Shown piece by piece: positions 1 to 47,420 of a DNA stretch of 47,420 nucleotides. The notes beneath the pieces are model-generated. The model worked only from the letters and a program-made list of their open reading frames with translations. It was not told the DNA's origin and did no database searches. The stretch spans positions 1-47,420 of the forward strand of contig NZ_REBW01000229.1 in the NCBI RefSeq assembly GCF_007692535.1, in the 5' to 3' direction. The DNA comes from Thioalkalivibrio sp. (GTDB lineage: Bacteria; Pseudomonadota; Gammaproteobacteria; Ectothiorhodospirales; Ectothiorhodospiraceae). Numbering within the stretch: the stretch's first letter is position 1; each line of letters opens with the position of its first letter. A program made the translations under genes and the position numbers.

Positions 1-674
1 TCGACATCATCGTCTGGAACGAGAATCCGGCCCAGTTCGTGATCAACGCGATGTCACCCGCCGAGGTCCTGTCGATCGTGGTCGACGAGGAAAAGCAGAG
101 CATGGATATCGCGGTGGCCGAGGACAAGCTTTCCCTGGCGATCGGGCGTGGGGGGCAGAACATCCGGCTCGCGTCCCAGCTCACGGGCTGGGAACTGAAC
201 GTGATGACCGAGGCGCAGGCCGCGGAAAAGAGCGATGCCGAGGCCCAGCAGGTCCAGCAGCAGTTCATGGACGCGCTGGACGTGGACGAGGAAGTTGCCG
301 CCATCCTGGTGCAGGAGGGCTTCACCACCCTCGACGAGGTGGTCTACGTCGACGAAGACGAGCTCCTGGCCATCGAGGAGTTCGATGCCGATATGGTCGC
401 GGAACTTCGCTCGCGGGCAAGTGACGCACTGTTGACCCGGGCGATTGCCGCCGAGGAACAACTCGAGGGCGCGCAGCCCGCGGATGATCTGGTCAGCATG
501 GAAGGCATGACTCAGGCGTTGGCGAACAAGCTGGCGGCCCACGGCATCTGCAGCATGGAAGACCTGGCCGAACAGGCCGTGGACGACGTGGTGGAGGCGA
601 GCGGAATCGATCCCGAGAAGGCCGCCGAACTGATCATGACGGCCCGGGCACCCTGGTTCGCAGCGGACGCTTGA
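1..674 (+). CDS. nusA: Transcription termination/antitermination factor NusA, C-terminal part
   Basis: The reading frame is open from base 3, so the 5' end lies outside the window. About 223 residues are visible. They start with the DIIVWNENPAQF segment and run through the end of the KH region (AIGRGGQNIRLA) into two acidic helix-hairpin-helix repeats (about residues 80-145 and 155-220 of the visible part). NusA binds RNA polymerase and nascent RNA, and modulates pausing, termination and antitermination. The acidic repeats at the C-terminus are the usual gammaproteobacterial form that contacts the RNA polymerase alpha subunit and lambda N in E. coli. It is followed 67 bp later by infB, the normal order. 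Identity is secure from sequence and neighbours. Confidence 0.97.
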   Translation, partial: DIIVWNENPAQFVINAMSPAEVLSIVVDEEKQSMDIAVAEDKLSLAIGRGGQNIRLASQLTGWELNVMTEAQAAEKSDAEAQQVQQQFMDALDVDEEVAAILVQEGFTTLDEVVYVDEDELLAIEEFDADMVAELRSRASDALLTRAIAAEEQLEGAQPADDLVSMEGMTQALANKLAAHGICSMEDLAEQAVDDVVEASGIDPEKAAELIMTARAPWFAADA

Positions 675-741
675 TCGCGGCGCAATGGTGTGGATATGCC
701 GCGGCGTGCAAGCGGTTAGAATTGGATAGGAGGTAGGCGCA

Positions 742-3480
742 ATGTCGCAGATGACAGTACAGCAATTCGCGGAATCGGTGGGTACGCCGGTGGACCGTCT
801 CATTGGTCAGCTGAAAGAGGCGGGCGTTGAGGTGGACGGGCCGGCTGCCAAGGTGACCGATGCGCAGAAGCTGCGCCTGCTCGATCACCTCCGGCAGGCG
901 CATGGCGCCGCTGACAAGAGCGACGCGGGCCGCATGACGCTGAAGCGCCGGGCCACCACGCAGACCCTGAAGGTCAGCGCGGGCCAGGGCCGGACCAAGA
1001 CCGTGAACGTGGAGGTGCGCAAGCGTCGCCAGGTCGTGCGCAAGGCCCCCGAGCCCGAAGCGGTTCCAGAGCCGGTGACCGCTCGTGCCGAGCCCTTGCC
1101 GGAGGTGCCGCCGGCGCCGGCGCCCGAGCTTCCGACGCCGGAAGCGGCGCCTGTCGAGAAGGTGCCCGAGCCCGTGGTCGAGCCCACTGCGGCACCAGAG
1201 CCTGAGGTCCCTGAACCTGAGCCGGTCGTTGCGGAAACTGCCGCAGAGCCCCCCGAAGAGCCGCCTGCAAAGGCCGAACCGAAGAAAAAGGCCAAACCCC
1301 TCAGCCGGACCGAGCAACTGGCACGCCAGGTCGAGGTTGAGCGTGATGCAATGCGCCGTGCGGTAGAGTTGCGCCAGCAGGAGCAGGAAGAGCGCAAGCA
1401 GCGCCAGGAAACCAAGCAACGGGAGGAGGCCGAGGCCCTGCTGGCCAAGACCGAGGAAAAGGCCCGTCTGGAACGCAAGGAAGAGGCCCAGCGGCTTCTG
1501 ACCGAAAAGGAAGCCAAGGCGCGCGCGGATGCACCGGCCAAGGCCGCCGAGCCTGCCCGCAAGAAAGGCCGCCGTGGCGGCCGTGACGAGGAGGGCGGGC
1601 GCAAGGAACTGCATGTGGCGGGTGAGCGCCGCGGCCGGCGCGAGAAGGGCAAGAGCCGGGTCGCGCAGACTGCCGCAGCCGCCGCAGTGGCGAGCAAGCA
1701 TGGCTTCGAGCGCCCGACCGCACCGGTGGTGCGCGAGGTCGAGATTCCCGAAACCATTACGGTCGGGGAACTGGCCCAGGCCATGGCCATCAAGGCGCCG
1801 CAATTGATCAAGGCCCTGATGGGCATGGGCGTGATGGCAAACATCAACCAGAGCATCGACCAGGACACGGCCGTGCTGGTCGTCGAGGAGATGGGCCACA
1901 GGGCGGTTGCGGCACAGGCCCGGAACATCGAGGACGAGATCACCGTGGACATCCAGCAGAGTGGCGAGGCCAAGCCGCGTCCGCCGGTGGTGACGGTGAT
2001 GGGCCACGTCGATCATGGCAAGACCTCGCTGCTCGACTTCATCCGCAAGGCCAAGGTCGCTTCCGGGGAGGCCGGTGGCATCACCCAGCACATCGGCGCG
2101 TACCATGTGCCCAACTCAAAGGACGGGATCACCTTCCTCGATACCCCGGGTCACGCCGCCTTTACGGCGATGCGTGCGCGCGGTGCGAAGGCCACCGATA
2201 TCGTGATCCTGGTGGTGGCCGCCGACGACGGCGTGATGCCCCAGACGATCGAGGCGGTCGAACATGCCAGGGCCGGTGGCGTGCCGCTGGTCGTTGCGGT
2301 CAACAAGATCGACAAGCCGGCTGCCGACCCGGAGCGGGTGATGAACGAGCTCTCCCAACGCGGGGTGATGCCCGAGGCCTGGGGTGGGGACACGCAGTTC
2401 GTTCCAGTGTCCGCGCTGACGGGCCAGGGCATCGACGAACTGCTGGAAGCGGTTGGCCTGCAGGCCGAAGTGATGGAACTCAAGGTCCCGGATCAGGGTG
2501 CTGCGCGCGGTGTCGTGATCGAGTCGCGCCTGGACAAGGGTCGGGGGCCGGTGGCGACGGTGCTGGTGCAGGCCGGGCGTCTGAAGCATGGCGACATCAT
2601 GCTGAGCGGTCAGGAATACGGCCGGGTGCGGGCGATGTTCGATGATACCGGTGCCGCGGTGAAATCCGTGGGTCCATCGATGCCGGTGGAGGTCCTGGGT
2701 CTGTCCGGCGTGCCCAATGCCGGCGACGAGGTCCTCGTGGTTGCGGACGAGAAGACCGCGCGCGACGTGGCGGCCCATCGCGAGACCCGTCAGCGTGAGC
2801 ACAAGCTTGCCGCGCAGCAGGCCTCCAAGCTCGAAAACATCTTCAACCAGATGCAGGACGGACAGATTGCCACGGTCAACATCCTGCTGAAGACCGACGT
2901 GCAGGGTTCGGCGGAGGCGCTGCGCGATGCGCTGATCAAGCTTTCCACCGACGAAGTGCGGGTCAAGGTCGTGTCCACGGGCGTGGGCGGGATCTCGGAA
3001 TCGGACATCAACCTGGCGATGGCCAGCCAGGCGATCATCATCGCCTTCAACGTTCGAGCCGATGCCGGCGCCCGGCGACTCGCTGCCGATAATGAGATCG
3101 ACCTACGCTATTACTCGGTCATCTACGAGGCGATCGAGGATGTGAAGCAGGCGCTCACCGGACTGCTGTCCCCGGAGATGCGCGAGGAGATCGTCGGTCT
3201 CGCCCAGGTGCGCGATGTCTTCAAGGCCTCGGGCTTTGGCGCCGTTGCGGGCTGCCTGGTGATCGAGGGTACCGTGAAGCGCGGGAATCCGATCCGCGTC
3301 CTGCGTGACAACGTGGTCATCTACGAGGGCGAACTGGAGAGCCTGCGGCGCTTCAAGGACGACGTCAGCGAGGTCAAGACCGGTACCGAGTGCGGAATCG
3401 CGGTCAAGAACTACAACGACGTACGTCCCGGCGACCAGATCGAGGTCTACCAGCGCGTCGAAGTGGCCCGGACGCTCTGA
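742..3480 (+). CDS. infB: Translation initiation factor IF-2
   Basis: 912 residues, the usual long proteobacterial IF-2. The N-terminal IF2_N helical domain is followed by a low-complexity Pro/Glu/Ala stretch (about 110-180) and a charged coiled-coil region (about 190-300). A second IF2_N-type domain lies near 330-385. The GTPase core starts near 415, with P-loop GHVDHGKTS (about 420), DTPGH (about 466) and NKID (about 520), and the beta-barrel and C-terminal initiator-tRNA-binding domains follow. It delivers fMet-tRNA to the 30S subunit and promotes subunit joining. The start is fixed by AGGAGGT about 8 bp upstream of ATG. The stop codon overlaps the rbfA start by one base (TGATG), which suggests translational coupling. 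Confidence 0.98.
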
Positions 3481-3908
3481 TGACCGCGAGAAAGGATTAC
3501 CAGCGCAGCGACCGGGTCGGCGACCAGATGCAGCGGGAACTGGCCGAACTGATCCGGCTCGAGGTCAAGGATCCGCGCGTCGGGATGGTGACCCTGTCGG
3601 GCGTCGAGGTGTCCCGCGATCTCGCCCATGCCAAGGTCTTCTTCACTCAGCTGGGCGGGGAGGAAAAGGGGATCGAGGCGGAAAAGGGCCTGAACCATGC
3701 GGCGGGCTACCTGCGCCGGGCCCTGGGTACGCGGCTGCGTCTGCGCAGCGTACCGACCCTGCGTTTCATCTATGACGATACCCCTGAGCGGGGGGCACGG
3801 CTCTCGGCCCTGATCGATTCCGCGATCGCCGAGGATGAGGCCCGGCACCCCGACGGCGACGCGCCGGAGGGCTCCGGCGACGAGGCCGGCGCCGAGCCCC
3901 GGAACTGA
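3480..3908 (+). CDS. rbfA: Ribosome-binding factor A
   Basis: 142 residues. The start is the ATG that shares its A with the infB stop; a longer in-frame extension upstream lies wholly inside infB and is not used. The KH-type fold is recognisable from the RSDRVGDQMQRELAELI helix, the DPRVG motif, and the VSRDLAHAKVFFT strand-helix. RbfA binds the 30S subunit near helix 1 of 16S rRNA and acts in late 30S maturation. The C-terminal 20 residues are acidic, Gly-rich and probably disordered. Its position between infB and truB is the canonical one. Confidence 0.96.
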   Translation: MTARKDYQRSDRVGDQMQRELAELIRLEVKDPRVGMVTLSGVEVSRDLAHAKVFFTQLGGEEKGIEAEKGLNHAAGYLRRALGTRLRLRSVPTLRFIYDDTPERGARLSALIDSAIAEDEARHPDGDAPEGSGDEAGAEPRN

Positions 3909-3955
3909 CGCCCTCCGCACCCCGGGGTCCGGAAGATCGGAAACGATCCGCCGCC

Positions 3956-4876
3956 ATGCCGATCCAGCGTCGCGACGTCGACGGTATCATCCTCCTCGAC
4001 AAGCCGCTGGGGCTGAGCTCGAATCAGGCGCTGGGGCGGGTCAAGTATCTGCTTGCGGCCCGGAAGGCGGGGCATACGGGGAGTCTCGATCCACTGGCAA
4101 CGGGGCTCCTCCCGCTGTGTTTTGGGCAGGCCACGAAGGTGTCCGGGTGGCTGCTCGACGCGGACAAGCGCTACCTGGCCGTGGCGCGGCTCGGCATGGA
4201 GACCGCGACCGGTGACCTGGAGGGCGAGGTCTTGCGGGAAATGCCGGTGCCCGCACTGTCGGATGCGGACATCGAGGCGGCCTGCGAGGGGCTGCGGGGT
4301 CCGATTCAGCAGGTTCCGCCGATGTACTCGGCGCTGAAGCACGAGGGGCAGCGCCTCTACGACCTGGCGCGCAGGGGAATCGAGGTCGAGCGGCCCGCGC
4401 GCGCGGTGATCATTCATTCCCTGTCGGTCGAGCAGGTGGCTCCGGACCGTCTGCGCCTGGAGGTGCATTGCAGCAAGGGCACCTACATCCGGACCCTGGT
4501 GCAGGACCTGGGCCGGGCGCTGGGTTGCGGAGCGACGGTGGCGGAGTTGCGACGAACCGGTCACGGCGCCTTCGACGCGGCCGACATGGTCAGTATGGCG
4601 ACATTGGAGGCGGCGGCCGCCGAGGGCGGTCCCGAGGCGGTCGAGCGCTGGCTTCTGCCCGCCGACCGAGCCCTGGTCGACCGCCCGGAGGTGCGGCTGG
4701 ACGCAGCCAGCAGCCGTTTCCTGCGGCAGGGGCAGCCGGTGTTCGTCCCGGGGGTCAGGGAGATGGGGCCATTGCGGCTCTATGGTGCCGTTGGCGAGTT
4801 CCTGGGGATCGGCGAGCTGCAGGATGACGGCCGCGTGGCGCCGCGACGTCTGTTCGTGTCCGCCAATTCCTGTTAA
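3956..4876 (+). CDS. truB: tRNA pseudouridine-55 synthase
   Basis: 306 residues, normal for TruB. It isomerises U55 to pseudouridine in the T-loop of elongator tRNAs. The catalytic motif GHTGSLDPLATG is present, with the nucleophilic aspartate at residue 45. The KGTYIRTLVQDLG motif near 178 and a C-terminal PUA-like domain (about 240-306) complete the family pattern. It follows rbfA by 47 bp in the same operon. The start ATG gives the standard MxxxxxxxDGIILLDKP N-terminus. Confidence 0.97.
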   Translation: MPIQRRDVDGIILLDKPLGLSSNQALGRVKYLLAARKAGHTGSLDPLATGLLPLCFGQATKVSGWLLDADKRYLAVARLGMETATGDLEGEVLREMPVPALSDADIEAACEGLRGPIQQVPPMYSALKHEGQRLYDLARRGIEVERPARAVIIHSLSVEQVAPDRLRLEVHCSKGTYIRTLVQDLGRALGCGATVAELRRTGHGAFDAADMVSMATLEAAAAEGGPEAVERWLLPADRALVDRPEVRLDAASSRFLRQGQPVFVPGVREMGPLRLYGAVGEFLGIGELQDDGRVAPRRLFVSANSC

Positions 4877-4900
4877 TTCATGGCATTTGCGTGCTACTAT
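4873..4900 (+). promoter_or_regulatory. Probable extended -10 promoter for rpsO-pnp
   Basis: TACTAT at 4895-4900 is preceded by TG one base upstream, giving an extended -10 (TGCTACTAT). A weak -35 (TTAATT, 4873-4878) lies 16 bp upstream. Transcription would start near 4907. E. coli also has a promoter in the truB-rpsO gap, which supports the reading. It was read by eye only. Confidence 0.45.
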
Positions 4901-5078
4901 TTCGCGCCTTCGCCAACGCCCATGCTGCGAAGGCTTGCGTTCGTGCCGCGCGGCGCTGCGTCCCACCCGGAATCAGGGGTGATTCGGACTGCGGAAGAGG
5001 TGCCGGTGGGAGAGGGTGCGAGGGCCACGCCCGCAGGGCCATACAACCAAGGTTTACGTCTCAGGAGTCAAGCACGAC
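4901..5078 (+). promoter_or_regulatory. Long rpsO leader, possible S15 autoregulatory region
   Basis: About 170 nt would separate the predicted start of transcription from the rpsO ATG. The stretch has no plausible gene. It contains a perfect 8-bp hairpin (GCCTTCGC 4906-4913 with GCGAAGGC 4927-4934) and GC-rich sequence able to fold further before the ribosome-binding site CAGGAG near 5062. Many bacteria control rpsO through S15 binding its own leader. Whether this leader does so is inference. Confidence 0.35.
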
Positions 5079-5348
5079 ATGTCATTCGATACCCAAACCA
5101 AGACGACCATCGTCGAGGAATATCGCCGGGATCCCACGGATACCGGATCGCCGGAGGTCCAGGTTGCCCTGCTGACCGCACGCATCAAGCACCTGATGGG
5201 GCACTTCGAGACCCACAAGAAGGACCATCACTCACGTCGCGGTCTCCTCAAGATGGTCAACCAGCGGCGCAAGCTGCTGACCTATCTGAAGGGCAGAGAC
5301 CAGGAGCGTTACCAGGCGCTCGTGCAGAGCCTCGGTCTGCGCCGTTAA
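5079..5348 (+). CDS. rpsO: 30S ribosomal protein S15
   Basis: 89 residues, exactly the family length. The start is the ATG giving MSFDTQTK, with CAGGAG about 12 bp upstream; a 21-codon upstream extension is in frame but unlike S15. Family features are [13 protein letters not shown], the [16 protein letters not shown] motif and KLLTYLK. S15 is a primary 16S rRNA-binding protein of the platform and forms the B4 intersubunit bridge. It is followed 27 bp later by pnp, as in most proteobacteria. Confidence 0.98.
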
Positions 5349-5375
5349 GTTCACCAAGAAGCGGGAAGCCAAAGC

Positions 5376-7460
5376 GTGTCATACAAGAAGACGTTTCAGT
5401 ACGGAAAGCACACGGTCATCCTCGAGACCGGCGGCATCGCCCGCCAGGCGAGCGGAGCCGTCCTGGTCAACGTGGCGGATACCGTGGTGCTGGTCACCAT
5501 GGTGGCACGCAAGGATGCCGACCCTGGCCGCGACTTCTTCCCGATGACGGTGAATTACCAGGAACGGACCTACGCTGCGGGCAAGATTCCCGGGGGCTTC
5601 TTCAAGCGTGAGGGGCGCCCCAACGAAAAGGAGACCCTGACCAGTCGCCTGATCGACCGGCCGCTGCGACCGCTGTTTCCCGAGGGCTTCAAGCACGAGA
5701 CCCAGATCGTTGCCACGGTCATGTCGATCAATCCCGAGGTGGATCCGGACATTCCCGCGCTGATTGGCGCATCGGCTGCGGTGGCGGTTTCCGGGGTTCC
5801 CTTCGCCGGCCCCATCGGCGCTGCCCGCGTCGGTTACCGGGATGGTGAATACCTGCTGAACCCGACGGCAAGCGAACTGGCGGAATCCGACCTCGACCTC
5901 GTGGTCGCCGGCACCGAGAGCGCGGTGATCATGGTCGAATCCGAGGCCAGCGAGCTCTCGGAAGAAGTGATGCTGGGTGCGGTCATGTTCGGGCACGAGC
6001 AGATGCAGGCCGCCATCCAGGCAATCCGGGAACTCGCCGCCGACGTCGGCAAGCCCTCCTGGGACTGGACCGCGCCGGCGGACGACAGTCATCTCGAGGA
6101 CCGGGTTGCCGGTGTCTCCCGCGATCTCCTGATCGACGCCTATCAGATCCCCGAGAAGCAGGCGCGTACCGATCGCCTGAACAGCCTGCGCGCGAGTGTC
6201 GTCGAGCAGCTGGCCACCGGTGCCGAAGGCGCGCCCTCGGCCGATGCGGTGAAGACCGCGTTCCACGACCTCGAATACCGCATCGTTCGCGACCGGATCC
6301 TGGATGGGAATCCGCGCATCGACGGCCGCGACAACCGCACCGTACGTCCGATCACCGTGCGTACCGGCGTGCTGCCGCGCGCCCACGGTTCGGCACTGTT
6401 CACCCGCGGCGAGACCCAGGCACTGGTGGTGGCGACGCTGGGTACCGATCGCGATGCGCAGGTCATCGACGCAATCGAGGGCGAGCGCCGCGAGCGTTTC
6501 ATGCTGCACTACAACTTCCCGCCCTACTGCACCGGAGAGACCGGCATGGTGGGCTCGCCCAAGCGTCGGGAGATCGGTCATGGTCGGCTGGCGAAGCGCG
6601 GCGTTCAGGCGGTGATGCCGAAGGCAGACGGTTTCCCCTACGTCGTCCGGGTGGTCTCCGAGATCACCGAATCGAATGGCTCAAGCTCGATGGCGTCCGT
6701 GTGCGGAACCAGCCTCGCGCTGATGGATGCCGGGGTCCCGCTGAAGGCCCCCGTGGCGGGAATTGCGATGGGCCTGATCAAGGAGGGCGACCGCTTCGCC
6801 GTGCTTTCCGACATTCTGGGCGACGAGGACCACCTCGGCGACATGGATTTCAAGGTGGCTGGCACTACCGGCGGTGTCACCGCGCTGCAGATGGACATCA
6901 AGATCCAGGGCATCACCCGCGAGATCATGGAACGTGCGCTGGAACAGGCGCGTGCAGGGCGGCTGCACATCCTGGAAAGGATGGGTGAGGAGATCAGTTC
7001 GCACCGCACCGAGATGTCCAGCTATGCCCCGCGCTTCATCACCATGCGCATCAATCCGGAAAAGATCCGGGACGTGATCGGCAAGGGCGGGGCGACCATC
7101 CGCGCGCTGACAGAGGAGACCGGGGCGTCGATCGACATCTCCGATGACGGCAGCGTGAAGATCGCTTCGACCGATCAGGCCGCGGGAGAGGAAGCCAAGC
7201 GTCGGATCGAGGAACTCACCGCCGATGTCGAGGTGGGCCGGGTCTACAGCGGCCGCGTCGTGAAGATCATGGACTTCGGCGCTTTCGTTGCCATTCTTCC
7301 CGGGCGGGACGGCCTCGTGCATATCTCCCAGATCTCGAACGACCGCGTCGAGAACGTGAGCGATTTCCTGACCGAAGGCGATACGGTGACGGTCAAGGTC
7401 CTGGAGGTCGACAAGCAGGGGCGCATCCGGCTCAGCATGAAGGCCATCGAAGCGGCCTGA
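5376..7460 (+). CDS. pnp: Polyribonucleotide nucleotidyltransferase (PNPase)
   Basis: 694 residues. It has two RNase PH domains (about 10-230 and 310-540) separated by an alpha-helical linker, then a KH domain ([17 protein letters not shown], about 560-615) and an S1 domain (about 620-690). The second RNase PH domain carries the phosphate- and RNA-binding residues, including the [11 protein letters not shown] and [12 protein letters not shown] motifs. It degrades mRNA 3' to 5' by phosphorolysis and can add tails; in many bacteria it is a degradosome partner. The start codon is GTG ([10 protein letters not shown]), with GGGAAG upstream. Confidence 0.97.
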
Positions 7461-7534
7461 TGCGTCCGGCTGGGCTGTCTGCGCGGGGCGGCCCGGGTTC
7501 GGACGTGACGACACTTCGCTAAGGGGCACCGACC

Positions 7535-8155
7535 GTGGATCTGGTCAGCATACGCAAGAGCTATCGTCGCTACGCGAGGCACTACGACGTCATCTTCGGG
7601 CGTGTCTTTGCCCAGGGGCGTCGCCTTGCGCTGAAGACACTGGCGCCGGTCTCTGGCAAGCGCGTTCTGGAGGTCGGCGTGGGAACCGGTATCTCGCTGC
7701 CGTTCTATTGCCCGGATGCGGAGGTGGTCGGAATCGACGTCAGCCGGGAGATGCTGGAAATCGCGCGCCAGCGCGTTGCGGATGGCATGTGTCCCGCGGT
7801 CACCGGCCTGGCCGAGATGAATGCCGAACACCTGGCCTTCGCCGACGACAGCTTCGATGCGGTGGTGGCGATGTACGTGGCCTCGGTGGTGCCGAATCCG
7901 GATCGGCTGTTCGCCGAAATGTGGCGTGTCTGCCGCCCCGGTGGGCAGATCCTCGTGGTGAACCATTTCGCGTCGCGGCAGTGGATCCTGCGCAGCTTCG
8001 AGCGCAGCCTGCGGCCGCTGTCCCGCGCAGTCGGATTCCGCCCGGACATGGAACTGTCCGATTTCGTCGCGGTGGCCGGGCAGCAGCCGGTGGCCATCGA
8101 ACCGGCCAGCCTGTTCGGGTACTGGAAGCAGATCCAGTTCACCAAACCCGCCTGA
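7535..8155 (+). CDS. Class I SAM-dependent methyltransferase, PmtA-like
   Basis: 206 residues starting at GTG. The Rossmann SAM-binding motif I is VLEVGVGTGISLP (about 49-61), followed by the acidic motif II VVGIDVS (about 68-74) and DDSFDAVVAMYVASVVP (about 106-122). The N-terminal RKSYRRYARHYDVIFG and the post-motif pattern closely resemble Rhodobacter-type phosphatidylethanolamine N-methyltransferases, which make phosphatidylcholine by three successive methylations at the membrane. That function is inferred from similarity. A ubiquinone/menaquinone-type methyltransferase is the main alternative. It stands alone, 74 bp after pnp. Confidence 0.75.
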   Translation: MDLVSIRKSYRRYARHYDVIFGRVFAQGRRLALKTLAPVSGKRVLEVGVGTGISLPFYCPDAEVVGIDVSREMLEIARQRVADGMCPAVTGLAEMNAEHLAFADDSFDAVVAMYVASVVPNPDRLFAEMWRVCRPGGQILVVNHFASRQWILRSFERSLRPLSRAVGFRPDMELSDFVAVAGQQPVAIEPASLFGYWKQIQFTKPA

Positions 8156-8504
8156 GAGTCAGACCTGGCGCTCGGGGCGGTGAAGGCCTCAGGCCGTCAT
8201 TCGCCATGGAGCGCGGATACAACCTCCCAAGCGCGTGACGCCACGTGGTCCCGCCCGCCGGCCGGCCGATGACGCTGCGCTCTTCCACTCCACCCGCGCT
8301 CCCAGTGGGCTGGCTGCTGCACCGTTCCTGAGCATCTTCGGGGAGCCCCGGCCTGCACCGGCTCCGCGTTGGTGCAGGCCTGCCCCAGCGTTGCCGGGCA
8401 TGCCCGCCCGACGAACGGTAGGGAATCGGGCAGGGTTCTTGCTGGGCTCCGGGTGGGTTAGAGTAGCGGACATTCCGCTTCCCTTTTGCGCGAGGATGGC
8501 CCGG
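8156..8504 (+). promoter_or_regulatory. Intergenic region upstream of the ATP-grasp island
   Basis: 349 bp without a convincing gene; one reading frame is open through it but lacks protein character. It holds a perfect 10-bp inverted repeat (8350-8359 with 8371-8380, 11-nt loop) that may end transcription from the methyltransferase gene. A weak promoter-like pair follows: TTCTTG at 8436-8441 and TAGAGT at 8459-8464, 17 bp apart. It would start transcription about 30 nt before the ATP-grasp gene. Confidence 0.35.
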
Positions 8505-9953
8505 ATGTCGATTGACTGGAAGTCGTATGATCCCGCTCCCTTTTACGACGAACTGATTCAGTCACGCGGCAGGCCACGTCCCGTGGCAAAGAAGCTCACG
8601 GACTATCTCAGTTCGCTGGACGACCAGGAACTGCAGACCCGCAAGCAGGCCGCCGACCACGCCATATTGGAAATGGGCATCAGCTTCACCGTCTACAGCG
8701 AGGGCGAGAACATCGACCGCGCCTGGCCGTTCGACATCATCCCCCGCGTGATCCCGAAGCGCGAGTGGCAGACGGTGGAAAAGGGCCTGGTGCAGCGGCT
8801 GACCGCGCTGAACCTCTTCATCGACGACGTCTATAACGATCAGAAGATCTTTCGCGACAAGGTCCTTCCGAAGTACGTGCTCAACAACTCGAAGAACTTC
8901 CGCGAGCAGTGCAAGGGGATCCATCCCCCGCATGGAGTGTGGGCGCACATCTGCGGTTCGGACCTGGTGCGGGACGGCGACGGCACCCTTTTCGTGCTGG
9001 AGGACAACCTCCGGGTGCCCTCCGGCGTGTCCTACATGCTGGAGAACCGCCAGGTGACCAAGCGGGTGTTCCCGGAAGTCTTCGAGAACTCGAGCATCCT
9101 TCCCGTCGACGAATACCCGACCCAGCTTTTCGACATGCTCGCGTCGATCTCGCCGCGACCGCAGGACTTCCCCGAGGTGGTGGTTCTGACGCCCGGGATC
9201 TTCAATTCGGCCTATTTCGAACATTCGTTCCTGGCCCAGCGTATGGGCGCAGAGCTGGTTGAGGGTGCGGACCTGGTCGTTGGCGACGATGACTGCGTCT
9301 ACATGCGCACCATCCAGGGACTGGAGCGGGTGGATGTGATCTACCGTCGTATCGACGATGAGTTCATGGATCCCGAGGCGTTCAACGCCGAGTCCATGCT
9401 CGGTGTACCCGGCCTGATGCGCGCATGGCGCAACGGCAAGGTCGGAATCGCGAACGCACCCGGGTCCGGGGTGGCGGACGACAAGGTGATCTATGCCTAC
9501 GTCCCGGACATGATCAAGTACTACCTGGACCAGGATCCGATCATCCCGAACGTGCCGACCTACCTCTGTGTGAACGAGAAGGAACGCGAGTACGTGCTGA
9601 AGCATCTGGACGAACTGGTGGTCAAGCCCGCCAACGAATCAGGGGGCTACGGGATGCTGGTGGGTCCACACGCGACCAAGAAACAGCGTGCCGAGTTTGC
9701 GCAGCTGATCAAGAAGGACCCGCGCAATTACATCGCCCAGCCGACATTGAACCTGTCGGTGGCGCCCACCCTCTGCGACGAAGGGCTGGAGCCGCGTCAT
9801 CTGGACCTGCGGCCCTTCGTGCTGCAGGGCGTGCGGACCGATGTGACCGCCGGGGGGCTGACCCGGGTCGCGATGCGCAAGGGCTCCCTGGTCGTGAATT
9901 CCTCACAGGGCGGCGGGAGCAAGGACACCTGGATCGTGGACGAGGAGGCCTGA
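8505..9953 (+). CDS. Circularly permuted ATP-grasp protein (stand-alone)
   Basis: 482 residues from the ATG at 8505, chosen because GAGGA lies 8 bp upstream and because it gives the usual family N-terminus; an alternative ATG is 9 bp earlier. This is the DUF404/DUF407 circularly permuted ATP-grasp family, predicted to be an amide- or peptide-bond-forming ligase. Putative catalytic features are intact: FVLEDNLRVPSG with E166/N168 (ExN metal ligands), VVKPANESGGYGML with K374 and the Gly-rich loop, and LDLRPF with D434. It opens a five-gene same-strand run; its stop is one base from the alpha-E start. Family association with alpha-E, transglutaminase and Anbu is established, but the substrate is unknown. 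Confidence 0.9.
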   Translation: MSIDWKSYDPAPFYDELIQSRGRPRPVAKKLTDYLSSLDDQELQTRKQAADHAILEMGISFTVYSEGENIDRAWPFDIIPRVIPKREWQTVEKGLVQRLTALNLFIDDVYNDQKIFRDKVLPKYVLNNSKNFREQCKGIHPPHGVWAHICGSDLVRDGDGTLFVLEDNLRVPSGVSYMLENRQVTKRVFPEVFENSSILPVDEYPTQLFDMLASISPRPQDFPEVVVLTPGIFNSAYFEHSFLAQRMGAELVEGADLVVGDDDCVYMRTIQGLERVDVIYRRIDDEFMDPEAFNAESMLGVPGLMRAWRNGKVGIANAPGSGVADDKVIYAYVPDMIKYYLDQDPIIPNVPTYLCVNEKEREYVLKHLDELVVKPANESGGYGMLVGPHATKKQRAEFAQLIKKDPRNYIAQPTLNLSVAPTLCDEGLEPRHLDLRPFVLQGVRTDVTAGGLTRVAMRKGSLVVNSSQGGGSKDTWIVDEEA

Positions 9954-9954
9954 G

Positions 9955-10896
9955 ATGCTTTCGAGAGTGGCGGAAAGGCTGTACTGGCTTGCGCGTTACA
10001 TCGAACGTGCCGAGAACACCGCGCGCATGGTCATGTCGTTCAATCTCGTGTCGCTGGACATGCCCAAGACGGTGAAGCTGTCCTGGAAGGGGCTGGTGGC
10101 GGTGACCGGCACGGACGACATCTTCGACGAGCACTACCAGCGCGACGACGAACGCAACTGCGTGAAGTTCCTGCTCGCGGATCACTACAATCCAAGCTCG
10201 GTCTTCAGTTCGCTGAAGTCGGCGCGCGAAAACGTGCGCACCACCCGCGACCTGGTGCCATCGGAGGCCTGGGAGATCGTCAACGAACTCTTTCTCTTCG
10301 CGCGCGACAACATGGATGCGGGCATCGGCAAGCGGGGTCGCTACCAGTTTCTGAGCGAGATCGTACAGCGCTGCCAGACGTTGACCGGCCTGCTGGCCGG
10401 ATGCATGAGCCACGACCCCTCGTATGACTTCATCCGCCTCGGTCGCAACCTGGAGCGGGCCGACATGACCTCCCGCCAGATCGATGTCGGCGCGATCCGT
10501 TTCCTGAAAAAGACCAGCGACGACCCGAGTCCCTACGATGGCCTGCTCTGGACCAGCATCCTGCGTTCCCAGAGCGGCTTCCAGATGTACCGCCAGCACG
10601 TGAAGCGGCGGATCAACGGTGCGGACGTCGTGCGTTTCCTGCTGCAGGACATCCCGTTTCCGCGCGCGGTCGCCCATGCCCTGCGCTATGTACAGGAAGC
10701 CCTGGAGCGTCTGCCGCGCAACGAGGTGCCGCTGCGCCTGGTCATGCAGGCGCGGCGTCATGCATTGGGGGCCGATGTGGATCAGCTGATCTCCGAGGAT
10801 CGGCTGCACGACTTTCTCGACAGCCTGCAGCAGGACATTGCCGAGATCCATGACGCGATCGTCGACACCTGGTTCAGCCTGGAGAGGGCCGCCTGA
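9955..10896 (+). CDS. Alpha-E domain protein
   Basis: 313 residues, a single all-helical alpha-E (DUF403) domain that begins at residue 1 with LSRVAERLYWLARYIERAENTARM. The start ATG lies one base after the preceding stop, so the pair is almost certainly co-translated. The family has no established biochemical activity. It is always found near or fused to circularly permuted ATP-grasp proteins and is thought to work with them. The same domain recurs as the C-terminal half of the fusion protein at 14393-16969. Confidence 0.9.
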   Translation: MLSRVAERLYWLARYIERAENTARMVMSFNLVSLDMPKTVKLSWKGLVAVTGTDDIFDEHYQRDDERNCVKFLLADHYNPSSVFSSLKSARENVRTTRDLVPSEAWEIVNELFLFARDNMDAGIGKRGRYQFLSEIVQRCQTLTGLLAGCMSHDPSYDFIRLGRNLERADMTSRQIDVGAIRFLKKTSDDPSPYDGLLWTSILRSQSGFQMYRQHVKRRINGADVVRFLLQDIPFPRAVAHALRYVQEALERLPRNEVPLRLVMQARRHALGADVDQLISEDRLHDFLDSLQQDIAEIHDAIVDTWFSLERAA

Positions 10897-11019
10897 TTGC
10901 AGGGTGCGCGGCAATGGCACGAAGTCCGGTTCGGACGCGGCTGCCGACCTGATGGTGATGGACAGTACTCCGGCAGCGGGCTTCCGCGCCGGTAAAGACG
11001 ATGAACGGGAGAGCAGGGC

Positions 11020-14000
11020 ATGGCGATACGCGTAGGACTGACGCACCACACCCGCTACGAGTTCGACCGCCTGGTACGCGTGTCGCCGCACGTGATCCGG
11101 CTGCGCCCGGCCGCCCACAGCCGGACGCCGGTCCTCGGTTACTCGCTGAACATCGCGCCCGAGCCGTTCTTCATCCACTGGCAGCAGGATCCGTTCGGCA
11201 ACTGGCTCGCCCGGGTGACCTTCCCCGAGCCGGTTCGCTTCATCGAGGTCAATGTCGACCTGATTGCCGAGCTGACGGTTATCAACCCCTTCGACTTCTT
11301 CGTCGAGAGCTACGCCGAGCAATATCCCTTCGCCTATGACGGCATCCTCGCCAAGGAGCTGGTGCCCTACCTGGAGGTTTCCAAAGCCGGGCCCTTGCTG
11401 CAGGCCTGGCTGGACGAGGTGCCGGAAAGCCACGAGAGCATCGTCGATTTCCTGGTCGAACTGAACCGGCGCCTGAATCAGGATATCGCCTACAGCGTGC
11501 GCATGGAGGTGGGCATTCAGTCCTGCGAGGAGACGCTGGAACGGCGGATCGGTTCCTGCCGTGACTCGGCCTGGTTGCTGGCGCAGATCCTGCGCCACAA
11601 GGGTCTGGCCGCACGTTTCGTCTCCGGCTACCTGGTCCAGCTGAAGGCCGACGAAAAGTCCCTCGACGGTCCCTCCGGGACGGAGGCGGATTTCACCGAT
11701 CTGCACGCCTGGACCGAGGTGTACATTCCGGGGGCCGGCTGGGTCGGCCTGGATCCGACCTCCGGCCTGTTCGCAGGTGAGGGACACATCCCGCTGGCCT
11801 GCACGCCTGATCCGATCTCGGCGGCGCCCGTGACCGGTTATACCGAGGCCTGCGAGGTTTCGTTCGTGCACGACAACCGGGTCCAGCGCATCCACGAGGA
11901 TCCACGTGTGACGCGGCCCTACAGCGACGACCAGTGGGTCGCCATCGACGCCCTGGGTCAGCGCATCGACGCGGAACTGCGTGCGATGGACGTGCGGCTG
12001 ACAATGGGCGGGGAACCGACGTTCGTGTCCATCGACGACATGGACGGCCCGGAATGGAACACCCGTGCCGACGGCCCGGACAAGCGCCGTCTCTCCCGTG
12101 AATTGAGCCGCCGCCTGCGCGAGCGCTTCGCGCCCGGCGGGCTTCTGCATTTCGGGCAGGGTAAGTGGTACCCGGGCGAAGCGCTGCCGCGCTGGGCACT
12201 GGGCATCTTCTGGCGCCGTGATGGCCAACCGGTCTGGCACGATGCGCAATGGCTGGCTGATTTCAGCGAGGACTATGGGCACAACCTGGAGGATGCGAGG
12301 CGGTTCGCCGAGACCCTGGTCGTCAAGCTGGGCCTGACCCGCGACGATCTGATTCCTGCCTTCGAGGATCCCTTTCACGCCGCCTGGTCGGAGGACAACC
12401 TGCCGCTGGGGCTGGACCCGGAAAAGGCGGACCTGAAGGCCCCGGCGGGACGGCAACGCCTCGCGCGCTTCCTGAGCCACGGCCTGGAGAACCCCGCGGG
12501 CTTCGTGCTGCCGCTGGCCCGCGAGTACGAGACCTGGCGGACCGGACCCTGGCCGTTCCGGGACGGCCGGCTGCGGCTGATTCCGGGCGACTCCCCAATG
12601 GGCCTGCGCCTGCCGCTGGATCGCCTGCCCTGGTCGGTGACGCGCGAGGTGGAAATCCAGCCGCAACCCAGGGATCCCTTCGACGAGCCCGGACCGTTGC
12701 CGGTATTCGTTCCGGAATCCGGGGTGGTTCCGGTCCCGCAGCCGGACAGGCCCCGGCCGTCGACCCGGGAGGAGGTGATCGAGATCCCGCACACGGCCCT
12801 GGCCTTCGAGGCGCGCAACGGCCGTCTGCACCTCTTCATGCCGCCGCTGCCCCTGCTCGAGGACTACCTGGCGCTGGTCGACCGCATCGAGACCACCGCA
12901 GCCGAGCTGGGTCTTCCGGTAGTGCTCGAGGGCTACGAGCCGCCGCGGGATTCCCGGCTGCAGCGGTTGATGGTGACACCGGATCCCGGCGTGATCGAGG
13001 TCAATATTCACCCCTCCTCGAACTGGGAGGAGTTGAAAGAGATCATCACCACCCTGTACGCCGAGGCGCGTCTCACCCGTCTGGGCACCGAGAAGTTCAT
13101 GCTCGACGGCCGCCACACCGGGACTGGCGGCGGCAACCACGTGACGCTGGGCGGCGCCACCGCCGCCGACAGCCCCCTGCTGCGGCGTCCGGACCTGCTC
13201 GGGTCGCTGCTGACCTTCTGGCAGCATCACCCGGGCCTGTCGTACCTCTTTTCCGGAACCTTCATTGGCCCAACCTCGCAGGCGCCCCGGGTCGACGAGG
13301 CCCGGCACGAGAACCTCTACGAACTCGAGATCGCGTTGTCCCAGATGCCCGAGGGGGAGTGTGCAGAGCCCTGGCTGGTGGACAGGCTGTTCCGCAACCT
13401 GCTGGTGGACATTACCGGCAACACGCACCGCGCCGAATTCTGCATCGACAAGCTGTACTCGCCCGATACCGCCTCGGGCCGGCTCGGCATTCTGGAACTG
13501 CGGGCCTTCGAGATGCCGCCGCATGCCCGGATGAGCCTGGTGCAGATGCTGCTGCTGCGGACGCTGGTCGCGCGTTTCTGGAGCAAGCCTTACCGGCACC
13601 GGCTGGTGCGCTGGGGAACCGCACTGCACGACCGCTTCCTGCTGCCACACTACGTGGAGAACGACCTGCGCGAGGTGGTGGAGGAGTTGCAGCGAGACGG
13701 TTACCCCTTCGACCTCGAGTGGCTGGCTCCCTTCTTCGAGTTCCGTTTTCCGACCTTCGGCCGGGTGCAGATCGGCGAGATCGAGATCGAACTGAAGATG
13801 GCGATCGAGCCGTGGCACGTGCTGGGCGAAGAGGTGACGCAGTCCGGGACCTCCCGCTTCGTGGATTCTTCCCTGGAGCGCCTGCAGGTGCGGGTGACCG
13901 GTCTGTCGGGGGACCGCTATGTACTGACCTGCAATGGCCGCAGGGTGCCGCTGCGCCCGACGCGCATCCAGGGTACGAAGGTGGCGGGCGTGCGTTACCG

Positions 14001-14379
14001 CGCCTGGCAGCCGGCCGCTGCGCTGCACCCGACCATCGCCGTGCATTCGCCGCTGGTGTTCGATCTGGTCGATACCTGGAACGGCCGCGCCATCGGCGGG
14101 TGTACCTATCACGTGGTGCATCCGGGCGGGCGCAACTACGAGACCTTCCCGGTCAATGCCTTCGAGGCAGAGGCGCGGCGCATGGCGCGGTTCTGGCCCT
14201 ACGGCCACTCGCCCGGACCCCTGGAGCCACGCACCGTGGTGGCCGGCCCGGTCGCCAGCGAGCGTCGTTTCCTGCCCGAGGGCAGCGGAGTAAGGCCGCT
14301 GGCGCCACCGGCCGAGGGCTGGAATCCCGAGTACCCCCACACGCTGGATCTGCGCCGGGGCCCGGAGCCGTCGCAGTGA
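11020..14379 (+). CDS. Large transglutaminase-like protein with DUF2126 domain
   Basis: 1119 residues, typical for this family. Residues 1-90 form the bacterial transglutaminase N-terminal beta domain (IRVGLTHHTRYEFDRLV). The transglutaminase core follows with an intact papain-like triad: C180 in GSCRDSAWL, H229 in DLHAWTEVYIP and D245 in VGLDPTSG. From about residue 300 to the end is DUF2126 (LTMGGEPTFVSIDDMDG, GGGNHVTLGG, LELRAFEMPPH), a domain of unknown function. No signal peptide is seen, so it is probably cytosolic. A protease, transglutaminase or peptide N-glycanase type activity is possible. It lies 123 bp after the alpha-E gene and 13 bp before the fusion gene. Confidence 0.9.
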   Translation: MAIRVGLTHHTRYEFDRLVRVSPHVIRLRPAAHSRTPVLGYSLNIAPEPFFIHWQQDPFGNWLARVTFPEPVRFIEVNVDLIAELTVINPFDFFVESYAEQYPFAYDGILAKELVPYLEVSKAGPLLQAWLDEVPESHESIVDFLVELNRRLNQDIAYSVRMEVGIQSCEETLERRIGSCRDSAWLLAQILRHKGLAARFVSGYLVQLKADEKSLDGPSGTEADFTDLHAWTEVYIPGAGWVGLDPTSGLFAGEGHIPLACTPDPISAAPVTGYTEACEVSFVHDNRVQRIHEDPRVTRPYSDDQWVAIDALGQRIDAELRAMDVRLTMGGEPTFVSIDDMDGPEWNTRADGPDKRRLSRELSRRLRERFAPGGLLHFGQGKWYPGEALPRWALGIFWRRDGQPVWHDAQWLADFSEDYGHNLEDARRFAETLVVKLGLTRDDLIPAFEDPFHAAWSEDNLPLGLDPEKADLKAPAGRQRLARFLSHGLENPAGFVLPLAREYETWRTGPWPFRDGRLRLIPGDSPMGLRLPLDRLPWSVTREVEIQPQPRDPFDEPGPLPVFVPESGVVPVPQPDRPRPSTREEVIEIPHTALAFEARNGRLHLFMPPLPLLEDYLALVDRIETTAAELGLPVVLEGYEPPRDSRLQRLMVTPDPGVIEVNIHPSSNWEELKEIITTLYAEARLTRLGTEKFMLDGRHTGTGGGNHVTLGGATAADSPLLRRPDLLGSLLTFWQHHPGLSYLFSGTFIGPTSQAPRVDEARHENLYELEIALSQMPEGECAEPWLVDRLFRNLLVDITGNTHRAEFCIDKLYSPDTASGRLGILELRAFEMPPHARMSLVQMLLLRTLVARFWSKPYRHRLVRWGTALHDRFLLPHYVENDLREVVEELQRDGYPFDLEWLAPFFEFRFPTFGRVQIGEIEIELKMAIEPWHVLGEEVTQSGTSRFVDSSLERLQVRVTGLSGDRYVLTCNGRRVPLRPTRIQGTKVAGVRYRAWQPAAALHPTIAVHSPLVFDLVDTWNGRAIGGCTYHVVHPGGRNYETFPVNAFEAEARRMARFWPYGHSPGPLEPRTVVAGPVASERRFLPEGSGVRPLAPPAEGWNPEYPHTLDLRRGPEPSQ

Positions 14380-14392
14380 CGCTGCGTTCCCG

Positions 14393-16969
14393 ATGAGCCT
14401 GGCGCAGGGGCAGGCCCAGGGACAGACCGCGGGACGTCAGGGGGATGCCCTGGTCACGGCGCTCGGAGCCTATGCTCCCGTGTCCGGAGACGCCGACGAA
14501 CTGCTTCAGCCGGACGGTACGCCCAGGCCGCACTGGGTACCGTTGTTGAGGGCACTGGGCGCCCACGAAGGCAGCGTGCTGCGCGACATCGGGAGTGAAA
14601 CGCGGCGGCTGGTCGACGAACTGGGCGTGACCTACCATGTCTATTCCGATCCGGTCGGCGTCCAGCGGCCCTGGCCGCTGGACGCGATACCCCATCTTCT
14701 GGATGCCGAGGAGTGGGCCGGGATCGAGAAGGCGCTGGTGCAGCGCGCAGGATTGTTCGAGTGGATCATCCAGGATGTGCTGGGTCCGGGTGAGTTGCTG
14801 CGGGCGGGTATCCTGCCGCCGGAGTTCCTGGCCGCGCACAGCGCCTTTCTGCAACCGGTACGGGGCACGCTGCGGGCCGGTCTCCCGGCCCTGACTCTCT
14901 ACGCTGCCGATCTTGCCCGGGGGCCTGACGGACGCTTCTGGGTGCTCGGGGACCGCACCCAGGCGCCCTCGGGTGCCGGCTATGCCCTGCAGAACCGGGA
15001 GATCCTTTCACGGACCTGGCCGGCGGCCTTCTCGGAACTCGGCGTGCAGGGACTGGGCCCGTTTTTCCGTGGGCTGTACCAGGGCCTCCGTGACCTCGTG
15101 CCCTCGGTGCCGGAGCCGCGCATCGTCCTGCTCTCCCCGGGTCCATTGAACGAGGCCTGGTTCGAGCACGTCCTGTTTGCGCGGCAACTGGGCCTGACCC
15201 TGGTCCAGGGGCAGGATCTCGTATTCCGCGATGGATTCATCTGGCTCAGTACGCTGGGTCAGCTGGAGCGGGTCGACGTGATTCTGCGCCGGGTCGACGA
15301 TGCATGGTGTGATCCGCTGAGCCTGAACCCGGATTCCAGGCTCGGTGTCGCCGGTCTGGTCGAGGCCGTGCGCCGTGGCAATGTCGTTGTTGCGAACGCC
15401 CTCGGTACCGGTCTGCTGGAAAGCCCGGCCTGGCCGGCATTTTTGCCCGCGATCGCCCGGTTTGCGCTCGGTGAGGAGCTCCTGATGCCCTCGGTCGCGA
15501 CCTGGTGGTGCGGCGACCCGGACTCGCTGGAACACGTGATCGCGCACAGCGAGTCCCTTGTGGTCCGCAGCGTTGATCGAACCGAGGGTGGGCGGCCGCT
15601 GTTCCTGGCCGGGCTGCCGGAGGAGGAACGTCGTCGTCTCTGTGTGCAGATCCGGAAGCAGCCGACTCGCTTCGTGGGCCAGGAGTGCATCGGACTGTCG
15701 ACCATGCCCTGCCTGAACGAGGCGGGTTTCCTCGAGCCCCGGCACGGGACCGTGCGGGCCTTTACCTGCCAGTGCCGAGACGGCCACCTGGTGCTTTCCG
15801 GGGGGCTGACGCGCGTTGCCAGCCGCCCCGAAACCCGTCTGGTTTCGAACCAGGAGGGAGGGGTCAGCAAGGATACCTGGGTATTGCGCAGTGCTGGAGT
15901 GGCGCCCCCGCGCGCCGACGCGTTCCCGGAACCGGAACCCGGCGTCAGCCAGCCCGCCAGCCTGCCGCGCCGTGTCGCCGACAACCTGCTCTGGGCCGGG
16001 CGTTACGCCGAACGTGCCGAAGGCCTGATCCGCTGGCTGCGCCTGGTCCTCCGGCGGTTGCAGGTGGCGCGCTTCGAGGCCCGGCCAGGCGATGAGGTCT
16101 CCGGCTACATGTTACGGGCGCTCACGCACCTGAGTGGCAGTTATCCGGGGTTCGTGGGGGCCGAAGGCAAGGGCCGGGATGTCCGTCGGCCGGAGTCGGA
16201 GCTCCTTCGGCTCCTGACCGATGCCCGCGTCCCGGGGAGTGTGCCTTCCGCGCTGAATGCCCTGCACAATACCGCCAACGCCCTGCGCGACCGGCTGTCC
16301 GCGGAGAGCGTGCGCGTACTGACGGGACTGAGGGAGGTCGGGCAGCCCCTGGCGGCCCTGCAGGATCCGCTGGCGGCGGAAGGTATTCTGGACGAACTCA
16401 CGGTGCACCTGCTGGCGCTTTCGGGATTGACCCATGAGAGCATGCTGCGCCATCACGGCTGGCGCTTCATGGATAGCGGACGGCGGCTGGAACGTGGCCT
16501 GATGTTGGTGAACCTCCTGCGCGCGACGCTGGTGGTGCCGCCCGAGCCGCGACAGGCGGTGCTGTTGGGCGATATGGTGCTGGCCTTTGCCGAGAGTCTG
16601 TCCATATTCCGTTCCCGGCCGGGAAACCGGCGCAACGCCCTCGGGCTGCTGGATCTGCTGTTGCTGGAGCCGGACAACCCGAGGGCGCTGATCTATCAAC
16701 TGGACCGCCTGGTGGAGCATGTCGAGCAGTTGCCGCGTCTCGGCCATGGTGAACGCCTGCCCGCGCATGCCCGCCACCTCGAGGAGGCCCGTTCCCGGCT
16801 GCGTCTCGCCGTTGTCGGAGACTGGGCCGAGCCCGAGGGTGGGCTGCGTGCGGATCTCGATGCGCTGCTGCTTCAGCAGCAGCAGGAGCTGGCGGCCTGC
16901 TACCAGGCCATGTTCGCGTATTACCTCGCTCCGGCGCCCACGCTGCCGCTCGTGGCCCCTGCTCCCTGA
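14393..16969 (+). CDS. Circularly permuted ATP-grasp/alpha-E fusion protein
   Basis: 858 residues. Residues about 20-510 match the ATP-grasp protein at 8505-9953, and about 522-850 match the alpha-E protein (LPRRVADNLLWAGRYAERAEG). The ATP-grasp half lacks key residues of its paralogue: the ExN motif is G186-D187-R188 (WVLGDRTQAPSG), the lysine of VVKPANESGG is R392 (VVRSVDRTEGG), and the aspartate of LDLRPF is a threonine near 453 (GTVRAF). The C-terminal GGLTRVA and SKDTW motifs are kept. This suggests a scaffold or a ligase with altered chemistry; similar replacements may be common in the fused subfamily. Its stop overlaps the next start by one base (TGATG). Confidence 0.88.
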   Translation: MSLAQGQAQGQTAGRQGDALVTALGAYAPVSGDADELLQPDGTPRPHWVPLLRALGAHEGSVLRDIGSETRRLVDELGVTYHVYSDPVGVQRPWPLDAIPHLLDAEEWAGIEKALVQRAGLFEWIIQDVLGPGELLRAGILPPEFLAAHSAFLQPVRGTLRAGLPALTLYAADLARGPDGRFWVLGDRTQAPSGAGYALQNREILSRTWPAAFSELGVQGLGPFFRGLYQGLRDLVPSVPEPRIVLLSPGPLNEAWFEHVLFARQLGLTLVQGQDLVFRDGFIWLSTLGQLERVDVILRRVDDAWCDPLSLNPDSRLGVAGLVEAVRRGNVVVANALGTGLLESPAWPAFLPAIARFALGEELLMPSVATWWCGDPDSLEHVIAHSESLVVRSVDRTEGGRPLFLAGLPEEERRRLCVQIRKQPTRFVGQECIGLSTMPCLNEAGFLEPRHGTVRAFTCQCRDGHLVLSGGLTRVASRPETRLVSNQEGGVSKDTWVLRSAGVAPPRADAFPEPEPGVSQPASLPRRVADNLLWAGRYAERAEGLIRWLRLVLRRLQVARFEARPGDEVSGYMLRALTHLSGSYPGFVGAEGKGRDVRRPESELLRLLTDARVPGSVPSALNALHNTANALRDRLSAESVRVLTGLREVGQPLAALQDPLAAEGILDELTVHLLALSGLTHESMLRHHGWRFMDSGRRLERGLMLVNLLRATLVVPPEPRQAVLLGDMVLAFAESLSIFRSRPGNRRNALGLLDLLLLEPDNPRALIYQLDRLVEHVEQLPRLGHGERLPAHARHLEEARSRLRLAVVGDWAEPEGGLRADLDALLLQQQQELAACYQAMFAYYLAPAPTLPLVAPAP

Positions 16970-17862
16970 TGCGATACCGGATCACCCATGCCACCCGGTA
17001 CCGTTACCCGGCCACGGTGCACGGCAGCCTCAACGAGTTGCGGCTCAAGCCGCGAGCCACGCCGTCGCAGAGGCTGTACTCCTTCCAGATCGACGTCGTT
17101 CCGCAGGCCAGCTACCTCGCGGGGTACATCGACGCCTACGGGAACCCGGCCAGCATTCTCGGCATCCAGGAAGCACACCGGGAATGGAGCGTGACCACGG
17201 TATCGGAGGTGGGCAGGGTCGTGGTCGAGGCGGAACTGCCGTTCGATCCACCGCTGCCGCTGATCGAGGCTCGCGAGCGCCTGCGCGGGGATTGCAGGCC
17301 TGCCACGCTGGAGGCGCGCAGCTTCAGTCAGGCTTCGCCGTTACTGCCAGAACTGCCGGACCTGTTGCAGCACGTGGGGCTGACCGTGGACCCAGGGCAG
17401 GGCGTCGAGGCGCTGGGCCTGCAACTGTCGCGCTTCATCTTCGACGAATTCGACTACCGTCCGGGGCAGACCGAGGTCAGCACGCCCCTGAGCGTTGTGG
17501 TCGCGAAGCGCGTCGGCGTTTGTCAGGACTTTGCCCATCTCGCGATCGCGTGCAGCCGCACGTTGGGCATTCCCGCTCGCTACGTGTCCGGATACCTCGA
17601 GACCATTCCGCCTCCCGGTAGGCCAAGGCTCGTGGGTGCGGACGCAACACATGCCTGGTTCGCGCTCTATGATCCGATCCGCGGCTGGCTGGAATTCGAC
17701 CCCACCAACGCCACCGTGCCGGATCAGCGCTACGTGACCCTGGCCTGGGGTCGCGACTACGGTGATGTAGCGCCGATTCGGGGCGTTGTCCGCGGCAGTG
17801 GCGCCAAGCACACCCTGACGGTCTCGGTGGATGTGCAGCGGGTCGAGGAGGCGGGACCGTAG
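16969..17862 (+). CDS. Transglutaminase-like cysteine peptidase family protein
   Basis: 297 residues: an N-terminal beta domain (MRYRITHATRYRYPATVHGSL is the start pattern, about 1-90) and a transglutaminase core (about 150-260). The core has an intact Cys-His-Asp triad: C185 in GVCQDFAHLA, H228 in ATHAWFALY and D244 in LEFDPTNATV. No signal peptide or membrane segment is visible. In these gene clusters such proteins are predicted to cleave or cross-link amide bonds made by the ATP-grasp partner. It is translationally coupled to the fusion gene. Its stop lies three bases from the stop of the convergent anbu gene. Confidence 0.9.
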   Translation: MRYRITHATRYRYPATVHGSLNELRLKPRATPSQRLYSFQIDVVPQASYLAGYIDAYGNPASILGIQEAHREWSVTTVSEVGRVVVEAELPFDPPLPLIEARERLRGDCRPATLEARSFSQASPLLPELPDLLQHVGLTVDPGQGVEALGLQLSRFIFDEFDYRPGQTEVSTPLSVVVAKRVGVCQDFAHLAIACSRTLGIPARYVSGYLETIPPPGRPRLVGADATHAWFALYDPIRGWLEFDPTNATVPDQRYVTLAWGRDYGDVAPIRGVVRGSGAKHTLTVSVDVQRVEEAGP

Positions 17863-17865
17863 CGC

Positions 17866-18669
17866 TCAGCGGTTCGGCTTGGATGCCTGCCTGGATGCGC
17901 GGGCGTGGAACAGGGTCCCGCGTTTCTTTCTCCCCTTCGTCGCCTCCCAATCGAAGCGTGGCAGGTCGATGAAGGCCTTCTTGATGTTGTCGTCCCAGGC
18001 GTGGGTCAAGGCGTGCAGGTAGTCGTTGTCGGACTCCAGGCACAGGTAGTGCTCGAAGGCATAGGATCCCCCTTCATAGACGAAGACCTCGAGTGGAGGG
18101 CCGACGGTGAGGTTCGAGCGAATGGTGGAGTCGATGGACACCAGGGCGCAGCGCGCGGCATCGCCCAGTGGCGTGGACGGAGTAATGATGCGGTCGAGTA
18201 TCGGCTTTCCGTACTTGCTTTCGCCGATCTGCAGGAACGGCGTGTGTGTGCTGGTGGTGATGTAATTGCCCTGCGGGTATACGCGATAGATTTCCGGCTC
18301 GTCACCCTGGATCTGGCCGCCGATGATCAGCGTCGCCTCCGCGACGATGCCGGATTTGGACAAGGCCTCCGAATGCTTCTCCTGTTCCTCCCGGTTCACC
18401 CGGCCGAGATACTCGGCCGCCTCGGACATGTGGCCGGCGTCTGCGAAACTGCCCTCCACGCCTTCCTCCATCTCGCGTTTAAGCCGGTTGACCACCGCCT
18501 GGGTGGTCGCGAGATTGCCGGCCGTGAGCACGACGAACAGACGCTCACCCTCTGTTTCGAAGGTGTGCATTTTGCTGTAGGTGCTGACCTGGTCCACCCC
18601 GGCGTTGGTTCGCGAGTCGGAGGCGAACACCAGGCCGTCATCGAGCTTGATCGCAACACAGTAAGTCAT
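17866..18669 (-). CDS. Anbu, proteasome-type N-terminal nucleophile hydrolase
   Basis: 267 residues from the ATG at 18669 (MTYCVAIKLDDGLVFA), with no propeptide. The reading frame runs 99 codons further upstream but that part has no protein character and would cover the promoter. The proteasome-type triad is present: Thr2, Asp18 (ASDSRTNAG) and Lys33 (TYSKMHTF), so Thr would become residue 1 after Met removal. Anbu is a bacterial relative of proteasome beta subunits and HslV that assembles into open helical rings. Peptidase activity has been hard to show. The C-terminus is a basic tail (GRKKRGTLFHARASRQ). It converges on the ATP-grasp/transglutaminase genes, the known family neighbourhood. 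Confidence 0.93.
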   Translation of the reverse strand: MTYCVAIKLDDGLVFASDSRTNAGVDQVSTYSKMHTFETEGERLFVVLTAGNLATTQAVVNRLKREMEEGVEGSFADAGHMSEAAEYLGRVNREEQEKHSEALSKSGIVAEATLIIGGQIQGDEPEIYRVYPQGNYITTSTHTPFLQIGESKYGKPILDRIITPSTPLGDAARCALVSIDSTIRSNLTVGPPLEVFVYEGGSYAFEHYLCLESDNDYLHALTHAWDDNIKKAFIDLPRFDWEATKGRKKRGTLFHARASRQASKPNR

Positions 18670-18703
18670 CAGCGGGGGACATCCGGGGCAACGCGGACCC
18701 GGA

Positions 18704-18732
18704 ATACTAGGACCGGGCATCGCCAGCGTCAA
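18704..18732 (-). promoter_or_regulatory. Sigma-70 promoter for anbu
   Basis: Read on the minus strand, TTGACG (18732-18727) and TAGTAT (18709-18704) are separated by 17 bp, a near-consensus sigma-70 promoter. Transcription would start near 18697, about 28 nt before the anbu ATG. No strong Shine-Dalgarno sequence is visible in between. Confidence 0.65.
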
Positions 18733-19048
18733 CGAAAACCGTGGGTCATTCGCCGCAGGGTGTCCGTGAGCGGAGCGAATTGCACCGGCTGATGCCGGGG
18801 CGTGCGCCGCTTTGTCGGGTCGTCCCACTGCGGTTGGTCCGCACCTCCCGGCGCCCGATGACGACTCTCGGCCGCTCACCTTCCTGTCGTGCACCACGCA
18901 CTCTCCGCATGAGCCTTCCCCGGTAGGAGGCGAGCCCTCTCGCCGATCTGGCGCCGGAAAGCCCATCGGCCAGGGGCTGGCCTCCTACATCCGCACCCCT
19001 TGAAGCAACACGAATCTGACCACCTGCGGAGCCTGCGTGATCATCAGG
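18733..19048. other. Intergenic stretch between rhodanese gene and anbu promoter
   Basis: About 316 bp with no credible gene on either strand. Its only clear content is the palindromic repeat at 18923-18988. The remainder is GC-rich without obvious signals. Confidence 0.6.
18923..18988. repeat. REPIN-like palindromic repeat, copy 1
   Basis: 66 bp bounded by GTAGGAGGCGAGCC and its near-inverse GGCTGGCCTCCTAC. It is an imperfect palindrome of the REP-doublet kind. Two other copies of the family occur at 35696-35765 and, in inverse orientation, at 39232-39297. All three are intergenic. No transposase of the RAYT type is in the window. Confidence 0.85.
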
Positions 19049-19699
19049 TCAGGGGTTGATTACGGTCAGCCCGAGCAGGTGCCACAACTGCATGCCTCCC
19101 CGGTACCATTTCAACCGCTCCGCGGGGTAGCCGAGGTTGGTCAGGGTGCGCAGATTGGTGGGCGACTGGCCGCACCATGGCCCGTTGCAGAACAACACCA
19201 GCGTCTTTGCCTGGCTGAAATCGTGGAAGCTGCCATCAAAGATCACCCCGAAATCCTCCAGGTAGCCTTCCACCTGCATCGGATCCGCGCCGGAACCGAA
19301 ATGCAGGCGATCCCAGGGGAGATTGACCGCACCTGGAATCGTGCCCCTCGCGTATTCCTGGGCCGTGCGCGAGTCGATCACGACGATGCTGTCGTCCTCG
19401 CCCGAGCGCTGCAGGTAATCGATCAATTCGAGTTCACCCAGCGTCTCGATACCGGGCCCGGCCGACATCGGCTGGATGCAGTAGGGAGGGCAGGGCCGCG
19501 AGGTCATGCTGAAGTCGGGTGTGACGATGTTGAACGTGTCCTGATCCCGCTGAATGAACACCGGTTCTCCCTCGTGCAGGACTTCCACGCGGTCCATCGT
19601 AGCGGTGATGCCGACCTCGGGCGGTTCGGCATGAATCGGGGTAAACGCGAGCGCCAGAGCGATCAGGAACAATGGAGAGTATGCGTGCCGCATCGACAT
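19049..19699 (-). CDS. Periplasmic rhodanese-like protein
   Basis: 216 residues from the ATG at 19699, which has AGGAGTT upstream and begins a clear Sec signal peptide (MSMRHAYSPLFLIALALAFTPIHA, cleavage near residue 24). A rhodanese domain occupies about 90-215. Its active-site loop is LFCNGPWCGQSP with two cysteines, and a second cysteine pair, PCPPYC, precedes the domain. The fold normally moves sulfane sulfur or binds oxyanions. Two cysteine pairs in the periplasm could instead mean redox chemistry or a disulfide. The actual substrate is unknown. It is the last gene after acs on this strand. Confidence 0.8.
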   Translation of the reverse strand: MSMRHAYSPLFLIALALAFTPIHAEPPEVGITATMDRVEVLHEGEPVFIQRDQDTFNIVTPDFSMTSRPCPPYCIQPMSAGPGIETLGELELIDYLQRSGEDDSIVVIDSRTAQEYARGTIPGAVNLPWDRLHFGSGADPMQVEGYLEDFGVIFDGSFHDFSQAKTLVLFCNGPWCGQSPTNLRTLTNLGYPAERLKWYRGGMQLWHLLGLTVINP

Positions 19700-19770
19700 C
19701 GGGAACTCCTGGTAGATGTTGCCCGAAATGGGGTCGGGTAAACGCCCGTCAGCCGCGACCCGCTCGGGCA

Positions 19771-19794
19771 CCGCCCCGGTCGGAACCGGGGCGG
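19771..19794 (-). terminator. Hairpin after acs
   Basis: A perfect 10-bp GC-rich stem (CCGCCCCGGT with ACCGGGGCGG) with a 4-nt loop lies just past the acs stop. It lacks a U-run, so termination may be partial and the rhodanese gene could be read from acs. Confidence 0.45.
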
Positions 19795-19810
19795 GACCGT
19801 GGGTGAGGAC

Positions 19811-21769
<1,959 letters not shown>

Positions 21770-21934
21770 CTCTTGCCTCCAAATGGTCCAGGTCATGGTT
21801 GTTCGAGGGACCGTCGGCGCGGCCCCTGGTTTTTACGTGCTCTGGCATGCGCGAGCGGCTCCCCCTGACGCCACTGCTCAACCAACGAGGATAGCATGTG
21901 CCATGAAGTCTGCCCGCGCATTCCGCAACCCGTT

Positions 21935-22642
21935 TCACCACAGGCCTCCGGGCCGGTGCAGCACCCGGTGCAGCGGCAGCGGACGTCCCTCGGCCCGGTG
22001 GGTGACCTGTGCGGCGAACAGTTCTGCCGCGGCCAGTGCGTCCAGCAGCGCGTCGTGACCGCGGTAGCGGGGCAGGTTGTACTGCTGCCGTAGTGCGTTC
22101 AGCCGTAGTCCCCCCGAGCGCGCCGTCTCCTGTCGCCGCTCGAGTTCCTCCTGCGCCAGCTTGAGCGTGTCCACGGTAGGGATCATGCAGGGGTAACCGT
22201 ATTCCGCGAGACAGGCCCGGTCGAGGAAACCGATCTCCACGGCGGCGTGGTGGGCGAGCATCACGCGGCCTGCCAGTGCGCCGAGCAGATGCGCCAGGGC
22301 TTCGCCCAGGCTGCCACCGCGCGCGGCCTGATCGTCCGTGATCTGGTGAACCACTGCACTGGCCTCCGGAATGTCCCGAGTGGGTCGGACCCAGCGCTGT
22401 TCGGCCGTGGCCAGACGAATGGCCAGACCGTCCATCGCGACCCAGCCGATACTCAGGATCTGGTCCTCCCTGGGATTCAGGCCGGTGGTCTCCAGATCCA
22501 CGGCCAGGAACGGCGTGCTGCTGCAATCGCCGTTGAGGTCCGGCATCCTGCGGCTGAGGTAATCGCGAAGCGGGTTCTGGGGCAGGCGTGCCGCAAGGCG
22601 TTGGCGACGCCAGCAGAATACCCAGGGCCCCGGGCGTATCAC
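21935..22642 (-). CDS. DnaQ-like 3'-5' exonuclease
   Basis: 235 residues from GTG at 22642. That GTG overlaps the stop of the DUF294 gene (GTGA), a coupling signal that decides the start. DEDDh exonuclease motifs are FLAVDLETTGLNP (about 45-57), AHHAAVEIGFLDRA (Exo II) and GHDALLDALAAAELF (Exo III). It resembles the proofreading epsilon subunit of DNA polymerase III, but stand-alone copies beside DUF294 proteins are a distinct, widespread group. Their role is unknown; degradation of oligonucleotides or a signalling nucleotide is a guess. Confidence 0.85.
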   Translation of the reverse strand: MIRPGPWVFCWRRQRLAARLPQNPLRDYLSRRMPDLNGDCSSTPFLAVDLETTGLNPREDQILSIGWVAMDGLAIRLATAEQRWVRPTRDIPEASAVVHQITDDQAARGGSLGEALAHLLGALAGRVMLAHHAAVEIGFLDRACLAEYGYPCMIPTVDTLKLAQEELERRQETARSGGLRLNALRQQYNLPRYRGHDALLDALAAAELFAAQVTHRAEGRPLPLHRVLHRPGGLW

Positions 22643-24498
22643 AGCGATCCCGTGCCCGCCAACTGCACCCGGAGGTTCTTCTGCATGGTCGCGATCACCG
22701 AAAAGGCGTCCTTCAGGTGTCCGCGCTCGAGCGCCGACAGCGATTTCGGCGGAATGTGATTGTCGGGACGCAGGCCGTCCTTCAGTTGCTTGACCTGGTG
22801 TCGGGTGCGCAGCGTGGCGAGCGTCTCGTAGGCGTCGCAGAGATTGGCCCCGGCGTCGCGGTTGATGATGCCCGCGTGTACGGCGCCCCGGAGCCGTTCC
22901 ATGGTATGCATCCCGGTCAGCCTTCCGAGGAGCGCGTAGACCTGCGCCAGGCTCGAGACCAGCAGCAGGCCCTGTTTCTTCACATCGAGCGTGTCGGCCT
23001 GCTCACCGCTGCGGACCAGCACCAGTTGCCGGAAGAACCCCAGGGGTGGCGAATGCCGCAGGGCATTGGTCACCATCTGGTTGATGAAGGGTCGTCGAGC
23101 CCCGCTCGCGAGGGCCTCGGAGCGCAGAGGGTCGAACAGCGTGGCGTCGCCGTGCACGACGCGGAGATCGAAGTAATGGGCGGCAAGCATCGCCCCCTTC
23201 AAGTCTGGATTGTAGGTGGCCTTTGCGAATGCGTTCCGCCAGTCGCTGACGCTGCGGCGCCAGTCGCTGTTCTTGGGGCTGACCCCACCGGGACAATGCG
23301 GCAGCCCACAGCTGTCAAGGCCGTTCGTCACGAACGCGGCAAGACCGACGAAATAGTCGTCGACACCCTCCTGGTCGGAGTCCGCATAAATCAGGGCATT
23401 GTCCTGATCTGTGTGCACGGTCTGCTCGCGACGTCCCTGCGAGCCGCAGGCGAGCCAGGCGTAGGGTACCGGCGGTGCACCCAGTTCGGCCTCGGCCAGT
23501 TTCAGCAGGCGCCGGGTCAGGGCGTCGATCACTGCGGTGATGGCTTGCCCGAGATGGAACGCGGTGGCCCCTGACTGCACCAGCTGGATCTGCAGTTCCG
23601 GAAGGGACTTGGCCACCCTGGACAGGGCCGCCACCGATTCGCAGCGCCGGATGTCCCGCACCAGGTAGACGGCGTTGGTGCCCTGGTGCCGGATCAGGTC
23701 CGTGGTTGAGATCAGCCCCACCGGCCGCTTGCCGGCGAGCACCGGCAGGTGATGGATGTCCTGGCGCGACATCAGCAGCAGCGCCTCGAAGGCCGGCGTC
23801 TCGGGGCTTACCGTCTGCAGCCGGCTGCTCATGATGTTGCCGACGGGCTCCTTGCGTGATCGTCCGGTAGCCAGGCAGCGCTTGCGCAGGTCGTGGTCCG
23901 TGACGATCCCGACCAGTTCCTGATTGGCCATGACGAGCAGGGCGGAGATGTTCTGCTCGCTCATGTGCTGTGCGGCGGACTGGATGGTCGCCTCAGGGGA
24001 GGTGGACTCGGGGGCACGCGTGATCAGTTCGCCGACCGAGACCGTCAGCACGCTGTCACCCTGGCTGCCGGCGCCCTGCAGCGCGGCCAGGGCTTTTTCC
24101 TTCGGGCGACTGCTGGCGCGGTCGAAGCGCTCCGCGAATTCGGGGTGTTGCCGCCGCAATTCCTCGGATTCCCTTGCGGGCAGCATGTAGAAAAGGCTGT
24201 CCTCGACGACCCGCCCGACCACAGGAACGATCGGATCGCTATCCGCCGGCGTCGCGTAGACATCGCCCTCGCCCAGCTTGTCGAGCAGTTCGTCGTGGCT
24301 GTCCCGCAGGTCCACCGCGCCCGCGCGCACCAGCCAGAGGTCCGCCGCTTCCGTGCCCTCCGGCGGAAAACTGCTGCCCCTGCGCAGATAGCGAACGACC
24401 AGTTGCTTGGGGAGGCGGTCCAGCGCAGCTTCCGGCAGCACCGCGAAGTCAGGACTTGCGGCGAGAAATTCCCGGATCTCCTGCAGTTCCGCATCCAT
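22639..24498 (-). CDS. DUF294 protein: cyclic-nucleotide-type, CBS and nucleotidyltransferase domains (copy 1)
   Basis: 619 residues from the ATG at 24498 (MDAELQEIREFLAASPDF). The order is an N-terminal cNMP-binding-like beta-roll (about 15-140), two CBS domains (about 165-290), a DUF294 nucleotidyltransferase-like domain with GSQGRREQTVHTDQDN near 350 (the GS...DxD pattern of the GlnD/pol-beta fold) and a C-terminal helical domain. The family resembles the uridylyltransferase part of GlnD and is thought to be a signalling or regulatory protein. The first CBS gate could sense adenylates. A paralogue with the same layout lies at 26714-28591, on the other side of the symporter genes. Confidence 0.88.
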   Translation of the reverse strand: MDAELQEIREFLAASPDFAVLPEAALDRLPKQLVVRYLRRGSSFPPEGTEAADLWLVRAGAVDLRDSHDELLDKLGEGDVYATPADSDPIVPVVGRVVEDSLFYMLPARESEELRRQHPEFAERFDRASSRPKEKALAALQGAGSQGDSVLTVSVGELITRAPESTSPEATIQSAAQHMSEQNISALLVMANQELVGIVTDHDLRKRCLATGRSRKEPVGNIMSSRLQTVSPETPAFEALLLMSRQDIHHLPVLAGKRPVGLISTTDLIRHQGTNAVYLVRDIRRCESVAALSRVAKSLPELQIQLVQSGATAFHLGQAITAVIDALTRRLLKLAEAELGAPPVPYAWLACGSQGRREQTVHTDQDNALIYADSDQEGVDDYFVGLAAFVTNGLDSCGLPHCPGGVSPKNSDWRRSVSDWRNAFAKATYNPDLKGAMLAAHYFDLRVVHGDATLFDPLRSEALASGARRPFINQMVTNALRHSPPLGFFRQLVLVRSGEQADTLDVKKQGLLLVSSLAQVYALLGRLTGMHTMERLRGAVHAGIINRDAGANLCDAYETLATLRTRHQVKQLKDGLRPDNHIPPKSLSALERGHLKDAFSVIATMQKNLRVQLAGTGSL

Positions 24499-24571
24499 GT
24501 TCGATTCATTACCCCAGATGGAACCGCTAGCGCAACGCTGCACTGCAATAGCTGCACTGCACTAGCGGTTC
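24499..24571. repeat. Short direct and inverted repeats upstream of DUF294 copy 1
   Basis: An 11-bp direct repeat GCTGCACTGCA (24537-24547 and 24551-24561, 3-bp spacer) is enclosed by an inverted repeat AACCGCTAG (24522-24530) and CTAGCGGTT (24562-24570). This could be an operator or an mRNA hairpin. No matching site was noticed elsewhere in the window. Confidence 0.5.
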
Positions 24572-24573
24572 GA

Positions 24574-24609
24574 TCCGAAAAGAATCAGGCCCGCCTTGCG
24601 GCGGGCCTG
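24574..24609 (-). terminator. Rho-independent terminator after the symporter gene
   Basis: On the minus strand a 10-bp stem CAGGCCCGCC/GGCGGGCCTG with a 4-nt GCAA loop is followed by ATTCTTTTC. It lies 17 bp after the symporter stop and should separate that operon from DUF294 copy 1. Confidence 0.8.
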
Positions 24610-24625
24610 AAGGCGGGCGGGTTGC

Positions 24626-26398
24626 TTAACTCGTACCCACGCGCGGCACGCGGACCTCTTCCACGAGCTTCTGGATATGCTCGGGCGGGGCCTTGGTGAT
24701 GCTGGATACGGCATAGGCGGCAACGAAGTTCAGGATCGCGCCGATCACGCCGAAGCCGGTCGGGTTGATGCCGAACAGCCAGTACTCGGCGGTATCCGGG
24801 AACACGTTCGTGCCCGGGAAGAAGAACCAGCCCTTGAACAGGAAGATGTACAGCAGGGTGCTGGCGAGGCCGACGAGCATACCGACGATGGCGCCTTCAC
24901 GATTGATGCGCTTGAAGAAGATGCCCATCATCAGCGTCGGGAACAGGCTGGCCGCGGCCAGACCGAACGCCAGTGCCACCACCTCGGCCGCGAAGCCGGG
25001 TGGATTCAGTCCAAGGTAGCCCGCGAACAGGATCGCGGCCCCCATCGATATGCGTCCGGCCATCAACTCGCGTTTCTCCGATATCCTCGGCATGAACACG
25101 CCCTTGAGCAGGTCATGGGATATCGACGACGAAATTGCCAACAGCAACCCCGCCGCTGTCGACAATGCCGCAGCGATACCTCCTGCCGCGACCAGCGCGA
25201 TCACCCAGTTGGGCAGGCCTGCAATCTGCGGGTTGGCGAGCACCATGATGTCACGGTCGATCCGGGTGAACTCGCTGCCTTCCCAGCCAAACTCCTCACG
25301 CGCCATCTCGGCGAACTCGGTGTTGGCCTCGTTGTAGTACTGCAGGCGGCCGTCTTCGTTCTTGTCTTCCCACTGCAGCAGGCCCGTGCGCTCCCAGCGC
25401 AGCATCCAGTCGGGACGTTCCTCGATGATCACGTTGCCCTGGGGGTCGCCGACTGGCCCTGGCTGGACCGTGTTGATGAAGTTGTACATGGCCATCGCGC
25501 CAACGGCGGGGGCAGTCGTGTACAGGATGCCGATGAACACCAGCGCCCAGCCAGCGGACTTGCGGGCGTCACGGACACGCGGCACGGTGAAGAAGCGGAT
25601 GATCACGTGCGGCAGACCCGCGGTGCCGATCATCAGCGCCAGGGTCAGCAGGAACATGTTCAGCATGGTCATGCCGGCAACCGACGTGTAGGCCGCGAAG
25701 CCCAGATCCATCAGCGTCTTGTCCAGGGCGTCGAGCAGGTAGGTATCCTCGCCCGCCAGCGTCCCGCCGAGGCCGATCTGCGGGAACGGCTGCCCGGTCA
25801 GCTGGATGGCGATGAACACCGCAGGTACCGTGTACGCGAAGATCATGATCACGTACTGCGCGATCTGGGTGTAGGTAATGCCCTTCATACCGCCGAACAC
25901 GGCGTAGATGAAGACCACCGCCATGCCCGCGTACAGGCCGGTCGCCAGTTCCACCTCGAGGATGTTGGAGAAGGCGATCCCGACCCCGCGCATCTGCCCG
26001 ATCACGTAGGTGATCGACATCACGAGCAGGCTGATCACCGCAACGATGCGTGCGGTCTTCGAGTAGAACCGGTCACCGATGAACTCGGGCACGGTGAACT
26101 TTCCGAACTTGCGCAGGTAAGGGGCGAGCAGCAGCGCCATCAGCACGTAGCCACCGGTCCAGCCCATCAGGTAGGCGCCGCCGGTGAAGCCGAGGAAGGC
26201 GATCAGGCCCGCCATGGAGATGAAGCTGGCCGCCGACATCCAGTCGGCCGCGGTCGCCATGCCGTTCAGCGTCGGATGAATGCCCTTGCCGGCGACGTAG
26301 AACTCGGACGTGGTGCTGGCCTTGGCCCAGATCGCGATGGCGATGTAGATGGCGAAGGTAAAGCCGACGACGATAAAACTTAGAGTCTTGAGATCCAT
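24626..26398 (-). CDS. Sodium/solute symporter, VC_2705 subfamily
   Basis: 590 residues with about 13 hydrophobic segments, SSF (SLC5) family. The N-terminal FYVAGKGIHPTLNGMATAADWMSAASF region is typical of ActP-like carriers. An insert of about 90 hydrophilic residues (about 310-400) breaks the helices, a mark of the VC_2705 group. The carrier is predicted to import a small organic acid, plausibly acetate, with sodium; substrate is not shown. GAGGAG precedes the ATG. The DUF4212 gene ends 6 bp upstream and is normally its partner. Confidence 0.9.
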   Translation of the reverse strand: MDLKTLSFIVVGFTFAIYIAIAIWAKASTTSEFYVAGKGIHPTLNGMATAADWMSAASFISMAGLIAFLGFTGGAYLMGWTGGYVLMALLLAPYLRKFGKFTVPEFIGDRFYSKTARIVAVISLLVMSITYVIGQMRGVGIAFSNILEVELATGLYAGMAVVFIYAVFGGMKGITYTQIAQYVIMIFAYTVPAVFIAIQLTGQPFPQIGLGGTLAGEDTYLLDALDKTLMDLGFAAYTSVAGMTMLNMFLLTLALMIGTAGLPHVIIRFFTVPRVRDARKSAGWALVFIGILYTTAPAVGAMAMYNFINTVQPGPVGDPQGNVIIEERPDWMLRWERTGLLQWEDKNEDGRLQYYNEANTEFAEMAREEFGWEGSEFTRIDRDIMVLANPQIAGLPNWVIALVAAGGIAAALSTAAGLLLAISSSISHDLLKGVFMPRISEKRELMAGRISMGAAILFAGYLGLNPPGFAAEVVALAFGLAAASLFPTLMMGIFFKRINREGAIVGMLVGLASTLLYIFLFKGWFFFPGTNVFPDTAEYWLFGINPTGFGVIGAILNFVAAYAVSSITKAPPEHIQKLVEEVRVPRVGTS

Positions 26399-26404
26399 TT
26401 TTTC

Positions 26405-26665
26405 TTACTCCTCGTGCACGTCGAACTTACGGTCCAGCACGTTCATGCGCCAGGCGTAGAAAAAGATCAGGATGATGAAGGTGTAGATCGAACCCTGTTG
26501 CGCGAACCAGAAGCCCAGCGGGTAACCGCCGAGGCTGAAGGCGTTCAGCGGCTGTGACAACAGGATGCCGAACCCGAAGGAAACGACGAACCAGATCGTC
26601 AGCAGTATGGCGAGCAGCCGCAGATTCGCTCGCCAGTAGGCGGCTCTGCTTTCCTCTTGTGTCAT
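26405..26665 (-). CDS. DUF4212 small membrane protein, symporter partner
   Basis: 86 residues with two membrane segments (LLAILLTIWFVVSFGFGILL and GFWFAQQGSIYTFIILIFFYA). The Shine-Dalgarno TAAGGAGAA is 6 bp from ATG. Members are nearly always encoded right before VC_2705-type symporters and are annotated as putative solute:sodium symporter small subunits. The conserved FAQQGSI and WRMNVLDRKFDV parts are present. The function as an auxiliary subunit is family knowledge, not proven here. Confidence 0.9.
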   Translation of the reverse strand: MTQEESRAAYWRANLRLLAILLTIWFVVSFGFGILLSQPLNAFSLGGYPLGFWFAQQGSIYTFIILIFFYAWRMNVLDRKFDVHEE

Positions 26666-26713
26666 GGGATTTCTCCTTAGGTCTTGGTGTGAAAGGTCTC
26701 CTCCGACACATGG

Positions 26714-28591
26714 TCAGAGCTGGTACTGAACCGCGAGCTGCCCCTGCAGCTTGCGGGCCTGCCGGAAGGCCTCCTTGAGCACGCGCGCCTCAAGGGTCCC
26801 GAGGTCCTCCGGTCGGATTCGGTTGCTGTCCTCGCGCCCTGCATCCAGCGCACGCTGCTGCGTACGCAGGCGCAGCATCTGCAGATAGCGCAGGGCGGCA
26901 TGATAGTCGCGGGCATCGTTTTCGCGCAGCACCTCGCTGGCAACGGCCTGGTCCAGCCGCTCGTGAGAGCGGGTGGCGGGGAGTTCCGCCGCCAACGCCA
27001 TGACCCGGGCGCCGTCGACGAAGGGCGTCAGGCCCTGGAGCTTGATGTTGATGCCGTCGGCGCCGCTGCGGATCTCGCCGAACAATCCCAGCGGCGGGCG
27101 GATACTCATCTGGTTGGCGGCCATCTGGCGCCGGAAGCGGCTGTTGAAAGCGGTCTTGCGCAGCATCTGCGACCGCAGGGATTCCACCGGGTCGGCATCG
27201 CCGTCGATGGTTCGCAGGTCGAAGAAAATCGAACTCTTCAGCAGGTGCTCCGGCGTGCCCTGTTCGATCCAGCGGCTGAAGCGCCGGTCCCATTCCGGGC
27301 CGCTCAGGCAGCACTCCGGATTCCCGGCCATGATGTTTCCGGGGCAGAGGTCGAAGCCGCACTCATCAAGCGCCTTGTTCACATCCTGGGCGAAGGGGAG
27401 CAGCCGCTCCCGTGTCGCGTCCTCCTGTCCCTTCTCGCACTGGAACAGGATGCCGTTGTCCTGGTCCGTGCGCAGGGCCTGTTCCTCGCGCGCCTGGGAA
27501 CCGAAGGCGAGCCAGGTGAAATCGATACCGTTGATATCGTGTTGCCGACGCATCAGGGCCAGCACCCGGCGGGTCGCGTGATCGTTGATGCGGGTGATCA
27601 GGCGCAGGATCTGGTCGGCTTCCGCCCCCTGGCTGATCACGGCGCCGATCATGCGTGGAACCTCGCGGAGGTGGTCGGCGATGGTGCCGACCGCTTCGGC
27701 ACGAAGGATGCCCCGCACCATGCGGTCGAGCGTCAGCGGATTGGAGGTCAGCAGATCGCGCTCCCCGAGTACCCCCACCAGGCGCCCGTCGGCGACCACG
27801 CAGATGTGCTTCATCCCGTGTTCGGCCATGGTCTCGATGCCCTCGAATCCCAGCGCGGAGTCCGCAAGCGCAATCGGATCGGGGGTCATCACCTGCTGCA
27901 GCGGGGTGTCGAGGTCGACCTCCTGCAGCGCGACGCGACCGAGCAGGTCGGTCATGGTGAAGATTCCGACCGGCCGTTGCGCCCCGTCGACCGCGACGAT
28001 CGAGCCGACCCGCTGGTCGCGCATGGTGGTCAGGGCGGTCCGCAACGGGGTGTCGGGGCTGCAGGTCACGGGTTCCTTGGCGATCCGTGCTCCCAGAGGG
28101 GTATTCAACTGCCCGCTGCCGCCGCCCCCGTTGCCCATGCCCTGGCTGAGCAGCCCCTGGTGGACCCGGTCCAGCAGGCTGGCAAGGCGCCGCGAGCAGA
28201 AGTCGTTGAAGACCTGGGAACGCGACCGCAGTCGGTCGAAGTCCTCGACCGAGAGTTCGAGGCAGATCGTGTCCTCGAGTGCGCGATGCACCGTATGCAC
28301 CGGACGGCGCCCCAGCAGCGCCCCGATCGGGAAGGACTCGCCGGGGATCAGTTCCCAGGCCTTGCCCGAAATCTGTTCGTCTTCGCTGGGCGTCTCACCA
28401 CGAATCCGGCCCTGGCGGATGATGTGGAAGCGCTGCGCCGGGCCGTGGTCCGGATCGGTGATGCGATCGCCACTGGCGTAGAAGCGGGTCTCCAGGCGCG
28501 GCAACAGGAACTCGAGTGCGTCTGCCTCCAGCCGGTCGAACGGGGCATGGGCGCTGAGGAATTCCCGGGTTGTGTCGAGCGCGTCGGACAT
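26714..28591 (-). CDS. DUF294 protein: cyclic-nucleotide-type, CBS and nucleotidyltransferase domains (copy 2)
   Basis: 625 residues from the ATG at 28591 (MSDALDTTREFLSAHAPF). The start is preferred to an in-frame codon at 28630 because that lies in the sigma-54 promoter. The domain order is the same as copy 1: beta-roll sensor (about 10-130), two CBS domains (about 155-280), nucleotidyltransferase-like domain with GSQAREEQALRTDQDN near 370, and helical C-terminus. The DxD metal-binding pattern is kept. It is the first gene of the predicted sigma-54-driven operon with DUF4212 and the symporter, so it probably controls or senses the transported solute. Exact activity is unknown. Confidence 0.88.
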   Translation of the reverse strand: MSDALDTTREFLSAHAPFDRLEADALEFLLPRLETRFYASGDRITDPDHGPAQRFHIIRQGRIRGETPSEDEQISGKAWELIPGESFPIGALLGRRPVHTVHRALEDTICLELSVEDFDRLRSRSQVFNDFCSRRLASLLDRVHQGLLSQGMGNGGGGSGQLNTPLGARIAKEPVTCSPDTPLRTALTTMRDQRVGSIVAVDGAQRPVGIFTMTDLLGRVALQEVDLDTPLQQVMTPDPIALADSALGFEGIETMAEHGMKHICVVADGRLVGVLGERDLLTSNPLTLDRMVRGILRAEAVGTIADHLREVPRMIGAVISQGAEADQILRLITRINDHATRRVLALMRRQHDINGIDFTWLAFGSQAREEQALRTDQDNGILFQCEKGQEDATRERLLPFAQDVNKALDECGFDLCPGNIMAGNPECCLSGPEWDRRFSRWIEQGTPEHLLKSSIFFDLRTIDGDADPVESLRSQMLRKTAFNSRFRRQMAANQMSIRPPLGLFGEIRSGADGINIKLQGLTPFVDGARVMALAAELPATRSHERLDQAVASEVLRENDARDYHAALRYLQMLRLRTQQRALDAGREDSNRIRPEDLGTLEARVLKEAFRQARKLQGQLAVQYQL

Positions 28592-28625
28592 GGGTGCCTG
28601 GTGCAAGCGAGTGAGCCCTCGGTAC

Positions 28626-28641
28626 TGCAATACTCACGCCA
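28626..28641 (-). promoter_or_regulatory. Sigma-54 (-24/-12) promoter of the DUF294-DUF4212-symporter operon
   Basis: Read on the minus strand the site is TGGCGTGAGTATTGCA, against the consensus TGGCAC-N5-TTGC: both the GG at -24 and the GC at -12 are present with correct spacing. Transcription would start near 28615, about 24 nt before the DUF294 ATG. An NtrC-family activator gene ends 163 bp upstream. Confidence 0.8.
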
Positions 28642-28706
28642 GACATGGGTGTCCGTTGGGAATGAATGGGTTACTCGTCGGCCCGGTTTGCATCCGGGGT
28701 CGTGAC

Positions 28707-28721
28707 GTTACGCTCCGTAAC
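28707..28721. promoter_or_regulatory. Palindromic activator site 1 (proximal)
   Basis: GTTACGCTCCGTAAC, a 15-bp palindrome (six paired positions, 3-bp centre), centred about 99 bp upstream of the predicted sigma-54 start. This is the usual enhancer distance. The likely ligand is the CrbB/CbrB-like activator encoded next door. Confidence 0.65.
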
Positions 28722-28729
28722 ACGTCGCC

Positions 28730-28744
28730 GTTACGGAAGGTAAC
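28730..28744. promoter_or_regulatory. Palindromic activator site 2 (distal)
   Basis: GTTACGGAAGGTAAC, with the same GTTAC/GTAAC half-sites as site 1. It is centred 23 bp further upstream, close to two helical turns, so two dimers would sit on one face of the DNA. Confidence 0.65.
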
Positions 28745-28803
28745 GCAGCGTCTCGTGTGCGGCCGGTTCTGGCGAAGCCGCGGCTTCGTCCGGAAGCCGA
28801 TCG

Positions 28804-30111
28804 TCAAGTCCGCGGCAGGTTCTCACGCTGCCGCCGCTCCCAGAGCGTCTTGCGGCTGATGCCCAGGGCCCGGGCGAGCTGGGTCTCGTTCATCTGTCCC
28901 TGGTTCTCCAGCACGAAGCGTCGGAAGTAGTCGCTCAGGCTACCCGGGTGTCCCCGCGGTTCCGCGGCCGAAGCGGCGAGTCCCAGGTGTTCCCAATCGA
29001 TACGGCTGCCCTCCGACAGAACCACCGCGCGCTCGAGGGCATTCTTCAGTTCGCGGACGTTACCCGGCCACATGTACTGCATCATGCGTGCGACGGCCTC
29101 CTCGCCCAATGCCAGGCCCCTCTTGCCGAACCGGTCCTCGAGTTCAAGCAGGAAGCGTTCCGCGAGCAGGGTCAGGTCCTCCATGCGCTCCCGCAGTGGA
29201 GGAATCCGGATCTCCAGCACGCGCAGGCGATAGTAGAGATCGGCCCGGAATTCACCCGCGTCGATCATCGCCTCGAGATCGCGGTGCGTCGCAGCGAGGA
29301 GTCGCACATCGACACGCCGGGCCTGGTTCGCTCCCACCGGTCGGATCTCTCCCTCCTGGAGCACCCGCAGCAGACGGGCCTGCGCGGCGGGTGCCAGTTC
29401 CCCGATCTCGTCCAGGAACAGCACGCCGCCGTGGGCAGCCTCGACGAGGCCTGCGCGCGCCTTGACCGCTCCGGTGTAGGCGCCCTGGGCGTGCCCGAAC
29501 AATTCGGCCTCCACCAGTCCCTCGGGGATGGAGGCGCAGTTCACGGGAACGAAGGGCTGGCCGGCGCGCGGGCTCAGCGTATGCATCGCGCGCGCAGCCA
29601 CCTCCTTGCCGGTACCCGACTCACCCCGGATCAGCACGGTGGAATTCGCTGCCGCGACCCTGCGGATCTGTTTGCGCAGGGTCGCGATGCCGGGGGTCTG
29701 GCCAATCAGCCCGCAGTCCTCTGCGGACTCGGGTACGGCGGCCATCCGCTCCCGGCTTTGCTCATTGCTGCGCAGGGCCGCGCGCAGCGTCAGGAGCAGG
29801 GCATCGTGGTCGAAGGGCTTGGCGATGTAGTCGATCGCGCCCGACTTCATCGCCTCGACCGCGGAGGGCACGGAGGCATAGCTGGTCATGATCACCGTGG
29901 GCAGCCGCGGGTATTCCCCGATCAGAGTGGTGCCCTCGCCGTCGGGGAGGCGCAGGTCGGCCAGCAAAAGGTCGAATTCCCCGCTGGTGGCCAGCCGGCG
30001 CGCACCGGCAAGGTCCTCGGCCAGCGCGACCTCGAATCCCTGGTGTTCCAGGAAGCGCCGTACGCCACGGCGGATGGCAGCCTCGTCGTCGACCAGAAGA
30101 ATGCGTGTCAT
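28804..30111 (-). CDS. cbrB: Sigma-54-dependent response regulator, CbrB-like
   Basis: 435 residues: receiver domain (about 1-115, phosphoacceptor D52 in LLLADLRLP, acidic pocket D8-D9), AAA+ domain (about 135-370, Walker A GESGTGKE, Walker B GGVLFLDEIG) and a Fis-type helix-turn-helix (LARALGISRKTLWERR, about 407-425). The sigma-54 contact loop reads GAYTGA where GAFTGA is the standard. Synteny (dksA, gluQRS, small gene, SLC5-fused kinase, this gene) matches the Pseudomonas cbr locus, which supports the CbrB assignment. It overlaps the kinase gene end by four bases. It probably acts on the sigma-54 promoter directly downstream. Confidence 0.85.
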   Translation of the reverse strand: MTRILLVDDEAAIRRGVRRFLEHQGFEVALAEDLAGARRLATSGEFDLLLADLRLPDGEGTTLIGEYPRLPTVIMTSYASVPSAVEAMKSGAIDYIAKPFDHDALLLTLRAALRSNEQSRERMAAVPESAEDCGLIGQTPGIATLRKQIRRVAAANSTVLIRGESGTGKEVAARAMHTLSPRAGQPFVPVNCASIPEGLVEAELFGHAQGAYTGAVKARAGLVEAAHGGVLFLDEIGELAPAAQARLLRVLQEGEIRPVGANQARRVDVRLLAATHRDLEAMIDAGEFRADLYYRLRVLEIRIPPLRERMEDLTLLAERFLLELEDRFGKRGLALGEEAVARMMQYMWPGNVRELKNALERAVVLSEGSRIDWEHLGLAASAAEPRGHPGSLSDYFRRFVLENQGQMNETQLARALGISRKTLWERRQRENLPRT

Positions 30112-33038
30112 GTGGTTACGCCAAGCGGAAAGGTCAGGATGAATTGGGCACCGCCTTCCGGTGCATTGGTCGCCACAAGGCTACCACCGTGGTCCTGTAC
30201 GATGCTGTAGGCCACCGGCAGACCCAGGCCGGTACCCTGCCCGGCCGGCTTGGTCGTGAAGAAGGGTTCGAACAGACGGTCGATCGTGGTCTCCTCGATC
30301 CCCGGGCCCTGATCGTGAATCTCGAGGCGCACCCTGCTGCCCGTCTGTTGGGCACGGATACCGATGGTGGCGGCGGGCGGTGACGCCTGTTCCGCGTTCG
30401 TCAGGAGATTGATGAAGACCTGCAGCAGCTTGGGCCGCGCGCCCTGGATGGCCAGGCCTGCAAGTCCCGAAAGGTCGTAGTGGATGTCCTTGCGCCCCGC
30501 CAGGCGCGTCAGGCGAATCGCCTCGGCGACCAGATCGTCCAGGGTCACCGGTTCGAATCCGCTGCGCGGAGGGGTATCGGAATGGGCGAATGCGATCAGC
30601 GACTGCACGATGGCGTTGATGCGGTGGGTTTGCCCGACGATGTCGTCGGCGATGTCACGGATTTCGGCGGGATCGTCTTCCAGAGGCAGGGTCTGTGCCA
30701 ACGATGCGATGCCGGCCAGCGGATTGCCGATCTCATGGGCGACGCCGGCGGCGAAGCGGCCGATCGAGGCGAGGCGGTCGCTGTGCGCGACCTCGCTCTC
30801 CAGCTGCACCCGGGCGGTCACGTCCTCGATCAGGATGACATAGCCCTCGCGGCGGCCTGCGACCACCTCCAGGGAAGACTTGTGCAGGTTCAGCCGCCGC
30901 GGTCCGTGACGCGTTTCGAGGTTCAGCTTGTAGATCTGGCGATCCCCGCTCTCGAGGAAGGCCTGCAGCAGCCCACCCCACGGCCGTTCCAGCCGCTCGA
31001 TCAGCTGGCCGACGGCGCTGTCCGTGGAAATGCCCGTGAGGACGCGCAGGGCGTGGTTCCAGCCGGTGATTTCACCCCCCGCGGTCGTGCTGCACACGCC
31101 CAGCGGCAGTTCGTGCAGGATCTGCCGGTGGAAACGGCGCAGGGCGTCGAGTTCGGCGGCCAGGCCGGTCAGCGGCAGCCTGGCGTCTTCCAGCTGCTGT
31201 TCGATGCGGCGCAGGCTCTCGCCGAGACTGGAGCGTCCGGCGGCGTCCAGGCGCAGGTGCTGGTCCACGATCATGCGGGCGAGGACCGGGCCCAGCAAGC
31301 CGGACAGGTTGCGCTCGATGCGCTCGCGCAGGCGCTGCAGATCGCGCCGCGAACGCGTGTGGCGCGGCAGGCCCAGGTCGTCCAGGGCCCGCTGCACTTC
31401 GTGCCGGGCGGGCATCGTCCCAAGCGTGGCGCCCAGTTCCGCCTCCATCTCGGTGACGTCGCGGGCCAGCGGCAGACCGGCAGTCGGAGAGAAGGATCCG
31501 CCGGGACAGCAGGCCTGTCCGGCCTCGATCTCCTCCTGGTTCGGGCGCGAAAGCAGCGAACCGAGAACGAACAGCAGGGTGTTCGCACCCAGGCTCACTG
31601 TCAGCGCGAAGGTCCAGGCATCGAATTCCCCGGCGCCGAGGGCCTGCTGCAGTTGCGGTGCCGACGCCCAGATTCCGGCGTTACCCAGCAGCGGCGCCAC
31701 CAGGCTGAAGAACCAGCCGAGGATGCCGGCACCCAGACCGAGCAGGAACCCGACCCGGGTCGCGCGCGGCCACAGCAGGAGGCCGACCAGCCCGGGGAGG
31801 AACTGGGTGACCGCGGCGAAAGAGATCAGGCCCAGCTGGGCCAGCCCCTCGACCACCTGCAGGAGCCCGTAGAAGCCGTAGCCCAGCGCGATGATCAGGA
31901 CGATCCACATGCGCCGACCCCACAGCAGGTTGCGGTAGAGGTTCGCCGACAGTGTCCTGCGTTCACGCACCCGGGCCGGCAGCGACAGGTAGTTCATGCC
32001 CATGTTGGCCAGAGCCAGCGTCGTTACGATCATCATTGCGCTGGCGGCGGAAAGACCGCCGATGAAGACCAGCAGGGCCAGCGTCGGCGATTCGAGCCAC
32101 GCGGCCAATCCCAGGGCGAAGTAATTCGTGTCCTGGGTCAGGTCGGCGGCCTGCCCGGCCCAGTACAGCACGGGCATCGGCAGGTTGAGCAGCAGCAGGA
32201 AGAGTGGAAACCCCCATGCCGCCTGGGTCAGGGCCCTCGGGTTGATGTTCTCGGTGAACAGCATGTGGAATTGCCGGGGCAGCAGAAATGCGGCAGCGAA
32301 GGCCAGCACCATCAGGCTGAACCAGCCCCCTTCGAGTACGGGCGAGTACAGTGCGGTGACCGCTTCGGGATGCCGCTCCAGCCAGGCATCCAGGCCGGCC
32401 AGTCCGCCGAAGACCGCGAACAGGCCGATGCCGGCGATGGTCAGCAGCGCCACCAGCTTGACCAGCGACTCGAAGGCGATGGCGACGACCAGGCCCGAGT
32501 GCTTCTCGCGCGGCGAGATGTGACGGGCGCCGAACAGGACCGCGAACAGAGCGATGGTGGCGCTGAACGTCAATGCCAGGAGGTGGGGTGGGGTGTCCGC
32601 CGTCAGGACTGCGGCGGATTCCGCCACCGCCTTGATCTGCAGCGCGATATAGGGGAGTACACCAGCCAGCATGAACAGGGCGACCACAGGGCCTGTGAGG
32701 CGGCTGCGGTAGCGGAAGGCGAAGAGGTCGGCGAGTGAGGTCAACTGGTGTTCGCGGGCCAGTCGCAGGATCGGACGCAGCAACCATGGCGTCGCGGCGA
32801 ACGCGAGGGTCACGCCAAGGTAGATCGTCAGGTACAGATACCCGTGGGTCTCGAGAAAACCCAGGTTGCCGTAGAACGTCCACGAGGTCGCATAGACACC
32901 CAGGGACAGGGTGTAGACCCAGGCGTTGCCGGCCAGGCTTCCGAGGGTCCGCGTGCGTTCGGCAGCGAAGGCGATGCCGAACAGCAGCGCCAGGTAAATG
33001 ACCCCGACCGTGTAGAGCAGCCCGAGACTAAGGGTCAC
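30108..33038 (-). CDS. cbrA: Transporter-fused sensor histidine kinase, CbrA-like
   Basis: 976 residues starting at GTG. Residues 1-500 form about 13 membrane helices of the SLC5/PutP transporter fold. A cytoplasmic helical linker follows (about 510-630), then a PAS-like domain (about 635-745), a HisKA domain with H768 in VAHEIGNPLAG and a HATPase domain (about 850-970, ending GTGLGLPVAYSIV). The layout equals Pseudomonas CbrA, which couples solute flux or sensing to carbon/nitrogen control. It overlaps the small upstream gene by 11 nt, as reported for cbrX-cbrA. The signal it senses here is not known; the linked symporter suggests a carboxylate. Confidence 0.87.
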   Translation of the reverse strand: MTLSLGLLYTVGVIYLALLFGIAFAAERTRTLGSLAGNAWVYTLSLGVYATSWTFYGNLGFLETHGYLYLTIYLGVTLAFAATPWLLRPILRLAREHQLTSLADLFAFRYRSRLTGPVVALFMLAGVLPYIALQIKAVAESAAVLTADTPPHLLALTFSATIALFAVLFGARHISPREKHSGLVVAIAFESLVKLVALLTIAGIGLFAVFGGLAGLDAWLERHPEAVTALYSPVLEGGWFSLMVLAFAAAFLLPRQFHMLFTENINPRALTQAAWGFPLFLLLLNLPMPVLYWAGQAADLTQDTNYFALGLAAWLESPTLALLVFIGGLSAASAMMIVTTLALANMGMNYLSLPARVRERRTLSANLYRNLLWGRRMWIVLIIALGYGFYGLLQVVEGLAQLGLISFAAVTQFLPGLVGLLLWPRATRVGFLLGLGAGILGWFFSLVAPLLGNAGIWASAPQLQQALGAGEFDAWTFALTVSLGANTLLFVLGSLLSRPNQEEIEAGQACCPGGSFSPTAGLPLARDVTEMEAELGATLGTMPARHEVQRALDDLGLPRHTRSRRDLQRLRERIERNLSGLLGPVLARMIVDQHLRLDAAGRSSLGESLRRIEQQLEDARLPLTGLAAELDALRRFHRQILHELPLGVCSTTAGGEITGWNHALRVLTGISTDSAVGQLIERLERPWGGLLQAFLESGDRQIYKLNLETRHGPRRLNLHKSSLEVVAGRREGYVILIEDVTARVQLESEVAHSDRLASIGRFAAGVAHEIGNPLAGIASLAQTLPLEDDPAEIRDIADDIVGQTHRINAIVQSLIAFAHSDTPPRSGFEPVTLDDLVAEAIRLTRLAGRKDIHYDLSGLAGLAIQGARPKLLQVFINLLTNAEQASPPAATIGIRAQQTGSRVRLEIHDQGPGIEETTIDRLFEPFFTTKPAGQGTGLGLPVAYSIVQDHGGSLVATNAPEGGAQFILTFPLGVTT

Positions 33039-33249
33039 GGCGGTTCATCATGCTGACGGCGATCAGGGCGATGAACGCGGCCCAGGCCGCGAACGGCCAC
33101 CACCATGCCGGTGCCACCGTGGCCACCCAGGGAACGAGCGGCGACAGGAACAGCAGGATTCCCACGACGACGAGCAACACGCCAACGGACGGGTTCATTG
33201 GCAGTCTGCCCTGCCGGGTCCGCGATCTGCGAGGTTTCTCATCATGCAT
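33028..33249 (-). CDS. Small membrane protein overlapping the kinase gene (CbrX-like)
   Basis: 73 residues with two membrane segments (VGVLLVVVGILLFLSPLVPWV and WWPFAAWAAFIALIAVSMM) and a basic N-terminus. The start may be the ATG at 33249 (TAGGGG just upstream) or the internal ATG at 33198. Its last 11 bases overlap the cbrA-like start, so translation of the kinase is probably coupled to it. In Pseudomonas the small cbrX gene has this place and a coupling role; the assignment rests on position and size more than sequence. Confidence 0.65.
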   Translation of the reverse strand: MHDEKPRRSRTRQGRLPMNPSVGVLLVVVGILLFLSPLVPWVATVAPAWWWPFAAWAAFIALIAVSMMNRRDP

Positions 33250-33316
33250 TGCCCCTACACACGCCTAATGGCGCCGGCCTGATGTTCGCGGTTGCACGGC
33301 CTTCATGATATTCCGT

Positions 33317-34261
33317 TCACTTTAGTCGCCCCGGCGCAGGTTGGTCACCCTGGCGCAGGAACGCCTCGGGAATCGGACCCGTGGGCAAGAAGCGGGAATG
33401 CCAATGGGAGCGCGCATGCTCAAGCAATTCGCCGGCGGCGCGGGCTCCGCTGGCCGCAAAGTCGGCTTCGATCCCGGGGACGCCGATCGCGGTCAGCACC
33501 CGGGCCAGGAAAGCGCCGGCGTCACGACAGTGGATAGGGGTGGCCCCGGAGGACTTCGCGAGCTTGAGACGGTTGCCCGCAATCACCACCGGATGGTGGA
33601 GATAGCGCGGGGCGCTCCGGCCCAGGGACTGATACAACTGCATCTGCCGGGGTACCGAGCCGAGGAGGTCGATGCCCCGCACGACATCGGTGACTCCGAG
33701 ATCGATGTCATCCACCACCGTCGCGAGCTGATAGGCGAAGAAGCCGTCGGCGCGCCGGATCACGAAGTCACCGCCCAGCCAATGCAGGTCGAAGCCGAGC
33801 GGGCCGAGACAACGGTCCACCAGCGTCCAGTGGCGCTGGACCGCCCGCAACCTGAGGGCCCGTGCCTTGCGTCCGGCAGGGAGGCCATTGCGACAGGTGC
33901 CCGGGTAGACGGGGCCCTCCCAGCCGGGCTGCCCGGCGGTGACCACGTCCTTGCGGGAGCAGCCACAGTCAAAGGCATGCCCACACGACAGCAGCTGCCT
34001 TGCAGCCTCCTCGTAGGCCTGCCCGCGCTGGCTCTGACGGACGACGGGACCATCCCAGGACAGGCCGAAGCAGTCGAGGGCACGGAGGATGGCGTCGCTG
34101 GCTCCCGCTACGGCGCGCGGGCGATCGATATCGTCGATGCGCAGATGCCAGCGACCGTCCTGGCTGCGGGCGTCCAGCCATGAGATCACGGCTGCGGTCA
34201 GGGAGCCCGGGTGGAGCGGGCCCGAAGGGGTGGGCGCGAAGCGGCCGACGTACGTGGTCAA
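33317..34261 (-). CDS. gluQRS: Glutamyl-Q tRNA(Asp) synthetase
   Basis: 314 residues from TTG at 34261, the only start that gives the family N-terminus (TTYVGRFAPTPSGPLHPGSL); no ATG is available nearby. It is a shortened glutamyl-tRNA synthetase that glutamylates queuosine at position 34 of tRNA-Asp. The class I signature HPGSL, the zinc-binding CGCSRKD...YPGTC cluster (about 105-140) and the KLAKSSGA loop (about 245, in place of KMSKS) are visible, and the anticodon-binding domain is absent as expected. It lies 37 bp after dksA, the usual partner. Confidence 0.93.
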   Translation of the reverse strand: MTTYVGRFAPTPSGPLHPGSLTAAVISWLDARSQDGRWHLRIDDIDRPRAVAGASDAILRALDCFGLSWDGPVVRQSQRGQAYEEAARQLLSCGHAFDCGCSRKDVVTAGQPGWEGPVYPGTCRNGLPAGRKARALRLRAVQRHWTLVDRCLGPLGFDLHWLGGDFVIRRADGFFAYQLATVVDDIDLGVTDVVRGIDLLGSVPRQMQLYQSLGRSAPRYLHHPVVIAGNRLKLAKSSGATPIHCRDAGAFLARVLTAIGVPGIEADFAASGARAAGELLEHARSHWHSRFLPTGPIPEAFLRQGDQPAPGRLK

Positions 34262-34298
34262 GACGTCGCCGGCTGGCGCCGGGGAGGGTGGCCGGCCC

Positions 34299-34751
34299 TC
34301 ATGCCATCTGTTTCTCCTTGATCTCGGCCAGCGTCTTGCAGTCGATGCACAGCGTCGCGGTCGGGCGCGCCTCAAGGCGGCGGATGCCGATATCGACGCC
34401 GCAGGCCTCGCAGTAGCCGTAGTTGCCGAGATCGATGTTGCGCAGAGCCTCGTCGATCTTCTTGCACAGCTTGCGTTCCCGGTCCCGGGCGCGCAGTTCC
34501 AGCCCAAACTCCTCTTCCTGGGTCGCGCGATCGGCGGGATCGGCGAAATTCGCCGCATCCTGCTTCATGTGCCCGACGGTGCGGCTCACTTCTTCCACCA
34601 GCTCCTGTTTCCACATCAGCAGGAGTTCCCGGAAATGTGCGAGCTGCGCCTTGCTCATATATTCTTCGCCCGCTTCCGGCTCATACGCGGCGATGCCGCT
34701 CGCGACCATGTGCTTGGAGGAGGGCTTGGCGTTCTTCGGGTTTGCAGCCAT
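34299..34751 (-). CDS. dksA: RNA polymerase-binding transcription factor DksA
   Basis: 150 residues, normal length, from the ATG giving MAANPKNAKPSSKH. The coiled coil with the DPADRATQEEE tip contains the two aspartates that reach into the polymerase secondary channel. A four-cysteine zinc finger (YCEACG...CIDCK) follows. DksA works with ppGpp to repress rRNA and activate amino-acid promoters. It is divergent from the CbbY-like gene. Confidence 0.97.
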   Translation of the reverse strand: MAANPKNAKPSSKHMVASGIAAYEPEAGEEYMSKAQLAHFRELLLMWKQELVEEVSRTVGHMKQDAANFADPADRATQEEEFGLELRARDRERKLCKKIDEALRNIDLGNYGYCEACGVDIGIRRLEARPTATLCIDCKTLAEIKEKQMA

Positions 34752-34785
34752 CGTCGCTGATCTCCAGCATGAAATGGGCGCCTTT

Positions 34786-34813
34786 AGTATCAGAGTCGGA
34801 CCCCGACGGCAAG
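34786..34813 (-). promoter_or_regulatory. Possible dksA promoter
   Basis: On the minus strand, CTTGCC (34813-34808) and GATACT (34791-34786) are 16 bp apart, giving a start about 28 nt before the dksA ATG. The match is moderate. Confidence 0.4.
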
Positions 34814-34919
34814 CCCCCCGGGGTGCTCCGGGATCGCGCGACGCTCGGTATGTTGCCGTTGGCGGGGTCCTGAAACGCTTGTCCGGGCGGACTGCTCGGG
34901 CCGGTTCCGGGAGGATTGC

Positions 34920-35699
34920 ATGGACAGACTCGCTGCGCTGATCTTCGATGTCGACGGCACGCTCGCCGATACCGAGCGGGATGGCCACCGGGTGGCCTTC
35001 AACCGGGCCTTCGCCGAGGCCGGCCTGGACTGGCACTGGGACGTCGCCCGGTACGGGGCGTTGTTGTCGGTGACCGGCGGCAAGGAACGCATCAGGAAAT
35101 TTCTCTCCGAGGACTGGCCGGCGCTGCTGCAGGAGCCGGATATCGACGCGCGTATCCGAGCCCTGCATGCCGCCAAGACCCGCCACTATGTCGCGTTGCT
35201 GGAGACGGGCGCGATCCCGCTGCGGCCGGGCGTTCGGCGATTGCTGCAGGAGGCGCGCGCTGCGGGACTGCGGCTGGCGATAGCGACCACCACGACCCCG
35301 GAAAACGTGACCACCCTGCTGCGGGCCACGCTGGGCGAGGAGGGGATCGGGTGGTTCGAGGTGATCGCGGCCGGCGACATCGTGCCGGCCAAGAAGCCGG
35401 CACCCGATATTTTCCATCGCGCGCTGGCGGAACTGGCCCTGCCGGCCCGGGCCTGCCTGGCATTGGAGGACTCGGACAATGGCGTGCGGGCGGCCAAGGG
35501 CGCCGGTTTGGCGGTCGTGGTGACCACCAACGACTACACCGAGGGACAGGACTTCTCCGGTGCCGTGGCGGTGCTGGACGGCTTCGGCGAGCCCGGCGTC
35601 CCGGTGACGGTGCAGGCGGGAGAGCCGCCAGTGGCCGGTCATGTCGACCTGGACAGTCTGGAACGCTGGCACCGGTTGGCCTGGGAGGCCGGGTTGTAG
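34920..35699 (+). CDS. cbbY: HAD-family sugar phosphatase, CbbY-like
   Basis: 259 residues, with GGGAGG upstream of the ATG. HAD motifs are IFDVDGTLADTE (nucleophile and acid/base Asp, about 9-13), ATTTTP (motif II Thr), KKPAPDIF (motif III Lys) and LEDSDNG (motif IV). The helical cap with the DWHWDVARYGALLSVTGGKERI segment is characteristic of CbbY, which removes the Rubisco inhibitor xylulose-1,5-bisphosphate. A relative acting on another sugar phosphate is possible. No Calvin-cycle gene is adjacent. The TAG stop lies within a REPIN-like repeat. Confidence 0.8.
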   Translation: MDRLAALIFDVDGTLADTERDGHRVAFNRAFAEAGLDWHWDVARYGALLSVTGGKERIRKFLSEDWPALLQEPDIDARIRALHAAKTRHYVALLETGAIPLRPGVRRLLQEARAAGLRLAIATTTTPENVTTLLRATLGEEGIGWFEVIAAGDIVPAKKPAPDIFHRALAELALPARACLALEDSDNGVRAAKGAGLAVVVTTNDYTEGQDFSGAVAVLDGFGEPGVPVTVQAGEPPVAGHVDLDSLERWHRLAWEAGL

Positions 35700-35765
35700 G
35701 AGGCGAGCCCTCTCGGCGACAGCTCCGCCGGGCAAGCCCGGTCGGCCAGGAGGCTGGCCTCCTAC
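35696..35765. repeat. REPIN-like palindromic repeat, copy 2, spanning both stop codons of convergent genes
   Basis: 70 bp bounded by GTAGGAGGCGAGCC and GGCTGGCCTCCTAC. The TAG in the left GTAGG is the stop of the CbbY-like gene (35697-35699), and the TAG in the inverted right GTAGG is the stop of xseA (35764-35762). The element fills the entire space between the genes and can fold into a strong hairpin on either strand, so it may also act as a bidirectional terminator. Confidence 0.88.
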
Positions 35766-37195
35766 ACGGGCTTCTTCCGGGCGGCGGATTGGGTGCGAAC
35801 TTCGAGAACCTGCAGATCCAGCTCGCCCCGGGCCAGCCGCGCGCGCAGGCGGGCGTTGGCGAGTTCCGGTTCGGCACTGCGGATCACCCGCTGGTCGGGG
35901 GTCATCAGGATGCTGTAACCGCGCTGCAGGACGGCATCGGGGTCCAGGGCCCTCAGCCTTCCGGCGACGCCGTCCAGCCGCGACCGGTCCCGGCCGAGCC
36001 GGTTGCGTACTTCGCGCCGGAGGCGTTCGTGCAGGCCCTCCAGCCGGCCCCGCTGCAGCTGCAGCTGCCGGGACGGGCGCGCCTGCAGGAGGCGATGCCG
36101 CAGCTGCTGGAGGCGGGCCTGGAAGGTCCGAATACGATGCGCTGGGCTGTGCAGCCGCAGTTCCAGCGCCAGTTGACGCAGCCGGGACCGCTGGCGCTCC
36201 CCCTGACGGCGAACCCCCCGGTCCAGCCGGCCGCGCAGTTCGTCCAGGCGCAGCAGATGCTGTTCCAGGCGCCGGCCCGGGTGCATGCGGCGCAGCCGCG
36301 CCAGCGCCTGCGCCAAAGACTGCCGGCGTGCCCTTAGCTGGCTGGCGAGCGCCTGGCGCATCCGCGTCCGGGACTCGGCCAACCGGCGCCTGAGCATCGC
36401 TCCATCCGGGCTTACGGCCTCTGCCGCCGCGGTGGGCGTCGAGGCGCGCAGATCGGCGACGTAGTCGGCGATGGTCGTGTCGGTCTCATGGCCGATCCCC
36501 GTGACCACCGGGATCGGACAGGCGGCGATTGCGCGGGCGACCGTCTCCTCGTTGAAGGCCCAGAGGTCCTCCAGCGAGCCGCCACCACGGGCGAGGATCA
36601 ACACGTCCACCACGGCCTCCTCGCCGGCCTGTTCCAGCGCCCGCACGATCTGGGGCGCTGCCGCGGCGCCCTGTACTGCAACGGGGTAAAGCTTGAAGGG
36701 CAACAGCAGCGGGAAACGCCGTGCCAGCGTGCGGGCGATGTCGTGGCGGACATCGCCCTGGGGCGAGGTGATCACGCCAAGCCGGTGCACGAGGGGCGGA
36801 AGCGGTAGCTTGCGTTCGGGCTCGAACAGTCCCTCCGCGAGCAGCCGCGCCTTCAGGCGTTGGAACTCTGCCAGCAGGCGGCCCTCTCCGGCAGCCTCCA
36901 GCCGTTCGACGATGAGCTGGAATTGGCCGCGGGCCGTGTAGACGCCTGCGCGGCCCAGGATCTGAACCCGGTCGCCGTCGGCAAAGGCGGCTGCGTTGCG
37001 GCTCTGCCCCCGGAAAAGCGTGCAGCTGATACTCGCGGTTGCGTCCTTGAGCGAGAAATACCGGTGCCCTGAGGCATAGCGCTTGAGGTTGGAGACCTCG
37101 CCCTCGACCCACACCGCGCCCAGGGCGGCGCGCAGCAGGTCGTCGGCCTGCTGATTCAGTTCGCTGACGCTGAGGACGCTTCGCTCGTTCGCCAT
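35762..37195 (-). CDS. xseA: Exodeoxyribonuclease VII large subunit
   Basis: 477 residues. An N-terminal OB-fold (SVSELNQQADDLLRAALGAVWVEGEVSNLK, about 1-105) is followed by the catalytic domain (GVITSPQGDVRHDI, LARGGGSLEDLWAFN, GIGHETDTTIADYVADLRASTPTAAAE, about 130-260). A long Arg/Gln/Leu-rich coiled coil (about 265-420) and a C-terminal RGYSI segment complete the protein. With XseB it degrades single-stranded DNA from both ends. xseB is not in the window. The stop codon sits in the adjoining repeat. Confidence 0.95.
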   Translation of the reverse strand: MANERSVLSVSELNQQADDLLRAALGAVWVEGEVSNLKRYASGHRYFSLKDATASISCTLFRGQSRNAAAFADGDRVQILGRAGVYTARGQFQLIVERLEAAGEGRLLAEFQRLKARLLAEGLFEPERKLPLPPLVHRLGVITSPQGDVRHDIARTLARRFPLLLPFKLYPVAVQGAAAAPQIVRALEQAGEEAVVDVLILARGGGSLEDLWAFNEETVARAIAACPIPVVTGIGHETDTTIADYVADLRASTPTAAAEAVSPDGAMLRRRLAESRTRMRQALASQLRARRQSLAQALARLRRMHPGRRLEQHLLRLDELRGRLDRGVRRQGERQRSRLRQLALELRLHSPAHRIRTFQARLQQLRHRLLQARPSRQLQLQRGRLEGLHERLRREVRNRLGRDRSRLDGVAGRLRALDPDAVLQRGYSILMTPDQRVIRSAEPELANARLRARLARGELDLQVLEVRTQSAARKKPV

Positions 37196-37260
37196 GTGGC
37201 TCCGGCGGTATGGCTTCGTTGGGCCTCGCAGCTTAACGTCAAATTACACGGCCCAGTTCT

Positions 37261-39180
<1,920 letters not shown>

Positions 39181-39231
39181 TGATCGATCGCGCGGCTGAT
39201 CGGTATCCGGCCGCGTCTCACGGGAGCGGAC

Positions 39232-39297
39232 GTAGGAGGCCAGCCCCTGGCCGATGGGTTTCCCGGCGCCAGATCGCCGAGAGGGTTCACCTCCTGG
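39232..39297. repeat. REPIN-like palindromic repeat, copy 3, inverse orientation
   Basis: 66 bp, GTAGGAGGCCAGCC at the left; the right end is degenerate (CTCCTGG in place of CTCCTAC). Read on the minus strand it is nearly identical to copy 1 at 18923-18988. It lies between guaB and guaA. Confidence 0.8.
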
Positions 39298-39391
39298 GAA
39301 GGCTGATGCGGAAAGAGTGTTTTCACGACAGAGCGGCCCGCAGATCTTGCGTGATAATCAGGTGGTTTTCCCTTGATGACTGGGTGACGAG

Positions 39392-40969
39392 ATGACTCAA
39401 GACGTACATGCACACCGGATCCTGGTGCTGGATTTCGGTTCCCAGTACACCCAGCTGATCGCTCGGCGCGTGCGCGAGGCGGGGGTCTACTCGGAGATCC
39501 ATCCCTGGGACATGAACCCGGAGGCCATGCGGGACTTCGCCCCCAGTGGCATCATCCTCTCGGGCGGCCCGGAGTCTGTGAACATGGCGGATCCGCCGCG
39601 TGCTGAGGCCCTGGTCTTCGAACTGGGGGTTCCGGTGTTCGGCATCTGTTACGGCATGCAGACCATGGCCGCGCAGCTGGGTGGAAAGGTCGAACCCTCA
39701 AGTCACCGCGAGTTTGGCTATGCGCAGGTCCGTGCCCGTGGTCACACCCGCCTCCTGACCGATATCGAGGACCACACGACGGCCGAGGGCTACGGGCTGC
39801 TGGATGTGTGGATGTCGCACGGGGACCGCGTTACCGCACTGCCCCCCGGCTTCAAGCTCATGTGCTCGACCGACTCCGCCCCCATTGCCGGCATGGCCGA
39901 CGAGGAACGCGGGTTTTACGGCGTGCAGTTCCATCCGGAGGTCACGCACACCCGCCAGGGCAAGCGCATCCTGTCGCGCTTCCTCCATGAAATCTGCGGC
40001 TGCGAGGACCTGTGGACCGCAGACAACATCATCGACGACATGATCGGTCGGGTGCGCGAGCAGGTCGGCTCCGACCACGTGCTGCTGGGTCTCTCCGGCG
40101 GGGTGGATTCCTCGGTGGTCGGCGCCCTGTTGCACAAGGCGATTGGTGACCAGCTGACCTGCGTATTCGTGGATACGGGTCTGCTGCGTCTGCATGAAGG
40201 CGACCAGGTGATGGCCACCTTCGCCCGGCACATGGGCGTCACGGTGATCCGGGTCGATGCCGAGCAGCGCTTCCTGAAGGCGCTGGAAGGCGTCAGCGAT
40301 CCCGAGAAGAAGCGCAAGATCATCGGCGGACTGTTCATCGACGTCTTCGACGAGGAGGCCGGAAAGCTGGTCAATGCGCGCTGGCTGGCGCAGGGGACGA
40401 TCTACCCGGACGTGATCGAGTCGGCGGGCTCCAAGACCGGCAAGGCCCACGTGATCAAGTCCCATCACAACGTCGGCGGCTTGCCGGAACACATGAAGAT
40501 GGGCCTGGTCGAGCCGCTGCGCGAGCTGTTCAAGGACGAGGTGCGGAAGATCGGCGTGGAACTGGGCCTGCCCTCCGAGATGGTATACAGACATCCATTC
40601 CCCGGCCCGGGGCTGGGCGTGCGCATCCTGGGCGAGGTGAAGAAGGAATACGCCGACCTGCTGCGGCGTGCCGACGACATCTTCATCGAGGAACTGCGCC
40701 GCGCGGATCTCTACGACCAGGTTTCCCAGGCCTTCGCGGTATTCCTGCCGGTGCGTTCCGTCGGCGTGATGGGTGACGGCCGTCGCTACGATTACGTGGT
40801 CGCCCTGCGAGCCGTCGAGACCATCGACTTCATGACCGCGCGCTGGGCACATCTGCCATACGAGTTTCTCGACCTCGTCTCTCGAAGAATAATCAATGAG
40901 ATAGACGGTATATCTCGTGTCACCTACGACATTTCCGGTAAGCCTCCCGCCACCATCGAGTGGGAGTGA
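39392..40969 (+). CDS. guaA: GMP synthase (glutamine-hydrolysing)
   Basis: 525 residues. The class I glutamine amidotransferase domain (about 8-205) has its nucleophile C86 in [10 protein letters not shown] and the triad HPE motif (FHPEVTHT). The ATP pyrophosphatase domain has the P-loop LSGGVDSSV near 235, and the C-terminal dimerisation domain (about 400-525) ends in KPPATIEWE. It converts XMP to GMP. The ribosome-binding site is weak. It is followed 13 bp later by the MITE-like element. Confidence 0.97.
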
Positions 40970-40982
40970 AACGCCAGCCACA

Positions 40983-41270
40983 GGGGTCGGACCAAGCCAA
41001 CCCATTGATCCCTATAGTAATTGAGGCGAAAAAACACCCCGAAAAAGCGCTTAAAGGGCCATTTTGGGCATCCAAAACGACGCCCTAACAGCGGAAACCC
41101 CTGGCGCGCCCCTTCGGGCTGCCCTTGTGCGCCGGGAATGTTCTGGAGACTCGATCCCTTCTTCTTAAACGCCCATTTTTGGCACCCAAAATGGCCCTTT
41201 AAGGCATTGATCCACCCTTATTTGGGCATCTTTTAACAGATTTAACAATGGCTTGGCTTGGTCCGACCCC
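40983..41270. mobile_element. MITE-like element with terminal and internal inverted repeats
   Basis: 288 bp. The ends are about 25-bp inverted repeats with one mismatch, beginning GGGGTCGGACCAAGCCAA (40983 onward and inverse, ending 41270). Inside is a second inverted repeat of about 27 bp (41050-41077 with 41177-41203, one-base length difference). Base composition of the inner part is AT-richer than the surroundings. It encodes no transposase; a 71-codon open frame inside has no protein character and is judged spurious. No clear target duplication is seen. Whether it moves in trans is inference. Confidence 0.75.
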
Positions 41271-41445
41271 AGAGACGCCGCTCTTGATCCTGTAACTTGA
41301 CCCGGGCGTCGGATTGGGTCGAGGCTCGGAGCATGTGGTTGAACTCGTCTACTCTTGTTGGTCAGCGGCCGGGCCGGCCCCACGGGAGGTTGGTTTGCGA
41401 ATGGGATAGGGGATCCGAGCCGCGAAAGCTGCCGAGGGCGTTGCC
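41271..41445 (+). other. Region between the MITE-like element and sufS
   Basis: 175 bp without a gene. It contains TTGACC at about 41297 but no well-placed -10, and no recognisable Fe-S regulator (IscR-type) site. The sufS Shine-Dalgarno GAGGG is near its end. Confidence 0.4.
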
Positions 41446-42693
41446 ATGAATGCGATTGTCAAACCCAGGTCGGATGCCGACTGGGATGTTGCGCGCGTGC
41501 GCCGGGACTTCCCGATCCTGGATCAGGAGGTGCATGGTCACCCGCTGGCCTACCTCGACAACGCCGCGACCACGCAGAAACCGCAGTCGGTGATCGAGGC
41601 GATGGACCGGTACTACCGGCGCGACAATGCCAATGTGCACCGCGGCGTCCACGCGCTCGCGGAACGGGCAACGACGGATTTCGAGGCCGCCCGCGAGTCG
41701 GTGCGACGGTTTATCAATGCCCCGTCCGCTCGCGAGATCGTGTTCGTGCGCGGCACTACCGAGGCCATCAACCTGGTGGCGTCCAGCTTCGGTCAGGGGT
41801 TGCGCGAGGGTGACGAGGTCATCATCACCGCGATGGAGCACCATGCGAACATCGTGCCCTGGCAACTGCTGCGCGAGCGGACCGGCGTCGTCCTGCGGGT
41901 GTTGCCGATCACCCCGGCAGGGGAGTTGGACCTGGAGGCGTTGCCCGGCCTGTTCAGTGCCCGCACGCGCCTGATCGCGCTGACGCACGTGTCCAATGCG
42001 CTCGGTACCATCAATCCCGTACGGCAAGTTGTTGCGATGGCACATGAACACGGGGTTCCCGTGCTGCTGGACGGTGCCCAGGCCATGCCGCACATGCGGG
42101 TGGACGTCCAGGCGCTGGATTGCGACTTCTATGCCTTCTCGGGGCACAAGCTGTTCGGGCCCACCGGCATCGGTGTCCTCTACGGGCGCGAGAGCCTGCT
42201 GCAGGCGATGCCCCCGTACCAGGGCGGCGGCGAGATGATCCGCACGGTGAGCTTCGAGAAAACCACCTTCGCCGGACTGCCGCATCGATTCGAGGCAGGC
42301 ACCCCGGATATCGCCGGCGCCATTGGTCTGGGTCGGGCGATCGAGTACCTCGAGAAGCTGGACTGGAGCGCCGTGATGGCCTACGAGCACCGCTTGCTGG
42401 AGTACGCCACCGATCGACTGAAGGACATACCGGGTCTGCGCGTCATCGGCGAGGCGCGGGACAAGGTTGCATTGGTTTCCTTCGTGATGGACGACGTGCA
42501 CCCCCACGACATGGGCACGATCCTCGATCACCGGGGCTTGGCGGTCCGCGCCGGCCACCACTGCGCGATGCCGGTGATGACCTTCTACCAGGTACCCGCC
42601 ACCTCCCGGGCGTCGATGGCCTTCTACAACACCGTGGAGGAGGTCGACAGGCTGGCGGCGGCCCTCCGGCACGCACGGGAGCTTCTGGCATGA
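41446..42693 (+). CDS. sufS: Cysteine desulfurase, SufS type
   Basis: 415 residues, PLP-dependent group II desulfurase. The PLP lysine is K235 in SGHKLFGPTG, and the active-site cysteine is C373 in the short RAGHHCAMPVM loop typical of SufS/CsdA. The N-terminal VRRDFPILDQEVHGHPLAYLDNAATTQKP is diagnostic. It takes sulfur from cysteine for Fe-S cluster assembly. The stop overlaps the sufU start (ATGA), so the two are coupled. sufBCD are not next to it; the MITE-like element and guaA lie upstream. Confidence 0.95.
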   Translation: MNAIVKPRSDADWDVARVRRDFPILDQEVHGHPLAYLDNAATTQKPQSVIEAMDRYYRRDNANVHRGVHALAERATTDFEAARESVRRFINAPSAREIVFVRGTTEAINLVASSFGQGLREGDEVIITAMEHHANIVPWQLLRERTGVVLRVLPITPAGELDLEALPGLFSARTRLIALTHVSNALGTINPVRQVVAMAHEHGVPVLLDGAQAMPHMRVDVQALDCDFYAFSGHKLFGPTGIGVLYGRESLLQAMPPYQGGGEMIRTVSFEKTTFAGLPHRFEAGTPDIAGAIGLGRAIEYLEKLDWSAVMAYEHRLLEYATDRLKDIPGLRVIGEARDKVALVSFVMDDVHPHDMGTILDHRGLAVRAGHHCAMPVMTFYQVPATSRASMAFYNTVEEVDRLAAALRHARELLA

Positions 42694-43139
42694 GCGAACT
42701 GAACGACCTTTATCAGGAACTGATCCTGGATCACAAGCGGCATCCCCGAAACTTTCGCGATATGCCCGATGCCACCCGGGCGGTGGACGGACACAACCCG
42801 CTCTGCGGGGACCAGTTGCGGCTGTTCGTAAAGGTCGTGGGCGGGCGGGTCGAGGATGTCAGCTTCATCGGTGTTGGCTGTGCAATTTCAATGGCATCCG
42901 CGTCGATGCTCACAGAGACTGTGAAAGGGCGAACGGTGGACGAGGCGCAACGCCTGTTCGCCGACGTGCACGATCTTCTGACCAACGACCACCCGCACAC
43001 CGACCCCGCCGAACTCGGTAACCTCGGGGCGCTTGCCGGCGTTCACGAGTACCCGATGCGGGTCAAGTGCGCGACCCTGTCCTGGCATACGCTGGACACC
43101 GCGTTGACCAGTGATGAAGACTCGGTGACCACGGAGTGA
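42690..43139 (+). CDS. sufU: SufU-type Fe-S cluster assembly protein
   Basis: 149 residues from the ATG overlapping sufS. It is a NifU/IscU-like fold with three cysteines, C39 (NPLCGD), C64 (GVGCAIS) and C127 (VKCATLSW), plus the aspartate D41 that bind zinc in SufU. SufU accepts persulfide from SufS by zinc-ligand exchange. The insertion relative to IscU between the second and third cysteines supports SufU over IscU. A scaffold role is the alternative. Confidence 0.93.
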   Translation: MSELNDLYQELILDHKRHPRNFRDMPDATRAVDGHNPLCGDQLRLFVKVVGGRVEDVSFIGVGCAISMASASMLTETVKGRTVDEAQRLFADVHDLLTNDHPHTDPAELGNLGALAGVHEYPMRVKCATLSWHTLDTALTSDEDSVTTE

Positions 43140-43156
43140 GCCATTCCGACCAGCCT

Positions 43157-43184
43157 CGAGGCGGGTGCCGCCTCGCTCCTCTTC
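43157..43184 (+). terminator. Likely terminator after sufU
   Basis: An 8-bp stem CGAGGCGG/CCGCCTCG with a 3-nt loop (43157-43175), 18 bp after the sufU stop, followed by a pyrimidine-rich CTCCTCTTCC tail. Confidence 0.5.
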
Positions 43185-43336
43185 CCGGTCGCGGGGCTTG
43201 CGGCGGAGATTCGCCGGGGTTCGAACCAGGCGGATGATTCACCCCCTATCCGATCGCGTACGAGACGGATCTCCTTTGGAAAAGGTCCCGCACGGCTGCT
43301 AAAGTTATTAGGACCACTCGTAACAAGGAGGTCGCC

Positions 43337-43501
43337 ATGATCTATTGGGCATTGATCTTTCTGATTGTCGCCATCATCGCGGGAGCCTTGGGATTGACCG
43401 GTGTTGCCGGAGCGGCCACGAACATCGCCTGGATCCTGTTCGTCGTCGGTCTGGTGCTCGCACTCGTGTTCATGATCACCGGCAGACGTCCGCGGATCTG
43501 A
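43337..43501 (+). CDS. DUF1328 small membrane protein
   Basis: 54 residues, beginning [19 protein letters not shown]. It has two hydrophobic segments separated by [10 protein letters not shown], exactly the YtjA/DUF1328 pattern, and a short basic tail GRRPRI. The AGGAGGT ribosome-binding site 5 bp before ATG is strong. Members are common stress-linked envelope proteins of unknown role. The gene is short and easily missed by length cut-offs. Confidence 0.85.
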
Positions 43502-43625
43502 TCTTTCCATCGCATCGGTGATCCGGGGTCTGGACCCGGCCGCCGATCCGACCATCAACCATCTCGAGACTGCCAACCGTTATCGCGGATATCGGCAGTG
43601 GCAGGTCTTGCATAGGAGGACACGG

Positions 43626-43835
43626 ATGAGCCCTGTTCGCATTCTCGGTATCGCCCTGCTGGTCGCGGGGATCGTTGCGCTTTATTTCGGCTGGCAGGCC
43701 TCCGAGGCATTCGTCGACCAGGCACACGAGGCACTGACCGGTCGCTTCACCGATGAGACCATGTGGTACTTCATCGGTGGCGGTGTCGCTGTGGTGGTTG
43801 GCCTGCTGCTGACCCTCTTCGGCGTCCGCCGATAG
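43626..43835 (+). CDS. DUF3185 small membrane protein
   Basis: 69 residues from the ATG with AGGAGG upstream. It has two membrane segments (ILGIALLVAGIVALYFGW and WYFIGGGVAVVVGLLLTLFG) separated by a hydrophilic loop of about 27 residues. The N-terminus and the loop (SEAFVDQAHEALTGRFTDET) match the DUF3185 family. Function is unknown. It follows the DUF1328 gene by 124 bp and often keeps such company. Confidence 0.8.
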   Translation: MSPVRILGIALLVAGIVALYFGWQASEAFVDQAHEALTGRFTDETMWYFIGGGVAVVVGLLLTLFGVRR

Positions 43836-43867
43836 GGTCAGGACCGCTGCTCCGGTGCGGTCCGGTC

Positions 43868-43907
43868 GTGCCTCGAGGCACCCTGCGCCCGTCACCTGCG
43901 CAGGGTG
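43868..43907. terminator. Hairpin cluster between convergent genes
   Basis: A perfect palindrome GTGCCTCGAGGCAC (43868-43881) overlaps by three bases a hairpin with 10-bp arms, CACCCTGCGC (43879-43888) and GCGCAGGGTG (43898-43907). It may end transcription from both sides. No U-run is present. Confidence 0.45.
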
Positions 43908-43983
43908 TCAATGAGCGCATGCGAATGGCACCGGCCGGGGTTGCGCCTCACGGCACCGTACGCGTGACTAGGGCGACTGCGAG

Positions 43984-45504
43984 TCAACCGGCGAGCCGGA
44001 GTACCGGGATGATGCCAAACCAGAGGATGAAGGTGAGGGAAGCCGCCATCAGGCCATCGATGCGGCCCGGAGGGGCCGCGGATTCGATGCGTCCATGTAG
44101 CAGCCAGGCCAGCCACAACGCGTGGGGCACGGCCAGATAGGCGATCCCCGCGTATGCCCCGTCGGCCAGGCCGAGCAGGTCCCACAGCACTGCCGCAGCC
44201 GCCGCGAGCGCTGTGAACGCGGTGGCCAGCCACAGCGTATTCCTGCGCCCCAGCCGCACGGCCAGCGTGCGCTTGCCGGCAGCCGCATCGGCCTCGAGGT
44301 CGGGAATGCCCGATAGGGTGATCGACGGCAGGATTGCCAGCAGCAGCGGCAGGCTCAGCAGCCACGGCAGCGGGTCCTGCCAGTGCCCGCCAAGGAAGAC
44401 GAAGCCGCACAGGATCACGCCGAGGCTGTGGGTGACCGCCACGTCGACCTCGCCCAGTCCGCGGTAGCTGAGTTTCATGGGCGGCACGGTGTAGCCGATG
44501 GCCAGGAACGTCAGCAGTGCCAGTACGGCGAGCGCTGCAGATGCGGAACCCGGCGTCAGGGTCAGGAGCGCCACAGTGGCCGCGACGAAAGCCGCCAGAC
44601 TGACCGCAATGCCGGCCTGGACCTCCCGCGGGCTCAGCAAGCCTTCGACCAGTACCCGGGAGCCGCCGGTGAACATGCTGAAGAAGCGGTTGCTGCGGTC
44701 GCTGCGCAAGTCCAACAGTTCATTGCTCAGGACCGTCGCAACCTCCAGCAGGAACAGGCAGAGGTAGCCCAGCCAGAAGACCGGGTTGCCGAACACGCCG
44801 CCCGGCGGCCCGGCTGCGAGTGCCCCGGCCGTGTAGGCCAGCCAGGTCATCGGATAGAACTGCAGGCGCAGGCCCTGGAGCCAGGAGCCGGCTTTGCCGC
44901 GCAGCCGCTCGCTGGGTGTGAACCGGCCACGTTGCAGCCTCTGGCCCTGGCGGCGAGCGCGGTCCAGCCAGCGCTGGCGCCGCTCCGGGCTGGAGGTCCG
45001 CACTGGGCCGAAGACCAGAGAACGCACCGGCCGGATGCCACAGAAGCCCAGGGTCGCACGCGCCATCGCCTCGCGACCGGGCTGGCGATACACCAGGCGA
45101 TGAATCAGCGGTGGGGTATCCATGGTCGTGATCAGCTGCGCGGAACGTCCGCCGAGCAATCCCTGGTAACCGGTACCGCCCTCGCAGGTCCGGAACGCGA
45201 AGCCGGGGGTGAACACCCGGTCCAGGAATCCTTTCAGCAAGGCCGGCATCGTGCCCCACCAGGTCGGATAGACGAACACCAGGTGTTCGGCCCAGACGAT
45301 GAGGTCCCGTGCCTGCCGTAAACCCGCTTCCAGCGGCTGCTGGTTCGGCGATTCCGTGCGCACGTGGGGGTCGAACTCCAGCGCCGAGAGGTGTAACTGT
45401 CGAACCTCGGCGCCGGCCTCGCGTGCCCCCGTTTCGAATGCCCCGGCCAGTGCTCCGCACAGGCTCTCGACGCGAGGGTGCCCGAGGACGACCAGTACCT
45501 TCAT
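43984..45504 (-). CDS. Flavodoxin-fold quinone reductase fused to UbiA-family prenyltransferase
   Basis: 506 residues from the ATG at 45504 (MKVLVVLGHPRVESLCG). Residues 1-195 are an NAD(P)H:quinone oxidoreductase-like flavodoxin domain (VYPTWWGTMPALLKGFLDRVFTPGFAF is the flavin-site pattern). Residues about 220-506 are a UbiA membrane domain with 8-9 helices and both metal-binding motifs, NELLDLRSD near 260 and PDLEADAAAGKRT near 401; the first has Glu where Asp is usual. The frame is continuous and no internal start looks better. Joint prenylation and reduction of a quinone-like ring is a reasonable inference. No quinone-biosynthesis neighbours are present. Confidence 0.85.
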   Translation of the reverse strand: MKVLVVLGHPRVESLCGALAGAFETGAREAGAEVRQLHLSALEFDPHVRTESPNQQPLEAGLRQARDLIVWAEHLVFVYPTWWGTMPALLKGFLDRVFTPGFAFRTCEGGTGYQGLLGGRSAQLITTMDTPPLIHRLVYRQPGREAMARATLGFCGIRPVRSLVFGPVRTSSPERRQRWLDRARRQGQRLQRGRFTPSERLRGKAGSWLQGLRLQFYPMTWLAYTAGALAAGPPGGVFGNPVFWLGYLCLFLLEVATVLSNELLDLRSDRSNRFFSMFTGGSRVLVEGLLSPREVQAGIAVSLAAFVAATVALLTLTPGSASAALAVLALLTFLAIGYTVPPMKLSYRGLGEVDVAVTHSLGVILCGFVFLGGHWQDPLPWLLSLPLLLAILPSITLSGIPDLEADAAAGKRTLAVRLGRRNTLWLATAFTALAAAAAVLWDLLGLADGAYAGIAYLAVPHALWLAWLLHGRIESAAPPGRIDGLMAASLTFILWFGIIPVLRLAG

Positions 45505-45663
45505 GCCACTCTCTCGTCGAAAGCAAAGGATGCTGGCGACGATAAGGAACTCGCTACCGCAGCGCAATCGGGCCTGGCCGTACGCTTCATCGATGCTTTG
45601 CCTTGTGGGGATTGAGCCCCGCAGACGGCGATTCTGCAGTTGAGCCGGGATGCGACCGCTTTC

Positions 45664-46266
45664 TCAACGGTCGGGAGCCGGTGCCCGGTGTCGCCTGCCG
45701 CGTAACAGCCGGACCAGCCGCACCAGCAGCCAGGCCAGGACCAGGATCACCACCACGCCGAAGACCACCGGGATCAACAGGGCGAGCAGGATCGCGACCA
45801 GGCTGCCTCCGGTTTCGGAAGTCGCGATCAGGGGGTTGCCGAGACCGCCGGTCGAGGCCGTGGAAACGCCGCGCGCCAAAACGGTCGTGCCCTGCGTGAT
45901 GCCCGCCGCGCCACCGCCCAGCAGGGCCGCGGTGCCCCACTGCAGCAGCCCGTGCATCTCCGGCAGTAGCGCCGCGACGATGACCGTGCCGCCCCCGATG
46001 GCCGCCGGCGTGGCCAGGGTGTCGAGCAGGTTGTCGACAATGGGGATGTAGTAGGTGCCGACCTCGAGCAGGGCTGCAATGCCCACCACCATCAGCACCG
46101 GGTCGGAAGCCAGCCAGGCGAATTGCTCGCCCAGTTCCAGCAGTCCGAAGCGCGCGGCAAGACCAAGCGCCAGCACCGGCAGAAACACGCGCAACCCTGC
46201 CGCGGCGCTCAGGCTGATGCCCGCCATCAGCGCGGGAAGGGTGCCCAACTCACTGATGGCTTCCAT
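45664..46266 (-). CDS. DUF4126 membrane protein
   Basis: 200 residues with about five hydrophobic segments and a glycine-rich centre (TPAAIGGGTVIVAALLPEM, LLGGGAAGITQGTT). The C-terminus is basic. The pattern fits DUF4126, a family of integral membrane proteins without known function. The start is taken as the ATG at 46266; a later ATG at 46227 is possible. A TAGAAT -10 box is only 7-12 bp upstream of the first ATG. Confidence 0.75.
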   Translation of the reverse strand: MEAISELGTLPALMAGISLSAAAGLRVFLPVLALGLAARFGLLELGEQFAWLASDPVLMVVGIAALLEVGTYYIPIVDNLLDTLATPAAIGGGTVIVAALLPEMHGLLQWGTAALLGGGAAGITQGTTVLARGVSTASTGGLGNPLIATSETGGSLVAILLALLIPVVFGVVVILVLAWLLVRLVRLLRGRRHRAPAPDR

Positions 46267-46273
46267 GACAGGT

Positions 46274-46279
46274 ATTCTA
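46274..46279 (-). promoter_or_regulatory. -10 box just upstream of the DUF4126 gene
   Basis: TAGAAT read on the minus strand, with no good -35. If used, transcription would begin at about 46267, the base before the ATG. Confidence 0.3.
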
Positions 46280-46411
46280 GCCAATCGCCGCGCATCCACG
46301 TTACCCGGCACTCGACTTCCGGCCAAAGCGCTGTTTGACTTTACGTGGACCCCTTTGGAATCCGCGCATCAAAAGGCTCCGGTATGGCGGGTGTCGGTTG
46401 CTGCGTGTGAC

Positions 46412-46894
46412 TTACAACCGGCTGCAGGTGTATTGCTCGCCAAACGCGTCCTCGAGCACAAGCTGCGTGGGTGTCTCCGCGAGGATGCGCGTGGTCTGGG
46501 TATGCGGGAGCTCCGGGAACAGCGATGTAATCTGCTGGATCAGGTGGCGCTGCAGTTCAACGCCCAATGTCGACCCCGGCGACAGTTCCAGCGTTTCCAC
46601 GGTAACCGTGACGTCCTGCTGTTCGCGCACCCATTGCCCACGGCTCGTCGCCGCCAGCGTCAGCGGCCACCTCCCCAGGTGCACGATGGCATCCCCCTCG
46701 CTCTCGTAACGACCCTCGGGACGCAGATGAGCGCGGGTGTTCAGCTGCAGGGTCAGTTCGCTTTGCCCGACCGCCGCCAGATGTAGCTTCGTGGGGCAGG
46801 ACCAATAGCCCGCCAACTCCGAACTGGCAGCCTCGGTGGCGAATCCGACTGCGATCAGGAGGAGGAGTGCAAGATCACGCCAGGAGCCCTTCAT
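46412..46894 (-). CDS. Exported protein of unknown function
   Basis: 160 residues from the ATG at 46894, which opens a signal peptide (KGSWRDLALLLLIAVGFA, cleavage near AAS-SEL). The mature part is rich in beta-strand patterns and has two cysteines, one near each end (GYWSCPTK and EQYTCSRL), that could form a disulfide. I do not recognise the family. The frame remains open for 71 codons upstream without protein character. Confidence 0.55.
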   Translation of the reverse strand: MKGSWRDLALLLLIAVGFATEAASSELAGYWSCPTKLHLAAVGQSELTLQLNTRAHLRPEGRYESEGDAIVHLGRWPLTLAATSRGQWVREQQDVTVTVETLELSPGSTLGVELQRHLIQQITSLFPELPHTQTTRILAETPTQLVLEDAFGEQYTCSRL

Positions 46895-47187
46895 TCCAGT
46901 TGGTCCGCCTCGTGCCCCTTCTGCGGGGAAAACTCCAGGAAACTGTCCCAGTATGCAGTCCGGGAAACAACGACGCCACGCTATGCCTGAGAAAATCGGG
47001 GGTAGGTTGCCGATCCTGTTCGCACAGCAGAAACCGCAGGGCGTTCGAAGTGCTCGGCTGCGACCGGCAAGGCGAGCTGTTCCTTCGCTTTCGGACGGGG
47101 AAGCCACTGACGTGACGATGGGGGCGTTCTTGCAATCAGGGACCCCGCGTCCATACTCAGGGAAAGCGAGCGAGATGGAGGCCAGGC

Positions 47188-47409
47188 ATGTTTCTCAAGG
47201 ACATCAGCAACGGCCATCTGGTGGAGGTGCTGGATACGGCGGCACTCTTCGATCCGTCGGCGACCCATTTCAAAGGCCGCTACAACTGGGGCGAGGATCT
47301 TCCCGATCCCGAGCCTTTCGCCAAGGTCAACGTGGCGTTTCCCTCCGGCGAGCCGCTGCCCCGTTGCTGGCTCGATATGCACTACCGGGACGACGAACTG
47401 CGCCGGTGA
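47188..47409 (+). CDS. Conserved small protein of unknown function
   Basis: 73 residues, GGAGG about 8 bp before ATG. The sequence starts MFLKDISNGHLVEVLD and ends PLPRCWLDMHYRDDELRR. It has no membrane segment, is acidic, and looks like a small soluble domain found in several gammaproteobacteria as a hypothetical protein. No function can be given. Confidence 0.65.
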   Translation: MFLKDISNGHLVEVLDTAALFDPSATHFKGRYNWGEDLPDPEPFAKVNVAFPSGEPLPRCWLDMHYRDDELRR

Positions 47410-47420
47410 CCTGAACCCCC

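Follow-up and report, generated by a model that had tools for sequence, protein, structure and literature searches.

We propose that a six-gene island of Thioalkalivibrio sp. encodes an amide ligase/amidase system controlled by nitrogen limitation, a reading to which we give a probability of about 0.5. The two ATP-grasp proteins of the island seem to differ in kind: the standalone one keeps the invariant residues of its family, whereas the one fused to an alpha-E domain has lost most of them and is probably, as judged from its alignment columns, a pseudo-ligase subunit. The island occupies positions 8505 to 18669 of the window, as we call the whole stretch of 47,420 nucleotides that was analysed. 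Anbu, alpha-E and DUF2126 proteins are widespread and, according to the authors of the papers cited below, without a physiological substrate known to them.

Gene Content of the Island

The features of the island are listed in Table 1. The six genes of the initial annotation were recovered, five of their products by Pfam at scores far above the cut-offs and the sixth, Anbu, by its match to a solved structure. The standalone ATP-grasp scored 555 bits with CP_ATPgrasp_2 and its neighbor 285 bits with Alpha-E, the third gene product 1315 bits with DUF2126, the fusion 443 bits with CP_ATPgrasp_2 and 200 bits with Alpha-E, and the second transglutaminase 78 bits with Bact_transglu_N and 67 bits with Transglut_core. 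NCBIfam offered no name for any of these five ligase and transglutaminase proteins. The anbu product showed a modest match to the Pfam Proteasome family (34 bits versus a cut-off of 22) and a strong one to solved Anbu structures (5loy_A, E 4.7e-78). The gene limits were also as first given, with an ATG at 8505 for the first gene, whose open frame extends upstream to 8235, and anbu read on the minus strand from 18669. The catalytic residues that had been assigned are in place, namely the Cys-His-Asp triads of both transglutaminase domains (C180/H229/D245 in the DUF2126 protein) and the Thr-Asp-Lys set, which together with the relation to solved Anbu places the last product in that family.

Table 1. 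Features of the island, in window coordinates.
Feature	Position	Strand	Basis
Sigma-54-like promoter element GGGCAGGGTTCTTGCT	8428..8443	+	9/11 consensus positions; begins 77 bases 5' of the ATG of the first gene
Standalone circularly permuted ATP-grasp ligase (putative)	8505..9953	+	Pfam; relative of solved structure 3n6x; invariant columns kept
Alpha-E protein, all-helical	9955..10896	+	Pfam; AlphaFold model, mean pLDDT 91
N-terminal transglutaminase and DUF2126 core with predicted glutamine-synthetase fold	11020..14379	+	Pfam; model; structural comparison; triad
Fused CP-ATP-grasp and alpha-E, probable pseudo-ligase subunit	14393..16969	+	Pfam; column comparison
Second transglutaminase-like protein	16969..17862	+	Pfam; triad C185, H228, D244
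Anbu, Ntn-hydrolase, proteasome-beta relative	17866..18669	-	Match to 5loy_A; T1/D17/K32

The third gene had been described as a DUF2126 transglutaminase, and this holds for part of the chain: Bact_transglu_N and Transglut_core are indeed present, but they do not stand alone, being fused to a predicted ligase. The model of the DUF2126 core (pLDDT 73, pTM 0.78) suggests a glutamine-synthetase fold, since each structural comparison gave glutamine synthetases or their homologues in all 50 of the 50 matches shown, the best of them with Z 15.6, an rmsd of 3.8 and 262 aligned residues; in Foldseek the best E-value was 0.026, with none at or below 0.001. Gamma-glutamylmethylamide synthetase and 1-naphthylamine GS are among the structural neighbors listed. 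Seven residues (E660, N662, H707, R804, E806, E826 and R828, in window numbering) are invariant in an alignment of 40 DUF2126 sequences and are candidates for equivalents of the catalytic residues of glutamine synthetase. The DUF2126 protein may be viewed as a glutamine-synthetase-type ligase. For the alpha-E protein, no solved relative was detected by sequence. The best structural neighbor of its model was NasR (4akk_A; Z 10.7, rmsd 5.4, 236 aligned residues; Foldseek E 0.076), but helical bundles reach such Z values by chance, so that a nitrate sensor was rejected as an assignment and kept as a lead only, with no fold assigned.

Predicted Nitrogen Control

Sigma-54-like sites are enriched upstream of the standalone ATP-grasp gene, where they were found in 53/111 regions versus 3.4 in shuffled sequences and 7/111 on the reverse strand. 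When 80 of those regions, all from this phylum, were counted by family, 17 of the 37 families had a site, compared with 4 of 37, which makes nitrogen-limited cells the place to look for the product. The window site is weak when taken singly, as the window has 11 sites with a 9/11 match when both strands are counted. It also speaks against the proposed control that the enrichment upstream of DUF2126 is modest (12/84 versus 2.6, with a shuffle maximum of 7) and that there is none upstream of Anbu (0/28). The exact NtrC box GCAC-N7-GTGC was modestly enriched upstream of the standalone gene (6/111, compared with a mean of 0.9 and a maximum of 4 after shuffling), and so were boxes with at least 7 of 8 positions (31/111 versus 16.6, maximum 26); the 7-of-8 match in the window is close to what chance would give in one region. 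The genome encodes RpoN and one NtrC above its cut-off.

Published data point in the same direction with one exception; the papers given here and below by PMC number are cited from excerpts. A cluster of these families is under NtrC and sigma-54 in Burkholderia cenocepacia (PMC5491218), the genes are induced by nitrogen limitation in Pseudomonas putida (PMC7801951), and in marine metagenomes these families correlate with urea-metabolism domains (PMC3597751). The exception is that an rpoN mutant of P. putida still induces PP_2686-2688 when nitrogen is limiting, with 12.61-fold induction of PP_2686 in the wild type versus 14.16-fold in the mutant, which counts against strict RpoN dependence in that species (PMC7801951). 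In the same table, urea transporter genes that its authors assign to NtrC likewise stay induced in the mutant.

Conservation of the Gene Set and Its Neighborhood

The families could have turned out not to be conserved together in related genomes, and this possible refutation was checked in 80 named loci. In this survey, "next" means next among the six families, so that other genes may intervene, and many loci end at contig ends, which makes the counts of neighbors lower bounds. Going upstream from the fusion, the next gene was DUF2126, in the same orientation, in 54/80 loci, and going downstream it was a transglutaminase in 74/80, a conserved order that bears out the idea of a coherent unit of amide-chemistry genes. 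The run of ATP-grasp, alpha-E and DUF2126 was present in 17/80 loci, and ATP-grasp, DUF2126, fusion and Anbu were all found in 9/80, so that the side-by-side layout of separate and fused forms pointed out in the initial annotation recurs elsewhere. Carrying both ATP-grasp forms is in fact not rare: of the 200 genomes sampled, a hand count gave at least 64 with the fusion, and 63 of these 64 have the standalone gene too; among the 111 genomes with a standalone gene, at most 48 yielded no fusion. Two observations weigh against the system that we favor. Six of the 64 fusion genomes had no DUF2126 match. DUF2126 was found without Anbu in 28 genomes, Anbu without DUF2126 in 34 and both in 35; they are thus often in separate genomes, and Anbu need not act on the product of DUF2126.

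A small peptide gene had not been seen inside the island, and within the limits of our searches no conserved extra open reading frame appeared around 80 related loci either, as no cluster common to most of them was found among frames of at least 60 residues or among those of 20 to 120 residues. The largest neighbor clusters, whose families are not annotated, came from 20, 11 and 8 of 81 sources; smaller ones with a member in the window correspond to IF-2 and a methyltransferase, both shared with close relatives, and the small-frame clusters, from 6 sources at most, resembled shadow frames of larger genes. Separately, a gap-filling gene in Methylobacter-type islands resembles citrate synthase by eye. 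Nor did we find a product established in the literature.

These data bear on two other accounts of the island. The first is amine salvage, in which the ligases would acylate scavenged amines under nitrogen limitation, as gamma-glutamylamide synthetases do, and the transglutaminases and Anbu would free the nitrogen again. It is consistent with the amine-related synthetases among the predicted structural neighbors of DUF2126 and with the nitrogen control, both published (PMC5491218, PMC7801951) and deduced from promoter enrichment. We regard it as doubtful, having in mind that structural likeness does not reveal the substrate and that no neighbor gene is common to most islands, although a gene of amine catabolism may be among the unannotated clusters.

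The second account starts from the proteasome. Pup ligase has a glutamine-synthetase-like fold. By analogy, the ligases of the island would make and attach a non-ribosomal tag, with DUF2126 in the part of the Pup ligase, and Anbu would degrade or de-tag the marked proteins. The predicted fold of DUF2126, the kinship of Anbu with proteasome-beta subunits and the inhibitor bound at Thr1 of the Pseudomonas aeruginosa Anbu (PMC5666114) would agree with such tagging. We nevertheless consider it unlikely: Pup and Pup ligase were not found in this genome by a search that was positive in Corynebacterium glutamicum as a control, 28 of the 63 DUF2126 genomes have no Anbu match, and no conserved small protein was found near the islands. 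Moreover, the peptide substrates tried in the assays reported in the excerpts of PMC6376114 and PMC5666114 were not cleaved; in those of the former, the tested Anbu proteins cleaved none of the substrates tried and pull-downs gave no specific partner within the operon, which also counts against the ligase/amidase system that we favor.

The Fused and Standalone ATP-Grasp Proteins

The separate and fused forms had been taken as equivalent module types, and this equivalence is not supported. The standalone protein of the window keeps the family-invariant E166, N168, D325, D326, K327, K374, GGYG and D434. Five of these residues (N168, D325, D326, K327 and D434) are present in 121/121 aligned standalone rows versus 0/94 fused rows, and E166 in 1/94 fused rows. 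By motif likeness, E166 and N168 may correspond to metal ligands. The asparagine of E-x-N is replaced by arginine in 89/94 fused rows, and the glycine-rich loop is not conserved in them (G380 in 4/94, Y382 in 1/94). Judged by E-x-N, DDK and the GGYG loop as the marks of an active circularly permuted ATP-grasp, the standalone protein would be active and the fused one would not. The alpha-E domain of the fusion has also lost several residues that are invariant in standalone alpha-E proteins.

In the tree, the 121 standalone rows, which include 8 second copies of the same genes (113 distinct), group in a single clade (support 1.0) that contains no fused row. Rows were assigned to one form or the other by the higher-scoring window protein; the statement on the clade rests on a tree without a 251-residue contig-end fragment (G085), which scored as standalone, bears the fused motif and adjoins DUF2126. 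The alignment filters were passed by 80 of 81 fused domains and failed by two partial standalone genes (L069 and L120). A further check covered four more fused genes, two of which are incomplete. None of them has E166 or N168, as was noted also for two more divergent fusions, and D325 is present in one (G126).

The solved structure 3n6x matched the standalone protein at 531 bits (residues 12-478 of 482 aligned, E 2.9e-158) versus 279 bits for the fused one. Profile comparison with relatives of glutathionylspermidine synthetase, made to map the metal ligands, was not significant for the standalone protein (probability 0.4%), the alignment of the fused one reaching 0.1%. It was observed that the short aligned piece sets E-x-N on E-x-N.

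The fused form has a signature of its own, R188, Q190 and E343 in the window protein, which could belong to a rebuilt active site, that is, to a working enzyme with other chemistry or another nucleotide. The strong fixation of R188 (89/94) and E343 (93/94), and the retention of the equivalents of R436 (94/94), D474 (92/94) and K374 (66/94), the first two being common to both forms, are in favor of such an enzyme, but the arginine in place of the E-x-N asparagine and the unconserved loop make it improbable. We therefore prefer to see the fused ATP-grasp not as a duplicate of the standalone enzyme, but probably as a pseudo-ligase subunit, which may act as its partner. We found no literature report of a degenerate ATP-grasp of this kind, although an earlier mention in Iyer et al. 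2009 is possible.

Proposed Mechanism

In the nitrogen-controlled ligase/amidase system that we favor, NtrC and a sigma-54 promoter would drive the first gene and probably the whole operon. Acting together with alpha-E, the standalone ATP-grasp would activate a carboxylate by ATP and join it to an amine, as suggested by its family. The precedent for ATP turnover comes from a relative, the Yersinia bercovieri ATP-grasp protein, which releases phosphate from ATP (PMC6376114), and supports the ATP-hydrolysis assay that had been suggested. The DUF2126 ligase would then make a further amide bond, with a related compound as substrate, and the fused protein, as a catalytically degenerate paralogue, may bind or position the substrate, or join the active ligase in a mixed complex. 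Finally, the two transglutaminase domains and Anbu would cleave or transfer the amide, in such a way that nitrogen is returned or the product matured.

A more specific version is offered tentatively, as possible rather than probable. The two ATP-grasp-alpha-E forms would be an active/pseudo-enzyme pair, in which the fused copy gave up ATP chemistry and became a substrate-presenting or regulatory subunit coupling the standalone ligase to the DUF2126 ligase; two ligases that differ in fold would build an amide-linked, non-ribosomal nitrogen compound, and the transglutaminases and Anbu would dismantle it. Such islands occur in many phyla and, for much of this phylum at least, would be under sigma-54/NtrC control. 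If such a pair exists, single-protein assays of the six-gene form can be expected to leave some of the chemistry undetected. The apparent loss of the ATP-using active site in one of two look-alike ligases makes the role of that protein directly testable.

Comparison with Known Systems

The type of island is already known, as an Anbu operon beside a module of DUF2126 and fused ATP-grasp-alpha-E. The CP-ATP-grasp, alpha-E, transglutaminase-like and Anbu genes lie adjacent as in the Anbu-type amidoligase operon (Iyer et al. 2009, Valas and Bourne 2008, as cited in PMC6376114 and PMC5666114), with an Anbu of the solved type. In contrast to the order of four genes in one operon that PMC6376114 gives as predominant in its excerpts, anbu here closes the run from the other strand, with DUF2126, the fusion and a second transglutaminase domain in between. 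The B. cenocepacia cluster I35_5080-83 has DUF404/407 (ATP-grasp), DUF403 (alpha-E), transglutaminase-like and large transglutaminase-like proteins; Anbu and the fused gene are absent from its table rows examined (PMC5491218), and the control of the window island is a prediction.

An ATP-grasp with transglutaminase-like and protease partners is also found in RloABC, whose transglutaminase is inactive, and RimK/RimB pair an ATP-grasp glutamate ligase with a protease (PMC12239564). These systems differ by an aspartic protease where the window has Anbu, and the degenerate part is the transglutaminase in Rlo and the ATP-grasp in the window. The standalone protein aligns over nearly its full length with 3n6x, a putative glutathionylspermidine synthase, whereas the fused one lacks the E-x-N, DDK and glycine-loop motifs. 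The island of a Thioalkalivibrio sp. MAG (L049) shares the gene order of the window, Anbu again being encoded on the other strand, and no difference in the layout of the six families was seen in the DNA examined, the two fused proteins being 52% identical in their best segment.

The six genes of the island

The presence of the six-gene island described in the initial annotation was confirmed by Pfam for five of the genes and by comparison with solved structures for Anbu, as detailed in the table. The residue check also bore out the intact triads claimed for both transglutaminases and the intact Thr1/Asp17/Lys32 set of Anbu. A single label needed correction, that of the DUF2126 protein as a transglutaminase, since the larger share of the protein is a separate ligase domain.

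Genes of the island, with their positions and supporting matches
Gene	Position	Strand	Evidence
Standalone circularly permuted ATP-grasp	8505-9953	+	Pfam, far above cut-off
Alpha-E	9955-10896	+	Pfam, far above cut-off
Transglutaminase-DUF2126	11020-14379	+	Pfam, far above cut-off
Fused ATP-grasp-alpha-E	14393-16969	+	Pfam, far above cut-off
Second transglutaminase	16969-17862	+	Pfam, far above cut-off
anbu	17866-18669	-	Modest Pfam match; strong match to solved Anbu structures

Upstream of the island, genes for IF-2, TruB and polynucleotide phosphorylase were found (742-7460, +), followed immediately 5' of it by a methyltransferase gene (7535-8155, +), which may belong to the lineage or to the island, since relatives are present in three of the compared loci (L049, L052 and L053). 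The group at 19811-33038 (-), possibly an acetate uptake cluster, encodes acetyl-CoA synthetase, two DUF294/CBS nucleotidyltransferase-like proteins on either side of a sodium:solute symporter, and a histidine kinase together with a sigma-54-type response regulator. The ORF at 43984-45567 (-) joins a flavodoxin-like and a UbiA prenyltransferase domain in one frame, a pairing that, to our knowledge, has not been met before.

Recurrence of the layout

The survey of co-occurrence proposed with the initial annotation was carried out by scanning named genomes with the fused-protein alignment as query, and the families were found to be conserved together. Among the best 80 of at least 586 loci, many of them cut by contig ends, the next of the six families 3' of the fusion was the transglutaminase in 74, and 5' of it a same-strand DUF2126 gene in 54. 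The run ATP-grasp, alpha-E, DUF2126 was present in 17 of these 80 truncation-prone loci (from Gammaproteobacteria, Verrucomicrobia, a Gemmata, a Poribacterium and a Desulfuromonas) and Anbu in 13, while nine carried the standalone ATP-grasp, DUF2126, the fusion and Anbu together, all nine also with alpha-E and transglutaminase genes. The closest of the best 80, from a Thioalkalivibrio genome (L049), has an identical layout, with Anbu likewise on the opposite strand and a fusion 52% identical to that of the window. The six-family layout is therefore recurrent and not special to this window. In three Methylobacter-type islands (L058, L060, L061), a gene between DUF2126 and the fusion resembles citrate synthase by eye.

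An active and a probably inactive ATP-grasp

When 30 standalone ATP-grasp domains were aligned with 80 fused ones, 160 columns showed conservation of 95% or more among the standalone rows; 65 of these columns were kept in at least 90% of the fused rows and 41 in 20% or fewer. The alignment was enlarged to 121 standalone rows (8 duplicates) and 94 fused rows. E166, N168, D325, D326, K327, G380, Y382 and D434 were each present in 121/121 standalone rows; among the 94 fused rows, N168, D325, D326, K327 and D434 were found in none, E166 and Y382 in one each and G380 in four, with D153 retained in 78 and K374 in 66. As a check for selection bias, fusions missed earlier were fetched, two full and divergent (G114, G126) and two cut by contig ends (G085, G153); all four lack E166 and N168, and that of G126 keeps D325. 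In a tree of the ATP-grasp rows, all the standalone ones grouped in a single clade (support 1.0) that contained none of the fused rows.

Degenerate at these positions, the fused ATP-grasp carries other residues that are fixed in it, including R188, Q190 and E343 (window numbering), and the alpha-E part of the fusion retains W11, R14, E17, R18, G163 and E167 in 76 to 81 of 81 rows, having lost E92, W44 and D170 (0/81 each) and W199 (1/81). This pattern looks as though one function was lost while selection for a different one went on. We take E-x-N and the neighbouring residues to be the metal and ATP site, from knowledge of the family; a profile comparison with glutathionylspermidine synthetase relatives gave no significant match supporting this mapping. 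The conserved positions suggest that the two forms are probably an active ATP-grasp and an inactive partner.

Co-occurrence in 200 genomes of the phylum

The standalone-type ATP-grasp (E 1e-100) was present in 111 of 200 sampled genomes, Anbu in 69, DUF2126 in 63 and the fusion in at least 64, by a hand count in which the four genomes fetched as a check (G114, G126, G085, G153) were added to 60 others. A standalone gene was found in 63 of the 64 fusion genomes, the exception (G149) being 74% complete, whereas no more than 48 of the 111 genomes with a standalone gene lack the fusion, so the link is much stricter from the fusion to the standalone gene than in the opposite direction. DUF2126 was present in 58 of the 64.

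ATP-grasp of either form accompanies Anbu in 68 of 69 genomes, but DUF2126 and Anbu coincide in only 35 (28 have DUF2126 alone of the two, 34 Anbu alone), and Anbu is thus tied to ATP-grasp more than to DUF2126. One genome (G094) has an Anbu gene, and no ATP-grasp of the island's family was found in it. In three genomes of one family, f27 (L142 in G076, L143 in G036, L144 in G064), DUF2126 adjoins Anbu with no fused ATP-grasp, so that DUF2126 can do there without the putative pseudo-ligase. Fused genes also occur in three genomes without a DUF2126 match (L141 in G024, L254 in G114, L255 in G126), the last in the order ATP-grasp, alpha-E, fusion, transglutaminase.

Predicted structures of DUF2126 and alpha-E

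A sequence search for a solved relative of the DUF2126 core gave none convincing. With its AlphaFold model (mean pLDDT 73, pTM 0.78), all 50 rows listed in both structural comparisons were titled glutamine synthetase or a homologue, the best with Z 15.6 and rmsd 3.8 over 262 aligned residues; no Foldseek E-value reached 0.001. The core is thus predicted to have a glutamine-synthetase fold, in agreement with the Pfam label 'putative amidoligase' and reached independently of it. The alpha-E model is all-helical and confident (pLDDT 91, pTM 0.90), and its structural-neighbour search gave none convincing, the best neighbour, NasR, scoring under the chance level for helical bundles.

A promoter signal and possible nitrogen control

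For 111 standalone genes, of which the phylum sample supplied 80 and the named loci together with the window 31, the 300 bases 5' of the gene were scored against the sigma-54 consensus TGGCACG-N4-TTGC, requiring GG and GC and counting matches out of 11 positions. Sites of at least 9/11 were found in 53/111, a raw count inflated by kinship of the genomes (by family, 17/37 versus 4/37 in the 80 phylum regions), against 7/111 for the reverse strand, while 100 dinucleotide shuffles averaged 3.4 and reached 8 at most; sites of at least 10/11 numbered 31 of 111 versus 0.3 in shuffles. DUF2126 gene starts gave 12/84 versus 2.6, and Anbu starts 0/28. The window's own site (8428-8443, 9/11) is weak taken alone; its genome encodes RpoN and one NtrC over the cut-off.

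This sequence signal fits reports on nitrogen regulation: PMC5491218 places expression of the same families in Burkholderia cenocepacia under NtrC and sigma-54, and PMC7801951 describes induction by nitrogen limitation in Pseudomonas putida, although an rpoN mutant also shows induction, which counts against sigma-54 control.

Comparison with known systems

Anbu, ATP-grasp, alpha-E and transglutaminase have already been described as an operon, and published speculation has it producing and processing an amide or peptide, or tagging proteins (PMC6376114 and PMC5666114, citing Iyer et al. 2009). According to PMC6376114, the Yersinia ATP-grasp releases phosphate from ATP, Anbu cleaved none of the substrates tested, and a specific partner was not detected. 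Our literature search gave no mention of DUF2126 by name, nor, in print, of an active and probably inactive ATP-grasp pair, a model-based DUF2126 fold or a family-wide promoter signal. The island is a real, conserved system of an already recognised kind; apparently new are these three points, the probable pair, the predicted fold and the family-wide promoter enrichment.
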